62,242 nucleotides of DNA from Candidatus Peregrinibacteria bacterium CG1_02_54_53 (lineage in GTDB: Bacteria > Patescibacteriota > Gracilibacteria > Peribacterales > Peribacteraceae). The DNA lies in the NCBI GenBank assembly GCA_001872575.1, contig MNWP01000033.1, positions 1-62,242 of the forward strand. The letters run 5' to 3'. The notes under the pieces are model-generated. The model worked only from the letters and a program-made list of their open reading frames with translations. It had not been told where the DNA came from and made no database searches. Below are positions 1 to 62,242 of this stretch, one piece after another. Every line of letters starts with the position of its first letter. Positions within the stretch are counted from its first letter, which is position 1. The translations under genes were made by a program, and so were the position numbers.

Positions 1-42
1 CTACCAGGCCCAGAGGACGGGAGGATGCCGGATCTGCTTCAT

Positions 43-66
43 CCCCCTCCTAACGGAGGGGGTTTT
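43..66 (+). terminator. Rho-independent terminator
   Basis: An 8-bp GC-rich stem (CCCCCTCC / GGAGGGGG) with a TAAC loop is followed directly by TTTT on the plus strand. It probably ends a plus-strand transcript entering from outside the window. The T run is short but the orientation is clear. Confidence 0.7.
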
Positions 67-235
67 GCGATGGAACTATAAAAATAATCCGTGCCGAAGC
101 GCGGGTCTCGTGCCTGCACGCCGAAGTGCTGTTATGAGGGACGGGATCTTGGCGTTACGGCACGCAGGCGTGGGTTCCCGCCGTGCTGGCCGAAGGTCCC
201 CCGAGAGGGAAGGCACACCATTTAAGGGAAAAGAG

Positions 236-440
236 AGTTCATGACCCATTCGACTTCGCTCAGGGTCATCCATTTACTTCATTTCAAGGTTCTTCAAGAT
301 GTCATCCCGAGCGCCCGCCCGGATGTTGTCCGGCCCGCCCGATCCGAACGGAATCGTTCGGGCGGGTACGGACGGGTAGTCGAGGGATGAGAGAAAAACC
401 GTCCTGTCGGCCGTAGTCCCGCATACGCGGGACGAAGGCT
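236..440. repeat. Cluster of short palindromic elements
   Basis: This stretch before the 3' end of hisS holds no convincing gene. It contains several short inverted repeats of families seen elsewhere in the window: one of the TTCGACTTCGCTCAGG type near 248-264, a CCCGCCCG/CGGGCGGG-rich block around 310-380, and a GTCCCGC...GCGGGAC hairpin at about 415-436. Positions 67-235 show only weak secondary structure. Confidence 0.6.
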
Positions 441-460
441 GAAGGTTTGTCTCTCATGAA

Positions 461-1810
461 TTAGTCATCCGTTGGCCCTTCAAACTGATCTCGGAGCGTG
501 TACGTATCCAGGTTCTTTTCGCCGAGCAGGGCGATCACGTGGTCCACAATGCCCTCGAAGGGCACCTCCTGTTGCTGACCTTTCTGCATGTCGCGCAGGA
601 TGATCGTGCCGCGTTTCACTTCCATTTTCCCCAACAGGAGCGCGAACTTCGCTTCAAACTTGTCGGCCAGACGCATCTGACTTTTCAGACTGGCCTCGCC
701 CAGCGCACCAACGGTGTGCACGCCCTTCTCGCGCAGGTCCGAGATCAGCAGCAGGCAGTTCTTCTTTGCCTCAGGGCCCAATTGTGCCACGAAAATATCC
801 ACCTGATCCTTGTGCGGTGCCTGCACACCCGCCTCTTTCATGTGCCACATGATGCGTTCCATACCACCGGCGAATCCCACGCCCGGTGTGGGTTTGCCGC
901 CCAAAAGCTCTATCAGCCCGTCGTAGCGTCCTCCGCCGCCAACCGCGTTCTGCGCCCCCGTGGACTGATCCCAGAATTCGAATACGGTCTGGGTGTAGTA
1001 GTCGAGACCGCGCACGAGGTGCGGATTGGGCACGTAGGCGATGCCGAGTGCATCGAGGTACTCGAGGAGCAGAGCATGGTACTGCTTACTCTCGTCACTG
1101 AGGAACTGTTCGAAAAGGGGAGCACCCTTGAGCAGAACCTGTGTGTCTTCTTCTTTGGAATCCAGAAGGCGAAGAGGGTTCGTTTGCAGTCGTTCTCGAT
1201 CAAGATCGGGCAGGTTGCGCTCTTTACCGATGAAGAAATCTTTGAGTGCCTGCACGTAGGCGGCACGGTTTTCGGCCGTACCGATGTTATTGATCTGCAA
1301 AGTGAGGCGGTCGAGAATCCGCAGGTCGGCGAAGATCTTGGCAATAACGTGGATGAGTTGGGCATCGAGACTGGGATCCTTGAGGCCGATAACCTCCAGA
1401 TCGAACTGATGAAACTGGCGGAAACGTCCCTTCTGCGGACGGTCGTGTCGGAAACACGGGCCGATGGCGTAGAGCTCAACCGGCTGAGGCAACTGTTGCA
1501 TGCCATGTTCGATGTACGACCGGCACATGCCGGCGGTGAACTCCGGACGGAGCGCAAATTCCGACTTATCCTCCTGTACATCTTTACGCTTACCCGAGAC
1601 CGAAAAAAGCTCCTTCTCCACAATATCCGTGTGCTCGCCGATACCGCGTTCGAAAATACGTCGATCTTCGAACATGGGGGGATCCATGCGCCTGTAGCCC
1701 GCCTGGCGGGCGCGGTGACGCACGGCCTTCTTAATGTAGGTCATGTAGCGCTGTTCTTCGGGAAGGACGTCATGTGTGCCTTTCGGTGTTCGGAACAAAG
1801 GTTCTGACAT
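461..1810 (-). CDS. hisS: Histidyl-tRNA synthetase
   Basis: Class II aminoacyl-tRNA synthetase charging tRNA-His in the cytoplasm. The 449-residue length is normal. The N-terminus (FRTPKGTHDVLPEE) is the family signature; the FALRPEFTAGMCR segment fits motif 2, PCFRHDRPQKGRFRQFHQFD is the ATP/histidine region, and GLDYYTQTVFEF and GGGGRYDGL are the histidine-A and motif 3 regions. The C-terminal ~90 residues form the anticodon-binding domain. The start has a short pyrimidine-rich leader and no Shine-Dalgarno. Upstream on the same strand lie a 69-codon gene and an attenuator-like leader containing His and Met codons, which may contribute to its control (inference). Its cognate tRNA-His lies at 25.5 kb. 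Confidence 0.97.
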   Translation of the reverse strand: MSEPLFRTPKGTHDVLPEEQRYMTYIKKAVRHRARQAGYRRMDPPMFEDRRIFERGIGEHTDIVEKELFSVSGKRKDVQEDKSEFALRPEFTAGMCRSYIEHGMQQLPQPVELYAIGPCFRHDRPQKGRFRQFHQFDLEVIGLKDPSLDAQLIHVIAKIFADLRILDRLTLQINNIGTAENRAAYVQALKDFFIGKERNLPDLDRERLQTNPLRLLDSKEEDTQVLLKGAPLFEQFLSDESKQYHALLLEYLDALGIAYVPNPHLVRGLDYYTQTVFEFWDQSTGAQNAVGGGGRYDGLIELLGGKPTPGVGFAGGMERIMWHMKEAGVQAPHKDQVDIFVAQLGPEAKKNCLLLISDLREKGVHTVGALGEASLKSQMRLADKFEAKFALLLGKMEVKRGTIILRDMQKGQQQEVPFEGIVDHVIALLGEKNLDTYTLRDQFEGPTDD

Positions 1811-2031
1811 GCGATCTTAGGGGAAGAACGATTATCAACGAGATCGCGGCGAAATCCCTGCGGAGCGTAGCGGAGCGGGACGAAGCCGGATGGGGGTGCG
1901 GAATTGGGGTTCAGCCATATGCGTGTGGGGATTGTATCAGTGTGGGATTCCTTTGAGAAGGGTACTTCTGCGCAGTATGCAGGAGTGCGCACCGTTGCCA
2001 GCCGCACCCCTGCGCTGTCAACGCATGATTT

Positions 2032-2241
2032 TTACTTCTGCGAGTCTGCAGACGGAAGGCGCTGGATCAAGGCTCCATCGATCACGCGCCGCACTTCGCC
2101 TGTTGTGTGATTGACGACTACACAGGCATTGCGGGCCGCTTCGGCCTGCTCGGCAAGCTGCTCTGGGGTGCGCCTGCCCTCCTGCTGATTCACGAGGACG
2201 ATGCTGCCATCAGGTGCCCGAGTGGGATTGAGAACTACCAT
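2032..2241 (-). CDS. Small hypothetical protein behind an attenuator-like leader
   Basis: A 69-residue hydrophilic protein without a recognised domain; it has no signal peptide or membrane segment. The sequence (VLNPTRAPDGSIVLVNQQ, then RRTPEQLAEQAEAARNA) looks protein-like rather than random. The ATG follows a pyrimidine-rich leader with no Shine-Dalgarno, about 25 nt after a strong intrinsic terminator, so transcription into it would have to read through that terminator. hisS follows 220 nt downstream on the same strand. Function unknown; coding status is moderately supported. Confidence 0.5.
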   Translation of the reverse strand: MVVLNPTRAPDGSIVLVNQQEGRRTPEQLAEQAEAARNACVVVNHTTGEVRRVIDGALIQRLPSADSQK

Positions 2242-2266
2242 GGAATAGGGGGAAAGAATAGAAAAG

Positions 2267-2292
2267 AAAAAACCCTCGCAGAGTGCGAGGGC
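2267..2292 (-). terminator. Intrinsic terminator of the attenuator-like leader
   Basis: On the minus strand, GCCCTCGCA, a 3-nt loop and TGCGAGGG form a near-perfect GC-rich hairpin followed by six T residues. It precedes the start of the 69-codon gene by about 25 nt, the usual place for a regulated leader terminator. Confidence 0.8.
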
Positions 2293-2315
2293 TTATTCGC
2301 AAGTTGGGGAATCGT

Positions 2316-2363
2316 TTACGCCAACCTACGCCCTCGCAGCGAGTGCATCATCATGTGCATCAT
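2316..2363 (-). CDS. Putative leader peptide rich in Met and His
   Basis: A 15-codon frame reading MMHMMMHSLRGRRLA then TAA. Five of the first seven codons are Met and two are His, and its second half overlaps the strand segment that chooses between terminator and antiterminator. A ribosome stalled on the Met/His run would change the pairing. There is no clear ribosome-binding site, so translation is an inference. A near-repeat of ATGATGCAC could also create this pattern by chance. Confidence 0.35.
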   Translation of the reverse strand: MMHMMMHSLRGRRLA

Positions 2364-2420
2364 GGTTCGGTTTCTCTCACCACAGGTGCCGAGGGCGGAC
2401 TTTCGCTGAATCACGGGTCC

Positions 2421-2448
2421 AGTGTACGGTTCGAGGTGTGCGTGTCAA
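2421..2448 (-). promoter_or_regulatory. Sigma-70-type promoter for the leader RNA
   Basis: On the minus strand TTGACA (2443-2448) and TACACT (2421-2426) are separated by 16 bp. The predicted start is about 2414, just upstream of the folded leader. Confidence 0.7.
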
Positions 2449-2642
2449 CGAAATCCGCAAGAAGGAGGGCGTGTCACTGCTGTGTCTCATGTCGGACAAA
2501 CTGACTGAGAGATCGTCAAGCGGATGCGCATTTTCACGTATTCTGCTATTCCATTGAGATGGTGTTCATGACCGATTCATTACATTTGTGCCCGGAAGTC
2601 CGTCAATGAGAGATTTTCCGTTCATCCGTATACTGGTCACCG

Positions 2643-5039
2643 ATGAAGAAAAATTCTCACAACAATATTCCCACGATCATTGTGGTTCTGGGTGCGACGG
2701 GGGACCTCATGGCAAAGAAAATCGTTCCTTCGCTTCTGCACCTTTCCGCAGAGGACAAAATCCCCAACAAGTTCAAAGTCGTGGGTTTTGCGCGCCGAGA
2801 ACTCAGTAATGAAGCTTTTCGGGAGCGCATCGCCGAAATCGTTGCGGTGCATAGGGAACATCACCGAAGTGATCACCATTCGCAGGCGTTCCTCGATCTT
2901 TTTGCGTATCATTCCGGTGATTTCAGCGATGTCGGTGCTTTTCGCGGACTCAAAGCCAAGCTGAAGGCGATCGATACCGAATGGGGCGTGTGTACGAACA
3001 AGGTGTACTACCTGGCGGTGCCGCCCGAAAAATTCGATCCGATCTTTCGCGGTCTCGGAGCGACCGGGCTCAATAAACCGTGCGGCGGCGCCTTCGGGTG
3101 GACGCGCATGCTGGTGGAAAAACCGTTCGGTCACGATCTTGTATCGGCCGAGAAATTGGAAAAATTGCTGGCGCGTTATTTTAAGGAAGAACAGATCTAT
3201 CGCATCGATCACTATCTGGCCAAGGAACTCATTCAGGGTATTTCCTATTTTCGGTTTTCGAACAACCTTCTCGAATCGTCGTGGAGCAACAGGGATATCG
3301 AGAAAATCGAAATCCGTTTGCTTGAGAGCATCGGCGTGGAGGAGCGTGGCAGTTTCTACGAGAGCGTGGGAGCGCTGCGGGATGTGGGGGAGAACCACCT
3401 TCTCGAAATGCTGGCGGCGATCACCATGGATGCACCGGTGAGCATGCATATCGAGGAATTGCACGCGAGACGTGCCGAACTGATGAACACTCTCAAGCCG
3501 TGGACGCTCAAGGAGATACAAGGGAACACCTTCCGCGCGCAGTATGAAGGCTACCGGTCCATTCGCGGTGTGAGCAGCGATTCCACTGCAGAAACGTACT
3601 TCAAGCTCAGGACGGAACTGCTGCATCCCGCCTGGCAGGGGGTGCCGATCTACTTTGAAGCGGGAAAGCGCTGCCCCGAAGCCCGCAAAGAGATTGTGGT
3701 CACTTTCAAGCATCCATCCACGTGTCTCATGTGCACGCGGGAACATCACATCCAAAACAGGGTGGTATTTGCCCTGGAGCCCGAAGAGAAAATTTCCATC
3801 CACTTCTGGACCAAGAAATCGGGGTACGAACACACGCTCGTCGAACGCACGTTCGATTTCTTCGTCCATCAGAGGACCTCGCGTATGAAATACGTGGAGG
3901 AGTACAGCAAACTGCTCTTCGCCTGCATTCTTGGCGACCAAACCGTGTTTCTGAGTGGCGACGAAGTACGTGCGCAGTGGAAATTCGCCGATCCGGTCGT
4001 AGATGCCTGGAAGAAGAACGTTGTGCCGTTACACACCTACAAGCCCGACAGCAGCGAGATGATTGAGGCTGCGGCGCACATCGGCGTCCCTCCCAAGGCG
4101 ACTGTGTCGAAAGAGATGGCCATCGTCGGATTGGGGAAGATGGGGGCGAACATGAGTCGGCACATGATGGAGAAGGGCTGGCGCGTGGTGGGGTACAACC
4201 GGTCGCCGGAAATCACCAAAGAGCTTGCCAAGGAAGGTCTTGTGCCGGCGATGAGTCTGGAAGAAACGGTACAGAAACTTCCCAGTCCGAGGCTCATCTG
4301 GCTCATGATCCCGGCGGGGAAAGCCGTGGATGACATTCTCTTCGGTACAACGGGCCTGACGCGTCTGTTGAAGCGCGGAGACATCATTGTGGACGGCGGG
4401 AATTCCTACTACAAAGACACCGTTTTCCGTGCGAAGAAACTCCGTCGTCTGGGAATCCGGTTTCTGGATTGCGGAACGTCCGGCGGGCCGAACGGTGCCC
4501 GTACGGGCGCGTGCCTCATGATCGGCGGCGACAAGAAAGACTTTCTGGAAATCGAGATGTTGTTCAAGGATTTTGCCGTGCCGAACGGCTATCAATTCTT
4601 TTCCGGTGCCGGTGCCGGCCACTTCGTCAAGATGGTGCACAACGGCATTGAATATGGAATGATGCAGGCTCTCGGGGAGGGCTTCGCACTGATGAAGAAG
4701 GCCCCTTTCAGGCTGGATCTGACGCGCGTCGCCGACGTGTACAACCACGGCAGTGTGATTGAATCGAGGCTTGTGGGCTGGCTTCAGGAGGCGCTGCAGC
4801 TCTACGGGCAGGACCTCAAACCGGTGTCGGGCTCGGTACAGCAGTTGGGCGAGGGAGCGTGGACGGTGAAGACGGCAAAGGAGATGAAGGTGGCGGTGAA
4901 GGTGATCGAAGACGCTCTGCGTTTTCGTTATCACTCCGAAAAGCATCCCAGCTACACCGGTCGTATCGTTGCCGCATTACGCAATCGTTTCGGCGGGCAT
5001 GCGGTGGAGGCGAAGCGAAAGAAGAAGCGTGCTGCCTGA
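2643..5039 (+). CDS. Bifunctional glucose-6-phosphate dehydrogenase / 6-phosphogluconate dehydrogenase
   Basis: A 798-residue fusion covering both oxidative steps of the pentose phosphate pathway, producing NADPH and ribulose-5-phosphate. Residues about 10-480 are G6PDH: nucleotide motif VLGATGDL near residue 15-22 and active-site RIDHYLAKE near 187 (the common form is RIDHYLGKE). Residues about 490-798 are a short-type decarboxylating 6PGDH: VGLGKMGANMS, then GTSGGPNGARTGACLMIGGD, then HFVKMVHNGIEYGMMQ with the catalytic Lys and Asn. The two halves run in one frame with no internal stop. No 6-phosphogluconolactonase gene is seen nearby. The start is supported by TATACT at 2629-2634, which leaves only 8 nt before ATG (leaderless). 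Domain identities are sure; the fused state is what is unusual. Confidence 0.95.
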   Translation: MKKNSHNNIPTIIVVLGATGDLMAKKIVPSLLHLSAEDKIPNKFKVVGFARRELSNEAFRERIAEIVAVHREHHRSDHHSQAFLDLFAYHSGDFSDVGAFRGLKAKLKAIDTEWGVCTNKVYYLAVPPEKFDPIFRGLGATGLNKPCGGAFGWTRMLVEKPFGHDLVSAEKLEKLLARYFKEEQIYRIDHYLAKELIQGISYFRFSNNLLESSWSNRDIEKIEIRLLESIGVEERGSFYESVGALRDVGENHLLEMLAAITMDAPVSMHIEELHARRAELMNTLKPWTLKEIQGNTFRAQYEGYRSIRGVSSDSTAETYFKLRTELLHPAWQGVPIYFEAGKRCPEARKEIVVTFKHPSTCLMCTREHHIQNRVVFALEPEEKISIHFWTKKSGYEHTLVERTFDFFVHQRTSRMKYVEEYSKLLFACILGDQTVFLSGDEVRAQWKFADPVVDAWKKNVVPLHTYKPDSSEMIEAAAHIGVPPKATVSKEMAIVGLGKMGANMSRHMMEKGWRVVGYNRSPEITKELAKEGLVPAMSLEETVQKLPSPRLIWLMIPAGKAVDDILFGTTGLTRLLKRGDIIVDGGNSYYKDTVFRAKKLRRLGIRFLDCGTSGGPNGARTGACLMIGGDKKDFLEIEMLFKDFAVPNGYQFFSGAGAGHFVKMVHNGIEYGMMQALGEGFALMKKAPFRLDLTRVADVYNHGSVIESRLVGWLQEALQLYGQDLKPVSGSVQQLGEGAWTVKTAKEMKVAVKVIEDALRFRYHSEKHPSYTGRIVAALRNRFGGHAVEAKRKKKRAA

Positions 5040-5062
5040 ATTCAACAAAAGTGGTCGGAGCA

Positions 5063-5108
5063 CCGAAGGTGCGGAAACCATGAGCGAGCGCCGAAGGCGC
5101 GAGTCGAA
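5063..5108. repeat. Tandem short hairpins (NNGAANN-loop palindromes)
   Basis: GCACCGAAGGTGC and GCGCCGAAGGCGC occur 20 bp apart just after the fused dehydrogenase gene. Each is a self-complementary hairpin of the class of short GC-rich palindromes scattered through the window. The remainder of 5109-5283 shows no gene. Confidence 0.55.
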
Positions 5109-5283
5109 TGGGGAGTGGACGCGGCAAGGTTACCTATTTCTCATCAAGACTCGCTTGGCAGTTCCTTGGGAATAATCAGTATAGAACATACCCTCTATGG
5201 TCAGAATGCCTTAAAGGGCGGGGGATAGGAGCAAAGATCAAGATGAATACGAGGGACAGCGATAAAGCGGGATAGCATTGATA

Positions 5284-5300
5284 TTGACTGTTTCAGTCAA
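5284..5300. promoter_or_regulatory. Perfect palindrome before the foreign methyltransferase-like gene
   Basis: TTGACTG TTT CAGTCAA is a perfect 7-bp inverted repeat ending 6 nt before the ATG at 5307. Its TTGACT half could also be a -35 box. It may be an operator or a short 5' hairpin; function is inferred from position only. Confidence 0.45.
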
Positions 5301-5306
5301 AAGGAT

Positions 5307-7109
5307 ATGGATATAACATCCATGGCTGAGCGCAAACTTTGCCGGGAAGATACGGATTTCATGCGCGAGTACATCCAAGAGGGTGTCGAGCGCGGTGAAA
5401 CACAGGAGCAAATTCAAAAGCGTCGCAGACAGCTAGCAGAACTTTTCACTTGCACGCTTCCACAGGTCGTTGGGGCCGTTGCTTGGAAACATTGTCCAGA
5501 TCAGGAGAAGCTCGTACTCATCCCTTTGGAGTTATCATCTCAAGATACCAGTGTGGGTGGGCATACCTCTACTCCGTCGGAACAACCCGTAGAGAATCCG
5601 CGAACAGAACGAGCGGCACAAGCGGTCTCGTCCATTGAGATTCCCATTGTGGTGCCTGACGCATCAAGGGAGGATACTGTGCAAGTTTCTTCGACGGATT
5701 CAGAAGAGAACACGCCTACTGACAAGGTGCGGTTTCATCCCAAGGGAGGAGCGTGGGCTGACTATGAACATAGTGAAATCAAAGAAAGATGGAGGGTAAC
5801 TGAAGCGAAGTTTGTTGATGAAAATGTCGATCCTGATCCTGAAAAGCGCGCGAAGATGCGTATACTGTGCACACCAGGTATCAAATGCTATTTGGAAATG
5901 CGCCATATTTTGGCAGAAGGCTTTAAACCGGAAAATGTGACTGCAGTGGAGAGAGACGACAAGGCATGGTCTGATTTTGAAACAAATGCGAAAGCACTTG
6001 GCATTCGTCCGGTCTTTGGAGAACTGAGTGAAGTGTTGCAACGCCAAAGAGCGCCTTTCGACGTAGCCCTAATCGATTTTGTGGGTCAGCAATCCATCCC
6101 CAGTCTCGAAGTGTTAAATAGATTGCCTCTAGCAAAGAGAGCGGTTGTAGCTATTACTACAATGGCTAAACGAGAAAATCCTCAGCTGCAGTATTCGATG
6201 GCAACACTGCACAAAAGGTATGAAGGTCACTCGCAAGAAGTCTTCGCGAGAGCCGTGGAGGAGAAAATCGAAGCTATAATTGCAGAGGGAAATTACCAAG
6301 TAGGTAATATCGTTGGAGACGCAATCAGACAACAAAATCAATGGGAACAGGAGCAAGAAGGAGAAGTGTCACATTCCATACGAGATACAACCATGTGGCA
6401 TCTGCTTAGGCAATTAGGCTCTCTCTCCATGGATAATTTGTTAATGGGGAAATGGATTGAAAAGACAAACATGCCTCTGAAAGCAATCAAAGAAATGGGA
6501 GATCAAGGTCCTAGAAAAGGCTTGAGCGAAGAGCAATGGCGAGCCTTACTCATCGAAGAAGCTATGCAAACTCTATCTTCGATGACAATGGAATTTGAGA
6601 CACTGACATCATCTCATCGCTCAAGGAAGCGAAAAATGTTCACGACGTTACGACGCCTAGGTTCATCTGCACTTGTGACTGAGAAAATGATCGCAAAATT
6701 AGAAAAGTACTACTACAAAAGTAAAATTGGACAGGTACCAAGTCCCTTCTTTACCAATCTCGCAGTCGTTGATACGCCGATTGAAGAGTATCGAAAGATG
6801 ATGCCCTCAATCAATTTCGTGTTTACCTGTTGTCGAGCAATCATTGCTGATGCTGCCGCTAGATTTACCCGTGGGGGTGCAAGGCACGATTTTGGAGTAA
6901 GGCTCGAAGCGAATGGATTGCATGATGTGTTTAATGGCACCGCCAGGATTGCCTTTTTCGATAATGGTAAACGCATTACCAGTATTAGCCTCAGACACAT
7001 AACGGATGATCTTAACGCGTTCGATGAGTTACAATCGCGCTATCCTCTTACGGATTATGAGAATCAGAAGAAAATACCTCGAATAGCTCTCGAAGATCTA
7101 CAATCATAG
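5307..7109 (+). CDS. Foreign-looking protein with a methyltransferase-like central fold
   Basis: A 600-residue protein not assigned to a named family. Residues about 10-60 are helical and charged (REYIQEGVERGETQEQIQKRR), resembling a DNA-binding helix-turn-helix region. A low-complexity acidic linker follows to about 150. Residues about 185-270 read like a Rossmann methyltransferase core: LCTPGIKCYLEMRHIL, then TAVERDD with the acidic residue expected to bind SAM ribose, then FDVALIDFVGQ. The C-terminal half is helical and unassigned. Base composition is visibly AT-richer than either neighbour, and the gene ends exactly against a decayed C39-like peptidase (stop TAG shares a base with its GTG). 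Horizontal acquisition is likely. SAM dependence is inference. Confidence 0.6.
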   Translation: MDITSMAERKLCREDTDFMREYIQEGVERGETQEQIQKRRRQLAELFTCTLPQVVGAVAWKHCPDQEKLVLIPLELSSQDTSVGGHTSTPSEQPVENPRTERAAQAVSSIEIPIVVPDASREDTVQVSSTDSEENTPTDKVRFHPKGGAWADYEHSEIKERWRVTEAKFVDENVDPDPEKRAKMRILCTPGIKCYLEMRHILAEGFKPENVTAVERDDKAWSDFETNAKALGIRPVFGELSEVLQRQRAPFDVALIDFVGQQSIPSLEVLNRLPLAKRAVVAITTMAKRENPQLQYSMATLHKRYEGHSQEVFARAVEEKIEAIIAEGNYQVGNIVGDAIRQQNQWEQEQEGEVSHSIRDTTMWHLLRQLGSLSMDNLLMGKWIEKTNMPLKAIKEMGDQGPRKGLSEEQWRALLIEEAMQTLSSMTMEFETLTSSHRSRKRKMFTTLRRLGSSALVTEKMIAKLEKYYYKSKIGQVPSPFFTNLAVVDTPIEEYRKMMPSINFVFTCCRAIIADAAARFTRGGARHDFGVRLEANGLHDVFNGTARIAFFDNGKRITSISLRHITDDLNAFDELQSRYPLTDYENQKKIPRIALEDLQS

Positions 7110-7581
7110 TGGGGTATTTCTCGTGGTTGCAGTCCATTCACTCGTGTCGCACTTTGATCGATTCGGAAGCGGAGGTGCAGCATATGGTGGCATGGGAAAG
7201 GGAGCATGGCTACGCCGACGATGTGAGCGCTGTGCAATTGGGGGTGATCGCACAGGGCTTCTACGGATATCATTTCCGTGTACTTTCTGATGTGACGGCC
7301 AAGAGTCTCAGAAGCGAACTTGCCGCTGGGAATCCCATCATCATTCCGGTGTTTGGTCGCGCGCTTAAAAATCCCTTCTTTAGCGGCGAAAGTCATTTTT
7401 ATCACATGCTGGTTGTCATCGGATACGCAGGAGACGGCTTCATTACAAGCGATCCCGGCACGAAACGGGGGGGCAATACTGGTACCAGACGGATGTGCTC
7501 ATGAACGCTCTGCATGACTGGATCGGTGTCAAAGAGCTGATCGCCACCGGTCCTAAAAATGCTCTCGTCATCGAACTGTGA
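7109..7581 (+). pseudogene. Degraded C39-like peptidase fragment
   Basis: Residues such as AGNPIIIPVFGR, FYHMLVVIGY and FITSDPGTKRGG match the C-terminal half of the C39-like (YvpB type) peptidase family, including the catalytic-His region. The part that would carry the catalytic Cys is missing. At 7468-7473 the frame breaks in a run of seven G; one more G would restore DPGTKRGG followed by QYWYQTDVLMNALHDWIG and a stop at 7579-7581. So the gene is N-terminally truncated and frameshifted, though a homopolymer sequencing error could explain the second lesion. The truncation abuts the foreign gene at 5307-7109, suggesting an insertion or replacement removed the front half. Confidence 0.7.
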
Positions 7582-7639
7582 TCGTGCCATCAGAACGCAG
7601 CGTAGCCTCTTTTGTATTGGTCAACGAAGAGCCTGCCGT

Positions 7640-8011
7640 TTACACGAGGTATTTCTCCGCAATGTTCCAGATCTGATCATCATCCATGTCACTTTTGATG
7701 AGGTATTCATTCACATCGAAATCATTGCATTTGATGATGTTCTTCTTATCACTCAGATTGGTGCAGACGACGACAGGAAATTTCAACTTCTTCTTTTTCC
7801 TGTGCTGCAGCACGGCAAAACCGTCGACATTCGGCATCAGCAGATCCAAGAGCAGAAGATCGGGAGGATCTTTGTCGATACTGTCGATCGCCTCCTGCCC
7901 GTCACGTGCAGTACTCACGCGAACGCCGTTCTTGGTGAGCAGACTTCGTATCATGCTCAGGAGGAATGCTTCATCCTCGGCAACGAGGACGTGTTTCTGT
8001 GGCTTGTCCAT
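7640..8011 (-). CDS. Stand-alone response-regulator receiver
   Basis: A 123-residue CheY-like receiver with no output domain. VLVAEDEAFLLSMI carries the acidic pair, LLLLDLLMPNVDGF the phospho-acceptor Asp, and PVVVCTN the conserved Thr. The usual Lys is probably in YLIKSDMDDD. It lies 59 nt downstream of a second receiver and close to a PAS histidine kinase on the same strand. Without an output domain it may act by protein contact or as a phosphate sink. The start is preceded by a pyrimidine-rich leader (TTCTTTTCTCCTCCCTACT), not a Shine-Dalgarno. Confidence 0.93.
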   Translation of the reverse strand: MDKPQKHVLVAEDEAFLLSMIRSLLTKNGVRVSTARDGQEAIDSIDKDPPDLLLLDLLMPNVDGFAVLQHRKKKKLKFPVVVCTNLSDKKNIIKCNDFDVNEYLIKSDMDDDQIWNIAEKYLV

Positions 8012-8070
8012 AGTAGGGAGGAGAAAAGAAATAAACTGAAAAGCAAGTCTGTTGTCCGGCGATCGGTTTT

Positions 8071-8433
8071 CTATCGCAGGTACCCTTCGATTGCGGGCCA
8101 GAGATCATCATCGTCCAGATCGTTCTTCACGAAGTAATTCTGTGCCTTCATTTCCTTACACTTATCCATCGTCTCCTTGTCGCTGAGATTGGAGAGCACG
8201 ATGACGGGGCACTCCAAGCTCTTTTCCCTGATGAATTTCATCACGCCGTGACCATCCAGCACCGGCATGAGGATATCGAGGAGCAGCAAATCCGGTACTT
8301 CCTCCCCCAGAGCCTCAACCGTTTCTTTGCCGTTATACGTGATCGTGACACGAATGTTGTATTTGCTCAGAACGTTTGCCATCAAATCGGCGAGAGCGGT
8401 GTCGTCTTCGGCGATGAGAACGTGCTTTTTCAT
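8071..8433 (-). CDS. Stand-alone response-regulator receiver
   Basis: A 120-residue CheY-like protein: VLIAEDDTALADLM, LLLLDILMPVLDGHG with the phospho-Asp, CPVIVLSNLSD and NYFVKNDLDDDDLW with the conserved Lys. It resembles the receiver at 7640-8011 closely, suggesting duplication. Only 6 nt separate it from the stop of the histidine kinase gene, so the two are almost surely cotranscribed and partners. No DNA-binding domain is attached. The leader before ATG is pyrimidine-rich. Confidence 0.94.
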   Translation of the reverse strand: MKKHVLIAEDDTALADLMANVLSKYNIRVTITYNGKETVEALGEEVPDLLLLDILMPVLDGHGVMKFIREKSLECPVIVLSNLSDKETMDKCKEMKAQNYFVKNDLDDDDLWPAIEGYLR

Positions 8434-8439
8434 AATAAA

Positions 8440-9771
8440 TCAGGAAGGAAATAGAAGAGTGAACGTGGTGCCTTTGTTCTCCTGCGAGACAAAAGAGATC
8501 GTACCGCCGATCAGTCGTACGATGTTATAGACCATATACAGGCCGATTCCGGTTCCGGCTTCCACGGGGCTGTCGACATTCGATGCACGAAAGAATTTCT
8601 CAGGGATCCTCTTTTGTTCCTCCTGCGGAATACCGTAACCCGTATCCGCCACATCGATACGGATCGACTCTTTTTCTTTGGTGACACTCATGCGCACCTT
8701 GCCGCCTCTGGGCGTATATTTGAGGGCATTGCTGAGGAGGTTATCCAGAATTTCGATGAGCAGCTGCTTATCTGTTCGTACCATGAGATCCTGTGGACAC
8801 TGCAGAGCGAGTTCCAGCCCGCTTCTTTGTCGGTGGGCATCATGAAGGCGGGTGATTTTCTCCAGTTCTTTCTGCAGGATCACCTGTTCAAGTTCCGGCT
8901 CCATGCCGTCTTCTTCAAGATGGGAGATCATCAGCATTCGCCGGATGGTCGAGGCCATATTCATGGATGTTTCGTGTGCGGTTTTCACCAGTTTCGTCTG
9001 CTCCTCGGTAAGTTTTTCTCTTTTAAGACTCGAGAGGACCCATCGAATCGCCGTGAGAGGCGTTCTCAACTGATGGGATGCGATGGACATGAATTCCGAT
9101 CTGGCTTTTTCGATTTCCTTTTCTTTGGTGATATCCCGAAATACCGTAACGGTGCCGATCAGCTCTTTGCCGATGTAAATCGGCGCAACAGTTACGGCAA
9201 CCGGAAAAGATGTTCCGTTTTTCCGCTTATAGTACGTGGTCATGGAGCGCTCTTTGGGGGTTTTTGTGACTGCACGTTCCGATTCCGGAATGGTCTTGCC
9301 GTTCGCATCGATTATGGGTATCACCTCGGACAGTAACTTTCCTTTTCTCTTTTCTCCCTTCCAGCCCAATAATCTTTCAAATGCCTTGTTTACAAGCAGA
9401 ATCCGTCCGTTTTTATCCGTAGCCACCAGACCTTCGCCGATACTGGCCAGGATCGCCTCGTCTTTCGCCCTGACTTTTTCTAAGTCTTTGGTGCGCTCAA
9501 GAACTTTCTTCTCAAGCGTTTTTCTCGACATCCTGAGTTCGTCCGCCGTTATTACCAGCTTGCGTCTGACATTCTCTTTTTCCCTGGCGGTCACCACCAG
9601 CTTGCGCCTGACCACCTCTTTTTCCCTGGCGGTTGCGGCGAGTTGTCTGGCTTTGAGACGAAGCTTCTTGGCGGTCACCACCAGTTTGCGCCGAACATCC
9701 TCTTTTTCCTTCGCCAGAATTTTGAGTTTGAGGGCTATGCCATCGGATGCGGAATGAATAGTTTTTCTCAT
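8440..9771 (-). CDS. Cytoplasmic PAS sensor histidine kinase
   Basis: 443 residues with no membrane segment. Residues 1-100 are a charged coiled coil with three near-identical units of the type AREKEVVRRKLVVT. A PAS domain follows (about 105-220; ASIGEGLVATDKNGRILLVN). The dimerisation/phospho-acceptor domain holds SHQLRTPLTAIRW, and the ATPase domain has NLLSNALKYTP (N box), DTGYGIP (G1) and GTGIGLYMVY (G2). It autophosphorylates on the H-box His and presumably phosphorylates the receivers encoded just downstream. A cytoplasmic signal or a partner reached through the coiled coil is implied. A promoter (TTGTCC, 18 bp, TACATT) lies 50-80 nt upstream. Confidence 0.95.
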   Translation of the reverse strand: MRKTIHSASDGIALKLKILAKEKEDVRRKLVVTAKKLRLKARQLAATAREKEVVRRKLVVTAREKENVRRKLVITADELRMSRKTLEKKVLERTKDLEKVRAKDEAILASIGEGLVATDKNGRILLVNKAFERLLGWKGEKRKGKLLSEVIPIIDANGKTIPESERAVTKTPKERSMTTYYKRKNGTSFPVAVTVAPIYIGKELIGTVTVFRDITKEKEIEKARSEFMSIASHQLRTPLTAIRWVLSSLKREKLTEEQTKLVKTAHETSMNMASTIRRMLMISHLEEDGMEPELEQVILQKELEKITRLHDAHRQRSGLELALQCPQDLMVRTDKQLLIEILDNLLSNALKYTPRGGKVRMSVTKEKESIRIDVADTGYGIPQEEQKRIPEKFFRASNVDSPVEAGTGIGLYMVYNIVRLIGGTISFVSQENKGTTFTLLFPS

Positions 9772-9820
9772 AATAGTTCAGGACCGATGGAGAGGGTTTT
9801 TTGCATGAATGTGAAAGTTT

Positions 9821-9850
9821 AATGTACGCGTTTTTTTTGGCATGGGACAA
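9821..9850 (-). promoter_or_regulatory. Promoter of the histidine kinase/receiver operon
   Basis: On the minus strand TTGTCC (9845-9850) and TACATT (9821-9826) are spaced 18 bp, giving a start about 43 nt before the kinase ATG. The spacer contains a run of eight A. It is a moderate match to the sigma-70 consensus. Confidence 0.45.
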
Positions 9851-9863
9851 ACTCTTCCTCTCT

Positions 9864-10241
9864 TCAAGAAGGTCTTGCCCCTTCGATGCTTCGCAACTTC
9901 GCTTCGAGGACAGTGGCTTGTTCTCCCATCTTTTTCTTGGCCGCCTCCCGACGCCGGGTTTCTTCGATGAAGCCCTTCTGAATTTCTTCTGATAAATGGA
10001 CCACTTCGCCTTCCCGTCGCAGAGTTTCTTGAGACATACGATCTTTGCGGGAATTCTCTTCCATCTGATGTGCTTCCTCTTTTTTTAACGTCGCTAGCTT
10101 TGCGGTCTCTTTTTGCTTTTCCGCATATCGTCGCTCCGTTTCGGTCTTCCTGTCCTTCAACAGCTTGCTGTTGAGGCGCTCCTCTTCTGAGATAATTTTG
10201 GTAATGCGGTCCTGTAAGGGCTGGATGGTATCATCGCTCAT
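9864..10241 (-). CDS. Highly charged coiled-coil protein
   Basis: 125 residues, almost entirely Lys/Glu/Arg-rich helix (ISEEERLNSKLLKDRKTETE, RRYAEKQKETAKLATLKKEE), with no signal peptide or membrane segment. It is likely an elongated cytoplasmic coiled coil. It lies between the kinase and a GlsB-like gene on the same strand, 22 nt from the latter. Its ATG is preceded by TTTCCTTTCCCTTTCACACC, a clear example of the pyrimidine-rich leader used in this locus. No family was recognised. Confidence 0.7.
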   Translation of the reverse strand: MSDDTIQPLQDRITKIISEEERLNSKLLKDRKTETERRYAEKQKETAKLATLKKEEAHQMEENSRKDRMSQETLRREGEVVHLSEEIQKGFIEETRRREAAKKKMGEQATVLEAKLRSIEGARPS

Positions 10242-10263
10242 GGTGTGAAAGGGAAAGGAAATA

Positions 10264-10506
10264 TCACGCGCGTTTCAGTGTGCGCAGGACGGCAATGAGT
10301 ACGACGGCGCCGATCACTGCCATGACGATGGCACCCAGTGTTCCATAGGCGCTGAGGCCGAAAAGATTGAACAGGAAGCCGCCGATGACGGAGCCGATGA
10401 TTCCGAGGATGATGTCACCCACGATGCCGTATCCGCCACCGCCCATGATCTGCCCGGCAAGCCAACCTGCGATAAGGCCGATGAGAAGAAACCAGAGAAT
10501 GTTCAT
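10264..10506 (-). CDS. GlsB/YeaQ/YmgE-family small membrane protein
   Basis: 80 residues with three glycine-rich membrane helices; NILWFLLIGLIAGWLAGQIM, GGGGYGIVGDIILGIIGSVI and GTLGAIVMAVIGAVVLIAVL are the family pattern (transglycosylase-associated/stress-response proteins). The internal ATG at 10506 is preferred because it puts the first helix at the N-terminus as in the family. A close paralogue lies at 14484-14726, suggesting local duplication around the S-layer genes. Exact role is not established for the family; envelope stress is the usual association. Confidence 0.85.
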   Translation of the reverse strand: MNILWFLLIGLIAGWLAGQIMGGGGYGIVGDIILGIIGSVIGGFLFNLFGLSAYGTLGAIVMAVIGAVVLIAVLRTLKRA

Positions 10507-10525
10507 CAAAGAGGAAGGAAAAGAA

Positions 10526-11185
10526 TTATCGAAGATTGCCCATGGTCGTGCTTGCCCGATCTGTCGCATTCACCTTGAGGCGATAGACTATTTCGGCCAT
10601 CTCGCCGCGGGTTATCGTCTTGTCAAAACGCGTGATACTCACGGGGATGGCATGCAGATCGGAGAGTCGTTGCACGTAGGGGCGGTACCAGAATTCTCCG
10701 GTCTCATTTTTTTCGATGTTCAGGCTGAAGACATTAGAGATGATCTTGGCCGCCTCCACGAAGTTGATGGAATCCGCGGGGCGGTACGTGCCGTCCGGGT
10801 AGCCGTTGATGATATCCTTTGTTTTGGCAAAACAAACATCATTGGCATACCACGTATCTCTCGAAACATCAGAGAAGAAGACTGTTGATGCGGAGCTGGA
10901 TACATTCTCCCTCAGACACGCACTCATGTTGTTGGTATCCAGAATGAAAGGATTGATCACAAAGTGCACGAATTCCGCACGGTTGATGCGTGTATCGGGC
11001 TTGAACGTTCCGTCCAGATAGCCCCTGACCACGTTCTGCGTGCGGAGGTATTCAATACCTTCGAAGTACGTGCTGGTTTCGGGAACATCCGTGAACGGAT
11101 TTTGCGAGAACGCCGTATCCTGCTGTGCAAGGGCAGTGCTGCCAAAGAGCAGAGAGCCGATGAGAAGAGAGAAGAGGAAATACAT
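10526..11185 (-). CDS. Exported protein with S-layer homology domains
   Basis: 219 residues beginning with a signal peptide (FLFSLLIGSLLFGSTALAQQ). The rest consists of three SLH-type repeats: NPFTDVPETSTYFEGIEYLR with VVRGYLDGTFKPDTRINRAE, FFSDVSRDTWYANDVCFAK with IINGYPDGTYRPADSINFVE, and a third ending ITRGEMAEIVYRLK. SLH domains usually anchor proteins to cell-wall polymers, so this would be a small cell-surface protein made only of anchor. Flanked by GlsB-like and secreted-protein genes on the same strand. Confidence 0.9.
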   Translation of the reverse strand: MYFLFSLLIGSLLFGSTALAQQDTAFSQNPFTDVPETSTYFEGIEYLRTQNVVRGYLDGTFKPDTRINRAEFVHFVINPFILDTNNMSACLRENVSSSASTVFFSDVSRDTWYANDVCFAKTKDIINGYPDGTYRPADSINFVEAAKIISNVFSLNIEKNETGEFWYRPYVQRLSDLHAIPVSITRFDKTITRGEMAEIVYRLKVNATDRASTTMGNLR

Positions 11186-11273
11186 TGGATGGTGGGGGAA
11201 GAGAAAAATATTTTTTGGAGCGGCTTGCTTGCTGCCCCCGTCGGATGACGGAAGCAGCGGCAGAAAAGAGTTC

Positions 11274-11831
11274 TTAGTGTACGTTCAGGGCGTTTCGCAG
11301 TTCCGCTGCAATAATGATTGAACGACGGGTAGGTGCGCTCCCTACGTAGCTGCGGGAATACCCGCTGCTCGAAAAGACCGTGGTTTTGAAGGGAACCGTT
11401 GCGCCACCATATGATGGGCTGGGTACGTTCGTCGGGAAATCCGGGGAGTAGATGGTCTGATCAGTGGTGGACCGGGCCGGATGCGTCGAAGAACGGAACC
11501 GCGCGAGAGCGACCGGATTGAAAAACAATTGCCGTCGCATCATATTCAAGTTCGATAGGAGGAGACGATGGGCTTGAGCGTAGGTTGGTGAACCGATCTC
11601 CAGTTCATCCAATAGATGGATCTGCAAATTCATTGCATTGACTTCCTGCTTGAGAGTCGGAAAGAGCGATTCGAGCACGGGAGGTGCATCCATAAACGTC
11701 GGCGGCGGTTGATCCAGAAATCCGTTGTTTGGCTGAACCGATTGGTCGGATTGAGCCATTGCCGACGTAGCCATGGTGCCGAAGACCAGGAAGGTGACGG
11801 ACAGGCCGATGGTGAAGATGTAATTTTTCAT
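11274..11831 (-). CDS. Secreted hypothetical protein
   Basis: 185 residues. The ATG at 11831 gives a good signal peptide (MKNYIFTIGLSVTFLVFGTM, then ATSAMAQS); longer forms would be read from the pyrimidine-rich leader. The mature part has a helical segment (LKQEVNAMNLQIHLLDELEI) and a Ser/Thr/Pro-rich C-terminal half without cysteines. No family was recognised. By location it belongs to the envelope locus between two SLH proteins. Confidence 0.75.
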   Translation of the reverse strand: MKNYIFTIGLSVTFLVFGTMATSAMAQSDQSVQPNNGFLDQPPPTFMDAPPVLESLFPTLKQEVNAMNLQIHLLDELEIGSPTYAQAHRLLLSNLNMMRRQLFFNPVALARFRSSTHPARSTTDQTIYSPDFPTNVPSPSYGGATVPFKTTVFSSSGYSRSYVGSAPTRRSIIIAAELRNALNVH

Positions 11832-11893
11832 GATGAGTGGAGGGAGTGATGGGGAAGGAAAAGGAAAGGAAGAGAAAAGAAGGAAAGAATGCC

Positions 11894-12055
11894 TCATCCG
11901 CGGTCCATAGTCCGTCGCACCGCGGACTGGACGGCCCGGGAGCTATGAAGACTCTGAAAGGCATCCCGATGAATCGAGGGGAACCACTCTTGGAGTTCGT
12001 CGTTGAATCGTCGTGAAGGCCGAATGGGAGGGTAGTAAGAACGCGAGGTATTCAT
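11894..12055 (-). CDS. Small hypothetical protein driven by a transposon-end promoter
   Basis: A 53-residue Arg/Ser-rich polypeptide (MNTSRSYYPPIRPSRRFNDE) with no recognised domain. The ATG at 12055 lies 25 nt from the -10 box carried by the adjacent deletion derivative of the IS element, and the leader is pyrimidine-rich (CACTTTCCACATCTTCCC). Coding status rests mainly on this context, which matches the other two genes that face such transposon ends. Confidence 0.45.
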   Translation of the reverse strand: MNTSRSYYPPIRPSRRFNDELQEWFPSIHRDAFQSLHSSRAVQSAVRRTMDRG

Positions 12056-12079
12056 GGGAAGATGTGGAAAGTGAGTTTT

Positions 12080-12425
12080 CACAATAGATGCGTGCGACTT
12101 TTGCGCAAGCGACTGCGCGCACATGAATTCGCCGGGTTCTAAGCACCTCGACGCTCATCTGGACCGCGATACATCTTTCCTTCTTTCAGTGGTCAGTCGA
12201 TAGTGGTCTGTACTGTTCAGTGATGTCCGTATCCTGCAATCTGAACAAGGGAAGTGACGGAAAGAACCATCTGAGGAGGACGCACGATCTTTCTGGGGTG
12301 CGGCAGAGGGTACTTGCATCAATTATCATCGTGGAAGCGGAACGGAGAGAGTTCTGTAGCTTCAATAGTCCCTTCCATGGAGAAAGGGAGCGTCAGACAT
12401 ATCTCATCGACAAAGCATCATGATA
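12080..12425 (-). mobile_element. MITE-like deletion derivative of the IS1595-like element
   Basis: About 345 bp matching both ends of the complete element at 16635-17712. One end (about 12225-12425) matches the region upstream of the transposase plus roughly its first 35 codons, including CATCGACA, ATTATCATCG, GGTGCGGCAG and GTGACGG blocks; it would still begin MIIDAS where the intact gene has MIINAD. The other end (12080-12170) matches the last ~95 bp of the element, including GTCCAGA, GGCGA, GTGCGCGCA and the outward promoter. The transposase body is absent. Terminal inverted repeats and target duplications were not securely located. Confidence 0.7.
12081..12108 (-). promoter_or_regulatory. 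Outward promoter at the end of the MITE-like element
   Basis: On the minus strand TTGCGC (12103-12108) and TATTGT (12081-12086) are spaced 16 bp. The same arrangement is conserved in the two related elements at 16.6 and 18.6 kb. The predicted start is close to the element boundary, leaving an ~18-nt leader for the gene at 12055. Confidence 0.5.
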
Positions 12426-12566
12426 TTTCTTAGTCATGTATCTTCCTTCTTCATCTGTCTCCAGTCGACCATGTCTCTTTCTTTGTGCACGATGGATCCG
12501 GCTAAGTCAAAGAAGACGGGTCGCTCTGGGCAACCCGACTCTCCGACTAAAATGATGGTGATGTCT

Positions 12567-14450
12567 TCAGCGCAGTATCTGACCGCGGATTTCACCGTCC
12601 GGATGTAACGATGACTGGATGTTCACATAGAACCCACCATCAAAGAGCGTACTACGCTCCTCATTGGTGAGATTCGACCACATGCCGATTGCACGCTTTC
12701 CATTGAACGTGATCGTCAGGACCTCCGATCCGCTCTGCCCGGCGGATCCCTGATGAATGTGGGCGGAAACGATGGAGCCGCTCATGTTGCGGACGGTGAT
12801 GTCGTAGTGAAGGCCGTCGTTCATCAAGAGGAAGGAGCCTGTCCCGCTCGCCGCTGTCGACACGGATGGTACCTCCTGACCTCCGGTCATGTTCGAATGG
12901 AAATTCACCGTACCTGCGGCGTAGACGAAGGAAGTGTCGTCCGAGAAGATAACGCCGCTCGCAGCCTGCATGCCTCGTACATCCAGGGCGTAGGATCGTT
13001 GCGTCTGCATGGCTTCATTGAGAGAGAGTTCGACCATGCGATTGGTGAGAATCTGCGACGAAACGATACTGAGGGCGTGGGTACTGTCCGTGAGGCCGTA
13101 CCGTGAAGAATCTTCTGCCCGCAACGAATCGAGATCCACATCAAAGCTGACGCTGATGCGGTTTGCTGTGACAGGCGTCACCGTTGTGATATGTCCCGTC
13201 TGTGCCGCTGCAAGGACCACAGTGGCACTCTCAGTGAAGTCTGTGCCGGTTCGCGTGAGAAGATGCGTTGCCGTCACGCGATACGTGATATTCGCGGTGA
13301 TATCCGTGGCAAGCAGAAACTCGATCGTGCGATTGTTGAAGATCGTCACGGTTTGAACGTTAATCGCTTCAACACCGGAGGCTCTCGTCATTGTATAGCG
13401 CGAGGCATCGGCGGCACGGCCCGTGTCGAGATCAATATCGAATGCCAGGCGGATACGGCGCGTCGTGAGTGCCGTGATATCGGTGATGTGAGCTGCGGGT
13501 GCCGTGAAGCTCAGGTTTGCGTTATCCGAGAAGATTGTGCCGTCCTGCGCAAGAAGATCGCTGGCGGTGACGAGGTACATGACTTCTGCCGCAAGATTAT
13601 TGGAGAGGTTGAGCTCGACCGTCTTGCTGTCGATCAACGATGCAGAGGCAACGGTGATGCTGTGAGAAATTGAGTAACGAGCTGCATCCTCCGCGCGAGC
13701 GGAGCTGAGGTCGCGGTCAAACACGAGGCGGACCCTTGTCGGAGAAATGGCGGATACGTCGGTGATGTGTGCCGACTGCCGACTGCAGTCCGTTCCATAC
13801 TGGAGGTTTAAGGAGGCGCGGTAGAACATGGTGACCATCTCCGCACGGTTCATGAATGCTGCAGGACGCACACTTTCCGTTCCATCATCGCCCTGAAGCA
13901 CGCAGTGGTCGGCCGATGACTGAATGTTGGTGAAGTACCATTGGTACTGCGAATTATCCGAGAACACCGGCGCTTTCCCTGTACTGTTGAGCGTAAATGA
14001 TCGCACGAGCAAGGATGCGGCTTCCGCACGGTTCACATTGCTGGCGGCACTCGCATAGCATGGACGTGACTGCTGATAGCAGTTCCCGTTGCCACGAACC
14101 CAACCTGCGTCGGCGGCCGCTTCGAAGTACGGAAAGTACCATGCGCTTCGCGATACGTCATTGAAGCTCGATAGGTTCGGATAGAGAAGCGTGGTGCCAT
14201 TTAGATTGACCATGAGTTTCACCAGTTCCGCGCGGGTGGCCAAAGCCGCAGGACGCAACGTGGTCGTGCGATCGAGAGCACCGGACTCTAAGAGCGCGGC
14301 GGCAGCGTCTTCATAGTACGCGCCGTCAGGCACGTCGACGAAAGGTGTCTTCTGCGCAAAGACGGCTACCGGAATACCGAGGCAGAAGAGGAGTATGCCT
14401 GTGATGGTGTAGATCCGCTGTAGGCGGAAGGGAGAGGGAAGGGAGAACAT
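12567..14450 (-). CDS. Exported SLH protein with Ig-like repeats and a C-terminal CHRD domain
   Basis: 627 residues with a signal peptide (TGILLFCLGIPVAVFAQK). Residues about 35-225 hold three SLH-type units (e.g. TPFVDVPDGAYYEDAAAALL; VFSDNSQYQWYFTNIQSSAD). Residues about 228-505 contain three Ig-like repeats, each opening with HIT-V and containing RVRLVFDRDL-like strands. Residues about 510-627 match the CHRD domain: GGQEVPSVSTAASGTGSFLL, SAHIHQGSAG, GGFYVNIQSSLHPDGEIRGQ. Probably a wall-anchored surface protein displaying the CHRD domain. The ATG follows a long pyrimidine-rich leader; the gene is followed by the MITE-like element. Confidence 0.9.
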   Translation of the reverse strand: MFSLPSPFRLQRIYTITGILLFCLGIPVAVFAQKTPFVDVPDGAYYEDAAAALLESGALDRTTTLRPAALATRAELVKLMVNLNGTTLLYPNLSSFNDVSRSAWYFPYFEAAADAGWVRGNGNCYQQSRPCYASAASNVNRAEAASLLVRSFTLNSTGKAPVFSDNSQYQWYFTNIQSSADHCVLQGDDGTESVRPAAFMNRAEMVTMFYRASLNLQYGTDCSRQSAHITDVSAISPTRVRLVFDRDLSSARAEDAARYSISHSITVASASLIDSKTVELNLSNNLAAEVMYLVTASDLLAQDGTIFSDNANLSFTAPAAHITDITALTTRRIRLAFDIDLDTGRAADASRYTMTRASGVEAINVQTVTIFNNRTIEFLLATDITANITYRVTATHLLTRTGTDFTESATVVLAAAQTGHITTVTPVTANRISVSFDVDLDSLRAEDSSRYGLTDSTHALSIVSSQILTNRMVELSLNEAMQTQRSYALDVRGMQAASGVIFSDDTSFVYAAGTVNFHSNMTGGQEVPSVSTAASGTGSFLLMNDGLHYDITVRNMSGSIVSAHIHQGSAGQSGSEVLTITFNGKRAIGMWSNLTNEERSTLFDGGFYVNIQSSLHPDGEIRGQILR

Positions 14451-14483
14451 GGGAGAGGGGGAAAAATAAAGGAAGAAGGGGAA

Positions 14484-14726
14484 TCATGCGTGTTTCAGTG
14501 TGCGCAGCACGACGATTAGAACAATGGCACCGATGACCGCCATGATGATGGCGCCAAGTGTTCCGTAGGCGGTGATACCGACCATGCGAAACAGGAGACC
14601 GCCTATGAGTGAGCCGACGATCCCCACGACGATATCACCGATGATCCCGTACCCGCCGCTCCCCATGATCTGACTGGCAAGCCAGCCCGCAACGAGGCCG
14701 ATGAAGAGAAACCAGATGATGTCCAT
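14484..14726 (-). CDS. GlsB/YeaQ/YmgE-family small membrane protein (second copy)
   Basis: 80 residues, three helices, near-identical in plan to the protein at 10264-10506 (DIIWFLFIGLVAGWLASQIM; GSGGYGIIGDIVVGIVGSLI; ending RTLKHA). It lies 33 nt upstream of the SLH-CHRD gene, and the first copy similarly neighbours an SLH gene, so the pair may be a duplicated module. The ATG is preceded by a C/T tract with about ten consecutive C. A large inverted repeat sits just upstream at 14745-14798. Confidence 0.85.
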   Translation of the reverse strand: MDIIWFLFIGLVAGWLASQIMGSGGYGIIGDIVVGIVGSLIGGLLFRMVGITAYGTLGAIIMAVIGAIVLIVVLRTLKHA

Positions 14727-14744
14727 GAGGGGGGGGGGAAGAGA

Positions 14745-14798
14745 GAAAAGCGCAGAGTGATACTGTTTCCGATAGCATCACTCTCGCGCTTCTCAGAG
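14745..14798. terminator. Long inverted repeat, probable terminator
   Basis: GAGAA/TTCTC, GCGC/GCGC and AGAGTGAT/ATCACTCT segments pair into a stem of about 17 bp with a ~15-nt loop; on the minus strand it is followed by TTTTCTCTC. It would end transcription from the 74-codon gene upstream and lies directly before the leader of the GlsB-like gene. It could also be a processing site. Confidence 0.6.
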
Positions 14799-14877
14799 AG
14801 GGAAGCCGCCCCACAGAGGAGTCCTCGATGCGGGGCTTTGCATAGGAAAGGGGGGAATGAGAAAGAACAAAGGAGTC

Positions 14878-15102
14878 CTACTGCTCTGTAGGATCGGAGC
14901 TCGGTAGAGGGCCATTGATGTTCAGGTTCACCGAGGGGGGCACTGTGGCATCCGCGAGAGGCACTGTATTGAATGGAAAGACCCGTAGAACGTACATTGC
15001 GATGCCGATAACAAAGAAAATGGCGACGATTGCAACAAGAGCGACCAGTGATGATGCAGTGCCGTCGTCATGCTGGATATCGTGTTCGATGATGGTTGGC
15101 AT
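14878..15102 (-). CDS. Small single-span membrane protein
   Basis: 74 residues. One hydrophobic helix (SLVALVAIVAIFFVIGIAMY) follows a short charged N-terminus, and a Pro/Ser/Thr-rich tail (PPSVNLNINGPLPSSDPTEQ) follows. The topology cannot be fixed from sequence. It has the locus-typical pyrimidine-rich leader. No family recognised. Confidence 0.6.
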   Translation of the reverse strand: MPTIIEHDIQHDDGTASSLVALVAIVAIFFVIGIAMYVLRVFPFNTVPLADATVPPSVNLNINGPLPSSDPTEQ

Positions 15103-15151
15103 AGAGAAGTGGGGAAAATAAGAAGTAAGGAAGAAATAAAAAGAAAAAAGC

Positions 15152-16609
15152 TTAGTTCGCCGGAACGATGATCGTGTTGCTCTGAAGTGTTACTGCACCG
15201 ATGCGAGCGAGCAGCCGGCCATCCACTTTGGCGCCCGTCTGAAGAGAAATGGATTGATCGGCAAGAATCGTCCCTTTGAAGGTTGAATTAGTTCCAAGGT
15301 TTGCCGAGGTACCCACCTGCCAGAAAATATTGGATGCCTTCGCTCCGCCCATGAGCACGACCTGCCGCCCGACTGACACACTCAGTGTCGATGCCACCTG
15401 AAAGACAAACACGGCGTTGGCGTTGCCCTTTGCATCCAGCGCCAGATCACCGGAAGAGATTTCCAGTGATGACGTAGATTTGTACAGGCCCGGACTGAGA
15501 GTCGATCCTCCCAGATTCCCCGCGATACTCACCGGATTCGTGGAACGTCCTGCCAGGTCATTGTAGGCAATGGTGAGCGCCACTTTTGCCTGTGATGCCA
15601 GAGTATCCGTCACATGGATCGAACCTCCGTTCACAATCCCCGGTGCGAAGCCGGTGACCGCAGATCCCGGGCTAACGCCCAAATTTCCCGTTACGGTTGT
15701 TGGACCGGTATTGGTTACCGTTGAACCGGCCAATACACCGAATGTCGATGCAGCTCCCAACGATACAGAAGATTGGTTTACATTAAGTGGAGTGTTCGCT
15801 GAGAGAGAGGAGGAGGCGCCGCACGAGAAATTCGCATATTCACTGTTTCCGTCCAGAGTGGTGTAGGCATAGCCGCCACAAGAACTTTTCCAGGTCAGAG
15901 AAGTATTCTTCGATCCCTTCACATCGGCGATGCAGGCTCCGATACCGCTGCAACCGAATGATAGAGGGTTGTCTGAAGCATTGGCGGTATAACATCGCTG
16001 CTCCGTTGTCGTGCCATTGAAGACGCATTTGACCTGTTCTGAAACAGAGGGAGGGGTGGTGGAACTGACGCATCTGCCGTCAATGCATTTGTTGGTGGGG
16101 CACGGTGCCATAAAGCAAGCAATTTGTGGGCAATCAGTGTCTTCTGTGCACTCAGTGGACGGCGTGCATTGGCGAGCCAATGCAGTGCAGGCGATATTTC
16201 CCGTTGTTCTTCCGCAGTTGTTGGAATCAACTGGCGTCTGTGGTTGCCAGCCATTCGTGCAGGCGCCCCAAGCACATCTCCACTTTGAAGTGCAGGGTGT
16301 CGGAGCAACAACGCCGTATGACGAAGAGGAGTTCGCCCTGCTTGTACTGCGAGAACTCGCATGCCCATTATTCAACGCAACTGCCTGTTGCATGCATGTG
16401 CGAAATCGCAGACGGATTGTATGTCGAACTTCTGAAGCGAAATTCAAACTAAAGACACCATTGTAACTTCTCTGTTGCAAACACACTTTCACCTGCTCGC
16501 CTGTTGCTCCCATTCTCTGACCTTGGGCCGAGGCAAGTGTGAGGCCCATGAGGGAGAGCGCGGATGCCGTGATGAGCGCTGTTCCGATACTGAGGCGTAA
16601 TCGTGTCAT
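15152..16609 (-). CDS. Exported protein with C-terminal DUF3494 ice-binding-type domain
   Basis: 485 residues. The ATG at 16609 gives a signal peptide (RLSIGTALITASALSLMGLT, then LASAQG). The middle (about 100-270) is cysteine-rich with short repeats (CTSKWRCAWGACTNGW; DCPQIACFMAPCPTNKC; CVFNGTTTEQRC). Residues about 280-485 match the DUF3494 ice-binding/antifreeze family: AASTFGVLAGSTVTNTGPTT, TGNLGVSPGSAVTGF, ALTIAYNDLAGR, LSPGLYKSTSSLEIS, ASNIFWQVGTSANLG and FKGTILADQSISL. In that family the domain is a beta-solenoid that binds ice or acts as an adhesin; actual ice binding here is unproven. Transcription probably starts in the adjacent IS end, leaving an 18-nt pyrimidine-rich leader. Confidence 0.88.
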   Translation of the reverse strand: MTRLRLSIGTALITASALSLMGLTLASAQGQRMGATGEQVKVCLQQRSYNGVFSLNFASEVRHTIRLRFRTCMQQAVALNNGHASSRSTSRANSSSSYGVVAPTPCTSKWRCAWGACTNGWQPQTPVDSNNCGRTTGNIACTALARQCTPSTECTEDTDCPQIACFMAPCPTNKCIDGRCVSSTTPPSVSEQVKCVFNGTTTEQRCYTANASDNPLSFGCSGIGACIADVKGSKNTSLTWKSSCGGYAYTTLDGNSEYANFSCGASSSLSANTPLNVNQSSVSLGAASTFGVLAGSTVTNTGPTTVTGNLGVSPGSAVTGFAPGIVNGGSIHVTDTLASQAKVALTIAYNDLAGRSTNPVSIAGNLGGSTLSPGLYKSTSSLEISSGDLALDAKGNANAVFVFQVASTLSVSVGRQVVLMGGAKASNIFWQVGTSANLGTNSTFKGTILADQSISLQTGAKVDGRLLARIGAVTLQSNTIIVPAN

Positions 16610-16634
16610 AAAAAATCGGGGGGAAAGAAAGGCC

Positions 16635-16662
16635 ACAATGGTCGCGTGTAATTTTTGTGCAA
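16635..16662 (-). promoter_or_regulatory. Outward promoter at the IS end
   Basis: On the minus strand TTGCAC (16657-16662) and CATTGT (16635-16640) are spaced 16 bp, the third instance of this conserved arrangement. It points at the ice-binding-type protein gene, whose ATG is 26 nt beyond. The -10 box is the weakest of the three. Confidence 0.45.
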
Positions 16663-16734
16663 GCGTGTGCGCGCACACGAAGTCGCCGCTTTTGGAGCAG
16701 CTCAACACTCTTCTGGACTAATCGGTGCAGAACC

Positions 16735-17604
16735 CTACGGTTGGTTGGCTGCCGTTGAAGGCTTCTTCGTACTGAACAGCCAGCTGGTGAGGAAATCCGC
16801 GGGCATCAGCCCGATGATTTTTCGTGCCTGCAGTTCGGGTTCGAGGGATCTGTTGTTGTATTTCCACTCGAGCTCCTTGAGAAAGAAGCCCGTGTTTCGT
16901 TTCCAGATGCCGTGGTGGTTACGTATCCGTTCCCGAATCCATGTCCACACTTGCCCTGCAACGTCCTTCTCCTGTTCTCCCTGTGTGAAGCGGTGAAACT
17001 TGCCGCAACAAATGAATCCTGCGTAACCCTCTCGGCGGCCGATTGCCTCCTCTTTGGAACCGTACGTATGGAAGTGAAGCACCGCTTCATCATCATTGAG
17101 CGGGTCAATGGTAACCTCTCCGCTTTCCCGTAATTGCACCCCGAACACCGGTGGCTCTTCCCGCGTACTGGCACGCAACTTGCTTTTGCACCATCGACAA
17201 CGGGATGCGTCGTGCACCTCCTGAATGTCTCCCTTGTGTGCGGTGAGGAGCTGCAGTTTTTCCTGCGACAGGCTCTTTTCGGTGAGGAGTTTGCGAAAGT
17301 GATCGTAGAAGACGGTGACCAGCGGGTAGCGGTGATACGTGATCTGTACCGTTCTGTGTGCCGAGAAATCGAGACAGAAGCAGAGCAGGATCTCCGCGCA
17401 CTGCTGAAGTTTGTTGGTATCGGTCACTTTATTGATGCGGAACTTCTTGCCGCACACGGTACATTTCTTGCGCCCGTCTCCCAGCGAATTCAGCTTCGTT
17501 CGTATCTTGCAATAGGGGCAAAGGATGTGACGGGAGGTGTCACTCTGGGTGAGACGCACCTTCTCCTTCAGGTGCGGCAGGAGAGAATCCGCATTGATAA
17601 TCAT
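16735..17604 (-). CDS. IS1595/ISXO2-like transposase
   Basis: 289 residues. An N-terminal zinc ribbon (CPYCKIRTKLNSLGDGRKKC, then VCGKKF) and a second CxxC pair (CRWCKSKLR) precede an ISXO2-like core: VFGVQLRESGEVTIDPL, GYAGFICCGKFHRFTQGEQE, and the C-terminal signature NHHGIWKRNTGFFLKELEWK followed by YNNR. The positions where active relatives carry the second Asp (GS-x-TDE) and the Asn/Glu pair (H-x-N-x-IE-x-FW) read GSKEEAIGRRE and KDVAGQVW, so the catalytic triad seems altered although the frame is intact. Either the element is inactive or the protein has another role. Confidence 0.8.
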   Translation of the reverse strand: MIINADSLLPHLKEKVRLTQSDTSRHILCPYCKIRTKLNSLGDGRKKCTVCGKKFRINKVTDTNKLQQCAEILLCFCLDFSAHRTVQITYHRYPLVTVFYDHFRKLLTEKSLSQEKLQLLTAHKGDIQEVHDASRCRWCKSKLRASTREEPPVFGVQLRESGEVTIDPLNDDEAVLHFHTYGSKEEAIGRREGYAGFICCGKFHRFTQGEQEKDVAGQVWTWIRERIRNHHGIWKRNTGFFLKELEWKYNNRSLEPELQARKIIGLMPADFLTSWLFSTKKPSTAANQP

Positions 17605-17812
17605 CGTAGAGGCGGAAAGGGAACTCTTTGAACGATCAGTATAGTCCTTTTCCAGAAGAAAATGCGTGAAATCGATATTTCATCGACATAATTTCATTAT
17701 GTTGCTCGGAAACTTTTCATCGGTCTAGAGATGAATCTCCTTTGAATCTGTACATTTCTTTCTGATTTTCACTGCTCTCTATTATTGAAAGAAGTCAGTC
17801 TCACATCAGCTG

Positions 17813-18526
17813 TCAGCTCTGAATAAATACCGGAATCCCGATATCGGCCCACTCGTAGATTTCGGTCGCCTCCTCGGGGAGGAAGCGCACGCACCCGTGG
17901 GAAACGGGGATGCCGATGTGACTGAGTGCTTCGCTCCAGTACCCTGAACTCTCTGCAGATATCCCCAAGTAGGGAAGGCTGTGAAGTCCGAATGCACTGT
18001 TCTTGGTGAATGACATGTACTTCGGCATGCGGTACGGCACAGCCTGACCGCTCACGCGCAGATCCTCTTTCTTATAGATTTTGAATTCTCCCCGTGGCGT
18101 CGGCGTGGCCGGGGCGCCCGAACTGATCTGGTACGTCTTCACCACGATCCCATACTCGGTGAGGAATGCTTCCTGGGCTTCCAGATAAATCCAGATGGCC
18201 TTTGCACCGGAGGATACCGTCGGATCGAGGAGTCTCATTTCACCCGCCTTTGCACGTTGCTTCAGCGGATCATCCGTGGACTCCAAGGATTGCAGGACTT
18301 CTTTTCCTACTCCTGATGCGTTGTATCTCTCACGTACTCGCCGAAGCAGCCTGCAAGAAACATCACAGACAGATCTACGGGGGACTTCATTTTCCGTGTC
18401 GATGGTGATTCCCTCTCCGCTTGCATGTACCTCGGGTACACCCTTTTCCGCGACAACCACCGCTGCCGCGTATCCCGTTAGGAGTACGGTGATGCCCGCC
18501 GCCAGTGCTGTGTCCCATTTTCTCAT
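17813..18526 (-). CDS. Exported L,D-transpeptidase (YkuD family)
   Basis: 237 residues with an N-terminal signal/anchor (AAGITVLLTGYAAAVVVAEK). The catalytic domain lies at about 105-237: IWIYLEAQEAFLTEYGIVVK, SSGAPATPTPRGEFKI, FGLHSLPY and the active-site motif SHIGIPVSHGCVRFLPEEA with catalytic His and Cys. It would form 3-3 peptide crosslinks in peptidoglycan or attach proteins to it. It ends the envelope locus and faces a transposon-end promoter at 18.56 kb. The last residues (DIGIPVFIQS) are family-typical, so the gene is complete. Confidence 0.93.
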   Translation of the reverse strand: MRKWDTALAAGITVLLTGYAAAVVVAEKGVPEVHASGEGITIDTENEVPRRSVCDVSCRLLRRVRERYNASGVGKEVLQSLESTDDPLKQRAKAGEMRLLDPTVSSGAKAIWIYLEAQEAFLTEYGIVVKTYQISSGAPATPTPRGEFKIYKKEDLRVSGQAVPYRMPKYMSFTKNSAFGLHSLPYLGISAESSGYWSEALSHIGIPVSHGCVRFLPEEATEIYEWADIGIPVFIQS

Positions 18527-18561
18527 AACTGCAAGAGGTCGTTATTCAAGAAATGAATTTT

Positions 18562-18872
18562 CACAATAGATGCGCGGGTTTATTGAGCAAGCGTGCACGA
18601 ACACGCGGAGTCGCCAGTATCAGACTCCCTTGGCATTCATCTGGACTGTGCGTTTTCCGTTTCATTGGTACCCTTCCTCTGAGTTCAAATAGGTGATGGA
18701 TGGCATCGCCACGGATCGGACGCACTTCATCTTTGCTGTGCGGCAAACGGGTGTACGTTGATCATCACTGTGGAAGAGAGCCCCGGAGATTCTTCGCCTC
18801 TTTATGAGTCCTTTTCTAAGAGAAAGGATGAGAAATACATATCCGATCGACAATACGTCACGATGTTACTCT
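18562..18872 (-). mobile_element. Second MITE-like deletion derivative of the IS element
   Basis: About 310 bp with the same two ends as the full IS. The left part (about 18690-18872) matches the transposase upstream region and first codons (CGATCGACA, a CCTTTTCT...AGAAAGG hairpin, GATCATC, GTGCGGCA, GACGCAC); the frame would read MINVHPFAAQQR and stop. The right part (18562-18655) matches the 3' terminus (GTCCAGA, GGCGACT, GTGCACGC, outward promoter). No transposase core remains. It differs from the 12.1-kb copy in its deletion point. Confidence 0.7.
18563..18590 (-). promoter_or_regulatory. Outward promoter at the second MITE-like end
   Basis: On the minus strand TTGCTC (18585-18590) and TATTGT (18563-18568) are 16 bp apart, pointing at the L,D-transpeptidase gene 36 nt further on. 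Same geometry as at 12.08 and 16.63 kb. Confidence 0.5.
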
Positions 18873-18937
18873 GCAGTTGATGATTGGCTTGAGATCATCT
18901 GCGGTCGGCAGTGTCACTCTTTGGATTTGAATCTTCG

Positions 18938-19063
18938 ATGAAGAAACACCTCACACCTTTGATGCAAAACTGGGGCGAGCTTTGGTATGACGTGCGAACT
19001 GAGATCACCGAGACGTTCAGACAGCTGCAAGGTGCGTTTGCCCTGCTTCGGACAGCTGCCTGA
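18938..19063 (+). CDS. Possible 41-codon small protein at the island edge
   Basis: ATG to TGA encodes MKKHLTPLMQNWGELWYDVR followed by TEITETFRQLQGAFALLRTA and a final A. The sequence is amphipathic-helical and protein-like. It lies between the MITE-like element and the Mrr gene. No strong promoter or ribosome site is visible, so this is a weak call. Confidence 0.3.
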   Translation: MKKHLTPLMQNWGELWYDVRTEITETFRQLQGAFALLRTAA

Positions 19064-19219
19064 GCGATTTGAGTGAACCGGGTCCGGGCCGATGGCTCCA
19101 GCGGAGTCATGGTGCGCTTATGGGTCCATGTCATCGTCAGAGAGTGGCGCCGACGCACCGGCGGCGAAGCGCGCACTATGGAAGGTGCAACGAGACACGA
19201 GTCTCGCTATGCTCCCGCC

Positions 19220-20107
19220 ATGAGCAACATCTCCCAAGAACGCATTGGCGAGTACATCAAGCAGGCGTTTCTGGTGCTGAAGGAGCACGGCGGATCTCTT
19301 CCTTCACGTGAACTGCTGGATATTCTCTCCGAGAAGCTCCACCTCAGTGACGTAGAGCGAGCGCACTATGAGAAGAGCGGAGCGGTGCGCTGGGAGACTA
19401 CCCTTCGTTTCTACAGTATCGGCACCACAAAGGCGGGGTGGCTTCGTAAACAGAAGGGATACTGGATTCTCACGCCTGAAGGCGAGGAGATTGCGAAACT
19501 GCCGCCGAAAGAAGTGATCCAGCGTACACACGAGGCATATGGGCTCTGGCAGAAGAGCCAACCAAAAATAGAAGAAACAGACGAAGAGGTTGAGACCCCT
19601 TCTGAGGGCACCCAGCGCTCGCTGGAGCTTGAACAGGCAGAGTCGAACGCTACGGCGGGTATTGAGGAGTACGTCCGCAATCTCAATCCCTACGACTTCC
19701 AGGACCTCGTGGCCGCTCTCCTGCGTGCCATGGGCTTCCATATCCCCTTCGTAGCTCCGAAGGGCAAGGACGGAGGCGTGGACATCGTGGCCTACAAGGA
19801 CCCGCTCGGGGCCGCGCCTCCGCGCATCAAGGTGCAGGTCAAGCATCGGCAGGAGAAGTGCGGCCCACAGACCGTCCGTGAGCTTCTCGGCGTGATCCGC
19901 AAAGAAGGCGAGGTCGGTCTGATCGTTTCCTCCGGCGGCTTTACCACTGATGCGCTTGTGGAGATTCAGAAGTCCCCAGTCCACATCGAGGCCATCGACC
20001 TGAGCAACCTAATCTCGCTCTGGCAGAAGTACTACGAGAAGGTGGACGAGGAGTCGAAGCATCTCCTACCGCTGCGCTCCATCGCGTTCCTCGATGATGA
20101 GGAGTGA
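19220..20107 (+). CDS. Mrr-family restriction endonuclease (type IV-like)
   Basis: 295 residues. Residues 1-100 are an Mrr N-terminal winged-helix region (YIKQAFLVLKEHGG, VRWETTLRFYSIGTTKAGWL). A linker leads to the PD-(D/E)xK-type catalytic domain: NPYDFQDLVAALLRAMGF, GKDGGVDIVAYKD (Asp about 188) and IKVQVKHR (Gln about 206, Lys about 208), the QxK form typical of Mrr. Such enzymes cut methylated foreign DNA. The start is the ATG at 19220 because TATGCT at 19208-19213 leaves 6 nt before it; upstream in-frame starts would precede the promoter. First gene of a plus-strand accessory island. Confidence 0.92.
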   Translation: MSNISQERIGEYIKQAFLVLKEHGGSLPSRELLDILSEKLHLSDVERAHYEKSGAVRWETTLRFYSIGTTKAGWLRKQKGYWILTPEGEEIAKLPPKEVIQRTHEAYGLWQKSQPKIEETDEEVETPSEGTQRSLELEQAESNATAGIEEYVRNLNPYDFQDLVAALLRAMGFHIPFVAPKGKDGGVDIVAYKDPLGAAPPRIKVQVKHRQEKCGPQTVRELLGVIRKEGEVGLIVSSGGFTTDALVEIQKSPVHIEAIDLSNLISLWQKYYEKVDEESKHLLPLRSIAFLDDEE

Positions 20108-20146
20108 GAGGCAGGATGGGTCACCGGCGTGCTATCCTCAGTGTCC

Positions 20147-20701
20147 ATGCCAAGAAAGCGATTCGATCCGGCCAAGCTATCGACCGAGAACATTCGGAAG
20201 AATCTTGTCCGAGCCGCATTGTTCCTTGCAGCCTACGAGCTCATGCAATTCAGCATCACTGAAGGAGTGAAGGGCTTTCTGTGCTACGAGCAAGATCGCA
20301 AGGAATGGGATGAGAAGTACCGCAAGCAATGCATCGAAAGGGGCTTCACACACAAGAAGTATCTGAGTGATTTCTACAAGTGCTGTTACTGGCTGATCGA
20401 GCAGGGTGCTCTGTCTGAAGGTGATCTCCTCAGCCTCGATGAGATTCATCAGCACAGGAAAGACATTGCTCACAGACTCCCGCACTTCTTGGTTGATACC
20501 TCATACGAGGTGCGTCCTGACCTACTGATGGCAGTGAGGGAGTATATCCGCAGGATCGATGTTTGGTTTGCCAAGAATGACGTACTCATCGACTTGAGCA
20601 CAGGCGATATCGTCGAAATGCCCGAGCAAGAAGAGGAGATCAGATCGGGGAAGATGGCATTCTTCGACCTCATGCTGCAAGCGGTCTTGGACGATCTATA
20701 G
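20147..20701 (+). CDS. Hypothetical protein with a HEPN-type Rx4H motif
   Basis: 184 residues, mostly helical. HRKDIAHRLPHF contains R104-x4-H109, the arrangement of catalytic residues in HEPN ribonucleases, following a predicted helix pair (YKCCYWLIEQGALSEGDLL). Assignment to HEPN is motif-based only. It lies 39 nt after Mrr on the same strand, which fits a defence role (an RNase partnered with DNA cleavage), but it has its own leaderless-type promoter (TATCCT at 20133-20138, 8 nt before ATG). No obvious nucleotidyltransferase antitoxin partner is adjacent. Confidence 0.65.
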   Translation: MPRKRFDPAKLSTENIRKNLVRAALFLAAYELMQFSITEGVKGFLCYEQDRKEWDEKYRKQCIERGFTHKKYLSDFYKCCYWLIEQGALSEGDLLSLDEIHQHRKDIAHRLPHFLVDTSYEVRPDLLMAVREYIRRIDVWFAKNDVLIDLSTGDIVEMPEQEEEIRSGKMAFFDLMLQAVLDDL

Positions 20702-20759
20702 GATGCAGATCGAAGAGACATACAGGTGACCGTACACTCAGGCCGTCTATAATGGGTCC

Positions 20760-21263
20760 ATGACCAAGAACACGCAGCAGCTCACCAAATCACTCCTCTT
20801 CGCTCAGGCACTCATCGCAGCCAATGGCAACGCCACGGAGGCTGCCCGACGAACCTTCCGATTGGGGAGTAAGGGCGGAAAGAACGTCCAGCGTACTGCC
20901 GAGAGCATGGGGTCCGAGTACCTGAGGAAACCTGAGGTTCAGAAGCATCTAACGGAGCTGCTGGACGCTGGAGCCATGAATCGCAACTGGCTCATGCTGC
21001 AGCTCAAGGAGCTCTGTGAGCAGAGAGCCGACCAACACCTTGCCCTCAAGAGCCTCATGTTCGTGACGAGCCTCCTCGGGTTACTTCCCGAGGAACAGGA
21101 AGCGGCTCACGGGCATGGGGACCCGCAGAGAAGAACGGTCTTCATGCTCTCGCCCCCCTCCATGCCCCCGAACGGGGTGCCGCCGCCTGCCCTGGAAAAG
21201 CAGTGGCGAGAGATGGGGTGGAACCCTGGCTGGAAGCCGGGGATTGAGCCACAGAACACATGA
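20760..21263 (+). CDS. Terminase small subunit-like protein
   Basis: 167 residues. AQALIAANGNATEAARRTFR then AESMGSEYLRKPEVQKHLTE is the helix-turn-helix pattern of phage terminase small subunits, which recognise packaging sites. The C-terminus is proline-rich (LSPPSMPPNGVPPPALEKQW). No large terminase, portal or capsid gene is nearby, so it is a stray phage gene or has a different role in the island. The promoter box TATAAT (20748-20753) lies 6 nt before the ATG, so the mRNA should be leaderless. Confidence 0.7.
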   Translation: MTKNTQQLTKSLLFAQALIAANGNATEAARRTFRLGSKGGKNVQRTAESMGSEYLRKPEVQKHLTELLDAGAMNRNWLMLQLKELCEQRADQHLALKSLMFVTSLLGLLPEEQEAAHGHGDPQRRTVFMLSPPSMPPNGVPPPALEKQWREMGWNPGWKPGIEPQNT

Positions 21264-21311
21264 GATATATATCTGAGTGAATTGAGCGACTGGTGGGCGT
21301 ACAATGCGTCC

Positions 21312-21435
21312 GACCCAACTTATCGAGCGGGCTTTCAGTGCCCGCATACCACAGGAACGGACAGTGCAGAAAGGGGCATCTTGCCTCGGTCAACGCACTG
21401 TCCTCGGAGGGTAACCTCCTCGATAACGTTGGGTC
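21312..21435. other. attC-like folded element (four-way junction)
   Basis: A 124-bp stretch with no gene folds on one strand into a closing stem GACCCAAC / GTTGGGTC continued by ATCGAG / CTCGAT, enclosing three arms: CGGGC/GCCCG (7-nt loop), GGACAGTGC/GCACTGTCC topped by GGGGC/GCCTC, and GAGG-GTAA-CCTC with a GNRA-type loop. The outer ends fit integron attC boxes: ACCCAAC matches RYYYAAC and GTTGGGT matches GTTRRRY. It may be a recombination site, or a structured RNA read from a TACAAT box at 21300-21305. No integron integrase is in the window. Confidence 0.6.
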
Positions 21436-21497
21436 AGCCGAGCAGGGTGCCCCTTCCTTGCGTGCGCCCGGTTCGTCCCCACTTTTCCCCCTTGTGT

Positions 21498-21794
21498 ATG
21501 AGACCGTCCGATGAGACCCAGACGAAACAACCGTTCACCACCAAGAGACAGCTGGGCCTGTTGCTCCTTCCCATGATTCTCTTCGCATTCGCTGGAGGTC
21601 GGATGCCTAGTGCCGGTGGCGCGATGGCCGTGCTTCTTCTCGTCGCCCTTTCGCTGTATCTGATTCTTTCCCGCCAACGTCAGGTACAACGAAGGCAGGA
21701 AGGCACATACCGGAAGATCGTTCGTTGGATAGGTAACATCGCTGGATACCTGATCTGGTGGGTTATGGTCGCTTCATTCAACGGCTTGTTCTGA
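21498..21794 (+). CDS. Small membrane protein of the island
   Basis: 98 residues beginning MRPSDETQTKQPFTTKRQLG. Two or three hydrophobic helices follow (LLLLPMILFAFAGG; AMAVLLLVALSLYLIL; GYLIWWVMVASFNGLF) with a charged loop between. It has no recognised family. The start lies about 60 nt after the attC-like element, so it could be a cassette-type gene. Longer reading from further upstream would translate the folded element, so the 21498 ATG is preferred. Confidence 0.55.
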   Translation: MRPSDETQTKQPFTTKRQLGLLLLPMILFAFAGGRMPSAGGAMAVLLLVALSLYLILSRQRQVQRRQEGTYRKIVRWIGNIAGYLIWWVMVASFNGLF

Positions 21795-21816
21795 TCGGCT
21801 TCTTACTCCATTTGGC

Positions 21817-22128
21817 ATGGCAATGGCTATACCCGTATCAGAGGCCGATCTGATCCGCTGGGCTGGATACGCGCTAGAAAGCGGGTCCCCGCAGTATGCC
21901 CTTGAGATGCTTCAGCAATTGCCTTTAGAGCGACTGGAGGACCCGGAGGCTGCCTACCTTCTTGGCTCGGCCTACGAGGCTTTGGGGCGTCTCCAGGAGG
22001 CTCAAGAGGCCTTCGCACGGACTCGCTACTTTGAGGGCAGGAATGCGCGTCTCCATGTGCAGTCGCAGTGGAGAGCTGGTTTGCTGCGTTCCAAATCCAC
22101 TCCTCCCACCAATGCCCATGAGACATGA
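21817..22128 (+). CDS. TPR-like small protein
   Basis: 103 residues. YALESGSPQYALEMLQQLPL then DPEAAYLLGSAYEALGRLQE and AQEAFARTRYF has the spacing of one to two tetratricopeptide repeats. Probably a protein-interaction module. It starts 22 nt after the previous membrane-protein gene and overlaps the start of the next, suggesting cotranslation in one operon. No enzymatic motif. Confidence 0.6.
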   Translation: MAMAIPVSEADLIRWAGYALESGSPQYALEMLQQLPLERLEDPEAAYLLGSAYEALGRLQEAQEAFARTRYFEGRNARLHVQSQWRAGLLRSKSTPPTNAHET

Positions 22129-22375
22129 TGATTTTGCCATCTGGCTTGTTCTCTGGTGGGTCCAGACAATCTGCGTCCTGCTCTTGCTTCGCAGTGGGGT
22201 CAACGATGCAGGCATGCTCTCGCTGTCGTTCGGTATGCTGTGTGCTGTCGCCGACCTGTATGCCATGGAGAAGCTGAGTGCCTTTGCTCCGGAGCACAGA
22301 TTCGAGCTCAGCTGCTTCTTCGGCATTTTTACCGTTGGGCTATTGCTTGTAGCGGCAAGAATGGTGTTTCACTAG
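22112..22375 (+). CDS. Small three-helix membrane protein
   Basis: 87 residues from the ATG at 22112 (another in-frame ATG is at 22118). Hydrophobic stretches FAIWLVLWWVQTICVLLLLR, MLSLSFGMLCAVADLYAM and LSCFFGIFTVGLLLVAARMV suggest three membrane spans. It overlaps the TPR-like gene by about 17 nt, which supports operon membership. No family recognised. Confidence 0.55.
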   Translation: MPMRHDDFAIWLVLWWVQTICVLLLLRSGVNDAGMLSLSFGMLCAVADLYAMEKLSAFAPEHRFELSCFFGIFTVGLLLVAARMVFH

Positions 22376-22432
22376 AACAGGCGTGGCATAGGGCAGGAAG
22401 CGGTCATACAATGATGCCAGCTTCCCCCTCCG

Positions 22433-23125
22433 ATGAAGAAAACCCCAAAAGCTACTCGCCTCCCTGGGCTGCCTCCCTCTCCTCGGCGGTACAGGAACAT
22501 CGTAGATTCCGAATTGGGACCTTCCGATGTCCTGCGATGGCTTGATAGTGTCCATGACTACCTAGTCAACCGAGAGGCAGAAGAGGCCTCTCTTGGTGAG
22601 TATGAACGCCTTCGGGTCCAGGTGGAGCATCTGGATATCAAATGGCAGGGGAACGTCGTAATGAACCCCGATGGCAGTATGTCCGAAGAGAAAGATGACG
22701 ACGCCCTAGACAGAGATCGGCGAAGGCTACTGCAGTTAGTCATGCGAGCAGAACGCCTACTGCAGCGTTATGCCGAGGACACGGGCTCGGATGCCACTGA
22801 AGGTAAGCTGGGAAGGCCGGATGAGGTACACTATTATCCAGACCACATTATCTGCAATAAGAAAAGACTATCAATTATAAAGAACTCCAAGAGGGCTCGG
22901 CTCTGCGAACAACTCTTCGGAGGGGGAGTAGAAATTGGTGATGAGCTATTGTGGGATGAGGTCTATCAGCGTGTGTATGGAGAGATGAAGAAGGACGATG
23001 ATGATTGGCGAGATGTCGATGGATTAGTACGGAGACTCAATGTAGCTGCTGCTCGGCAGGGACTCCTGCATCCAATTTTGATGTTCAGTGGAGGACGTGA
23101 TGGGGTGGTACGACGCATTCGGTAA
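22433..23125 (+). CDS. Hypothetical charged protein with possible C-terminal winged helix
   Basis: 230 residues. The N-terminal half is a charged helical region (NREAEEASLGEYERLRVQVE; DRDRRRLLQLVMRAERLLQR). The C-terminal ~90 residues (KKRLSIIKNSKRARLCEQLF; LLWDEVYQRVYG; DVDGLVRRLNVAAARQGLLH, then RDGVVRRIR) have the helix-helix-helix-wing rhythm of a winged-helix DNA-binding domain of response-regulator type, but this is pattern judgement only. Lies within the plus-strand island. Confidence 0.5.
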   Translation: MKKTPKATRLPGLPPSPRRYRNIVDSELGPSDVLRWLDSVHDYLVNREAEEASLGEYERLRVQVEHLDIKWQGNVVMNPDGSMSEEKDDDALDRDRRRLLQLVMRAERLLQRYAEDTGSDATEGKLGRPDEVHYYPDHIICNKKRLSIIKNSKRARLCEQLFGGGVEIGDELLWDEVYQRVYGEMKKDDDDWRDVDGLVRRLNVAAARQGLLHPILMFSGGRDGVVRRIR

Positions 23126-23173
23126 CAACTCCCACAAACTCCCACAAACTGCAGGTGCCTACGCTCGGCGTCC

Positions 23174-23812
23174 ATGGTACCTGAAGCCAACGACGCCACC
23201 GGCCTCCGACTCCTTGCGAGCCTGCTCAGCCGTTACCTTGCCGACATCGATGGCATGTATTGCTTCTGTAAGAAGCATAGCGAAACCTCAGCCATCCACA
23301 CGAAGGGAAAGGAGCTGCAGGTGTATCGGATGTACCTGAGCGGGTCCAAGTTGGCGGGGCATCTGCACGAGGCCGTGGCCGCGTTGCCTGGCTGGGAGGA
23401 GTCGCCCTTCTGGGGCATGAGCGGCAAGGCTTGGGAGGAGCTTCGCAGGCAGGTGGAGGCTCGCGTGGAGCAACACTCCTCGCAAGTCCATATTTCCAGT
23501 CGCGGGGTCCTCTGGGAGGGTACGCCGATCCTCATCCACGCGTACAAGTTCGACGCGGACAAGTACCTGAAGATCGAGCTCATCCTTCCGGAGTACGAGG
23601 CCCCTCTACCCATCCTTCCGTTGCACAGGATCATCCAGGCGCTCCACTGCCATGAGTTTCTGGTCCCGGAGTTCATCGCGAAGCCGAAGCCGCCTTATGC
23701 AGGACACGAAACAGACTGCTTGATGACGCTCACCGATTATCTCTCGCGCACGATGCCACCGGAGTTGTATGCTACGCGGTGCTTCCCACTTCATCGACTG
23801 GACACGAGTTGA
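23174..23812 (+). CDS. Hypothetical island protein
   Basis: 212 residues of mixed alpha/beta character, with no signal peptide or membrane span. Segments such as LLASLLSRYLADIDGMYCFC and YKFDADKYLKIELILPEYEA look structured. Several Cys/His pairs occur (HCHEF, CFCKKH) without a clear metal site. It precedes the large palindrome and the serine recombinase. Not recognised as any family. Confidence 0.5.
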   Translation: MVPEANDATGLRLLASLLSRYLADIDGMYCFCKKHSETSAIHTKGKELQVYRMYLSGSKLAGHLHEAVAALPGWEESPFWGMSGKAWEELRRQVEARVEQHSSQVHISSRGVLWEGTPILIHAYKFDADKYLKIELILPEYEAPLPILPLHRIIQALHCHEFLVPEFIAKPKPPYAGHETDCLMTLTDYLSRTMPPELYATRCFPLHRLDTS

Positions 23813-23814
23813 CG

Positions 23815-23881
23815 TGCCCACACGGGGCGCCATGCCACCCCGTTCAGTCGGAGTGGGAAGCCATGGCGCCCCTTGTGGGCA
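23815..23881. repeat. Large palindrome before the serine recombinase
   Basis: A 20-bp arm starting TGCCCACACGGGGC (23815-23834) pairs with the arm CATGGCGCCCC...GTGGGCA (23862-23881) with one mismatch; the 27-bp interior can add a CCAC/GTGG stem. It sits 3 nt after the stop of the upstream gene and 35 nt before the recombinase ATG. Possible roles are terminator (no T run), operator, or recombinase binding site. Confidence 0.7.
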
Positions 23882-23916
23882 TGACTTTCCTACTTCATTA
23901 TTTCCCCCCTCTGACT

Positions 23917-25059
23917 ATGGCAAAGGCTTCGACTCTGAACGGCAAGAACAAATCCAATGAGCACTTCATCATCGGCTACGCACGGAAGTCCACCGACGAG
24001 CGCGACAAGCAGCTACGCTCCATACCCGACCAGATCCAGGACATCGAGAAGGCCTACCATGCACTTCCTGCGGAGGAACGACGGAGTCCTCTCAAGATCA
24101 TGCAGGAAGCGAGGAGCGCCTATATCCCGAATAACCGCCCGATCTTTCAGGAGATTCTCTCCATGGCCTCACAGGAGACTGTGGCACGTATCATCGTATA
24201 CGATCCCACGCGCCTGAGCCGTAACCCCGCCGATGCCGGAGCGCTGATGCAGATGCTCGCGGACGGCGTCATCCCCGAGATCATGACCGTGAGCGGCATC
24301 CGCTACAGCCGAGCGGATACCACGCAGATCTTCATGTTGATGGTCGAGAGCGGGATGAGCTGGAAGTCGAGTGCCGACACTGGATGGAAGGTGAAGAACG
24401 CACTGGAGAAGAAAGCGAAGAAGGGCGAGATGATCGGCCTCGCGCCTCTCGGGTACGTGAACAAGGGCGATCTGGAAGGCAGACGATGGGTAGAGATCGA
24501 TTCGCAGAGGGCCCCGATCGTTCAGCACCTCTTCGCGCTTGCGGCGACCGGCGCCTACTCGCTGGAGGACCTCACGGCGGCGGCCAAGAAGCACGGACTG
24601 ACCAAGCGCAGGAGCCCCAAGCGCAAGCCCGGACCCGTGAGCAGGAACAGCATCGCCAACATGATCAAGAACCCGTTCTACAGAGGATTCATCCGATACA
24701 AGGACGAAGAGATCAAAGGACTGCATGAGCCGCTTGTCGAGAATGATATTTGGCAGAGAGCGAATCTACGGATCTCCGAGCGATACAAAGGAGCCCCACG
24801 AACGAAGAAGGACAAGCTGAGGGAGCTTTTCATCATGCGAGGGGTCCTCCGTTGCGGCAAGTGCGGACGTAGCATTACCTTCTACCAGGCCAAGAAAGGG
24901 AGGTACATCATGGGAGACTGCAAGAACAAGGTGACGAGGTGCGGGGTCTGCATCAACCAGAAGAAGCTCATGCCGCAGCTGGAGGAGCGCCTGTGCCTTC
25001 TGGAGCTTGAGAACGGCGCGGAGGCGCTTCTGCGGAAAGACATGCAGGAGGTCCACTAG
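23917..25059 (+). CDS. Large serine recombinase (ends early at an in-frame TAG)
   Basis: The 380-residue portion before the stop contains the resolvase catalytic domain: FIIGYARKSTDE with nucleophile Ser25, then IIVYDPTRLSRN and DTTQIFMLMVESGMSW. A recombinase domain (GLAPLGYVNKGD; SRNSIANMIKNPFYRGFIRY) and a zinc ribbon (RCGKCGRSITFY...GDCKNKVTRCGVC) follow. A TAG at 25057-25059 interrupts the gene, yet the same frame continues as a typical coiled-coil C-terminus. The enzyme would integrate or excise the island; it abuts tRNA-His, a common target. ATG 23917 gives the family-normal N-terminus. Confidence 0.9.
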   Translation: MAKASTLNGKNKSNEHFIIGYARKSTDERDKQLRSIPDQIQDIEKAYHALPAEERRSPLKIMQEARSAYIPNNRPIFQEILSMASQETVARIIVYDPTRLSRNPADAGALMQMLADGVIPEIMTVSGIRYSRADTTQIFMLMVESGMSWKSSADTGWKVKNALEKKAKKGEMIGLAPLGYVNKGDLEGRRWVEIDSQRAPIVQHLFALAATGAYSLEDLTAAAKKHGLTKRRSPKRKPGPVSRNSIANMIKNPFYRGFIRYKDEEIKGLHEPLVENDIWQRANLRISERYKGAPRTKKDKLRELFIMRGVLRCGKCGRSITFYQAKKGRYIMGDCKNKVTRCGVCINQKKLMPQLEERLCLLELENGAEALLRKDMQEVH

Positions 25060-25547
<488 letters not shown>

Positions 25548-25599
25548 TAGATACTAGTGAAAACAGCCTGTGAATTCCAGAGTTCTCTCTTTCTTCCGG

Positions 25600-25730
25600 G
25601 GTTCTGCTCAGGCGCTCCCCGCCCGAACGTACCGATGTTCGGCCCGCACGGCCATTGGCCGGACCCGCCAGACCGCTGTCCGCCCGGCCGCGTTCGGACG
25701 GGTCGGGCTGGTCGGACGGGTACGAGCGGG
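25600..25730. repeat. GC-rich imperfect palindrome block
   Basis: Repeated motifs built from CCCGCCCGAACG, CGTTCGGACGGG and GGTCGGACGGGTACGAGCGGG can pair with one another; a CCGAACG-type inverted repeat flanks CGGCCATTGGCCG. Similar blocks lie at 300-390. No gene is supported here. Confidence 0.55.
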
Positions 25731-25790
25731 TAACCAACTGCTTGCCCACCGAAGTCCCGAAGGGCGAAGGTAGGAGCTACGCCCGCCACA
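25731..25790 (-). repeat. tRNA-His 5' remnant split by a palindromic insert
   Basis: TAACCAACTG (25731-25740) and GAGCTACGCCCGCCACA (25774-25790) are together a copy of the 5' part of tRNA-His and its upstream flank, as found at 25517-25543. They are separated by a 33-bp insert (25741-25773) of the GAAGTCCCGAAGGGCGAAGG palindrome family. The remnant cannot make a tRNA. Confidence 0.75.
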
Positions 25791-25834
25791 GGTGTACGTA
25801 TCCTAGTGTGAACCGCGTGCGCTTTCCAGCGTCT

Positions 25835-27979
25835 TTACGACTCCTTTTTATCCTCCGCATCGTGCGAGATGTTTTCGGCCCGAATGATGGCAATCGGTTC
25901 ATCCGATTCCTGGTCTTCTGTTTTCGGTTCGGGTTCTGCAGCCGAAGGAGAGGCCACTTTTGATACTTCTGTCTCTGCTGTAGCGGAAGGTATCGTTTCT
26001 TTCGATGCCTCCGACTCTGCCGGTTTTTGCGGTTCTTGCTCCTGATCGGTTGCCTCTTCACGTTTTTTCTTATTGGCGCGGTAACGGGCACGCTTCTTGC
26101 GGCGCTTTTCGCGTTCAGCGGGCGAGAGCTCTTTTTCCTTCTTCGTATCCTCAGACTCTTGCGCTGCTGTGTCTGCCTGAGCATTCTCTTCAGGAGGAGT
26201 CGATACAGGAGAAGTCGGTACGGGAGGGGGGATTGCAGGAGCAGGGACGGAAGGCGGTGACGTGGGAGCAGGTGTCGGCGATGGTGCCTCGACAGGAGGC
26301 GTCGGTTCTGACGAAGGCGGCTGTGATTCAGACGTCGTTGCCGTAGTGGTCGGAAGTTCAGTAATGGAGGCCGGAGGCGGTGTCGATTCGGTCGGCGTGG
26401 ATGGTGCCGGTTCCAGCCAGGGTGGGAGCGGGCGTGGTTCTTTCTTCTCGGTTTGGGATGGTGCGGCAACGGCGGGTTCCTGCTCGGGGGGCGGAGGAGC
26501 CGATTCAACCGTATGTCCGCGCTTCTCGGCCTCTTCGTGGCCCTGCTTGAGCCAGCTTGGTGCCTCCTCTTCTTTGAATGAGAGTTCACTCAGTTTGGGG
26601 GTTTCTTCGGTTTCCGTTGGCGCAGGCTCCGAGATTTCTTCTCGCGATTCCTTTTGGTGCGGAGCTGTCGGAACATCAATGACGTCGTGATGCTCTTCCT
26701 TTTCCGCAACCGGCATGGGAGGAGGCAGGTCGAGCGAGAGGGGTCCGGCCGAGGGAGAAGTTTTCTTGCCCGAAACTCCTGCCGCAGGCGGCTCCTTGTC
26801 GAGACGTCGTTGCACGAGCTTGCCGATAATCGTGACGGCGGTGAATCCTGCAAGAACAGCCAGCAGAAGTCCGCCGATGATCGACGCAATCGTTTTCAGG
26901 CTGAAACGAGACGATGTATCTGATGTTGAAGATTGCGATGAAGCGGAAGAGCTGCCTCCGTCACTGCCGGGCTGCTGCACCTGTTGGATGCTGTCGACCG
27001 GAAGGACGCCGGTAATGCGCAGCACCTCGGCGGCAGTTGCCAGATCACGAACGTGTACATTAATCGTGAACTGACCGTTTTGCGGATAGGTGTGCCTCGG
27101 TTGATCGAGCATGCTCTGCCGTCCGTCACCGAAATCCCAAGTGAAGAGCAAGGCTCGGCCTTCACTCGAGAGCGTGGATGGGTCGATTGAGAATGCATAC
27201 GAACCGCTGCCGTGACTTTCGATGATCACGAGCTCGAGCCCGTTTGGTGAGATGACGGGTGTCTGTTCGGAGATTTCAACGGGAGGGGGAATACTGCCCG
27301 AGTACAATCGGATCACCTGCGTCGCAGGACCGGCAGTTCCGTTACCGCGTACGGTGAATGTGCGTTGCACACGGCCTGCCGTAAACCAGAGTCGTAGTGG
27401 AGCACCTTCGGTCTCGAAGAAGGTTCCGCGCGTATCGTTATCGTTGGTCGGGTCACCATCTCCGCTTGAATCGATGTCACTGTTCACATCGATATTCAGA
27501 GAAGACGATCCGGGCTTGGTACGCAGAAGAATGGTCTGTGCGTTCACATCCAGTGCGACATTGCCGGTGATGTCCTGCGGGGGATCGGTGCTGACGAGTG
27601 CTCCGGCATTATCGTCCGTTGCCGTTGGGGCATTGGGAACGATGTGGATGGCGAATGTGCGGGTTGCGACTGGTGTGCGATCCTCTTTGCTCACCTCTGC
27701 TCTCAGCAGAAAATCTCCTGCTTCCACAAATCGTTCGCGGAAGAGAGGGCCGCGATCCGCCTGCACGAAGGTTCCATCGGCTTTGGTCAGTGACCAGGCG
27801 ACCTGTTGCCCCACGGTGTCTGACACAGCCAGTACCTCCAGCACGCTGCCGGGGACGAGTGTCCACGATTCCATGATGAACGGCTGATCCTGCTCAATGG
27901 CGTGCACGATGGTGATGGACGAAAGCAGCACGAGAAGGATGCTGATGATGAGCCGGTGGCGTGTGAATGTGGTGCGCAT
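25835..27979 (-). CDS. Exported PKD-domain protein with one membrane span and a long acidic tail
   Basis: 714 residues. An N-terminal signal peptide (LIISILLVLLSSITIVHAIE) leads to about 340 extracytoplasmic residues with Ig-like strands and a PKD domain (LLFTWDFGDGRQSMLDQPRH, then TYPQNGQFTINVHVRD). A Ser-rich linker precedes a membrane helix near 390 (IASIIGGLLLAVLAGFTAVT). The C-terminal ~300 residues are Pro/Glu/Thr/Ser-rich and end in a Lys/Arg-Glu stretch (KRRKKRARYRANKKKREEAT). It is 2 nt upstream of two VirB2-like genes' operon direction, so it may belong to the same surface apparatus; the exact role is unknown. Confidence 0.8.
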   Translation of the reverse strand: MRTTFTRHRLIISILLVLLSSITIVHAIEQDQPFIMESWTLVPGSVLEVLAVSDTVGQQVAWSLTKADGTFVQADRGPLFRERFVEAGDFLLRAEVSKEDRTPVATRTFAIHIVPNAPTATDDNAGALVSTDPPQDITGNVALDVNAQTILLRTKPGSSSLNIDVNSDIDSSGDGDPTNDNDTRGTFFETEGAPLRLWFTAGRVQRTFTVRGNGTAGPATQVIRLYSGSIPPPVEISEQTPVISPNGLELVIIESHGSGSYAFSIDPSTLSSEGRALLFTWDFGDGRQSMLDQPRHTYPQNGQFTINVHVRDLATAAEVLRITGVLPVDSIQQVQQPGSDGGSSSASSQSSTSDTSSRFSLKTIASIIGGLLLAVLAGFTAVTIIGKLVQRRLDKEPPAAGVSGKKTSPSAGPLSLDLPPPMPVAEKEEHHDVIDVPTAPHQKESREEISEPAPTETEETPKLSELSFKEEEAPSWLKQGHEEAEKRGHTVESAPPPPEQEPAVAAPSQTEKKEPRPLPPWLEPAPSTPTESTPPPASITELPTTTATTSESQPPSSEPTPPVEAPSPTPAPTSPPSVPAPAIPPPVPTSPVSTPPEENAQADTAAQESEDTKKEKELSPAEREKRRKKRARYRANKKKREEATDQEQEPQKPAESEASKETIPSATAETEVSKVASPSAAEPEPKTEDQESDEPIAIIRAENISHDAEDKKES

Positions 27980-27981
27980 GA

Positions 27982-28323
27982 TTACACGACGGTGTTGATG
28001 ACGAAGGTCACGATTGCCCGTGCGATAAGAATCAAGATCAATCCTGCGATGGTGTAGATAACGATTTTTTTTGCCCGGTCTTTTGAGCTTTCTTCGCCCA
28101 GACCGACAATGAGCCAGATGCCGGCAATGATGATGACGACGACGGCAACGAGAGATACGAAATCCAGAATCTTCTGTGCGATACTGAGAATGGTTCCCTT
28201 CAGGTCACCTCCCCCGCCCCCGCCGACGTTAATCTCATCCGCGTTGCCAAGCGCCTGCGCCGCCGCAATGCGCGGGAGGAGGATCAGAGCCAATGTGTTT
28301 TGGCAGGATCGAAGAATCTTCAT
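27982..28323 (-). CDS. VirB2/TrbC-like pilin-type membrane protein
   Basis: 113 residues with an N-terminal signal-like segment, a Gly-rich hinge (EINVGGGGGGDLKGTILSIA), and two hydrophobic helices (FVSLVAVVVIIIAGIWLIVG; IVIYTIAGLILILIARAIVT). This two-helix plan, with the charged EESSKDRAKK turn between, matches VirB2/TrbC-type pilin subunits of type IV secretion. It lies 5 nt after a second protein of the same type and 2 nt before the PKD gene, so all three are cotranscribed. Confidence 0.75.
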   Translation of the reverse strand: MKILRSCQNTLALILLPRIAAAQALGNADEINVGGGGGGDLKGTILSIAQKILDFVSLVAVVVIIIAGIWLIVGLGEESSKDRAKKIVIYTIAGLILILIARAIVTFVINTVV

Positions 28324-28328
28324 GAAAA

Positions 28329-28712
28329 TTATTCGGCAAGGCTGACGAAGAACATCACGAGCGCTTTCGAGATCAGAATGAGGATGAGGCCGATTGCGGT
28401 GTACAGCACGATCTTCTTGGCAGTGTCTTTTGCAGAATCGTTGCCGAGACTCAGAATCAAATAGAGGCCGGCGATGATAATGACGATGACGGCAATGAGT
28501 GCGACATACGTGAGAATCTTGTTCACGATGTTGGCAATGGTGCTGCGCAGGTTTCCGCCGCTAATTCCCGAAACACCCAGACTGTCGGCGCCCTGCTGAA
28601 GGCCGGGCCCGTTGTAGACTTGCGCGAGGGCATTTCCTTCGGGCAGTGCCAGGTGCAGAGAGGCGGCGGAACATCCGATGAGCGCGGCACAGAGCCAGAG
28701 ACGGGTTCTCAT
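28329..28712 (-). CDS. VirB2/TrbC-like pilin-type membrane protein
   Basis: 127 residues from the ATG at 28712, which starts a clear signal peptide (RLWLCAALIGCSAASLHLAL, then PEGNALAQ). Two helices follow (LTYVALIAVIVIIIAGLYLI; IVLYTAIGLILILISKALVM) separated by GNDSAKDTAKK. It is a paralogue of the downstream protein at 27982-28323. First gene of the VirB2-VirB2-PKD operon; a divergent Xaa-Pro peptidase-like gene starts 75 nt away. Confidence 0.77.
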   Translation of the reverse strand: MRTRLWLCAALIGCSAASLHLALPEGNALAQVYNGPGLQQGADSLGVSGISGGNLRSTIANIVNKILTYVALIAVIVIIIAGLYLILSLGNDSAKDTAKKIVLYTAIGLILILISKALVMFFVSLAE

Positions 28713-28786
28713 AGGTGTATGATGGGGATCTTGGTATCCAGGCTTTATGATAGCATACTTTGCGTACTTTTGCCACTCCGTCTGCA

Positions 28787-29779
28787 ATGCGTCCATCCTC
28801 GTCCAATTCCCTTCTGCGACATGCCGATATTCCGGCTTTTCTCGTGACGAGTCTTGTGAATATCCGCTATTTGACGGGTGTCGAAGTGAGTGCGGGAGCA
28901 GTGTTGTTCACGCGTAATCGCATCATGCTCTTCGTCGATCCGCGCTACCGCGAAGTGGCATCGAAAGTAGCTGCAGGCTGTACGGTGCGAGCACTTGACG
29001 ATCTTGCGGGTGTTCTACGACGAATTCCCGTGTGCGGTTGCGAGGCGGAGGTTGTCACGCTGGCGCAGAAAGATCGGTGGCGGAAAGCGTTTCCTTCAAC
29101 GAAGTTTCAACCGAAGAAGGATGTCGTGGCTCACTTTCGTCGCTCCAAAGATCCGCGTGAAGTGCGCATGTTTCGCAAAGCGCAGCGCATCACGCATGAG
29201 ATGCTTCGCCGTGTTCCCTCGGTATTGCGTACCGGTATCACCGAACGTGAGATCGCGCGAAAACTTCGAACCTGGGCCGAAGATCTGGGAGCCGACGATC
29301 TTGCCTTCGATCCGATCGTAGCGTTTGGCGCACATACCAGCCGTCCGCATCATCACCCAACGACGCGCGCGTTCAAGAAAGGCGACATCGTACAGATTGA
29401 TGTGGGCGCGCGCTTCGGCGGTTATTGCGCCGATCAGAGTCGTGTGTTCTTCACGGGCAAGAAAACTTCTCAGCAGGAGCGGGCATTCACCGCCGTTCGC
29501 GATGCGAAAGAGGCTGCGGAACGTGCCGTGCGCGCAGGCGCCTCCACACATGCACTCGATCGTCTTGCCCGCTCGGTTCTTAAGAAATTCGACATGGAGC
29601 AGTACTTCGTACATTCACTCGGTCACGGTGTGGGGCTTGAGATTCACGAGGGGGTCACACTGAGTCAGAAGCGCCCCGACCAAAAACTTCTGCGTTCCGA
29701 GATAATTACGATCGAGCCCGGGGTGTATTTTCCCGGGAAGTTCGGGATCCGGCTGGAAGATGAGATCGTTATACGTTGA
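28787..29779 (+). CDS. M24-family metallopeptidase (Xaa-Pro aminopeptidase type)
   Basis: 330 residues. A creatinase-like N-terminal domain (AFLVTSLVNIRYLTGVEVSA) precedes the pita-bread catalytic fold with all five metal ligands visible: QIDVGARFGGYCADQSR (two Asp), HSLGHGVGLEIHE (His), IITIEPGVYF (Glu) and RLEDEIVI (Glu). It removes N-terminal residues before proline or cleaves Xaa-Pro dipeptides. The ATG at 28787 is chosen because it matches the family N-terminus and keeps the gene clear of the divergent operon; an in-frame ATG at 28760 is possible. Confidence 0.93.
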   Translation: MRPSSSNSLLRHADIPAFLVTSLVNIRYLTGVEVSAGAVLFTRNRIMLFVDPRYREVASKVAAGCTVRALDDLAGVLRRIPVCGCEAEVVTLAQKDRWRKAFPSTKFQPKKDVVAHFRRSKDPREVRMFRKAQRITHEMLRRVPSVLRTGITEREIARKLRTWAEDLGADDLAFDPIVAFGAHTSRPHHHPTTRAFKKGDIVQIDVGARFGGYCADQSRVFFTGKKTSQQERAFTAVRDAKEAAERAVRAGASTHALDRLARSVLKKFDMEQYFVHSLGHGVGLEIHEGVTLSQKRPDQKLLRSEIITIEPGVYFPGKFGIRLEDEIVIR

Positions 29780-29897
29780 TCCCTTTTGCAAGCCAAATTC
29801 TTGAATGAAAATGATTCTTTCCATTCGAGGATTTCAGAATATTTCGTTTCCTCTGCTAAGGGGACAGAACTGCCCGAACATGCTAGAATGATCTGAA

Positions 29898-31301
29898 ATG
29901 CACATCACACATACTCCGCTCCATCACACGCGTCATGCGCGTCTGCCGCGGCACCTCAAGGCGCTCATTGCGGCACTCGTGTTGATTGCGCCGGTGATGG
30001 CCGCCGGTGTGAGCAACGATTTACCGCGTGAGCAGGAGTTCATCATCACGGCCTACTACTCTCCCAAGCCCGGTCAGTGTTGCTATGTGAAGGGCGGATA
30101 CCGAGCCGACAAAATTCTCAATGGCGAGGGAATGCGGGGCGCCGATGGTACCGCCGTCTATCCCGGCATGATTGCGGCACCGTCGAGCTACGCTTTCGGT
30201 ACGGTCGTTGCCCTGCCCGGCATCGGCCGGTTCACGGTCCACGATCGCGGCGGAGCCATTACGGAGCTCTCGGATGGAGCCCATCGACTCGACATCTGGG
30301 TGGGTGAGGGCGAGGAAGGATTGGCGCGTGCACTGGCATTCGGCGTGCGTCGTGTACGGGGAACAGTTTACGAAAAGGGCGGATTTCAGCCCAAGGAGCG
30401 TTTCTCTCTCGAGAGTTTTCCTGCCGTGCTCGATCGACTCGAACCGTTTCTCGTCCGCGGTCAGGATCTGCTTTCGGTTCAGGTGAAGAACGGTGATCGC
30501 GGCCTCTCGGTTGAGACATTGCAGCGATCGCTTAAACAAGTGGGCTTCTTTGACCATGTCGTCACGGGATTGTTCGGAACAGTCACACAGGAATCACTCG
30601 CACGTTTCAACGATGCCTACGGTCTTGCAGAACCTGCGGATCACCTCAGTGAGCGTTCGGCAGCATACATTACTGCGGCAGTTCGTCGTGTCGAGGCCAA
30701 GCCCCCTGTCATCCGCAATGTCGACAAGAGCGCCCAGAGTTCGGTCATTCGCACGGCTCAGCGGACTCTGCGGTTTCTGGGCTTCTACAAGGGACGAACG
30801 GATGGCGTATACGACGATATGTTAGCCGATGCAATCCTGACGTTTCAGCAGAAGCAACAGCTGGTGGGCACCGCGCAGGATCCCGGAGCCGGACGTATCG
30901 GTCCGCTTACACGCGGTAAGTTGAAGACAGAATGGAACCAGAAACTTGTGGATGACCTGGCCGATCGGCTGATGATTCTGCATCGCGTGGAAGTGCTTCT
31001 CGACGAGCGCGGCAAGAATCTCGACCAGTTTCTCAGCGAAGGAGACAGTGGCAAACAGGTTACGCTGCTTCAGCGTTTGCTCGCCGATCGCGGATACTTT
31101 CCACGTGAGAAACTGAACGGATACTTCGGTCCGCAGACGAAGGAGTCGGTTCTGCGTTACCAGATGGATCGTGATCTCGTTGCTTCCGAAGTCAGTACGG
31201 GAGCAGGTGTCGTGGGTCCGCAAACACTCAAAAACCTGCGTGGAGAGGAGCGCTACGATGCGTATCAGCTTGTACGAAGCGAGGGGTGGAGAGCTCTCTA
31301 G
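29898..31301 (+). CDS. Exported 3D-domain protein with peptidoglycan-binding repeats
   Basis: 467 residues. A hydrophobic N-terminal segment (HLKALIAALVLIAPVMAAGV) acts as signal or anchor. Residues about 45-155 form a 3D (Asp-Asp-Asp) domain as in lytic transglycosylases of the MltA/YabE type: FIITAYYSP, FGTVVALPGIGRFTVHDRGG, RLDIWVGEG. Three PG_binding_1-like repeats follow (GLSVETLQRSLKQVGFF; VIRTAQRTLRFLGFYKGRTD; QVTLLQRLLADRGYFPREKL). It probably cleaves or remodels peptidoglycan. TAGAAT at 29884-29889 lies 8 nt before the ATG, implying leaderless mRNA. An RlpA-like wall enzyme follows. Confidence 0.88.
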   Translation: MHITHTPLHHTRHARLPRHLKALIAALVLIAPVMAAGVSNDLPREQEFIITAYYSPKPGQCCYVKGGYRADKILNGEGMRGADGTAVYPGMIAAPSSYAFGTVVALPGIGRFTVHDRGGAITELSDGAHRLDIWVGEGEEGLARALAFGVRRVRGTVYEKGGFQPKERFSLESFPAVLDRLEPFLVRGQDLLSVQVKNGDRGLSVETLQRSLKQVGFFDHVVTGLFGTVTQESLARFNDAYGLAEPADHLSERSAAYITAAVRRVEAKPPVIRNVDKSAQSSVIRTAQRTLRFLGFYKGRTDGVYDDMLADAILTFQQKQQLVGTAQDPGAGRIGPLTRGKLKTEWNQKLVDDLADRLMILHRVEVLLDERGKNLDQFLSEGDSGKQVTLLQRLLADRGYFPREKLNGYFGPQTKESVLRYQMDRDLVASEVSTGAGVVGPQTLKNLRGEERYDAYQLVRSEGWRAL

Positions 31302-31338
31302 CCCGTCAATTGCACTTCTTTCACACATCGTGCAGCAT

Positions 31339-32388
31339 ATGTTCATGCGCCGTTTCGCGTGTTTTCTCGTGCTGCTTCTTCTGCCGCTTTCCGCTTTCTC
31401 TCAGGCGGGGGGCATTTCGCGTCGTGACGGATTTCTGATGATCTGGGAGGGCATTCGGCGTGATCCGGACCCAACCAACGAGCCGCCCTTTCGCGATGTG
31501 CCGGAAGAAGAGCTTGGAGGTGAGGAGATTACCTACGCGAAGGCACGGGGCATTCTCGATGATGAAGAAATGTTTTACCCCGACGAGCCCCTGGTTGTTG
31601 CAGATGCCGTGCTCTGGCTCCTGCGTACGCGCAACGTTGCGGATCTCGATGAGATGACAGCCGATTCCCTGACAACGCTCTTGCAGCACTATCCTTTCAT
31701 TGAGCAGGAACGCGATGTACTCCTACCGGTTTCATCGGGCGAAGAACTCCTCACTATGGCCGCCGCACTCGATGTGCTTCTTGCCGAAGAAGTGCACGAG
31801 GTGAGCCTTTACTCCGAAAAATTCCACGGCAAAGGTACTGCGTGCGGAGAGTCATTCGATATGCACGCACTTACTGCCGCACACCGTACCTTCCCATGCA
31901 ATACCCTCGTGAAGGTGACGAGTGCCGAGAGCGGCCAGAGCGTGATCGTACGCATTAACGATCGTGGACCATACGTCGATGGTCGTGACATGGATCTGAG
32001 CCTTGAAGCCTTTACGCGTATTGCCCCGCGTTCGCAGGGGATCGCGCAAGCCACATTTCAGCGACTGGGTGACAGTGCCCTTATCGATGCGTGTGATGGC
32101 GTACTGCGTCGCTACCAGAAGCGCATTACACGAGAGGTCCGTTTCGATCGTGGTGTACCGCACGGCATCTCGGTCGGCAGCCCAATGACCCTCAGATCCA
32201 TTCGTCCTTTTGTCGTGCGGTCTGTTCTGCACCCCGATGGTTTTCAGGAGCGCATTGAAGATTGGGTGAATCCCGGCGAAATCTTTACCTATACACCACC
32301 GACAAGCGGGTTATATGTGTTTAAGGTCGGTACGGTGGATGGGCGAGCGCGAGAGATGACGATGGACGCATGGGAATGCGCCCGATGA
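31339..32388 (+). CDS. Exported RlpA-like double-psi beta-barrel protein
   Basis: 349 residues with a signal peptide (RRFACFLVLLLLPLSAFSQA). The N-terminal region (RRDGFLMIWEGIRR, FRDVPEE, YAKARGILDDEEMFYPDEPL) resembles an SLH-type repeat. The DPBB domain at about 155-235 carries SLYSEKFHGKGTACGESFDM, RTFPCNTLVKVTSAESGQSV and VRINDRGPYVDGRDMDLSLE with the RlpA catalytic-type Asp. A beta-rich C-terminus follows. RlpA proteins cleave glycan strands lacking stem peptides; activity here is inferred. ATG 31339 or 31345 gives the signal peptide; longer reading overlaps the preceding gene. Confidence 0.85.
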   Translation: MFMRRFACFLVLLLLPLSAFSQAGGISRRDGFLMIWEGIRRDPDPTNEPPFRDVPEEELGGEEITYAKARGILDDEEMFYPDEPLVVADAVLWLLRTRNVADLDEMTADSLTTLLQHYPFIEQERDVLLPVSSGEELLTMAAALDVLLAEEVHEVSLYSEKFHGKGTACGESFDMHALTAAHRTFPCNTLVKVTSAESGQSVIVRINDRGPYVDGRDMDLSLEAFTRIAPRSQGIAQATFQRLGDSALIDACDGVLRRYQKRITREVRFDRGVPHGISVGSPMTLRSIRPFVVRSVLHPDGFQERIEDWVNPGEIFTYTPPTSGLYVFKVGTVDGRAREMTMDAWECAR

Positions 32389-32475
32389 CGGGATCCGATA
32401 GACCTGGTATCACATCATATTTCAATTACGTATCAAGTTGCCGTGAGGGGCATGCAATGCCGAAATCTGCTATAA

Positions 32476-35118
32476 TTGAACGAATTCCTTGTATATTCCC
32501 TTAGTTCGCCCTTGTTTAGCCTCCTTGAACGCTTCTTTTGGCCCCTGCTGTGGATCGTCATCCTGACGACCGTTTCGCTCGTGCCCGGGGCATGGAGGGC
32601 AATCGGCACATGGTGGATCGCGAGTCCGTTTCTCAATTCCGGGCTAATCGTTGGCGCGTATGTCGTCTGGAGAATGGCAAAGTGGAACTTTCGATATTGG
32701 TACGCCGTGTGGAAATCGAAATCTCTCGTCATGATGAAGATTCTGCTTCCGCGTTCCGACAGCAAGGTGGATCAAGAGAAGCGCACGGAGAAAGACTTCA
32801 AAGAGAAGGTGGCCATTATGGAACAGTTGTATCGAGCGCTGTGGGAGGTGCAGAGCCTCACAGTCTGGCAGGAGTTGCGGTACTGGTTCTTTCGTCACAT
32901 CACCATCAGTTTTGAAATGTATGTCGAGAAGGGGCAGCTCATGTTTTACGTCGTCACTCAGCCGGAACTCCAGTCCATTGTCGAAAAACAAATCACCGCG
33001 TTCTACTCCAATGCCGAAGTTACTTTGCACAAAACGCCGGAGCTCTGGCCCAAAGGTTTCAAGCTCACGGCATACAACATGATTACCGATAAGCCCTTCA
33101 TGTTCCCGATGCGGTTCTATGAGCAGATGCAGGATGATCCGCTCAATGGCATCGCGAACGTGTTGAGCAAGATGCAAACGGATGAGACGGCCGGTGTACA
33201 GATTGTTCTCGAGCCCTCGTCGTCGCAGAAGTGGGGCAGGCGCACGCAGCAGTATGCCTCGCAGCGATTCAAAGGAAAGAAGGAGGGGTGGTTCGGTAAT
33301 GTGCCGATCGTCGGCACGCTCTTCTCGATCCTCGGCGGCGTTGCCTCCGGAACCGACAACTCTACGTTCGCACCCGGCGCGAACCGTGGCGATGCGTTCA
33401 TTCGCATGATTCAGCCCGAAGAGGAGCTCTACAAACGCATGGGCGAGAAAGCCGGTATGAGTTTTTATTTCGCCTCCATCCGTATCGCATCCGCCGCCAA
33501 AACATGGCAGCGCTCGATCGAGATCACCAACAACCTGCAGGTCGCCTTCAATGCGTTCAAAGATATTTACGGAAACTACCTCGATGACCATCGCATGTTC
33601 TCGAATTTCTTTCCGCTTAAGTGGAATGCGCCGATTCTCTACAAACTGTGGAAGAGGCGCATCAACGGGTTCTGGCACAGGCGTTGCATGCTCGTTGAGA
33701 AGGAGCTGGCAGGTCTCTTTCACTTTCCCGATAGTCGTTACAACAAGATCCCGATTATCGAGTGGATCAGCTACCGTGTGCTGCCTCCCCCTCCGAATAT
33801 TCCCGCAGAGGGCATTCTGCTGGGCATCAACAAGCATCGTGCCATCGAGACGCCTGTCCGCTTCTTTCCCGAAGACCGCACGCGTCACCACTACATCATC
33901 GGTAAATCCGGTACGGGTAAATCCGCACTGTTGTCGTGGATGAGCCGGCAGGATATTGCGAACGGAGAGGGCGTGTGCATTGTCGATCCGCACGGTGACC
34001 TGATCGAAGATGCACTTGCACACACGCCCAAGGAGCGCGCCAAAGACATCGTCGTCTTTGATCCTGCCGACACGGGACGTCCCATGGGTCTTAATCTTCT
34101 CGAGGCAGGCACACCCGAAGAGAAAGACCGTGCCGCTCTCGATGCCATGGGGATTTTCATCAAGCTCTTCGGCAACGAGATCTTCGGTCCGCGCATTCAG
34201 CACTACTTCCGCAATGGATGCCTCACGCTCATGGATGATGAAGATGAAGGTGCCACGCTCATCGATGTGCCACGACTGTTCGTGGATGACGAGTTCCAGC
34301 GCTACAAAGTCGCCAAGTGTCGCAATTCCGTTGTGCGCAGCTTCTGGGAACACGAAATCGCCAAGACGGGCGCACGTGAAAAGGAGGAGATGATTCCGTA
34401 CTTCTCGGCGAAGTTCGGGCCCTTCATTACGAATACCACCATGCGCAACATCATCGGACAGCCCAAGAGTGCGTTTCAAATTCGCGACATCATGGATTCG
34501 GGCAAGGTGCTGCTTGTGAACCTGAGTAAGGGAAGAATCGGCGATGTGAACGCGCAGCTTCTGGGCCTGATTTTTGTGAACAAGGTGAACATGGCCGCTC
34601 TCTCGCGTGCCGATGTGCAGCGCAAACAGCGCAAGCGTTTCTACCTGTACGTGGACGAATTCCAGAACTTCGTGACCGAGGCCTTTGCCACGATTCTCTC
34701 TGAGGCACGCAAGTATGAATTGGGGCTTGTCATGGCACACCAGTTCATCGGACAGCTCGTCGGTAAGACGGAAGAATACGGTCAGGCCAACACCAAGTTG
34801 CGCGACGCCGTGTTCGGTAACGTCGGTTCCATCAGCTCATTCAAGATCGGTGCCGAGGATGCCGAGTACATGGCCAAGGAATTCGCACCTGACCTGAGTG
34901 AACAGGATGTCATCGGCATTCCGAACTTCAACTGCTACATGAAGCTCAGTATCAACAACGTCCCGTCCCGTCCCTTCTCGATGGCGACGATCTACGACGA
35001 AAGTGATCGCAACGAAGAACTGGCCGGGCTCATCAAGGAGTACAGCCGCATGAAATTCGGACGTAAGAAAGTCTTCGTCGATCAGGAGATCGAGGACAGA
35101 ATTGGAATGGTTCGATGA
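32476..35118 (+). CDS. TraG/VirD4-like type IV secretion ATPase with N-terminal membrane segment
   Basis: About 880 residues. Two hydrophobic helices lie at the N-terminus (WPLLWIVILTTVSLVPGAWR; SPFLNSGLIVGAYVVW). The C-terminal ~430 residues form a HerA/TraG-type ATPase: Walker A YIIGKSGTGKSALLSW, IVDPHGDLIEDAL, and Walker B FYLYVDEFQNFVTEA, ending with MAHQFIGQL and FGNVGSISSF. Such proteins couple DNA or protein substrates to type IV secretion, matching the two VirB2-like proteins nearby. A TTG at 32476 overlaps a TATAAT box, so the true start may be the in-frame TTG at 32512 or another downstream codon. Confidence 0.88.
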   Translation: MNEFLVYSLSSPLFSLLERFFWPLLWIVILTTVSLVPGAWRAIGTWWIASPFLNSGLIVGAYVVWRMAKWNFRYWYAVWKSKSLVMMKILLPRSDSKVDQEKRTEKDFKEKVAIMEQLYRALWEVQSLTVWQELRYWFFRHITISFEMYVEKGQLMFYVVTQPELQSIVEKQITAFYSNAEVTLHKTPELWPKGFKLTAYNMITDKPFMFPMRFYEQMQDDPLNGIANVLSKMQTDETAGVQIVLEPSSSQKWGRRTQQYASQRFKGKKEGWFGNVPIVGTLFSILGGVASGTDNSTFAPGANRGDAFIRMIQPEEELYKRMGEKAGMSFYFASIRIASAAKTWQRSIEITNNLQVAFNAFKDIYGNYLDDHRMFSNFFPLKWNAPILYKLWKRRINGFWHRRCMLVEKELAGLFHFPDSRYNKIPIIEWISYRVLPPPPNIPAEGILLGINKHRAIETPVRFFPEDRTRHHYIIGKSGTGKSALLSWMSRQDIANGEGVCIVDPHGDLIEDALAHTPKERAKDIVVFDPADTGRPMGLNLLEAGTPEEKDRAALDAMGIFIKLFGNEIFGPRIQHYFRNGCLTLMDDEDEGATLIDVPRLFVDDEFQRYKVAKCRNSVVRSFWEHEIAKTGAREKEEMIPYFSAKFGPFITNTTMRNIIGQPKSAFQIRDIMDSGKVLLVNLSKGRIGDVNAQLLGLIFVNKVNMAALSRADVQRKQRKRFYLYVDEFQNFVTEAFATILSEARKYELGLVMAHQFIGQLVGKTEEYGQANTKLRDAVFGNVGSISSFKIGAEDAEYMAKEFAPDLSEQDVIGIPNFNCYMKLSINNVPSRPFSMATIYDESDRNEELAGLIKEYSRMKFGRKKVFVDQEIEDRIGMVR

Positions 35119-35202
35119 ACAAGAAGAGACTGAGGAGATCCTGAGCGCAGCCGAAGGATCGATCAAGAAATCGAGGACAGGATTGGAATGGTTCGGTGAC
35201 GC
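35080..35202 (+). repeat. 81-bp-spaced duplication of the TraG-like 3' end with a palindromic insert
   Basis: Codons for DQEIEDRIGMVR plus TGA occur twice, at 35080-35118 and 35161-35199, in the same frame and 81 bp apart. Between them lies GATCCTGAGCGCAGCCGAAG (35138-35157) plus GATC, a palindromic element of the CTTCGNCTNCGCTCAGG family. The second copy is not translated from the first because stops intervene. Confidence 0.75.
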
Positions 35203-35220
35203 AGATGTATCTGCCAACCA

Positions 35221-35628
35221 TCAATATAAATATCTGTATCTGGGACGACTTTGCTCTGCACGAGCAACACGAAATGCATCGTTGTAGCCCTGTCGCTCTT
35301 CGGAGTCTTCTATCTCCCATGATTGGGAATCACATCCACTGAGGCCATCTTGCCGGCCCTGCCTACGGCCTTTGTCGTATCGCTGCTGTGGCGTAAGGCG
35401 GGAATTGACATGGCGTTCCTTAGACTGCATGTAGCGAGTTTGCTGTGAGGCCTGCTCCGCTCGTTTTTCTGTGAGCGCCTTCATCAGGCGACGACGGTAC
35501 ACGCTCATGCCGTGTGGCATCCGTCCTTTGCCAATGTGTTGCCGCTGACCATCCAATTGGAGGGAACGGCTCTCGAGCTCCAAGAGGGGCATGTTCATGT
35601 ATCGCTGGATGTCGGGTTCGTTGAGCAT
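35221..35628 (-). CDS. Hypothetical basic protein
   Basis: 135 residues from the ATG at 35628; upstream ATGs at 35652 and 35679 are in frame. It is basic and Gln/Arg-rich (LMKALTEKRAEQASQQTRYM; RYDKGRRQGRQDGLSGCDSQ) with no signal or membrane span. A TTGACA box (minus strand, 35688-35693 region) lies upstream and the leader is CCCCCTTTCTCATATCCCCC, matching the pyrimidine-rich type. Converges with the TraG-like gene. Function unknown. Confidence 0.6.
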   Translation of the reverse strand: MLNEPDIQRYMNMPLLELESRSLQLDGQRQHIGKGRMPHGMSVYRRRLMKALTEKRAEQASQQTRYMQSKERHVNSRLTPQQRYDKGRRQGRQDGLSGCDSQSWEIEDSEERQGYNDAFRVARAEQSRPRYRYLY

Positions 35629-35724
35629 GGGGGATATGAGAAAGGGGGCCATCGTCCTCGGGCGAAGTTTGTTTGTCAAGAATGTCGAAAAATATCACGG
35701 GTGATCTTGAACGATGTCGAACAC

Positions 35725-36804
35725 TCAATCGTAATCTCCTTTCTGTTTTTCCACGATTTTCCGGAATCGTTCGTGGAGGTGTGGAAAGTGTTGATTGAGC
35801 CAGCCGGAGAAGTCCTTCGCATCGACGACGCGCCGCCCCGCGGGGTCAGCGGCGATTTTCTTGCGCTCATGATGGTCCACGAGACGCACGGGCCTGCCTT
35901 GCAGCACCTCGACGATGAGGCTTCTTGTAAAGGCTTGAATTTCCCCTGTGACGGCTTGGTATTCTTCACTTCGACCCTCGTTGTAACCTTCGTAGACCAA
36001 GTCGGTATGTGCCAGGAATTCCTCGGGAGAAATGGTCTTGCGTTCGTCCAGCATGCCGATCAGCCACTTACTGTGCGGGTCGAGCGGATCTTCGGTAATG
36101 ATGCCTCCCTTGGACGAGGCCGGTGCGGGGATCATAGGAGCTTCAACCAGTGAGTTGCTTTCGGGATGTTCCATGTAGGTGCCATGCATACCCCAGTGCT
36201 TGCGAAACTTCACTTCGACATCACGGCCTCCTTCCATTGAAACACTGACGATATTGAGGTGGCGTTTCTGCGCCTGCTCATGGGCGACATTCATAACTTT
36301 TTCGTTGAGCACGCGCACCGCACCTTTTCCGCGAAGATCCTGCCGGATGCCGATGAGCCAGATGAAGAGCGTGGCATCCTCTTTTTTGTCGGGGGCTCCG
36401 TCTTCGCCCGAGAGTGATGTGACTTCGGTGTTGGCGTAGCCGACGATATCGCCTTTAGGATCGCGCAGCAGAATGTAGTCGACCGTCCCGCCGGCGATCA
36501 TTTCCTGCACTTCTTCGGCCACCGGATCGATGACCATTTCGTCGGCATGTTTGCCGACGATCTCTTCTTCCGTTTTCGTCTGTGCACCGGTTTCCGTATT
36601 GTCTTTGAGTTGCAGTTCGCCGAGGAATTCCAATTGCATGCGTGCGGCATAGCGGGCATTTGCTCTGTCGGTTGCATTGTCGCCTGTGGTTCGCAAAATA
36701 TCCGCAGTGAACTGCGGAGCCTCCGCTACATGCTTCACAACGGGGGAAGGTACTGCTTCAACTTTTTCCTGCGTTTTAGCAGCCTTTTCGGGGATTTCGC
36801 TCAC
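35725..36804 (-). CDS. GNAT acetyltransferase-domain protein
   Basis: 359 residues from a GTG at 36804. A Glu-rich N-terminal region is followed by a GNAT-like fold at about 110-225: YILLRDPKGDIVGYANTEVT, LFIWLIGIRQDLRGKGAVRV (acetyl-CoA loop Q-x-x-G-x-G/A type), NIVSVSMEGGRDVEVKFRKH. The C-terminal ~130 residues are unassigned. The start is set by a perfect promoter: TTGACA (36834-36839), 16 bp, TATAAT (36812-36817). This overlaps the apparent ATG at 36813, leaving the GTG 7 nt downstream as the first usable codon. The acyl acceptor is unknown. Confidence 0.75.
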   Translation of the reverse strand: MSEIPEKAAKTQEKVEAVPSPVVKHVAEAPQFTADILRTTGDNATDRANARYAARMQLEFLGELQLKDNTETGAQTKTEEEIVGKHADEMVIDPVAEEVQEMIAGGTVDYILLRDPKGDIVGYANTEVTSLSGEDGAPDKKEDATLFIWLIGIRQDLRGKGAVRVLNEKVMNVAHEQAQKRHLNIVSVSMEGGRDVEVKFRKHWGMHGTYMEHPESNSLVEAPMIPAPASSKGGIITEDPLDPHSKWLIGMLDERKTISPEEFLAHTDLVYEGYNEGRSEEYQAVTGEIQAFTRSLIVEVLQGRPVRLVDHHERKKIAADPAGRRVVDAKDFSGWLNQHFPHLHERFRKIVEKQKGDYD

Positions 36805-36811
36805 AGTGTTC

Positions 36812-36839
36812 ATTATATCTATTTTTAATAATATGTCAA
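36812..36839 (-). promoter_or_regulatory. Consensus sigma-70 promoter giving a leaderless GTG start
   Basis: Exact TTGACA and TATAAT hexamers separated by 16 bp on the minus strand, ending 7 nt before GTG at 36804. This is the best match to the consensus in the window. Confidence 0.85.
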
Positions 36840-36889
36840 TTTTCATCTTATTCGCACAGTCGTGAAGGCTTCGGTACTATGCACTGGCT

Positions 36890-37192
36890 ATGCCATCCTT
36901 CTCCCAGATCAAAGACATGTTCCGCGTGCAGCGCGAAGCCAAGAAAGTGAAAAAGGAACTTCGAAAGATTCATGTCGAGGCGGAGGGGCGGGGCGTGAAA
37001 GTCGTCGTGACGGCAGAGATGGAGGTGGTGAGTATCGAGATCGCCCCCGATGCGCCGCGCGAGACGCTGGGCCGCGAAATCATCGATTGCCTGAATCGTG
37101 CCCTGAAGAAGGCGCAGGTTGTGAGTGCCGAGAAGATGCAGGGTGTCATGGGCGAAATGGGATTCCCCACGGAAGGAAGTATGAAGGGGTAA
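36890..37192 (+). CDS. YbaB/EbfC-family nucleoid-associated protein
   Basis: 100 residues with the family plan: an N-terminal helix (SQIKDMFRVQREAKKVKKEL), central strands (VEAEGRGVKVVVTAEMEVVS, IEIAP) and a C-terminal helix (REIIDCLNRALKKAQVVSAE). YbaB dimers bind DNA and in many bacteria sit beside recR/dnaX; here the neighbours are GNAT and mltG. Divergent from the GNAT gene with an 85-nt gap holding both promoters. TACTAT at 36875-36880 lies 9 nt before the ATG. Confidence 0.88.
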   Translation: MPSFSQIKDMFRVQREAKKVKKELRKIHVEAEGRGVKVVVTAEMEVVSIEIAPDAPRETLGREIIDCLNRALKKAQVVSAEKMQGVMGEMGFPTEGSMKG

Positions 37193-37196
37193 GTAT

Positions 37197-37253
37197 TCAG
37201 TATAAAGGAGTGCTTCGAGCATTCCCTGTATACTCGATACTGAATACTGCATA
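37197..37253. repeat. Inverted repeat between ybaB and mltG
   Basis: GTATTCAGTAT and ATACTGAATAC are perfect complements about 35 bp apart, enclosing a smaller GAGTGCT/AGCATTC hairpin. It has no T run, and could be a processing hairpin or operator before mltG. Confidence 0.6.
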
Positions 37254-37266
37254 CCGAGTTCTCAGC

Positions 37267-38268
37267 ATGAAAAAGCTTCTTCTTCTCTTAATCGGCCTCT
37301 GCATTGTCGCGTACGCGTGGTACCAACATGATCTGTCGCCGCTCGGCGGAACAGGTCCTGTTCGTCTGACGGTGGAGCAGGGGATGACGGTGGAGCAGGT
37401 AGGGGCTCTGCTTGCAGAGAAAGGTCTCATTCGTTCCCCGTTCTCCTTCAAGACGTACATGAAACTTCAGCGGGCGCAGACGCAAGTGCAGGCGGGCACA
37501 TTCATTTTCCGTCCGTCGATGAGTGTCGAAGAGATCGTGCAGGTGCTGCGCACCGGTAAGTCGGAAGAAGTCGCCCTCACGATTCCCGAGGGTTGGACGG
37601 TGGCAGACATCGACGCACTCCTTGCACACAAGGGGCTCGCCGCTTCAGGAGCCGTGCTCGATTGCCTCACGCGCTGCGACTTCAGCACGTTCGATTTTCT
37701 CCCGAAGGGAACGAAGGGACTTGCCCTGAGAGGCGGACGCCTCGAAGGGTACCTCTTTCCCGAAACCTACTTCGTCGACGAACCGCAGTTTGTTCCCAAG
37801 TTCTTTCTCGAACGACTGCTCGGAACATTTCGTGCGCGGGTAATCACAGAGTACGGGGACGAGATCAAGGCATCGGGTCACTCGTTCCACGAGATCGTCA
37901 CAATGGCCTCGCTCGTTGAGGCTGAGACCCGCACCGATGATGAGCGGCCGATTGTAGCGGGCATTCTCTGGAAGCGTCTCGAGGCCGGCATGCCGCTGGG
38001 GGTCGATGCCACCGTGCGCTACATCCTCGAGAAACCCACAGCGGCGATAACCCAGTCCGATCTCGAAACGAAGAGCCCCTATAACACGCGCAAGTTTAAA
38101 GGGTTGCCGCCGGGGCCAATCGAAAGTCCGGGAATGGCGAGCATTCTCGCTGCGCTCAGGCCTCAGGACTCGCCCTACTGGTACTACTTGCACGACAGTA
38201 AAGGGCTCATCCACTACGCATCGACGAATGATGAGCACAACGAGAACAAGCGACGGTATTTGAGATAA
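37267..38268 (+). CDS. mltG: Endolytic murein transglycosylase MltG (YceG family)
   Basis: 333 residues, with an N-terminal membrane anchor (KKLLLLLIGLCIVAYAWYQH), a LysM-like domain (VRLTVEQGMTVEQVGALLAE; VALTIPEGWTVADIDALLAH) and the catalytic domain: GGRLEGYLFPETYF, IVTMASLVEAET with the catalytic-type Glu, PLGVDATVRYIL, SPYNTRKFKGLPPGPIESPG. It cuts nascent glycan strands at the membrane. The ATG at 37267 precedes the anchor directly; an upstream open frame continues through ybaB in another phase and is not real. Confidence 0.95.
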   Translation: MKKLLLLLIGLCIVAYAWYQHDLSPLGGTGPVRLTVEQGMTVEQVGALLAEKGLIRSPFSFKTYMKLQRAQTQVQAGTFIFRPSMSVEEIVQVLRTGKSEEVALTIPEGWTVADIDALLAHKGLAASGAVLDCLTRCDFSTFDFLPKGTKGLALRGGRLEGYLFPETYFVDEPQFVPKFFLERLLGTFRARVITEYGDEIKASGHSFHEIVTMASLVEAETRTDDERPIVAGILWKRLEAGMPLGVDATVRYILEKPTAAITQSDLETKSPYNTRKFKGLPPGPIESPGMASILAALRPQDSPYWYYLHDSKGLIHYASTNDEHNENKRRYLR

Positions 38269-38366
38269 TCTGTAAAATATTGTATAATAGTGATTAAGAC
38301 CACAGAGAAATATCACCATCGCACACAAGTGATTCTTTCTGTCCTCCTCACATACACTCCCTTCCG

Positions 38367-39011
38367 ATGACTCCTATCCATAAGCTCAAGATCGGCGTGA
38401 TGGGTTCGGCCTCCGGTCCGCAGATCTCCGATCCCCATGCGCGTGCGATGGCCAAGAAACTTGGTGAGGAGATCGGCAAACGTGGTCACATCTTCATCAA
38501 CGGTGCGTGCCCGGGGTTGCCGCATGATGCGCTGCTTGCCGCGAAGGCGGCTGGCGCATTCACCGTCGGCATTTCGCCGGCGTTCTCGGAGTACGAGCAC
38601 GTGAACGAGTACAAGTCGCCGCTGGATAACGACATGCTCATCTATACGGGGCAGGGATTCATGGAGCGCGACGTTGTGAACATCCGTTCCTCTGATGGCG
38701 TGATCTTCATCAGTGGCGGCATCGGCACGCTCAACGAGCTCACCATCGCTTACGACGAAGGCCGTCCAATGGGAATTCTCACAGGGACGGGAGGCATCAG
38801 CAGTGCCATTCGGCATGTGATCACGGATCTCTGCCTGCGTGCGATCCCACCGAACATGGTGTTCGATGACGATCCGGCGAAACTCCTCGATAAGCTGGAA
38901 GTCGCCATCCACAAATTTCCGCTGCCGATTCACGAAGACGGCCGCATAATCGACAAGCCGGAGGGGCGCCGCGATGTTCCCACCAATTTGGGAGAAAAAA
39001 ATCCGGGATAG
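38367..39011 (+). CDS. LOG/TIGR00725-family Rossmann protein
   Basis: 214 residues of the lysine-decarboxylase-like (LOG) superfamily: KIGVMGSASGPQ, GHIFINGACPGLPHDALLAA, and the loop SGGIGTLNELTIAYDEG corresponding to the PGGxGTxxE motif with Ser for Pro. Such proteins often hydrolyse nucleoside monophosphates, though this branch is uncharacterised. TACACT at 38353-38358 is 8 nt before the ATG, consistent with leaderless mRNA. Convergent with der, 6 nt apart. Confidence 0.85.
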   Translation: MTPIHKLKIGVMGSASGPQISDPHARAMAKKLGEEIGKRGHIFINGACPGLPHDALLAAKAAGAFTVGISPAFSEYEHVNEYKSPLDNDMLIYTGQGFMERDVVNIRSSDGVIFISGGIGTLNELTIAYDEGRPMGILTGTGGISSAIRHVITDLCLRAIPPNMVFDDDPAKLLDKLEVAIHKFPLPIHEDGRIIDKPEGRRDVPTNLGEKNPG

Positions 39012-39017
39012 TCCGGC

Positions 39018-40385
39018 TTAGGATCCTCCTTTCGTGATCCAGCGCACCGGCGTTCCCGTGAAGTCGAACATTGATCGGAGCCGATTTTCGAGAAACTTCA
39101 GTTCGCTCGGACGAATGGCTTTCGGATTTTTTGTAAACAGCACGAACGTGGGAGGCACCTCGTCGGCTTGAGTGAGATGTTTGGTTTTCGAAAGCACCTT
39201 GAGAGGTTGTCCGTAGACGGCGTCCTGAAACCAGCGAAGCAGATCTTTGGTGGGGATTCGGCGAAGTCTGTTCGCCTGCACCTGCGCGATTAGCGGAAAC
39301 ACTTTGAGCAGACCTTCCTTCGTCTGAGCGGAGCAGGGGAGCAGGGGAGCGAACCGACAGAACGAGAGTGATCGACCCAGCTCGGCCAGTTTCGTATCGC
39401 GCGCTTCACCTTTGAGTGTATCAATTTTATTGAGGAGAATGATGAGCCCCCTGCCGCTTTGCATGGCGAGTGCGGCGAGTCGCTGATCTTGATTGCTCAC
39501 GGGTGCGGTGGCATCGAGCACGAGAAGTGCGATGTCACACTGTTCTAAGGCCTGGATGCTGCGGATGACTGCAAAATGTTCCACGCCCTCTTCGACCTTT
39601 GCGCGGCGGCGGATGCCTGCGGTGTCGACGAAGAGGTATTCGTTCTCCTGAAAGCGGATGACGGTATCGACGGCATCGCGCGTCGTACCGGGAATATCCG
39701 AGACGAGCATGGGCGATACGGTTCGCTGGGGATCCGACATGAAGGCGTTGATGAGTGAACTCTTGCCGACATTCGGCTTGCCGATGACCGCGATGCGCGG
39801 CGGATCGGACTTCTTGGCTTTGGGTTGTTTCTTGAAGTGGAGCTTCTTCAGCTCTTTCGTCACTGCGTCGAGCAGATCATCCGTACCGATGTTGTGCGGT
39901 GCGCTGACCGGAATGACATTATCGGTGATGCCGAGCGCGAGTAATTCAGAGAATCGATCCTCCGCAATCGTCGGATTGTCGCATTTCGTGGGCACGAGGA
40001 TCACGGGCACGTGACGTCGCCGGTTTTTACGCAGCAGGTCGACGATGTTATGGTCGCTCTTCGTGAGCTCCTCACGCGCGTTGATCGTGAAGAGGATGAG
40101 ATCGGCATGTTCGAGAGCCAAAAGCGACTGACGGTGCACATCCGCTTCAAAATCCTTGTCATCCGCCTGCCCTGAGCCGCGTCGAAGGGAGCCGCCACCC
40201 ATACCGCCCGTGTCGAGCAGCAGAAAATCAACGTTCTTCGTCTCGATACGGTGCGCGACGTGATCACGAGTGGTACCTGCAATCTCGCTCTCGATCGCGA
40301 GGCGCTTACCCACCAGCCGATTGAAGAGAGTGGATTTGCCGGTGTTCGGCCTCCCGATGATGGCAACGGTTGGTAATTGGGACAT
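39018..40385 (-). CDS. der: Ribosome-assembly GTPase Der (EngA)
   Basis: 455 residues with two GTPase domains and a C-terminal KH-like domain. Domain 1: VAIIGRPNTGKSTLFNRLVG, LLLDTGGM, VPTKCD. Domain 2: IAVIGKPNVGKSSLINAFMS, SDIPGTTRDAVD, VDTAGIRR, LLNKIDTLK. It acts in 50S subunit maturation. After DTGGMGGG the sequence SLRRGSGQADD is encoded by a palindromic repeat insert (40166-40193), an addition of about 10 residues in a loop where relatives have a short segment. The reading frame is preserved. Convergent with the LOG gene. Confidence 0.96.
   Translation of the reverse strand: MSQLPTVAIIGRPNTGKSTLFNRLVGKRLAIESEIAGTTRDHVAHRIETKNVDFLLLDTGGMGGGSLRRGSGQADDKDFEADVHRQSLLALEHADLILFTINAREELTKSDHNIVDLLRKNRRRHVPVILVPTKCDNPTIAEDRFSELLALGITDNVIPVSAPHNIGTDDLLDAVTKELKKLHFKKQPKAKKSDPPRIAVIGKPNVGKSSLINAFMSDPQRTVSPMLVSDIPGTTRDAVDTVIRFQENEYLFVDTAGIRRRAKVEEGVEHFAVIRSIQALEQCDIALLVLDATAPVSNQDQRLAALAMQSGRGLIILLNKIDTLKGEARDTKLAELGRSLSFCRFAPLLPCSAQTKEGLLKVFPLIAQVQANRLRRIPTKDLLRWFQDAVYGQPLKVLSKTKHLTQADEVPPTFVLFTKNPKAIRPSELKFLENRLRSMFDFTGTPVRWITKGGS
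40166..40193. repeat. Palindromic element inside der
   Basis: GCCTGCCCTGAGCCGCGTCG followed by AAGGGAGC belongs to the CTTCGACNNNGCTCAGGGCAG family found between genes elsewhere. It is in frame in der and encodes LRRGSGQAD. Confidence 0.7.
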
Positions 40386-40407
40386 TGGCTTATGAGTGGT
40401 GAGGCCG

Positions 40408-40452
40408 ACTTGCCCGGCGTAGTCCCGCTATTGCGGGACGAAGTCGGGTGAT
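40408..40452. repeat. Palindromic element between der and leuS
   Basis: GTAGTCCCGCTATTGCGGGA followed by CGAAGTCGGG is a hairpin of the GTCCCGC/GCGGGAC family, flanked by CTTGCCCGGC. The remaining part of the 168-bp gap holds the leuS promoter box. Confidence 0.7.
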
Positions 40453-40553
40453 GGCAACAGTGGGGACCGTGGCCATGCGAAGATGAGAGTTTACAGCGAA
40501 TTGTAGCCGCTGGAGCGCTTTGAAGACAGCAGAACGCAGGGTATCATTCACGC

Positions 40554-43148
40554 ATGTCTCAGGAATTTGACCCCTCCACTATCGAAGCCAAATGGCAGAA
40601 AAAGTGGGATGAGGCCAAGATCTATGAAACGGATCTGAAGAAGGCCAAGAATCCCTTCTATTCCCTCGTCATGTTCCCGTACCCGAGCGGGGATAAGTTG
40701 CACGTAGGTCACTGGTACAACTTTGCGCCGGCAGACAGCTTCGCGCGATACATGCGTATGAAGGGCAATGACGTGATGGAGCCCATGGGCTTCGACGCGT
40801 TTGGCTTGCCGGCTGAGAACTACGCCATCAAGAGCGGCATCCCTCCCGAAAAATCCACGAGCAGTAACGTACAGACCATGGTCAAGCAGCTCAAGCGCAT
40901 GGGGTGCATGTACGACTGGAGCAAGATGGTGAATACATCTTCACCCGAGTACTACCGTTGGACGCAGTGGCTGTTCCTCAAGATGTACGAGCACAAACTT
41001 GCCTACAAGAAAGAGGCCTCTGTGAACTTCTGCTCCAAATGCCAAACGGTACTGGCCAACGAGCAGGCGCAGGACGGTACGTGTGAGCGCTGTGGAACGG
41101 AAGTGGCGCAGAAGTCACTTGCACAGTGGTTCTGGAAGATTACGGACTACGCCGAGAGACTGCTTCAGGGGCTTGATGACTTGGACTGGCCCGAGAAGAC
41201 GAAGCTTATGCAGCGCAACTGGATCGGGAGGAGTGAAGGGGCCGAGATCACATTTGATCTTGTGGGACATACGGAGAAGCTCACTGTTTTCACCACGCGC
41301 CCTGATACGCTTTTCGGTGCCACCTACATGGTGCTGGCTCCGGAGCATCCGCTCGTCGAGAAAATTACACCGAAAGATCATAAGGGTGTCGTGCAGGCAT
41401 ATCGCGAGCAGGTGGCCAAGAAAACCGAGATGGAGCGCACGGATCTGGCCAAGGTGAAGACCGGTGAGCCGACCGGTGCATTTGCCGTGAACCCGGCAAC
41501 GGGCGAGCAGATTCCCATCTGGATTGCCGACTACGTGCTGATGACCTACGGCACCGGTGCCATCATGGCCGTTCCGGCGCATGACGAGCGTGATTTTGAT
41601 TTTGCAACTTCTCATCAATTAGATGTTAAGTGTGTGGTTGATCCTGATATTCAGACTCCGCATTTTTCAACTTATATTTATCAGAATCCTGCCCTTGCAA
41701 AAACTTCCGGGCAAAGTCTCGATAAGGGAGAAAATATCGAATGGAATACACAATGCAGACAAAATGTATTGGAGGGTACAAGGTGCTGGACAGGTCCAGG
41801 GAAAGCGATAAGTTCAGATTTCCTAAATAGTATGGGTGTTGAGGAAGCAAAAAAGCGCATGATCGCCTGGTTGGAAGATGAAGGGAGGGGTAGGGCGAGG
41901 ACGACTTTCAGACTCCGCGACTGGCTCGTGAGTCGTCAGCGCTACTGGGGTGCACCCATTCCCATCGTCTACGATCCCGAAGGCAATCCCCATCCGATCC
42001 CCGAGAAGCATCTGCCGTGGCTGCTCCCGACCGATGTTGCGTTCAAACCGACGGGCAAGTCTCCGCTCACCGAGAGTAAGGAGTTTATCGAGCGTACCGA
42101 GAAGATCTTCGGCAAAGGGTGGATGCCGGAGTTCGACACGATGGATACCTTCGTCTGCTCAAGTTTCTACTATCTGATGTATCTTTCGTCGGATGGCTTC
42201 GGCATGCAGGCCCCTCCGTTTAGCGGTTCCAAAGAGCAGGAGAAACAGGAGAAGAATCATCCAATTGATCCCCATGTTGAGCGCACATGGATGCCGGTCA
42301 GCATGTACATCGGCGGGCCGGAGCACGCGTGCATGCACCTGATCTACGCACGGTTCGTGATGATGGCACTCAAGGATTTTGGCTTCGTGTCGCACGAAGA
42401 GCCGTTCAAAAAATTAGTACATCAGGGGCTGATCACCAACAACGGCGCCAAGATGAGCAAGAGCAAAGGCAACGTCGTCAGTCCGGATAGTTTCATCGAG
42501 CGGCACGGGTCTGATGTCTTTCGTATGTACCTGATGTTCATGGGGCCCTTCACCGAAGGAGGGGATTGGAGTGACACGGGCATTAAGGGCATTGACCGCT
42601 TTGTGAAGCGGATTTATGCGCTCTGTACCGACAAAGTGAACAAAAAAGTTGATCAACCAAATGTCCTCGCCGCACTTCACCGCACGATCAAGAAGGTGAC
42701 GGAGGATATCGAAGCGCTCAAGTTCAATACGGCCATCTCTGCGCTTATGGAATTTTTGAATCTGGCGGAAGAGGAAGGGGGAGTGACGCAAAAGACGGCG
42801 CAAACTCTGACGCTTCTTCTGGCTCCCATCGCGCCGCATCTGGCCGAAGAGCTGTGGGGGTCACTGAAGGGCCCCTCCTTTGCCAAGGCTACGGAGGGCA
42901 AGAAAGGATTTGTCATCGAGCAGAAGTGGCCTTCGTTCGATCCCAAGCTGACGAAAGAAAGCACGCTCATGATAGCCATTCAGGTGAACGGCAAAGTGCG
43001 TGGTGAGATTGAAGTCGCAGCCGATGCCTCGAAAGATGATGTCCTGCTTAAGGCGAAGGCACATCCCAACGTGCAGAAGTTTCTGGAGGGCAAGAAGCTC
43101 AAGAAAGAGATTTACGTGAAAGGCAGACTCGTCAGTCTGGTCGTGTAA
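40554..43148 (+). CDS. leuS: Leucyl-tRNA synthetase
   Basis: 864 residues, class I synthetase charging tRNA-Leu. Visible motifs: PYPSGDKLHVGHWYN (HIGH motif), the zinc-type CSKCQTVLANEQAQDGTCER, CP1 editing domain with TYGTGAIMAVPAHDERDFDF, RLRDWLVSRQRYWG, and KMSKSKGNVVSPDSF (KMSKS). The region encoded by about 41605-41860, within or just after the editing domain, is clearly AT-richer than the rest. PSFAKATEGKK near the C-terminus is encoded by a palindromic insert. The ATG has TATCAT at 40542-40547, 6 nt upstream, so leaderless initiation is expected. The frame is intact. Confidence 0.96.
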   Translation: MSQEFDPSTIEAKWQKKWDEAKIYETDLKKAKNPFYSLVMFPYPSGDKLHVGHWYNFAPADSFARYMRMKGNDVMEPMGFDAFGLPAENYAIKSGIPPEKSTSSNVQTMVKQLKRMGCMYDWSKMVNTSSPEYYRWTQWLFLKMYEHKLAYKKEASVNFCSKCQTVLANEQAQDGTCERCGTEVAQKSLAQWFWKITDYAERLLQGLDDLDWPEKTKLMQRNWIGRSEGAEITFDLVGHTEKLTVFTTRPDTLFGATYMVLAPEHPLVEKITPKDHKGVVQAYREQVAKKTEMERTDLAKVKTGEPTGAFAVNPATGEQIPIWIADYVLMTYGTGAIMAVPAHDERDFDFATSHQLDVKCVVDPDIQTPHFSTYIYQNPALAKTSGQSLDKGENIEWNTQCRQNVLEGTRCWTGPGKAISSDFLNSMGVEEAKKRMIAWLEDEGRGRARTTFRLRDWLVSRQRYWGAPIPIVYDPEGNPHPIPEKHLPWLLPTDVAFKPTGKSPLTESKEFIERTEKIFGKGWMPEFDTMDTFVCSSFYYLMYLSSDGFGMQAPPFSGSKEQEKQEKNHPIDPHVERTWMPVSMYIGGPEHACMHLIYARFVMMALKDFGFVSHEEPFKKLVHQGLITNNGAKMSKSKGNVVSPDSFIERHGSDVFRMYLMFMGPFTEGGDWSDTGIKGIDRFVKRIYALCTDKVNKKVDQPNVLAALHRTIKKVTEDIEALKFNTAISALMEFLNLAEEEGGVTQKTAQTLTLLLAPIAPHLAEELWGSLKGPSFAKATEGKKGFVIEQKWPSFDPKLTKESTLMIAIQVNGKVRGEIEVAADASKDDVLLKAKAHPNVQKFLEGKKLKKEIYVKGRLVSLVV
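42871..42903. repeat. Palindromic element inside leuS
   Basis: GCCCCTCC and GGAGGGC enclose TTTGCCAAGGCTAC; in frame it encodes PSFAKATEGK, a peptide characteristic of such insertions in Patescibacteria proteins. It lies between the body and the last domain of LeuRS. Confidence 0.8.
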
Positions 43149-43175
43149 TGCACGTATATGTCATGGTGAGCTGTG

Positions 43176-43290
43176 CCTGCCCGCCGTAGCCCGAAAGCGG
43201 AGGCTGGGTCGAATCATGATAAGAGAAACGCGTGCCACTCTTCGACCAGTCTTCGCCAAGGCTACGCCCGGCAAGCAGTGCTCAGGATGA
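43176..43290. repeat. Palindromic elements after leuS
   Basis: The 165-bp gap after leuS contains GCCCGCCGTAGCCCGAAAGC near 43178 and TCTTCGCCAAGGCTACGCCC near 43251, matching the intergenic and SFAKATEG-type families. No gene is supported. Confidence 0.6.
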
Positions 43291-43313
43291 CACACGTATT
43301 AGAGGTCAGAAGA

Positions 43314-44264
43314 TCAGCGAATCGGAACCATAGGAACCGGCTTGGCGAGCCGATCCTTGTACAGATCCGGATCGATCGTGCGCTCGAAACACACGCGACC
43401 CGCTTCGTGATTCCAGAAATTAACCGTTCCGAACGGTTCGTAGACCGAAGGGCGGTTTTTTTCCGCCGATGTGGACGTCGTCTCGAACGTAGCACAGAGC
43501 TCGAAGGTCAATTTTTGAAGTGCCTTATATTCGTATGCCTCTCCGGTATTTGGATCGGCTGGCGGCATGAAGCCGGTGAGGGGACTTTCGAGAGCGTTGA
43601 TGGTCTGCGGAAGCGATCCTTTGGCAATCCAGTACTCGATCACCTGATACTGCAGCTCCTGCAGATCGCTGGCGCGTCGTTCATCGAATCGAATACGCCG
43701 CTGTTCGAAGGGTGAGCCCCCTAAAATGAACCCGCTGATGATGACGACGATGACGAGAACCGACAGACCGTAGCTCATGGCACGGTGCTGTGCCGTTGGC
43801 CGGAAACTGGTTCGACGCGCATCCCAGAATTCGTATGCGAAGACCAAGCCCGTCACGAACAGCACGGCGATAATTTTCAGCAGAAAGCGCCCCGTAAGGT
43901 CGCCGTTCAGAAAGTTGTACAGCAGAGCGATGAGATCACCGATGATCACGAGGCCCGCAAGGAAAATCGTGAGGTACAGCAGCCATTTGCGGATGCGGTA
44001 TTCGCCTTTGTGGGGATTGCGTTCCAGATCCTTGTGTAAAAACCGCGTGGTCCCGGCAAACACCGGAAACAGCACCGTAAGCATGGCGGCAGCCCAGCGG
44101 ATGGAGTCGCGAATACTTTGTGTGTAATCGGAGAGCGGATCGGGAAAAGCGAGGTTGATGAATTGGAAGAGCAGAATGAGACCGCTCACCACGCTGACGT
44201 AGAGCGTGACGGTAGCGAGAAGGTAGAGAAAGAAATCGCGCGGATAGGTGTGAGAGTCGGACAT
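43314..44264 (-). CDS. DUF5671-type multi-pass membrane protein
   Basis: 316 residues with five predicted membrane helices in the first ~190 residues: FFLYLLATVTLYVSVVSGLI, AAMLTVLFPVFAGTTRF, WLLYLTIFLAGLVIIGDLIA, LLKIIAVLFVTGLVFAYEFW and GLSVLVIVVIISGFILGGSP. A soluble C-terminal domain with pilin-like features follows (RASDLQELQYQVIEYWIAKG, LPQTINALESPLTGFMPPAD, then AYEYKALQKLTFELCATF). The N-terminal architecture matches DUF5671, common in Patescibacteria. Function unknown; a substrate-like surface domain is possible. Confidence 0.8.
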   Translation of the reverse strand: MSDSHTYPRDFFLYLLATVTLYVSVVSGLILLFQFINLAFPDPLSDYTQSIRDSIRWAAAMLTVLFPVFAGTTRFLHKDLERNPHKGEYRIRKWLLYLTIFLAGLVIIGDLIALLYNFLNGDLTGRFLLKIIAVLFVTGLVFAYEFWDARRTSFRPTAQHRAMSYGLSVLVIVVIISGFILGGSPFEQRRIRFDERRASDLQELQYQVIEYWIAKGSLPQTINALESPLTGFMPPADPNTGEAYEYKALQKLTFELCATFETTSTSAEKNRPSVYEPFGTVNFWNHEAGRVCFERTIDPDLYKDRLAKPVPMVPIR

Positions 44265-44321
44265 AGCATGCGGGGGAAATCATCGGCCAGTGTACTCGCC
44301 TTATGCCAGAACGGCATCTGA

Positions 44322-44693
44322 TTATGCTGCTTCCTTCGTAATGCCAAATGCGGCGAAATCGACTCTGCTCGAGTGACGGCCACGCTCCCTGCCGACATGT
44401 TCTTCCAGAGTGAGCATGGCATCGCGAAGAACCGGGTCTTCGAGACACCCCAACTCAATTTCCTCTTCCGTCGAGCTGAGATCCCCCAGATAATTGCTTG
44501 CTGCACGTGCACAATCCACATTGTCAGCCAATGAACGAAGTTCGGCAAGTTTTTCGGGGCAGAAATTTTTGCCGAAGCAGCACTTGCGAACAAAGCGTTG
44601 CAGCGCGTCGAGGCGTTGAAGTACGCGGATTACTGCCGTTTCCTGTTCGTCTTGATCCGGTGAATGAATGGAGGGGGTACGTGGATGTTCCAT
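44322..44693 (-). CDS. Hypothetical protein
   Basis: 123 residues, helical and acidic, with a Cys pair and CxxxxxC (VRKCCFGKNFCPEKLAEL) but no recognised family. No signal peptide or membrane span. It starts 9 nt after the methyltransferase gene's stop on the same strand, so the two are probably cotranscribed. Confidence 0.6.
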   Translation of the reverse strand: MEHPRTPSIHSPDQDEQETAVIRVLQRLDALQRFVRKCCFGKNFCPEKLAELRSLADNVDCARAASNYLGDLSSTEEEIELGCLEDPVLRDAMLTLEEHVGRERGRHSSRVDFAAFGITKEAA

Positions 44694-44702
44694 GGCGAAA
44701 AA

Positions 44703-45371
44703 TTATACACGCCTCCCGTTTTGGGATGAATGTGTTACCACAGCGGCGCGAATGCCGAATTCGTCAAGGAAAATGGCACCTCCCTGTAAATTGTGGCCTG
44801 AAGAACGAACGAACTCCGCAAGTGTTTCAGGTGAGAATTGACGGCGGGTTTCTGCAAACTCCTGTTCACCCATGGCTTCACGCCATTTCATCTCCTCTCG
44901 CGAAGTGAGCAGATCAAGTACTTCCATTTGTGACCGATTATTCAGAGTGTAATCCACAATGAGCATATCGGCCTGCGGTTGTGCGGCGCGAAGAGACTGA
45001 AGAATCCCCATTCCTGTTTTGGGCGAAACACAGCACAGGACGTATGAGAGTGTGATGATGTCGAATGCTCTTCGGCCAGGACCGAAAATCTCTGCATGAT
45101 CCACAATGCGTTCGTTCGGACATGTAGGAGGACGGATTTCCACATGAGGGTCATACAGGGCCAGTCGATCATGAAAAGTTTTAATTCCCTCCAATATGAC
45201 TCGCTGTGCACCTCGCCAGCCACATCCGTACTCCAGAAGATCAAGGTTCGGTTTGTGTATACGGCGTTCATCAATGAGGGATTGCGTTTGAGCGGTTTGT
45301 CGGAAGAATGCCTCTTCATGCCCGGCAGGTTGTTTCGTATTCGGCGTAGCGGCTTCGAAGACGTCCGTCAT
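44703..45371 (-). CDS. SAM-dependent methyltransferase-like protein
   Basis: 222 residues from the ATG at 45371 (MTDVFEAATP). NLDLLEYGCGWRGAQRVI fits the SAM-binding loop, followed by LALYDPHVEIRPP (acidic residue after strand 2) and FDIITLSYVLCCVSPKTGMG, typical of class I methyltransferases. The substrate is unknown. The start is fixed by TAGTGT eight nt before it; an in-frame ATG 12 nt upstream falls inside that promoter. Divergent from the rRNA methyltransferase gene at 45449. Confidence 0.75.
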   Translation of the reverse strand: MTDVFEAATPNTKQPAGHEEAFFRQTAQTQSLIDERRIHKPNLDLLEYGCGWRGAQRVILEGIKTFHDRLALYDPHVEIRPPTCPNERIVDHAEIFGPGRRAFDIITLSYVLCCVSPKTGMGILQSLRAAQPQADMLIVDYTLNNRSQMEVLDLLTSREEMKWREAMGEQEFAETRRQFSPETLAEFVRSSGHNLQGGAIFLDEFGIRAAVVTHSSQNGRRV

Positions 45372-45448
45372 AGCGTGGGACACTAGTGTCAGCGGAAGTT
45401 TCCGTCAATTCCCCACGCGGGGATTCCTGTTTCCTCTACAATCTGCCC

Positions 45449-46963
45449 GTGTCTGCACATCCTTTCGACCCTTCGGCTACGCTCCCCTCGGCTTCACTCG
45501 GGATCTACGACAGGGCCTTCGGTCGCTATGCGGCTTTCACGGATCTCTCTGCCTTGAATGCGGCAACGGATCAGCCGCTGCGCAAATCGGTGCGGGTAAA
45601 CACGCTCAAGTGCTCTGTTGCGGATTTTCAAGCCTGGGCCAAGATGCAGGGCTGGTCCTTGACGCCGGTTCCGTGGTGGAAAGAGGGGTTTTTCATTGAG
45701 CGTATCGATCTCTCAATGGCTCTCGGCCGTGATATCCGGCATCTGCTGGGTCATTTCTACATGCAGGAGGCGGCCAGTATGCTGCCGGTGGCACTGCTCA
45801 ATCCGCAGCCACATGAATCTATTCTGGACTTGTGCGCCGCACCCGGAAGCAAAACGACGCAGATCGCGGCGAGTTTGCAGGGCAGGGGAGTGGTCATTGC
45901 GAATGACATGCAGGAGAAGCGGCTTCGTGTCCTTAACGATGCGCTGCAGCGCACGGGGGCGACCACTGTGGTGATCACGCGCAAGGCCGGGCAGTGGTTC
46001 AGTAAGCATCTTACCGAGCGCTTCGATCGTGTGCTTTGTGATGCGCCTTGTACGGCACAGGGAACCGCGCGCAAAGATCCCACTGCGCTGCAGTACTCTT
46101 CGATGGATTCCATCGCAAAGGCCGCGCGCCTTCAGTATCAGTTGCTCGAAGCGGCGGTACATGCCGCCAGGGTGGGAGGACGAATCGTGTATTCCACCTG
46201 TACGTTAACGCCCGAAGAGAACGAAGGAGTCGCTTTGGAAATATTGAACAAATTTAGTGATCAACTTGAAATCGTCCATCCTAAGGAAGCCCTTTCCGAA
46301 GGGCTCAACTGGGACATGAGTGCAGCGATCTCTGATTCCGAAACGGTTCAGAAAACCCTCAGCCCTAACCCTAACCCTAACCCTAACCCTAATCTCCATC
46401 CCTTTCTTCGTCTCTGGCCCCAGACTTATGACACCGAAGGGTTTTTCTGTGCGGTTTTCAAGAAAGTAAAGCGCACACGCGAAGTGGAACCGCTCGAAAT
46501 GTTTCCGCGTGGCGCACGACCGTTAAGCCGCAGGAAAACTCAGGAGGTTTCGCATTTTTTTGCAGAGCAATTCGGCACCGATTTTATGGGTGAAGGCGAG
46601 TGTTTGGCAGAGAAGGGGAACTACCTGCTCCTCGTTGCCGAAGATGCACACGCTTTTCCGTTGCCGGTCACCGAGTACGCCACGGGCGTGCCCTACGCCA
46701 AGATCTTGCCCGACGGACGTTTTCGTGTGACCAATGAGATTGCGTCATTGCGGGGGCACCTTGCCTCATCGCAGATCATGGAATTGTCCGAATCCGCTCT
46801 CGATGACCTTCTTGCGGGCAAGGATCTTTCGTGCGATGCGTCCCTGCGTGGCGACACGATGTTGCGCTTTCAGAATATCGCGCTGGGCCTCGGTCTGGCC
46901 AAGGAGGGAACACTGCTTAACCGTTTACCGCGGTGGGTGGTCAAATTGGGAGGCAGAGGGTAG
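45449..46963 (+). CDS. RsmB/RsmF (NOL1/NOP2/Sun)-type RNA m5C methyltransferase
   Basis: 504 residues from a GTG at 45449. SAM-binding segment ILDLCAAPGSKTTQIAASLQ, then VIANDMQEKRLRVL, the two catalytic cysteines in CDAPCTAQGTARKDP and YSTCTLTPEENEGV. A C-terminal RNA-binding-like region completes it. It methylates a cytosine in rRNA or tRNA; which one is not decidable here. Two oddities: a palindromic-type insert near the start (FDPSATLPSASLG) and a (CCCTAA)5 tract encoding NPNPNPNPN at 46363-46392. TACAAT at 45437-45442 lies 6 nt before the GTG; the longer ATG-initiated form would begin upstream of the promoter. Confidence 0.92.
   Translation: MSAHPFDPSATLPSASLGIYDRAFGRYAAFTDLSALNAATDQPLRKSVRVNTLKCSVADFQAWAKMQGWSLTPVPWWKEGFFIERIDLSMALGRDIRHLLGHFYMQEAASMLPVALLNPQPHESILDLCAAPGSKTTQIAASLQGRGVVIANDMQEKRLRVLNDALQRTGATTVVITRKAGQWFSKHLTERFDRVLCDAPCTAQGTARKDPTALQYSSMDSIAKAARLQYQLLEAAVHAARVGGRIVYSTCTLTPEENEGVALEILNKFSDQLEIVHPKEALSEGLNWDMSAAISDSETVQKTLSPNPNPNPNPNLHPFLRLWPQTYDTEGFFCAVFKKVKRTREVEPLEMFPRGARPLSRRKTQEVSHFFAEQFGTDFMGEGECLAEKGNYLLLVAEDAHAFPLPVTEYATGVPYAKILPDGRFRVTNEIASLRGHLASSQIMELSESALDDLLAGKDLSCDASLRGDTMLRFQNIALGLGLAKEGTLLNRLPRWVVKLGGRG
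46363..46392 (+). repeat. Five tandem CCCTAA hexamers inside a coding gene
   Basis: A perfect 30-bp tract of CCCTAA units, in frame within the RNA methyltransferase gene, encoding alternating Asn-Pro. Changes in copy number would keep the frame. Confidence 0.95.
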
Positions 46964-46974
46964 GTCGAACTCGT

Positions 46975-48345
46975 TTACGCTTCCTGCCGCTTTAAGAGCC
47001 ATGTCAGCACCGGCGGCGTTAAGAGTGTGGTGAAGATGATCACAATGACGATGACCGAGAACATCTCGTCATTGACGACGCCTAATCCTTTACCGATGGT
47101 TGCGAAGATCAGGCCCACTTCTCCGCGTGGTACCATGCCCCAGCCCACGAGCCATTTACGCACGTTACCGGCAGCAAGTCCTGCGGCGATTTTTCCGATG
47201 AACGCAACGAGCGTGATGACGAGGGCGGTAAGCAGAATGGGTCCGTTGAACATGGTTTCGAGCTTCACACTCATTCCCGTCAGGACGAAGAAGATCGGAA
47301 TCAAGAAATGCCCCACGGGTTCAATAAGGTCCTCGATGTGGCGGTGTGCATGCGGCTCGATCGCGGCATGAAGTTTGTGCTTCACGCTCTCGTCACAGTC
47401 CATTACCACCTCCTTCACGTCGGCAATGACTTTGGGATCCCTGAAATAGCGGAAGTGCACGGGGTCCAACACGAGGCCTGCGGCGAAGGCGCCCACGATG
47501 GGGGCGAGCCCCACCCACTGTGCGGCGGCGGCGAAGATCAGACAGAATGAAATGGCGAGTGTGAATTTCATGGCCACACCCGTGTGGATGATCGAGAACA
47601 TTTTGCCCAATTTCGGCGCGGTCAGCTGACCGACGACGATGGCACCAACAAGAAAGAGCAGCGCCTTGCTCGTGATCCAGCCGATCTCCATGGCACTCAC
47701 GGTGCCCGATGTGGCGATGGCCGAGACGACCGCGAGGATGATCAGGCCGAGCACGTCATCAATGACGGCGGCCCCCAATACGATCTGTGCCTCAGGCATT
47801 TGCAGTTTGCCGAGATCTTTGAAAACACGGGCGGTAATGCCGACGGATGTGGCGGTGAGAGCCGCACCGAGAAAGAGGTACTCGACAGAAGAAAGCCCCG
47901 GCAGCATCCAGGGTCCTACGAGGTACGTGCCGAGCACGAAAGGCAGCACGACACCGATGATGGCAACGAGAAAGGCCGGCAATCCCACTTTGCGCATTTT
48001 CTGCATGTTCGATTCCAACCCGACCTGAAAGAGCAGAATCACGACACCCAGCTCCGCGAGAAACGTGAGCGTGCCGTTCTCTTTCACCGGTTCAAAGACA
48101 GAAATATTGAGCAGTATCAGGTTGCCCAAGATCACCCCCATGACGAGCTCGCCTAAGACCGATGCTTGTCCCACGCGTTCGACGAGGCTCGCCACTTTCG
48201 CGGCAATGAGCAGGATCGCAATCCAGAGGAAGGTGGTGGCGTACGAGTGAGCGACCGCTGCACCTTCGTTGGCGAAGACGGTAGCTCCGGTAATTGCGAA
48301 AAGCGGGAGCAGAAGCCCGGATTGGCGTTTGAGAGAGGAGATCAT
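46975..48345 (-). CDS. Cation/proton antiporter (CPA family)
   Basis: 456 residues with about twelve hydrophobic helices. Family features: VGQASVLGELVMGVILGNLI, ELGVVILLFQVGLESNMQKM, ALTATSVGITARVFKDLGK, AAVIDDVLGLIILAVVSAIA (the Asp-Asp ion site) and GWGMVPRGEVGLIFATIGKG. It exchanges Na+ or K+ for protons across the membrane, Kef/NhaP-like, without a regulatory nucleotide domain. The ATG at 48345 puts the first helix at the N-terminus; earlier in-frame starts are less likely. Divergent from dnaG. Confidence 0.92.
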   Translation of the reverse strand: MISSLKRQSGLLLPLFAITGATVFANEGAAVAHSYATTFLWIAILLIAAKVASLVERVGQASVLGELVMGVILGNLILLNISVFEPVKENGTLTFLAELGVVILLFQVGLESNMQKMRKVGLPAFLVAIIGVVLPFVLGTYLVGPWMLPGLSSVEYLFLGAALTATSVGITARVFKDLGKLQMPEAQIVLGAAVIDDVLGLIILAVVSAIATSGTVSAMEIGWITSKALLFLVGAIVVGQLTAPKLGKMFSIIHTGVAMKFTLAISFCLIFAAAAQWVGLAPIVGAFAAGLVLDPVHFRYFRDPKVIADVKEVVMDCDESVKHKLHAAIEPHAHRHIEDLIEPVGHFLIPIFFVLTGMSVKLETMFNGPILLTALVITLVAFIGKIAAGLAAGNVRKWLVGWGMVPRGEVGLIFATIGKGLGVVNDEMFSVIVIVIIFTTLLTPPVLTWLLKRQEA

Positions 48346-48448
48346 GCGATGATTGGGAAAAAGTTTCGCGCATTCTACGCATGGTTGGCTTGCCATTCAA
48401 TACTCTTTGGGGCGACTTTGGTTGGTGGTCGGGTATACTTCTCTCCCC

Positions 48449-50188
48449 ATGGACGAGGTTTCCGAAATCAAGGCACGGCTCCCCATTGAGCAACTCGTTG
48501 CCCAGTACTGCCAGCTCAAGAAGAAAGGCCGGTCGTTTGTCTGCCTCTGTCCGTTCCACAACGACACGCATCCCAGTCTGCAGGTGTCTCCCGACAAGGG
48601 CATTGCTTACTGTTTCGCCTGCCGTAAGGGCGGCGATATCTTCAAATTCTACGAAGAGATTGAGAAGGTGGATTTTAAGCAGGCGCTCAAGGATCTGGCG
48701 GAGAAAACCGGCGTGAAACTTTCGGAACGCAGTGCGCAGTCCGGTTTGCCCAAGGATGAGAAAGAACATCTGCGTTCGTGCCTCGAAGCGGCGCAAATCT
48801 TCTTTCGTGATCAGCTCAAAAATTCCCCGAAGGCGCAGGAGTACATTTCCAATCGCAAGGTACCTGCCGAGCAGATCGAGTTCTTCGGCTTGGGCTACGC
48901 TCCTGATTCCTTCTCGTCCACCTATGAGCACCTGCTGAAGCAAGGCTTCAGTCGCAGCGAGATCGTTGCGGCTGGATTGGGTGTTCAGAAGGATCTCAAC
49001 GATGGACGGATTTACGATCGCTTTCGTAATCGTCTGATGTTTCCGATCTTCGATCATCAGGGCAACCTGGTTGCCTTCGGCGGGCGTGCGGTAGGGGAGG
49101 AGGATGCAAAGTACGTCAATTCTGCAGAAGGTCCGCTCTACAACAAGTCCGCCGTGCTCTACGGTCTCAATTGGGCGCGCGAGTCGATTCGTGAACGAAA
49201 AAACGTTGTGCTCGTCGAGGGGTACTTTGACCTTTTGGCCTGTCACAAGGTCGGCGTGAGCAATGTCGTTGCCGTGAGCGGGACGGCCCTCACCGAACAG
49301 CACGTGAAACTGCTTAAGCGCTCGACCGAGACGGCGATTCTCTGTCTCGATCAGGACCGTGCGGGGCGCGATGCGGCTGAGCGCGCATTTCTGCTCCTCG
49401 CACACGAAGGATTTCAGGTGCAGGCCGTTTCGATAGAAGAGAAAGATCCCGATGAGGCGGCACGGAAATCCCCCGATCTGCTGCGCCAGATTCTCACCGA
49501 CGGAGGCGTGCCGTACCTCGATTTTGTTCTGAGCGATCTGACTGCCGGAGATACCGCATCGGTGCAGGGCAAACGTGCGGTGTTACAGCGTCTGCTGCCC
49601 TTACTCGATGCGCTCACGTCCTCGGTGGAACGGGGGCACTACATTGCTCGCATCGCCGCGGTACTCGGTTCCACCGAGACGGCGGTTCGCGATGATTTGC
49701 AGCAGTTGCCGCGCATCACGGCCCTCGTGGCGGAGCCAAGGACGGAGGTGAGTACAAAATCGGATGTGTTTTCGCCGATCGAAGTCGCCTTGGGCCTGTT
49801 TCTTGTGTATCCGCGTCATCGCTCGCTATTGCCGGAGCTCATTCCCCCCGAAGAGGGGTTTGCCGGTGCGCTTTACGAAGCGATCAAATCCGCTTCTGAC
49901 GAGGCCGCCGATTTACAGGCGTTATCGCTCACGACCGAGCAGCGCGAACGCGCTCTCATTTTACAGCTTTTTTGTGAGATGCACGGTTTTCAGGAGTGGG
50001 CCGACTCACTGGCCGTGCGTGAGATTCGCAAGAATTGCCAGCGGGCGAATCGCATCACCCTCAAGCTCAAACAACTCGATATCGCGCGACAGCTCAAAGA
50101 AGCGCATGCCGAGGGTCATACTGCAGAAGAAGCTCAGCTTTCGACCCAGTATCAGCAAGTGCTGAAATTGGCGAAAATGGCGGGGTAA
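48449..50188 (+). CDS. dnaG: DNA primase DnaG
   Basis: 579 residues, replication primase. The N-terminal CHC2 zinc finger (VCLCPFHNDTHPSLQVSPDK; AYCFACRKGGD), the RNAP-like core (FGLGYAPDSFSSTYEHLLKQ; NRLMFPIFDHQGNLVAFGGR) and the Toprim domain (VVLVEGYFDLLACHKVGVSN; CLDQDRAGRDAAERAF) are all present; the C-terminal helicase-binding region is divergent. TATACT at 48434-48439 lies 9 nt before ATG 48449; a longer in-frame reading crosses the promoter. It stands close to rpoD, as in the classical macromolecular-synthesis operon, but with two small genes between. Confidence 0.95.
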   Translation: MDEVSEIKARLPIEQLVAQYCQLKKKGRSFVCLCPFHNDTHPSLQVSPDKGIAYCFACRKGGDIFKFYEEIEKVDFKQALKDLAEKTGVKLSERSAQSGLPKDEKEHLRSCLEAAQIFFRDQLKNSPKAQEYISNRKVPAEQIEFFGLGYAPDSFSSTYEHLLKQGFSRSEIVAAGLGVQKDLNDGRIYDRFRNRLMFPIFDHQGNLVAFGGRAVGEEDAKYVNSAEGPLYNKSAVLYGLNWARESIRERKNVVLVEGYFDLLACHKVGVSNVVAVSGTALTEQHVKLLKRSTETAILCLDQDRAGRDAAERAFLLLAHEGFQVQAVSIEEKDPDEAARKSPDLLRQILTDGGVPYLDFVLSDLTAGDTASVQGKRAVLQRLLPLLDALTSSVERGHYIARIAAVLGSTETAVRDDLQQLPRITALVAEPRTEVSTKSDVFSPIEVALGLFLVYPRHRSLLPELIPPEEGFAGALYEAIKSASDEAADLQALSLTTEQRERALILQLFCEMHGFQEWADSLAVREIRKNCQRANRITLKLKQLDIARQLKEAHAEGHTAEEAQLSTQYQQVLKLAKMAG

Positions 50189-50289
50189 AGTTTGAAAATT
50201 TCCAGATAAAGATGTCAAGCAGAATTTTCTTGACGGGAAAGATTATGAATATATATTCATTATGTTCTATTTCTGTTCCCTTCATATAT

Positions 50290-50529
50290 ATGCCAGCATT
50301 CGACGAAAAAGGTCCGATGGGGCTGGGTCCAATGACAGGCTGGGGCAGAGGTCGCTGCGTAGGCGCCGGTTGCGCTGCCCGTCGCGGCTTTGGATTTCGT
50401 GTCTTACGCTGCCGCCAGCGGCTTGGTGCCGGAGACGAGCAGGCACTGCTCACGGAAGAAGTGCAGGCGGTCTCGAAGTACCTCAAGGAACTCCAGGCAC
50501 GTCTCAAGGAGCCCAAGGAAGGGAAGTGA
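50290..50529 (+). CDS. DUF5320 glycine-rich small protein
   Basis: 79 residues opening with the family signature MPAFDEKGPMGLGPMTGWGR, then GRCVGAGC, followed by a charged helix (TEEVQAVSKYLKELQARLKE). The conserved Cys pair may bind metal. The family is frequently found with DUF134 regulators, as here (12 nt downstream). The region just before the start is very AT-rich (ATATATTCATTATG around 50246). Function unknown. Confidence 0.88.
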   Translation: MPAFDEKGPMGLGPMTGWGRGRCVGAGCAARRGFGFRVLRCRQRLGAGDEQALLTEEVQAVSKYLKELQARLKEPKEGK

Positions 50530-50541
50530 TACCATCCTTAC

Positions 50542-50838
50542 ATGGTTCGACCTCTCAAGCCCCGATGCATCGGCACAGATCCTAGAGCGACATACTTCAA
50601 GCCGCGTGGCATTCCGCTTCGTACGCTGGAGCAGGTAGTGCTCACACTTGATGAAATGGAAGCGATGCGTCTCAAGAATATTGCAGAGCTGGATCAAATC
50701 AAGGCAGCGAAGCGCATGGGCGTTTCGCAGAGCACTTTTCAAAGGATTTTGGCTTCGGCAAATCGTAAAGTCTCTGATGCTCTTCTTCGGGGAAAGGCCA
50801 TCAAAATCGAAGGCGGATCAGTGAAGAGGAAGCCGTAA
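50542..50838 (+). CDS. DUF134-family DNA-binding protein
   Basis: 98 residues: [71 protein letters not shown]. The C-terminal half is a sigma-region-4-like helix-turn-helix. Probably a transcription regulator paired with the DUF5320 protein, often associated with iron-sulfur or metal metabolism in other bacteria (inference). TACCAT at 50530-50535 lies 6 nt before the ATG. Confidence 0.9.
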
Positions 50839-50860
50839 TCGAGTTTGGGGATCTTTTCCC

Positions 50861-50888
50861 TTGGCACCCTCACGGTTTCGCCTATACT
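50861..50888 (+). promoter_or_regulatory. rpoD promoter, leaderless type
   Basis: TTGGCA (50861-50866) and TATACT (50883-50888) are spaced 16 bp, and the ATG at 50897 follows after 8 nt. This fixes the start codon; any start at 50861 would lie on the -35 box. Confidence 0.8.
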
Positions 50889-50896
50889 GCCCCCGC

Positions 50897-52360
50897 ATGG
50901 CGTCCCACCCGCGGAAGTTCATCCCTCAGCCCACTGAGGAGGACCTGGCCAAATTTCCTCCTGCAGTGAAGCACCTTATTAAGAAAGGGCGCGAGCAGCG
51001 CTACGTCACGCATCAGGAAATCATGTCCGTGGTGCCCAACGCCGAAGAGAATGTCGATCTGCTCGACGAGATTTACACCCTGCTCACCGATTTGGGCATT
51101 CAGGTGATCGATGTGAAGGATGTTCTGATTTGGGAGAAGAAAGGTACGGGCAAGTCGGCGTTGCCGGTTCCCGAGCCCACCGAGGATCTCACCGAGATCG
51201 CCGCATCGGATGTGGATGAAGATGACGATGGCGATGACAGCGAATCGGATGAGAAGGTGGAAAAGCTGGAAACGGAAGATGCCATGCAGGTGGTTGCCAC
51301 GGCGGGTATTGAGATCGACGACAAAGATCTCTCGGATGACGAGAAGAAGAAACGCCGCCGCGAGCGCGAAGTCGATCTGCTCGAGATTTCGAACGACTCC
51401 GTACGCATGTATCTCTCCGAGATCGGCCGCGTACCGCTGATTGATGCACGTAAAGAGATTGAGCTCGCACGCCGCATTCGCAAAGGTGACGCCAGTGCCA
51501 AGCAGCAGCTGGCCGAGGCGAACCTGCGTCTCGTCGTTTCCATTGCCAAGAAGTACATCGGACGCGGTCTGTCGTTCCTCGATCTGATTCAGGAGGGGAA
51601 TATCGGACTGTTCCGCGCCGTCGAGAAATTCGATCCGGACCGTGGATTCAAGTTCAGCACGTACGCCACGTGGTGGATTCGCCAGGCGATTACCCGTGCC
51701 ATTGCCGATCAGGCGCGCACTATCCGTATTCCGGTGCACATGGTCGAGACGATCAATAAGCTTACCCACACGCAGCGCCGTCTTGTGCAGGAGCTTGGCC
51801 GTGAACCCACGGTGGAGGAACTCTCGGTCGAGATGGAAATGGATATCAAGAAGGTGCGTCACATCCAGAAAATCAGTCAGGATATCATTTCACTCGAGTC
51901 GCCGGTGGGCTCTGAAGAAGACAGTAAATTGGGTGATTTCATCGAGGATGAGGATGCCGTCAATCCCTTCGATGCCACCAATCGCCAGCTGCGCAAAGAG
52001 AACGTGCATGCCATGCTCGAGTTTCTCACACCCCGCGAGCGCAAAATCATCGAAATGCGCTTCGGTTTGCGCGACGGCATCGGGCACACGCTGGAGGAAG
52101 TCGGCAAGGAATTCGGTGTCACACGTGAGCGCATTCGTCAGATTGAGGCTAAGGTGCTGCAGAAGATGCGCGATCATCCGCGTTCCATGACGATTCGCGA
52201 GGCGGGAGGCGCCCCCAGACGCGTGGGCTTTTCACCCGTACAGACTTTCCTCACCGGCAAGCTCTGTCCCGAGTGTCGCAAGGGCACGCTGGTCGATGTG
52301 ATCCGCGAGGGCAAATCCTTCAAGAAGTGCGATCACTGCGCGTACGAACTCACAAGTTAA
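50897..52360 (+). CDS. rpoD: Primary sigma factor RpoD with a C-terminal zinc ribbon
   Basis: 487 residues. Region 1.1-like N-terminus ([20 protein letters not shown]), acidic linker, region 1.2 ([20 protein letters not shown]), region 2 ([40 protein letters not shown]), region 3 ([20 protein letters not shown]) and region 4 ([37 protein letters not shown]). Normally the protein ends shortly after; here ~45 residues follow, ending [20 protein letters not shown], then [12 protein letters not shown]. The two CxxC pairs look like a zinc ribbon. This is the housekeeping sigma, and its own promoter is leaderless. Confidence 0.96.
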
Positions 52361-52386
52361 CATTCCCGTACGTACGAAATAATTGC

Positions 52387-52632
52387 TTGCACGAAGAAAT
52401 CCGGCAGGTATCGTGTGCGCCCATTTCCCGATTATGTATAAAGAACTTTTCTTACGTCGAAGGCCATATCATCTCCGTCGATGATCACACGGTGACCGTG
52501 ATGGATATCACGGAGCGTAAACACACTCTTCATCAGCCGTGGGCAAAAATTCGATTCAGGATCGGGCAGGTGCTCCATGCACGTGTGCGTATGGAAGAAG
52601 GCGGCCATATGGCAATCGATGCCATTGTGTAA
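52387..52632 (+). CDS. Possible small beta-barrel-like protein
   Basis: 81 residues if started at a TTG (52387). The downstream part VEGHIISVDDHTVTVMDITE and RIGQVLHARVRMEEGGHMAI looks like a short OB/SH3-like barrel. No ATG is available before residue 39 of this reading, and an ATG at 52436 is in another phase and stops quickly, so the start is uncertain and a frameshift cannot be excluded. It lies between rpoD and the helicase gene on the same strand. Confidence 0.4.
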   Translation: MHEEIRQVSCAPISRLCIKNFSYVEGHIISVDDHTVTVMDITERKHTLHQPWAKIRFRIGQVLHARVRMEEGGHMAIDAIV

Positions 52633-52665
52633 CGCTGCCCGAGAAGGTGGTGCTATGCTTTCTTC

Positions 52666-55632
52666 ATGCCGAAAAACGCGAAGGCCATGACGGGAAACAG
52701 ATCATCCAAGTCGTTTGATGAGCGTTTTGTCGCGCTGAATGACAGCCAGAAGCGTGCCGTCGAAACGATTGAGGGGCCGGTGATGGTGGTTGCGGGGCCG
52801 GGAACGGGTAAAACGGAGGTCTTGTCTATGCGCACGGCGAACATTCTGCGCCGAACGCAGATGCGTCCGTCGAATATTCTCTGCCTTACGTTCTCGACGT
52901 CGGGAGCCAAGGCGATGCGCGAACGCCTGCGCCAGATTATCGGCCCCGATGCGTACGGCGTCACCGTGAGCACGGTACACAGCTTCTGCAATGATTTGAT
53001 CCAGCAGCATCCGCAACTCTTCGTGAATTTCCGAGCATTGGAGCAGGTCAGCAATATCGAACGGCTGCAGATCGTCCGCAGGGCGATCAAGGAGCTCGGC
53101 CAACGGTCGGCACTCTACATGCCCGTGGCGGAGCACGATCGGGCCGCGGATGTTCTCGATCGCATCACACAGATGAAGAAAGAGGGGATTACGCCCGATG
53201 ATCTTGCGAAGCAGGTGGATGCGTACTCCGAGGAAATCAAAAAATCGCCGACAGGCCGTGATCGGGACCTCGCCAGCAAGGCATACAAGGACGACCTGAA
53301 AAAAGTGCAGCAGTTTCAGGAGTTCATTTCGGTCTATCGGGCATATGTCGCAGAGCTGGTTGAATCGCATCGATACGATTTTGATGACATGGTGCTGGTC
53401 GCATACGAGGCTCTGAAGGAACACGAATGGCTGCTCAGATCATTGCAGGAGCGCTATCAGTACCTTCTCGTCGATGAGTTTCAGGACTTGAATGGCGCCC
53501 AGAACCGCATTCTCGACTTGCTGACGACCTATGCGATTGAGCAGGCGCCCAACATCTTCGTCGTCGGAGACGACGATCAGGCGATCTTCCGGTTTCAGGG
53601 GGCGAATATCGGCAACATGATGTCCTTTCTGCAGCGATTTCGCGATGCAACGGTCATGACCCTCACCACGAATTACCGTTCCACGCAGCCGATTCTGGAT
53701 GCCGCATCCGCCGTGATTGCCGCCAATCAGGAGCGACTGGTGAATACCGTCAAAGGAATCGAAAAACATCTCGTTGCCGGAAGCGGAATGGGAGATGCAA
53801 AACCCCGGTTCATTCGCTACCCCGATACGGGCACGGAGTATGCGGGCATTGCGGACGTGCTGCGCGAGGCGCATAAACGGAAAATCCCATGGAAGGAAAT
53901 GGCGGTCATCTGTCGTCGAAACGAAGATGTGTTGCAGATTGCAGATACGCTCGTCGCAGCAGATATTCCCACTGTTGTTGTTGCCAAGCAGGACCTGGTC
54001 CAGCATCCTCAGGTTCTGCAGGCAGTGACGCTTCTGCGCGCGATTCAGGAGCCGGCGAATTCCAGTGCACTCGCCGGAGCGCTTGCGCTTTCGTGTTTCG
54101 GTTGCAGTCCGGCGGAGCTGGGAAAACTGTTCATGGATTTTCGCACCTACAAACGGACCGAGAAGAAGATCTGCCTTCATGAATACCTGCTGAGCGGACA
54201 ATCGCTGCCCGTATCCGTCATCAGCGCACACAAGTTCATCATGACGAAGAATCAGGCCATTCCCAGCACCACGCTCACGGCTCTTGTGGCGGATGCCCTC
54301 ATCGAATCGAAACTCCTGCCTCCCACGGAGGCTACGCGGGCGGACCCGCGCGTCGTCTCAGGGCTGCATGCCTTCTTCGAGTATGTGAAGAACCGCTGCT
54401 ACGAGGTGAAATCGACATCACTGGCGACACTCCTGTTCGATATCGATCAGTACAGGAGCGAGAAGAGGCTGAAGCTGGAATACGACCTGCCGCATCTGGT
54501 GCAGGACGGTGTTCAGTTGATGACCGGACACGGATCCAAGGGTCTGGAATTCGATTTCGTGATCATGGCGGACGTGCGATACCGCAACTGGGGCAACAGG
54601 AGCAGCGGTAATTCACTCGCGCTCCCCGACCATCTGATTATGGGTATCGACAAGGAAGTCGAGAAGCGTGCGTCACAGGAAGACGAACGACGGCTCTTTT
54701 ACGTGGCAATGACGAGAGCGCGAGAGGAACTCATCCTCACGTTCCCCGAAACCTACCGCAGCGGAGAACAGATGCGTGATGCGCAGGTGAGCAGTTTCGT
54801 GGCGGAAGCGGGAGAGTATGTGAGTGAAATCACGCTGACACAGGAGCAGTTGCCGGCGCCCATCGAAACGTTGCGCGTTCCGCTGCTCGACATTGATGAG
54901 GCTTTTCGCGCCTTTTTACAGGAACGTTTGAAGGAATACGAACTCTCGGTGACGGCGCTCAATGCGTTTCTGAAAGATCCCCAGGAATTTTTGTGGGAGC
55001 AATTGTTGCAGAAGCCGAGCGAAAAGAAGCCTGCCATGGCATTTGGAACCGCGGTCCACGGCGCACTCGAAGACAGGAATATCGCGTGGCAGCAGGGGCA
55101 GGAATTCTCCGTTGATGCGTTGATCGAGGCATTCCAGCGGCATCTTGCAGAAGAAATTCTTACCAAAGAGCGTTTCGAGCACTACCAACTGATCGGCGGC
55201 GATATCGTGCGAAGGTACGCAGAGCAAACTTCCTCCGGCATTCCGCTCGTCCTCTCGACGGAGCGTACGTTCCACGCGGTTGTCGACGACATTCCGATCA
55301 AGGGCAAAGTCGACCGCATCGATCTTTTTGAGCCGAACGGAAGAACATGTCGTGTGCTCGACTACAAGACGGGCCAAACGAAGAAGACGGAAGACGCCGT
55401 CCGCAAGAAGGAAGATCTCTTTAGGCAGCTTACGTTCTACAAGATTCTCTGCGACAGCGATTCGAAGTTCATTCACGACGCCACACACTTCACCCTCGAT
55501 TTCATAGGCAATGAGGATGAGGCGCGCAAAGAAATCAACATTGAGATCACCGAAGCGGAAGTGAGAGAGCTCCGCTCACTGATTAAACTTGTATGGGCGA
55601 AAATCATTGCGTTGGATTTCACGCCGCTGTAG
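52666..55632 (+). CDS. UvrD/Rep-type helicase fused to a RecB-like nuclease
   Basis: 988 residues. SF1A helicase motifs: I (VAGPGTGKTEVLSMRTANIL), II (YQYLLVDEFQDLNGAQNR), III (FVVGDDDQAIFRFQGANIGN), IV-VI (LTTNYRSTQPILDAASAVIA; QLMTGHGSKGLEFDFVIMAD; RRLFYVAMTRAREELILTFP). The C-terminal ~270 residues form a PD-(D/E)xK nuclease of the AddB/RecB type: AFGTAVHGALED, IKGKVDRIDLFEPNGRTCRV, LDYKTGQTKKTED. A role in double-strand-break processing or repair is likely. TATGCT at 52654-52659 sits 6 nt before ATG. Confidence 0.93.
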   Translation: MPKNAKAMTGNRSSKSFDERFVALNDSQKRAVETIEGPVMVVAGPGTGKTEVLSMRTANILRRTQMRPSNILCLTFSTSGAKAMRERLRQIIGPDAYGVTVSTVHSFCNDLIQQHPQLFVNFRALEQVSNIERLQIVRRAIKELGQRSALYMPVAEHDRAADVLDRITQMKKEGITPDDLAKQVDAYSEEIKKSPTGRDRDLASKAYKDDLKKVQQFQEFISVYRAYVAELVESHRYDFDDMVLVAYEALKEHEWLLRSLQERYQYLLVDEFQDLNGAQNRILDLLTTYAIEQAPNIFVVGDDDQAIFRFQGANIGNMMSFLQRFRDATVMTLTTNYRSTQPILDAASAVIAANQERLVNTVKGIEKHLVAGSGMGDAKPRFIRYPDTGTEYAGIADVLREAHKRKIPWKEMAVICRRNEDVLQIADTLVAADIPTVVVAKQDLVQHPQVLQAVTLLRAIQEPANSSALAGALALSCFGCSPAELGKLFMDFRTYKRTEKKICLHEYLLSGQSLPVSVISAHKFIMTKNQAIPSTTLTALVADALIESKLLPPTEATRADPRVVSGLHAFFEYVKNRCYEVKSTSLATLLFDIDQYRSEKRLKLEYDLPHLVQDGVQLMTGHGSKGLEFDFVIMADVRYRNWGNRSSGNSLALPDHLIMGIDKEVEKRASQEDERRLFYVAMTRAREELILTFPETYRSGEQMRDAQVSSFVAEAGEYVSEITLTQEQLPAPIETLRVPLLDIDEAFRAFLQERLKEYELSVTALNAFLKDPQEFLWEQLLQKPSEKKPAMAFGTAVHGALEDRNIAWQQGQEFSVDALIEAFQRHLAEEILTKERFEHYQLIGGDIVRRYAEQTSSGIPLVLSTERTFHAVVDDIPIKGKVDRIDLFEPNGRTCRVLDYKTGQTKKTEDAVRKKEDLFRQLTFYKILCDSDSKFIHDATHFTLDFIGNEDEARKEINIEITEAEVRELRSLIKLVWAKIIALDFTPL
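54316..54352. repeat. Possible palindromic element inside the helicase-nuclease gene
   Basis: CCTCCCACGGAGG and GCGGGCGGACCCGC are adjacent short palindromes resembling the window's insert families; in frame they encode PPTEATRADPR. Weaker than the der and leuS cases. Confidence 0.4.
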
Positions 55633-55637
55633 GTTTG

Positions 55638-55669
55638 CCGTTTCCTTCAGCTGCAACGGGGTTTTTTGT
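55638..55669 (+). terminator. Probable terminator after the helicase-nuclease gene
   Basis: CCGTT and AACGG pair across a 12-nt loop and are followed by GGTTTTTT, just after the stop codon at 55632. Confidence 0.6.
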
Positions 55670-56088
55670 TACGGTGTGGTCGCCTCTGGGGCAGACTTTT
55701 TGCGCGTAAGACCAACATTTTCAAGTGCTTCGTAAATATTGTCGATTGCCAGGTCCCCGATGCCCGAAACCGCGAGCAGTTCGTGCCGTTTCCAGAACAG
55801 TAATTCGAGGACGCGAGTGATCTGAGCGTTCTCTTCCAGGGCATTGGAGGTACGGATTCCTAATTCCAATTCTCCGATGTGCAGGCCGCAATTTGCATTC
55901 GCTTCAATTTCGAGAAACCGTCGGATGCTTTCTTCGTCACCCAGCCCCGCTTCAGTCATTCGTTGTTTCACTGCTGCGCGTACATCGCTGAGGGAAACAC
56001 GCAGTTTCGGCGCAGATCGCTTTCGTTTGCGTTTTGGCGCCTCCTTTTCGGGGAGCGCGTCGGTTTTGTGAATGGAATCGTTTTCCAT
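55669..56088 (-). CDS. Stand-alone RNA polymerase alpha-CTD-like protein
   Basis: 139 residues from the ATG at 56088. A basic stretch (KEAPKRKRKRSAPKLRVSLS) leads into a helical region and then a C-terminal helix-hairpin-helix resembling the alpha-subunit CTD: GELELGIRTSNALEENAQIT, LLFWKRHELLAVSGIGDLAI, DNIYEALENVGLT. In RpoA the same elements read like ELGLSVRSxNCLKRAGI and LLxIxNFGKKSLxEI. No RpoA N-terminal domain is attached. A longer form starting at 56208 would overlap the ITPase gene. May bind DNA or RNA polymerase partners. Confidence 0.65.
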   Translation of the reverse strand: MENDSIHKTDALPEKEAPKRKRKRSAPKLRVSLSDVRAAVKQRMTEAGLGDEESIRRFLEIEANANCGLHIGELELGIRTSNALEENAQITRVLELLFWKRHELLAVSGIGDLAIDNIYEALENVGLTRKKSAPEATTP

Positions 56089-56134
56089 CAATTGAAAAGA
56101 AAGAGTCTGATTAAAGTCTTCTTCGCACACCGGA

Positions 56135-56725
56135 TCAAGAAGAAGAGAGATGATGGCGCAGTGCATGAGCTGCTTTACCGCGGTGGCTTGTACTATTTTT
56201 TTGTTCAATAGTCAGGGCCGAGAAGACGCTGTCGTGTCCTTCGGGCATAAAGCATGCAGAAATCGGCAATCCCGGTAGATAATCGGCTTCGAGTGTCGGT
56301 GTGATCGTTCCCTCGCACCGGCCTTCGAAGGTGTACGTGGCTCCGAGAGGATCAATGTAAGCAAGCACACACACGAAGGCTGCACGCTTGTTCTCTTCCT
56401 CCTTCATCCGTTCCAAGAAGTGTGCGATCCACTCTGCATCGCTCGCCTCGGGTCCCGCTCCCCACCGTCGCGTGTGGATGCCGAGTTCGTTTTTCAGTGC
56501 CTCCACGATAATGCCCGAATCATCGGTAACGGTGGGGAGTTTTGTTTTTTCAAAGTAAAATCGGGCTTTCTGGAGAGCGTTTGCCGTGAAGGTGTCGCCG
56601 GTTTCAGGAGGTGGTTCTGCGATTTCCAGTTCCTGCGGTGTCACCACACTCAGAGGAAGTCCCTGCAAAACCTCCGCGATCTCGATCACTTTGCCGGGAT
56701 TATTGGTGCCGAGCAGAAGCTGCAC
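56135..56725 (-). CDS. Non-canonical purine NTP pyrophosphatase (RdgB/HAM1)
   Basis: 196 residues from a GTG at 56725. VQLLLGTNNPGKVIEIAEVL is the family N-terminus; TGDTFTANALQKARFYFEKT and PTVTDDSGIIVEAL follow, then FEGRCEGTI and HRGKAAHALRHHL. It removes ITP/dITP and XTP from the nucleotide pool. TACAGT lies 6 nt before the GTG, giving a leaderless message; an ATG at 56761 would extend the protein into the promoter. Confidence 0.92.
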   Translation of the reverse strand: MQLLLGTNNPGKVIEIAEVLQGLPLSVVTPQELEIAEPPPETGDTFTANALQKARFYFEKTKLPTVTDDSGIIVEALKNELGIHTRRWGAGPEASDAEWIAHFLERMKEEENKRAAFVCVLAYIDPLGATYTFEGRCEGTITPTLEADYLPGLPISACFMPEGHDSVFSALTIEQKNSTSHRGKAAHALRHHLSSS

Positions 56726-56859
56726 GCCTCTACTGTAGAGGATGTTGCCCTTTCGGTGCATCTGTACAATTCCGCATTTTCCGCTCGACGACCATCTGAG
56801 CGGGGGTAGCCTGAGTGCAGGAGACAAGCCGTTCTTTTTCCCACAAGGAGGCTGTTGTT

Positions 56860-57057
56860 ATGCGAACAGCAAGATGGAAACGGTTCGCTGGAATAGTAGG
56901 AAGTTGGCGGTGGGTGTTACCCATTGGCTTCGGTGTCTTACTGTTCTTCATGTTGCTGGGGATTGATCCCTATGCATCGCTGGAGAAACGTCTGACGCTT
57001 GCCATCATCTTGGCTCCTACTGTTGCCATTGCCCTCGCAATGGCGCTCCACAAATGA
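56860..57057 (+). CDS. Small two-helix membrane protein with a canonical Shine-Dalgarno
   Basis: 65 residues: basic start (MRTARWKRFAGIVGSWRW), then two hydrophobic helices (VLPIGFGVLLFFMLLGI; LAIILAPTVAIALAMALHK). The ATG is preceded by AAGGAGG at a suitable distance, the only strong Shine-Dalgarno I found in the window. A terminator follows closely. No family recognised. Confidence 0.7.
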   Translation: MRTARWKRFAGIVGSWRWVLPIGFGVLLFFMLLGIDPYASLEKRLTLAIILAPTVAIALAMALHK

Positions 57058-57086
57058 GACTTCTCATCGCGAAGTCTCGACCAGTC

Positions 57087-57125
57087 GTCCGCCGCCGGAG
57101 TCTCTCTGGTGGCGGACATTTTCTT
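57087..57125 (+). terminator. Rho-independent terminator
   Basis: GTCCGCCGCC and GGTGGCGGAC form a 10-bp stem with one wobble around an ~11-nt loop, followed by ATTTTCTT on the plus strand. It ends the small membrane-protein gene and overlaps the 3' end of the convergent ftsK. Confidence 0.75.
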
Positions 57126-59388
57126 AAGCGCCCATTTGCGTTTTCTCCATGTACACCTTGCGCGCTTTTGCGCCTTCTGCCGGTCCGATCAGGTTTTTCT
57201 GCTCCATGATGTCGAGCAGCTTTGCTGCGCGGGCATAACCCACCGAGAGACGACGCTGCAGCAGACTGGCGGAGGCCTTGCCGGATTCCTGTACCACCTT
57301 CACCGCCTCGAAGAAGAGATCATCCCCGCCGTTGTCATCCGCATCGAGATCGATCTGTGCGTAAGGCTGAGAAAGACTTTGGGCGCTCTCTTCGCCTTCT
57401 TCTTCCTCCGCCATGGCGATTTGCTCCGTAATGCGACCGCCACCGGCGATCTTCACGGCATTGATCACGCGCTCCACCTCCTTCGTGCCGATGTAGATAC
57501 CCTGAATGCGCACAGGATCAGGGGTGGATGCCGTCATGTAAAGCATGTCACCTTTGCCCAGCAGGTCTTCACCTCCTACGCCATCGAGAATGGTGCGCGA
57601 GTCGACCGAGCTCACCGTGCGGAAGGCGATGCGCGTAGGAATGTTGGCCTTGATAAGGCCGGTGATCACATCGACGCTGGGACGTTGTGTGGCGATGATG
57701 AGGTGCATGCCCACTGCGCGTGCCATCTGGGCGATGCGCGCGATCATTGTTTCGGTGTCACGACGGAACTGGCGCATCATGAGGTCGGCAAGCTCATCCA
57801 CCACGATGATGATCCGCGGCAGAAGGTTGGCCTCGTCCGTCTGCTTTTCGTTGTACTCATCCAGGTTTCGTGCACCGGCGTCAGAGAAACGATGCAGGCG
57901 CCTTCCCATTTCGGCAACGGCCCAGCGCAGTGCCTGCAGGGCTTTTTCCGATTCTGAAATGACGGGGGTGAGCAAGTGCGGAATACCGTCGTAGGGCGTC
58001 AGCTCCACACGTTTGGGATCAATGAGAATGAACTTCAGCTCATTGGGAGCGTTCTGATAAAGCAGCGACGTCAGGAACGTGTTCATACACACCGATTTTC
58101 CCGATCCGGTGGCACCGGCTATCAGCAGATGCGGCATGTCATTGAGGGCGGCCACAACGGCTGCTCCGCCGACATCCCGTCCGAGCGGCAGAGTCAGTTG
58201 CGAACTGGTTTGTGTGAATTCGGGGCTTTCGAGAATCTCCCGCAGATGCACGGTGGTTCGGTGCTTGTTGGGCATTTCGATACCGACGAGTGATTTACCG
58301 GGAATGGGGGCCTGAATGCGAAGACTGGGCGCCGCCAGTGCGAGGGCAAGATCATCCTTGAGTCCTTCGATTTTGCTCAGGCGTATGCCTTCGGCAGGCA
58401 TGAGCGTGAACTGCGTCACCGTAGGTCCGGGATGCGCGTCGCGCATAGTGACCGTGATCTCGAATTCCTCCAGCTTCTCTTCGATTTTCTTGGCCTGCAG
58501 TTTCAGCTCTTCATCATCGATGGTCAGTTCACTGCGCGCGTCTTCCAGTAATTCCAAACCCGGAAATGTCCACTCTTCGAAACGTGTGTCTTTCATCTGC
58601 AGGATGTCTTTGATTTTCGACTGTACGTTCTTGCCACTCTTCTCTGCCGCAATTTTCTTGGCGATAGATTTCCTATTTTCCTGTTGGGCAAAAGCCGGAC
58701 GGATGATATTGAGCTCCGGTCCTTCACTGTCCTTTTCGACAAGGTCCTCTTCATCTTCCTCTTCTTTCACGCGGGACCGCATCTGTTTTTTCGGCTCTTC
58801 CATGCGCATCGGCTTGACGGGTCGGGAACGTGTCGCTTCGCGCTTCGCCGTGAACTCCCGGATGGACTGCCATATCGCACCGACATTGGGCTCGAAAGCG
58901 ATGACGATGCCGATGAAGAAGGCCGCACCGAGAACGGTGTAGCCGACGGGACGCGAGAAGAAGAGCAAGAAAGGTACGCTGGCAAGAAAGCCGATCGCCC
59001 CGCCCAGTTCTTCCTTCTTCGTGGCGATTTCCTGAATCGGTGCGCCGATGTGCATGAGCCCGAGAAAACTCACGAGACAGACCACGAGCCCGACAGACCT
59101 CTTAGCTCTGAAGTGATCTTCGCTCGTGAAAAAGTGCAGCAGAGCCGAGACGATGAGAACGGCCGGGAAGATGATGCTCCACTTACCGAAGAAGAACGTG
59201 AGTACGGTCGCAACGGCGCCGCCTGCAGAGCCTGCCTGTTCCCTTAACGAGAGCAGAATGAGCATACCGACCATGAACTGCACAACACCGCTTACTTGCC
59301 GCCGCGTGGCCGGGCTCATCTCGAGGGATAAGGAAGAGCGTTTTCTCCTCTTTGCAGGCCGTTTGAGTTTGCGTCGGTGCTTGGGCAC
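57124..59388 (-). CDS. ftsK: FtsK/SpoIIIE DNA translocase
   Basis: 754 residues from a GTG at 59388. Four or so membrane helices in the first ~170 residues (VVQFMVGMLILLSL; IIFPAVLIVSALLHFFTS; VGLVVCLVSFLGLMHIGAPI) anchor it at the division site. The linker is short and charged. The motor carries Walker A LIAGATGSGKSVCMNTFL and Walker B PRIIIVVDELADLMM, with ATQRPSVDVITGLIKANIPT. The C-terminal gamma winged helix is present (SLLQRRLSVGYARAAKLLDI, MEQKNLIGPAEG). It pumps chromosome ends during division. TAGAAT lies 7 nt before the GTG. Confidence 0.95.
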   Translation of the reverse strand: MPKHRRKLKRPAKRRKRSSLSLEMSPATRRQVSGVVQFMVGMLILLSLREQAGSAGGAVATVLTFFFGKWSIIFPAVLIVSALLHFFTSEDHFRAKRSVGLVVCLVSFLGLMHIGAPIQEIATKKEELGGAIGFLASVPFLLFFSRPVGYTVLGAAFFIGIVIAFEPNVGAIWQSIREFTAKREATRSRPVKPMRMEEPKKQMRSRVKEEEDEEDLVEKDSEGPELNIIRPAFAQQENRKSIAKKIAAEKSGKNVQSKIKDILQMKDTRFEEWTFPGLELLEDARSELTIDDEELKLQAKKIEEKLEEFEITVTMRDAHPGPTVTQFTLMPAEGIRLSKIEGLKDDLALALAAPSLRIQAPIPGKSLVGIEMPNKHRTTVHLREILESPEFTQTSSQLTLPLGRDVGGAAVVAALNDMPHLLIAGATGSGKSVCMNTFLTSLLYQNAPNELKFILIDPKRVELTPYDGIPHLLTPVISESEKALQALRWAVAEMGRRLHRFSDAGARNLDEYNEKQTDEANLLPRIIIVVDELADLMMRQFRRDTETMIARIAQMARAVGMHLIIATQRPSVDVITGLIKANIPTRIAFRTVSSVDSRTILDGVGGEDLLGKGDMLYMTASTPDPVRIQGIYIGTKEVERVINAVKIAGGGRITEQIAMAEEEEGEESAQSLSQPYAQIDLDADDNGGDDLFFEAVKVVQESGKASASLLQRRLSVGYARAAKLLDIMEQKNLIGPAEGAKARKVYMEKTQMGA

Positions 59389-59488
59389 GGTCTGTATTCT
59401 ACCGCACGCGGCGCTGCTGCAAAGCCTTCATTTTGGCTTCCCCTCCAAAACCTTTGGCAGTGCGCCTGAGGTTCGCTAGCATGGACAT

Positions 59489-60361
59489 ATGAAGGTTTTA
59501 CTCTTCGGTGGCCGCGGGTACATGGGTGGGCAGTTGCGACAGATTTTCCCTGATGCCGTTGCGCCCTCGGTGGATATTGCCGATGCTGCCGCGGTGGCTC
59601 AGGTTCTCGATGCCGAGAAACCCGATATTGTCATTAACGCTGCAGGCAAGACAGGCGTGCCCAATGTGGATTGGTGCGAAGATCACAAGGCAGAAACTCT
59701 GCACAGCAATATTCTCGGGCCTCTCGTTCTGCTCGAGGCATGCCGGCAACGCAATATCTACTGGGTGCACTTGAGTTCCGGCTGCGTCTATACGGGGGAT
59801 AATGAGGGCAGAGGATTTGCCGAAGATGACGAACCGAATTTCTCGGGGAGCTACTACTCTCGCACGAAGGCCGTGTGCGAGCGGGCGATCAGGGAGTTTC
59901 CGGTGCTCATTCTTCGCTTACGGATGCCGTTTGACAGTTCCACGCACCCTCGCAACCTTCTCACGAAACTGTCGAAGTTCGAGCGCGTTCTCGACGTACA
60001 GAATTCCATTACCTTTTTGCCGGATTTCCTAACCACTGCCGAGAAGCTTATTCAAAAACGCCAAACGGGTGTTTACAACGTCGTGAATGACGGTGCCATT
60101 TCGCCCTATCGCATCATGGAGCTGTACCGTGAGATCGTGGATCCCGCACACCGGTTTGCACGGCTTGATCTCGATGCGCTCCCAGGGGTGGTGCGTGCAG
60201 GACGCAGCAACTGCGTGCTGTCGATCGAGAAATTGAAGGGGGAGGGGATCACGCTCCAACCGATCGAAAAGGCCGTCAGGAGCGCTCTTTCGGCATTCAA
60301 AAAAGCCGCATCCGGATCAGCGAAAGCGGAAACGATGAACAAAAATTGTATGCAGTGCTAA
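59489..60361 (+). CDS. RmlD-like sugar-nucleotide reductase/epimerase
   Basis: 290 residues of the extended SDR superfamily. VLLFGGRGYMGGQL is the NAD(P) loop; DIADAAAVAQVLDAEKPDIV, INAAGKTGVPNVDWCEDHKA and SSGCVYTGDNEGRGFAEDDE follow; SYYSRTKAVCE provides YxxxK. The arrangement resembles dTDP-4-dehydrorhamnose reductase. Its substrate cannot be decided and no other rml genes are adjacent. TAGCAT (59477-59482) is 6 nt before the ATG. tRNA-Tyr follows 12 nt after on the opposite strand. Confidence 0.82.
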   Translation: MKVLLFGGRGYMGGQLRQIFPDAVAPSVDIADAAAVAQVLDAEKPDIVINAAGKTGVPNVDWCEDHKAETLHSNILGPLVLLEACRQRNIYWVHLSSGCVYTGDNEGRGFAEDDEPNFSGSYYSRTKAVCERAIREFPVLILRLRMPFDSSTHPRNLLTKLSKFERVLDVQNSITFLPDFLTTAEKLIQKRQTGVYNVVNDGAISPYRIMELYREIVDPAHRFARLDLDALPGVVRAGRSNCVLSIEKLKGEGITLQPIEKAVRSALSAFKKAASGSAKAETMNKNCMQC

Positions 60362-60373
60362 CTCTGCAAGAGA

Positions 60374-60458
60374 TGGTGGGCCGGGAGGGACTCGAACCCC
60401 CGAAGGCGAAGCCACCTGATTTACAGTCAGGCCCGTTTGACCACTTCGGTACCGACCC
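60374..60458 (-). tRNA. tRNA-Tyr (anticodon GTA)
   Basis: 85 nt on the minus strand with acceptor stem GGGTCGG/CCGGCCC, discriminator A and encoded CCA. Anticodon stem CCTGA/TCAGG encloses CTGTAAA (GTA). The long variable arm is the class II form expected for bacterial tRNA-Tyr. A disrupted partial copy lies upstream at 60500-60612. Confidence 0.97.
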
Positions 60459-60499
60459 ACGAATACTGCCGTTGGAGAAGAAAGGAACAATGTGGAGGC

Positions 60500-60612
60500 G
60501 GCCCGTTTGCCTGCCCGTCCGTAGTCCCGCAAGTGCGGGACGAAGGCGGGACCACTTCCACCGTCGCTCGCTTAGCGAGCTATGGTGGACAAGTCGGTAC
60601 CGACCCACGAAT
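60500..60612 (-). repeat. tRNA-Tyr 5' remnant split by two palindromic inserts
   Basis: Read on the plus strand, GGCCCGTTTG (60500-60509), ACCACTT (60551-60557) and CGGTACCGACCCACGAAT (60595-60612) join exactly to the 35-bp 5' portion and flank of tRNA-Tyr. They are separated by a 41-bp GTCCCGC/GCGGGAC-type element and a ~37-bp CCACC...GCTCGC/GCGAGC...GGTGG element. So two elements are inserted in one duplicated tRNA fragment. The gap 60613-60731 shows no gene. Confidence 0.85.
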
Positions 60613-60731
60613 TGAAGAATCATTGATGGAAAGAGCTTTATGACCGCGGGAAGTGTATGAGAAAAACAGGAGGCATTCAATGGATTCCGTGGGTGCTTTG
60701 GGATAAAATCCATCCCTTTTCCCTCATCATT

Positions 60732-61037
60732 ATGAGTAAGACCTCCCGTGTTCCGTGTTACTTCAACTCAGGCGACTGGTGTGATTACTCGGCCAGAAAA
60801 GGAGGGGAACGTTCCAGTCTGGCTTCGCTGGCGGAGCAACAGGGTCTAGAGCCCGTGCTTCAGACAATGGCCTCTGACGAATTCAGAACGGCAATCCAGC
60901 AACAGTGCGAGAGTCAGGATCCCCATTGCAAAAGTGTCACTACTGCGTTGCAAAATGCATTCTGTGAAGCCTGCCGCAGGACGGTACAGAAGGCAGGGGC
61001 CACGCGCATCAAGCAGTATAATGTGGAGCCTCAATGA
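60732..61037 (+). CDS. Hypothetical small Cys-containing protein
   Basis: 101 residues from the ATG at 60732 (MSKTSRVPCYFNSGDWCDYS). Six cysteines in spaced pairs (CYFNSGDWC; CESQDPHC; CEAC) suggest metal binding or disulfides. No signal peptide. The leader is pyrimidine-rich with a TAAAAT box about 20-25 nt upstream; longer in-frame reading has less support. No family recognised. Confidence 0.6.
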   Translation: MSKTSRVPCYFNSGDWCDYSARKGGERSSLASLAEQQGLEPVLQTMASDEFRTAIQQQCESQDPHCKSVTTALQNAFCEACRRTVQKAGATRIKQYNVEPQ

Positions 61038-61057
61038 AGATGTCTTTATCAGACTGA

Positions 61058-61324
61058 TTATTGCTCGTTCAGCTCGCAGGTCCCACGGAGGACTTCGCGC
61101 CCTTCGAGCAATCCTCGAATCATCGCTGCATAATCGTACGACATGCGCCTGATGCATACCTCGCCCGTCGAGCAGGAGAAGTCGCACTGTTCATCATCCA
61201 AGACTTTTCTCAGTTCCGTATCGAGTTGCTGGTTCTCTTCATCGCCGATCGGAAACCGGCTCGTGCGGAACGTCAGTGACACTTCGGGCTCGCCGATGGG
61301 AAAGCGGTCGCACTTTTTTGCCAT
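61058..61324 (-). CDS. Hypothetical acidic small protein
   Basis: 88 residues: MAKKCDRFPIGEPEVSLTFR, then TSRFPIGDEENQQLDTELRK. The FPIG element occurs twice near the N-terminus. No recognised domain. TACAAT lies 8 nt before the ATG, matching the leaderless promoter pattern, which supports the call. Upstream neighbour is the dCMP deaminase gene on the same strand. Confidence 0.6.
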   Translation of the reverse strand: MAKKCDRFPIGEPEVSLTFRTSRFPIGDEENQQLDTELRKVLDDEQCDFSCSTGEVCIRRMSYDYAAMIRGLLEGREVLRGTCELNEQ

Positions 61325-61374
61325 AGCGCTTCATTGTACGGAGATGTCCCGATCCAGAAAAGCGTTTTGGCCTT

Positions 61375-62242
61375 CTATATGCGGATTTTTCGCCCCTCAT
61401 AACGCACCAGCTTGAGCAAAGTCTGCTGCCCAAGGATCTCTTTTGAGAGGGGATCGTCGTAATCACTGTCGTACACCACAGTGTTGATGCCGGCATTCAG
61501 AATCATCTTGGCGCAGATCACACAGGGGAATGTGTTGCAGTAGAGCGTCGAACCTTCGATCGAGATGCCGAACTTGGCGGCCTGCGTGATGGCATTCTGC
61601 TCGGCATGGGTTCCGCGGCAGATTTCGGCACGTTGCCCCGAGGGAATACCCAGCTTCGCCCGTAGGCACCCCCCCATCTCGGCGCAGTGCGGTACGCCGC
61701 GCGGTGCGCCGTTGTAGCCCGCTGTCAGCTGTTGCTTATCTTTGGCGATCACCGCTCCCACTTTGCGACGAAGACAGGTGGCGCGTTTGGCCCAGGTGTA
61801 GGCGATCTCCATGAATACCTCATGAAAGCTGGGGCGGTCTTCGCCCGTTTCGAGTCGCTCGAAGTGCGCCAGCTTTGCTTCGAGGTCATCGAGCGATCCT
61901 TCGTTCACGATCAGGTAGTCGGCGCAATCAAGCGTGCGTTGCACCTGCTGACCTTCCGGCGGTTCGCCGATGCCACGTTCTCGGGCAAGCTTCTCCAAAA
62001 TCTCCTCGCGTGAGAGCTTCGAGCCTTCGCGATTGCGCTCGGTGATACGATCAACAATCGTCTCGGGCGATGCCGTGACCCCGATCATTTGAAAACCCGG
62101 CAGCTTTATAAGCTCCTCCCACTCGCCGGGATTGCGGATGCCGTCGATCACCCACCTTCGTCCCGCTTCTGCGGGACTTCGGCGGGCAGGCCCACCTCGC
62201 TCCTCTTCTGCGGGACTTCGGCGGGCAGGCCCACCTCGCTCC
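61375..62242 (-). CDS. dCMP/cytidine deaminase with N-terminal kinase-like domain (5' end beyond window)
   Basis: Partial: the frame stays open to the window edge. Upstream of the GTG at 62151 it reads RRW-VIDGIRNPGEWEEL, the conserved end of a P-loop nucleotide-kinase-like domain, followed by MIGVTASPETIVDRITERNR. The C-terminal deaminase domain has the zinc signature GTHAEQNAI and PCVICAKMILNAGI. ComEB-type dCMP deaminases feed dUMP synthesis. The codons just before RRW come from two tandem copies of a palindromic element (62166-62242), so about 26 extra residues (ERGGPARRSPAEA type) are inserted, in frame. Confidence 0.85.
   Translation of the reverse strand, partial: ERGGPARRSPAEEERGGPARRSPAEAGRRWVIDGIRNPGEWEELIKLPGFQMIGVTASPETIVDRITERNREGSKLSREEILEKLARERGIGEPPEGQQVQRTLDCADYLIVNEGSLDDLEAKLAHFERLETGEDRPSFHEVFMEIAYTWAKRATCLRRKVGAVIAKDKQQLTAGYNGAPRGVPHCAEMGGCLRAKLGIPSGQRAEICRGTHAEQNAITQAAKFGISIEGSTLYCNTFPCVICAKMILNAGINTVVYDSDYDDPLSKEILGQQTLLKLVRYEGRKIRI
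62166..62242. repeat. 39-bp tandem repeat of a palindromic element inside a coding gene
   Basis: CTTCTGCGGGACTTCGGCGG and the following GCAGGCCCACCTCGCTCC recur with a 39-bp period (13 codons). The unit is related to the GTCCCGC/GAAGGCGGG elements elsewhere. The second copy is cut by the window edge, so more copies may exist. Confidence 0.85.

Follow-up and report, generated by a model that had tools for sequence, protein, structure and literature searches.

A zwf-gnd fusion gene predicted to encode both glucose-6-phosphate dehydrogenase and 6-phosphogluconate dehydrogenase in a patescibacterial genome

RESULTS

A single open frame joins zwf and gnd

We analyzed a 62,242-nucleotide stretch of DNA, referred to below as the window, from Candidatus Peregrinibacteria bacterium CG1_02_54_53. 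It carries a maintained gene in which glucose-6-phosphate dehydrogenase (G6PDH, zwf) and 6-phosphogluconate dehydrogenase (6PGDH, gnd) are joined into one predicted bifunctional protein, and fusions of this kind are recurrent among uncultured bacteria. The frame opens with an ATG at position 2643 and ends with a stop codon at 5037-5039, encoding 798 aa without internal stops. The features of the gene are as follows.

2643..5039, + strand: gene for the zwf-gnd fusion protein (798 aa), with predicted G6PDH and 6PGDH activities (open frame and family profiles)
2673..4061, + strand: G6PDH (Zwf) half, residues 11-473 (TIGR00871, 425 bits; PDB G6PDH folds)
3201..3227, + strand: G6PDH substrate motif RIDHYLAKE, residues 187-195 (D189, H190, and K194 invariant)
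4062..4112, + strand: linker, residues 474-490, about 17 residues (domain bounds; variable among 25 fused proteins)
4113..5015, + strand: short-form 6PGDH (Gnd) half, residues 491-791 (NF007161, TIGR00872; Z score of 28.3 to 7cb0)
4617..4667, + strand: 6PGDH catalytic motif GHFVKMVHNGIEYGMMQ, with K663, H666, N667, and E670 (invariant in 25/25)

A preliminary description of this DNA had proposed that two enzymes normally found as separate proteins are fused here in a single chain, and both points held. The first half matched the NCBIfam zwf family TIGR00871 at 425 bits (cutoff, 400.6) over profile positions 3 to 469 of 486, while the second half matched NF007161 at 358.8 bits (cutoff, 271) over positions 2 to 301 of 302, both essentially full length, and TIGR00872 at 342.6 bits (cutoff, 297.2) on residues about 491 to 791. 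In addition, the Pfam domains G6PD_N, G6PD_C, NAD_binding_2, and 6PGD were each found in the 798-aa chain above their own cutoffs. The 6PGDH half is of the short form (about 300 aa), as opposed to the usual enzyme of 470 to 480 aa. With both domains in one chain and G6PDH first, the architecture is that of the G6PDH-6PGDH fusion reported from a diatom (see Discussion). It is not that of a G6PDH-6-phosphogluconolactonase (6PGL) fusion, since a Pfam search with E values up to 0.1 detected no PF01182 (6PGL) domain in the chain; moreover, the linker of about 17 residues is too short to hold a lactonase domain.

The residues expected for catalysis are conserved in both halves. The RIDHYxxKE motif and the catalytic His of G6PDH are present, with D189, H190, K194, and H252 invariant in 25/25 aligned fused proteins, and so are the Lys, Glu, SGG, and HN elements of 6PGDH (K663, E670, S613 to G615, H666, and N667), Y671, and the glycine motifs of both enzymes. 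We take D189, H190, K194, and H252 to have the roles that they have in known G6PDHs, and K663, H666, N667, and E670 presumably act as in sheep 6PGDH. Judged from the sequence, the chain would thus have both activities. As for the cofactor, NRS after the second beta strand of the window 6PGDH half suggests NADP, and NR[ST] occupies this site in 16/25 fused proteins. An Asp is found there in L006 and in the five fused f30-family proteins (L113, L114, L115, L118, and L119), a second fusion group, in which it suggests the use of NAD rather than NADP in the 6PGDH half.

The fusion recurs across Patescibacteria and beyond

Three of the five genomes of the genus carry the fusion; in the other two (G002 and G004), neither enzyme gave a match. 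Among 30 other members of the family, a separate zwf was found in 26 and a fused frame in none; most of them also have a separate gnd, its frame at least some 470 aa long. We further searched an even sample of 379 genomes from the phylum, in which at least 119 had a match and at least 13, the window's own genome included, were fused; both figures are lower bounds among the matches listed, and G136, with only an incomplete gnd piece, was counted as unfused. We take the phylum to be Patescibacteria, since L112, from a genome of the same phylum, shares its zwf with L012, a Parcubacteria record. In a second collection, fusion was found in 10 of the best 80 of 593 loci, again a lower bound. By their record titles, these fused loci include Magasanikbacteria, Wolfebacteria, Doudnabacteria, and Parcubacteria, as well as loci labeled Actinomycetota (Coriobacteriia, Slackia, and two "Actinomycetes"). 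In one Parcubacteria genome (G423), a fused zwf-gnd pair (L009) coexists with an unfused one (L031).

Trees and gene spacing point to a probable origin in coupled operons and a probable horizontal gain

In the zwf tree, the window gene falls in a clade of zwf-gnd genes from Patescibacteria and Actinomycetota, well away from the 16 zwf rows that represent its family and class; likewise, in the gnd tree its 6PGDH half is parted from the long-form gnd of that family and class. This distance from the family's own zwf and gnd fits a horizontal gain. A single origin of the fusion was rejected for the zwf half (all 25 as one clade; AU test, P = 7.6e-5, quick tree), and the five fused f30 proteins stand apart from the other fused zwf halves. 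The gnd tree, however, is poorly resolved (22/74 inner branches starred), so that separate origins cannot be told from later splittings.

To count gene arrangements, we used 122 loci, leaving aside L001, the duplicates L101, L103, and L112, and the partial L104. Fused genes make up 24 of these; at a further 25, gnd follows zwf, with the two open frames overlapping or no more than 18 bases apart (L052, with frames running off the contig end, is outside the spacing count). At L019 the gnd start overlaps the zwf stop in the sequence ATGA, while at L012, L013, L116, and L117 the two open frames share one reading frame and are parted by a stop; one small mutation could therefore yield a fusion. Tightly coupled zwf-gnd operons are the probable source of repeated fusions. 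L120 (G156) and L121 (G124) have zwf, with no gnd match in the genome, and are nested among fused relatives, a possible loss of the 6PGDH half.

A comparison of the same-genus genomes placed the gene within the following feature.

2400..25800, no strand: variable region, with hisS on one side and a conserved block on the other, containing the fusion

In the window, hisS and the fusion are 0.8 kb apart, but in G001 and G003 the distance is some 13 kb, with the fusion past a block corresponding to window positions 7155 to 18870. Both the fusion and this block are absent from G002, where hisS is separated from the equivalent of window position 26497 onwards by about 4 kb of other DNA; the G004 contig ends too early for the comparison. 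Since the place of the fusion and the order and content of genes differ among the genus genomes, the stretch from 2.4 to 25.8 kb is variable.

Other contents of this stretch include an Mrr-type restriction endonuclease (PF04471) and a serine recombinase (PF00239/PF07508) at window positions 19073-20104 and 23779-25056. Adjoining the fusion, positions 5307-7109 encode a 600-aa protein with no Pfam match at an E value of 0.001, and positions 15152-16708 encode a protein with an ice-binding-like domain (PF11999, 220 bits). Positions of about 10260-10510 and 14476-14742 align to one place in L139 and L141, and hence a repeat of some 250 bases is likely.

Absence of a known lactonase follows the pathway branch more than the fusion

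The preliminary description had also stated that the lactonase step is skipped, and indeed no recognizable 6-phosphogluconolactonase was found. Profile searches with PF01182 and PF10282 gave no match in the window's own genome (a 42-contig draft, 96.4% complete), PF08450 gave none above the cutoff in any of the five genus genomes, and PF01182 was found in 0/5 of them, including the one-contig G003. PF01182 is present in 26/26 members of other genera of the family that have zwf, mostly near zwf. Three partial, overlapping stretches of the PF10282 profile matched open frames of 530 and 729 aa in a fused genome, G122; we judged these to be beta-propeller repeats and rejected them as a lactonase.

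What opens the lactone may be spontaneous hydrolysis or an enzyme. A separate lactonase of another family could perform the middle step, with the fusion serving only as a co-expression device. Non-orthologous replacement is common. Moreover, excerpts of PMC3148214 state that without a lactonase the delta-lactone is converted to a gamma-lactone, which is toxic and is not hydrolyzed spontaneously; this disfavors spontaneous hydrolysis alone and argues for an enzyme. On the other hand, no obvious lactonase-like gene recurs in the flanks of the 25 fused loci (flanks of at most 1.5 kb for part of them). Altogether, we regard this explanation as possible, though rather less probable than its converse. 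Judged from their sequences, a few recurring neighbors of the fused genes resemble other enzymes, some of them for sugar phosphates.

Alternatively, the fusion itself might channel the lactone or hydrolyze it in place, making a lactonase unneeded. PF01182 was found in 0/3 fused genomes of the genus and, among the matches listed for the phylum sample, in 0/13 fused versus 64/106 unfused genomes (Fisher P = 2e-5, which ignores kinship; four sub-cutoff matches uncounted). Within the fused proteins' own zwf subclade, however, the figures were 1/24 fused versus 9/26 unfused, so kinship explains much of the contrast, and 17/26 unfused members lack PF01182 as well. Only two independent pairs lie on starred (well-supported) branches (sign test, P = 0.5 to 1; lactonase state available for 69/82 tree rows, with L007 left out as ambiguous because G421 matched at 31 bits over two pieces). 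Furthermore, G416 (2.6 Mb) is fused yet has a PF01182 match of 221.6 bits, the fused G421 has a weak one, and the fused protein itself contains no lactonase domain. Channeling, which the preliminary description had taken the fusion to suggest, is therefore not supported, and we consider it improbable; spontaneous hydrolysis, the other option that it offered, or a lactonase of another family accounts for the gap equally well. Judged by these profile matches, the lack of a known lactonase accompanies this pathway branch and is not strictly tied to the fusion. A broader reading is that one protein provides an oxidative pentose phosphate pathway free of any lactonase, handing the lactone from one active site to the other and opening it in place; this trait would have had more than one origin and would have replaced the three-gene set as it spread through unrelated bacteria. 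That reading is likewise improbable.

The fused frame is maintained as one gene

The same single frame occurs in the same-genus genomes G001 and G003, with 81 and 82% identity, and is intact in the one-contig G003. Comparison of the window with either relative gave a dN/dS of about 0.1 in each half, indicative of purifying selection, and a higher or saturated value in the linker. An AlphaFold2 model built with the alignment of 25 fused proteins had a mean pLDDT of 86.1 and a pTM of 0.67; the latter would leave the mutual placement of the halves unsure. In the model, residues 5 to 483 match solved G6PDHs (Z score of up to 44.4), and residues 489 to 798 match a 6PGDH (7cb0; Z score of 28.3).

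It is conceivable that the working enzymes are separate, either because the chain is cut after translation or because the 6PGDH half has an additional start of its own at an internal ATG. A Met is found at residue 492, where the 6PGDH fold starts, in the window, G001, G003, and L002, and excerpts of PMC2173943 indicate that some diatom fusion proteins are possibly cleaved. Nonetheless, 21/25 fused proteins have no Met at this position of the alignment, and the frame has stayed joined across about 20% divergence, which makes separate enzymes unlikely. Finally, although the genomes are mostly drafts, an assembly or binning artifact or a chance joint can be dismissed, because the identical frame architecture is found in G001, in the single-contig G003, and in 10 of the best 80 loci of the second collection, with purifying selection in both halves.

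DISCUSSION

A likely course of events

The reading that we favor, and consider likely as a whole, is that the fusion came from a coupled zwf-gnd operon, was gained horizontally by the genus, and works alongside a lactone that opens spontaneously or through an unrecognized enzyme. One protein would convert glucose 6-phosphate to ribulose 5-phosphate with the yield of two reducing equivalents, the intermediate lactone most likely being opened by spontaneous hydrolysis or by such an enzyme. The source of the fusion would most likely be a zwf-gnd operon that was tightly coupled or overlapping. The genus may then have acquired the fusion by transfer into the variable genome region, the family's zwf, long gnd, and pgl being absent. 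A transketolase-type frame, present in 5/5 genus genomes, could take the product onward. Joining the two enzymes would give a fixed stoichiometry and proximity.

Such a protein would offer a natural single-chain, probably NADPH-making pair for tests of substrate channeling, and it raises the question of whether 6-phosphogluconolactonase is needed in vivo. Since Patescibacteria hold fused, unfused, lactonase-bearing, and lactonase-free versions, a direct comparison is possible. The consequence for genome annotation is that a single gene can hold both pathway dehydrogenases in these tiny genomes.

Relation to known systems

No bacterial fusion of G6PDH and 6PGDH was found in the open-access literature searched, and such cases are apparently unreported, although this kind of fusion is itself already known. 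The sole printed case found there is protein 54663 of the diatom Phaeodactylum tricornutum, described in excerpts of PMC2173943 and PMC3148214. The preliminary description had held that many characterized fusions of the same architecture would count against it; we found no characterized bacterial case and only the diatom report, while uncharacterized fusions recur across Patescibacteria. According to excerpts of PMC3148214, a BLAST search of nr in 2011 returned no second G6PDH/6PGDH fusion, and the diatom annotation was doubted. Excerpts of PMC4736985, which deals with Peribacteria, name the pentose phosphate pathway once and mention no fusion. Excerpts of PMC13059738 describe a patescibacterium with G6PDH and lactonase.

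Among the near relatives of the fusion are patescibacterial zwf-gnd pairs that are not fused (e.g., L012, L013, L019, and L116); their gene order is the same, but a stop codon or frame change separates the two chains. The 6PGDH half is matched over its whole length by short-form 6PGDHs (TIGR00872/NF007161; PDB 8ihe, 4e21, and 10gw); the solved ones, however, are free-standing, and at the site where the window protein carries NRS, 8ihe, described as NAD-dependent, carries Asp. G6PDH-6PGL fusions (animal H6PD, apicomplexans, and Giardia/Trichomonas, as listed in excerpts of PMC3148214) also join G6PDH to a pathway partner, but that partner is the lactonase, whereas in the window fusion it is the enzyme after the missing lactonase step. 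With the P. tricornutum protein, as described in the excerpts cited above, the window fusion shares the same two enzymes, a short spacer, and G6PDH named first. The diatom, however, is eukaryotic and has a lactonase and separate copies as well, and its fused annotation has been questioned, whereas the window fusion is bacterial, carries a short-form 6PGDH, and is the only copy in a genome with no known lactonase.

Follow-up and report, generated by a model that had tools for sequence, protein, structure and literature searches.

In the 62,242-nt stretch of DNA analysed here (the window), an intact tRNA-Tyr(GTA) gene lies on the minus strand at 60374-60458 (ARAGORN, with a match to Rfam RF00005). 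Its 5′ leader (60459-60499, minus strand) consists of 6 nt in common with an adjoining partial copy of the gene and a 35-nt spacer, Y. The partial copy (hereafter, the scar), which duplicates the 5′ end of the intact gene, spans 60500-60612 and comprises three minus-strand tRNA segments parted by two hairpin elements: tRNA-Tyr nt 20-29 (60500-60509; GGCCCGTTTG on the plus strand); the 41-bp element A, in the D-loop between nt 19 and 20 (60510-60550); nt 14-19 (60551-60556; ACCACT on the plus strand); the 37-bp element B, at the boundary of D-stem and D-loop between nt 13 and 14 (60557-60593); and nt 1-13 with 6 nt of 5′ flank (60594-60612; TCGGTACCGACCCACGAAT on the plus strand). With A and B removed, 60500-60612 reads GGCCCGTTTGACCACTTCGGTACCGACCCACGAAT, which is nt 1-29 of mature tRNA-Tyr plus 6 nt of 5′ flank and is identical to 60430-60464 at all 35 bases. 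The original prediction, that taking a 41-bp and a ~37-bp palindrome out of one tRNA-Tyr copy restores a 35-bp segment exactly, is thus correct to the base, and the match survives re-alignment, with the boundaries of the two insertions uncertain by 1-2 bases because of letters in common. Between the scar and the gene there is no room for an ORF.

A and B have a common fold (a 4-nt CYTG tail, a 6-bp stem, a 3×3 internal loop and an inner stem; in A, a CCTG tail, an internal loop of GTAG/CGAAG and the inner stem) and lie in opposite orientations to each other. Because the folds are alike, the two elements look like members of one structural class inserted in opposite orientations. The claim of two different mobile palindrome families therefore held for the mobility, given the empty sites at tRNA-Pro and tRNA-Asn described below, but the notion of two separate families was dropped. 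In the genome of the window (G000, a member of the Ca. Peribacteraceae; 1.37 Mb in 42 contigs, with 45 tRNA genes), element A has one copy at 98% and about ten weaker ones; 18 copies are strictly A-type, and by hand count five of these 18 lie within 250 bp of a tRNA gene or in its scar or intron (2% expected). A hairpin finder returned 16 candidates in 452 kb versus 5 in shuffled sequence; since these candidates are only partly credible, copy counts were taken from the other searches. Elsewhere in the window (390-455), a different repeated hairpin, AGAGAAAAAC..AGGTTTGTCTCTCATG, carries an A-like hairpin in its apical loop; empty copies of this host hairpin occur at other places in G000.

The tRNA-Tyr fragment is not a chance match, as copies (at least 12 nt) of a tRNA gene's own 5′ end lie upstream of 12 of the 45 tRNA genes in G000, compared with 1.3% when tRNAs were paired with the flanks of other tRNAs. 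Own 3′-end copies of at least 12 nt lie downstream of 7 of the 45 (control, 0.3%), and none of the same 45 genes has an end-copy on the wrong side. In the closed genome G003, from the same genus, 31 sampled tRNAs yielded five 5′-end and five 3′-end scars (controls, 2.9% and 0), and the Peribacteraceae as a whole have dozens of scars around their tRNA genes. Rather than a passive duplicate that was merely hit, the fragment in the window is part of a family-wide set of tRNA end-copies, some of which have a GIY-YIG nuclease ORF between them and the intact gene. Individual scars vary in form. At tRNA-Val(tac) in G015 (C8 ~398500-399200, L277), an inverted duplication of the gene carries two tandem scars on each side, the hairpins of which have identical outer arms and differing apices, as if the apices had been swapped. 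Upstream of tRNA-Gly(gcc) in G003 (L254), the end of the scar repeats the scar's anticodon-arm sequence in inverted form (GCGTCGCC...GGCGACGC), possibly a trace of template switching. A tRNA-Asn gene of G000 that ARAGORN misses (C5, L243:12233-12537, minus strand) has a group I intron (RF00028, 78.4 bits) starting from the anticodon loop, and the intron region contains hairpin elements.

The history of the tRNA-Tyr scar could be followed in part through related genomes. Adjacent to the scar, 60613-60700 has a homologue in G002, of the same genus (C19:30274-30340, 88%), where this flank directly abuts a single intact tRNA-Tyr gene and spacer Y is absent; the fragment and its flank accordingly mark the old 5′ end of the tRNA-Tyr gene, with 60613-60700 as its ancestral 5′ flank. 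By eye, leaders partly similar to that of the tRNA-Tyr gene in the window are present in G015, G003 and G004. The same layout recurs in G015, from another genus, where B is missing and the D-loop carries, at the position of A, an A-type hairpin with a different apex; because the G015 fragment has G015's own D-loop base, a separate origin or a later gene conversion is suggested. In G003, G004, G010, G027 and G030, a leader and a hairpin are followed by a short copy of the tRNA-Tyr 5′ end, a unit present twice in tandem in G010. No uninterrupted tRNA-Tyr scar was found in the relatives compared. A different arrangement is seen in G001 (C50, L060:660-2070), where two tRNA-Tyr copies, one with a broken acceptor 3′ end at the ancestral flank, lie 1.3 kb apart and enclose two ORFs that match no Pfam family.

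Empty sites, which the original prediction had proposed looking for in relatives, were exact at two other tRNA genes. The tRNA-Pro(tgg) scar is uninterrupted in G003, where GTAGCT runs directly into CAGTTGGCT, and in G000 the same junction holds a 39-bp hairpin followed by an alignable spacer; likewise, the tRNA-Asn scar joins GTAGCT to CAATGGTA in G003 and has a 31-bp insert there in G000. Neither G000 insert has a target duplication beyond a possible single base. As exact loss is less likely than gain, the simple reading of these alignments shows that the scars are older than the inserts and that the hairpins entered after the scars had formed. An element neighbouring the Asn site, common to both genomes, differs between them in its apex. 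We considered whether the hairpins themselves might have made a long target-site duplication (leader plus tRNA 5′ part, a repeat of 60-80 bp) and rejected this, the Pro and Asn inserts being clean.

The positions of the insertions follow the tRNA fold. Among scars found without reference to any insertion pattern, 30 of 30 breaks fall in a loop or at a helix junction (21.6 expected from tRNA structures, P ~3 × 10−5), a figure that is approximate because G000 and G003, of one genus, supply 26 of the 30 and several are orthologous, and so not independent events, with a few of the 30 doubtful. A D-arm pattern, TAGCTCCN{18,48}RGCAGTTGG, gave 38 matches in 24 of the 74 family genomes, 37 of them hairpins by eye, versus 5 for a reversed-pattern control, and the one opposite-orientation D-arm pattern tested had no match in the family genomes. 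For a T-loop pattern there were 17 matches in 13 family genomes (control, 0), 16 of them hairpin-like. These results show a family-wide preference for loops and junctions, with one dominant orientation at the D-arm. Spread throughout the phylum was dropped as a possibility, since the D-arm pattern had at most about 3 convincing matches in at least 343 genomes of the phylum outside the family. Beyond tRNA, a repeated hairpin, AGAGAAAAACC..GGTTTGTCTCT, carries similar elements in the apical loop of some of its copies, and other copies of it are empty. tRNA sequence is strongly over-represented as a target of the hairpin elements, and the preference for it that had been suggested for testing was borne out by both patterns and by the A-type copies near tRNAs. 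Scars are where insertions can be seen, because insertion into an intact gene is expected to be lethal; lethality is a selection effect and by itself no explanation of the loop rule. Two further inserts of 22 bp, in the D-loop of a G003 tRNA-His scar (L271) and in the anticodon loop of a G031 tRNA-Thr scar (L304), resemble double hairpins by eye, and RNAfold gives two hairpins for the former and not for the latter.

Reading the flanks of the scars revealed that some are parted from the intact tRNA gene by a small ORF bearing GIY-YIG motifs. Three tRNA-adjacent ORFs of 79-96 aa matched PF01541 well above the curated cut-off, and a search of 70 family genomes detected this domain in every one. 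A tRNA gene is present within 500 bp of 59 of the 117 single-domain GIY-YIG genes examined (4.7% expected) and shares the strand of the GIY-YIG gene in 56 of these 59 cases; GIY-YIG genes are thus associated with tRNA genes in this family, at a rate of about one-half that may fail for weaker matches because the loci were mostly drawn from the best-scoring ones. Beyond the ORF, a piece (at least 11 nt) of the same tRNA was present in 18 of the 59 cases (0.8 expected from other-tRNA controls), and it matches the side of the gene on which the ORF lies: 3′ or internal pieces for ORFs on the 3′ side, and 5′ or internal pieces for ORFs on the 5′ side. In a tree built from 92 columns, the proteins group by tRNA isotype (34 changes versus 45.8 ± 1.7 when shuffled, 0 of 2,000 shuffles) and not by genus (44 changes versus 46.1, P = 0.14); with isotypes spread over several clades, the median distances between genera show no difference. 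In two genera, a few bases separate the intact tRNA-Phe gene from the start of a GIY-YIG ORF, beyond which lies a copy of the tRNA-Phe 3′ end whose T-loop contains a 20-bp palindrome. A comparable series at tRNA-Tyr in G081 (L435) comprises the intact gene, a GIY-YIG gene and an 18-nt 3′ scar with a hairpin in the T-loop. At the tRNA-Tyr loci examined, GIY-YIG genes are on the 3′ side, the scar in the window being on the 5′ side, and there is no GIY-YIG gene beside the tRNA-Tyr of the window.

Together, these observations lead us to favour, with reasonable though far from complete confidence, a two-stage origin of the scar, in which a tRNA-targeting GIY-YIG element or a partial duplication came first and hairpins then entered the loops of the resulting copy. 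In the first stage, the original 5′ end of the tRNA-Tyr gene (nt 1-29 and its old flank) would have been displaced when the gene was rebuilt beside it with a new leader, and the duplication would be the trace of a free-standing, tRNA-targeting GIY-YIG element (an ORF with a duplicated tRNA end) that has since lost its ORF; we infer such an element because other loci in the family repeat this architecture and retain the ORF. In the second stage, two REP-like hairpin elements of one structural class would have inserted cleanly into the D-loop of the non-functional copy, with a target duplication of no more than a base or so. The hairpins may enter single-stranded loops either by moving as single strands, into DNA that is folded during replication, or through template switching. 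At tRNA-Tyr itself, the two-stage reading is supported by the G015 scar, which has A and lacks B. Counting against this reading are the missing GIY-YIG neighbour in the window and the 3′-side position of GIY-YIG genes at the other tRNA-Tyr loci, the occurrence of tandem-type scars, the lack of any uninterrupted tRNA-Tyr scar among the relatives compared, and the 56 of the 117 single-domain GIY-YIG loci (3 kb each) that contain no tRNA gene.

The strongest competitor, to which we would give appreciable though clearly minority weight, is a plain partial tandem duplication of the leader and tRNA 5′ part by slippage or template switching, followed by independent hairpin insertions, with the GIY-YIG genes as other tenants of safe sites. 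The scars of tRNA-Arg(tcg) in G000 and tRNA-Val(tac) in G015 do look like plain tandem duplications with identical units, for most G000 scars the gap to the gene is short and contains no ORF, and the inverted self-copy that ends the G003 tRNA-Gly(gcc) scar is, by eye, what template switching gives. Against it stand the 18 of the 59 tRNA-adjacent GIY-YIG ORFs that are placed exactly between an intact tRNA gene and a fragment of that gene from the corresponding side, and the grouping of GIY-YIG proteins by tRNA isotype.

With regard to the second stage, the hairpins might be REPs moved on single-stranded DNA by a RAYT (a Y1 HUH transposase). Their GTAG motif and hairpin core, the clean insertion without target duplication and the loop preference would all fit, and REPs that reside in small palindromes have been recorded before, in Thermomicrobium roseum among others (PMC3733652). 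As the mover, however, a RAYT failed the tests made, leaving this explanation improbable: 5 of the 14 scored genomes with D-arm insertions, including the closed G003, have no Y1_Tnp match; copy numbers are uncorrelated (rho = −0.10, P = 0.57); and the RAYT-like Y1 gene of G000 (C13, L222:4218-4790) is flanked by repeats of its own, CAGCAGCCCTTCGTGGCTG, which are not of the A/B family.

Displaced tRNA ends also call to mind integrative elements, which classically target tRNA genes and leave a displaced tRNA end on their far side. That the scars are attachment-site remnants of since-deleted elements using a tyrosine integrase would fit this precedent and the G001 locus, where a broken and an intact tRNA-Tyr flank a 1.3-kb segment with two unclassified ORFs. 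It is mostly the 3′ end of the tRNA that integrases duplicate, whereas 5′-end scars are at least as common here as 3′-end scars, and the recurrent gene in place is a GIY-YIG gene; we regard such an origin as very unlikely. Least probable of all, by a narrow measure, is that the upstream fragments and hairpins are functional (extra promoters, attenuators or processing signals) and kept by selection: leaders do recur with each unit, but the presence of fragments differs between same-genus orthologues (tRNA-Tyr and tRNA-Pro), and most tRNA genes have none.

Extending the two-stage reading from this locus to the family is more tentative, and we hold the following to be a little short of an even bet: that Peribacteria carry tRNA-targeting GIY-YIG units, putatively cutting tRNA genes and copied together with a replacement tRNA end, which leave outward scars, and that nuclease-less hairpins enter single-stranded loops there, the scars serving as neutral landing sites that record both kinds of event. 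In the open-access literature we found no earlier description of palindromes with tRNA genes in Patescibacteria, of GIY-YIG genes with tRNAs in CPR bacteria, or of a tRNA-loop rule in bacteria, alone or in combination with GIY-YIG genes, and the paper on the Ca. Peribacter genome makes no mention of palindromes or of GIY-YIG. The findings bear on how REP-like palindromes choose their sites and move without an obvious enzyme. Because the target is defined base by base by the tRNA fold, a closed genome allows the states before and after insertion to be compared, and the position and orientation of the hairpins are close to fixed at two sites, loop-directed insertion is testable here. The GIY-YIG association, if true, would add the chromosomes of a huge uncultured bacterial group to the prey sites of homing endonucleases on tRNA genes, and would explain the tRNA fragments that litter these genomes.

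Among known systems, REP/GTAG palindromic repeats resemble A and B in that all are short imperfect hairpins, rich in GC and containing a GTAG motif, that occur singly at scattered sites, and the size fits (20-40 bp), some REP families also lying within small palindromes (PMC3733652). They differ in that the GTAG/CGTC tag of REPs is terminal, whereas A and B have CYTG as the terminal tag and GTAG internally; no cognate RAYT flanked by the same repeat was found here, and the dominant recognised target is instead tRNA loops. Hairpin elements also move in mitochondria, such as the double-hairpin elements (DHE) of Allomyces and the RHE of sponges (PMC2800124; PMC7218506), and GC-rich palindromes are described as flanking tRNA genes in Neurospora mitochondria (Yin et al. 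1981, as cited in PMC7218506). The likeness lies in tiny hairpins that are optional between relatives, with no flanking duplication reported in Allomyces, and, for Neurospora, in the association with tRNA genes. The 22-bp inserts at G003 tRNA-His and G031 tRNA-Thr are reminiscent of the double-hairpin class, whereas A and B each form one hairpin interrupted by an internal loop, and here the setting is a bacterial chromosome, with fixed positions in tRNA loops and one dominant orientation at the D-arm.

For the GIY-YIG genes, the closest counterpart is SegB of phage T4, a free-standing GIY-YIG enzyme at tRNA-Arg/tRNA-Ile (PMC2988022, Table 1). Like the T4 Seg enzymes, the Peribacteria proteins have a single GIY-YIG catalytic domain, their genes lie beside the target, and their lineages track the target tRNA isotype and not the host genus; they differ in being predicted nucleases encoded on Peribacteria chromosomes with a piece of the tRNA duplicated beyond the ORF. 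Duplicated tRNA ends in bacteria also include the distal repeats of E. coli tyrT (rtT), which lie downstream of a tRNA-Tyr gene and contain its 3′ end, and for which we know of no hairpin insertion and no nuclease ORF.

The palindromic elements of Rickettsia (RPEs), to which the original prediction had likened the hairpins, are a looser parallel: they too are palindromes inserted in genes, but RPEs are known for in-frame insertion into ORFs, whereas the recognised sites here are tRNA copies and hairpin loops; REP-like elements and the hairpin elements of mitochondria come nearer. The window does contain a single instance of hairpin repeats within an ORF, at 62151-62242, where two tandem 39-bp hairpin repeats lie in the N-terminal part of an ORF (61375-62241) that resembles a deaminase, and are read through in frame to give RGGPARRSPAE twice, in the manner of RPE insertions.
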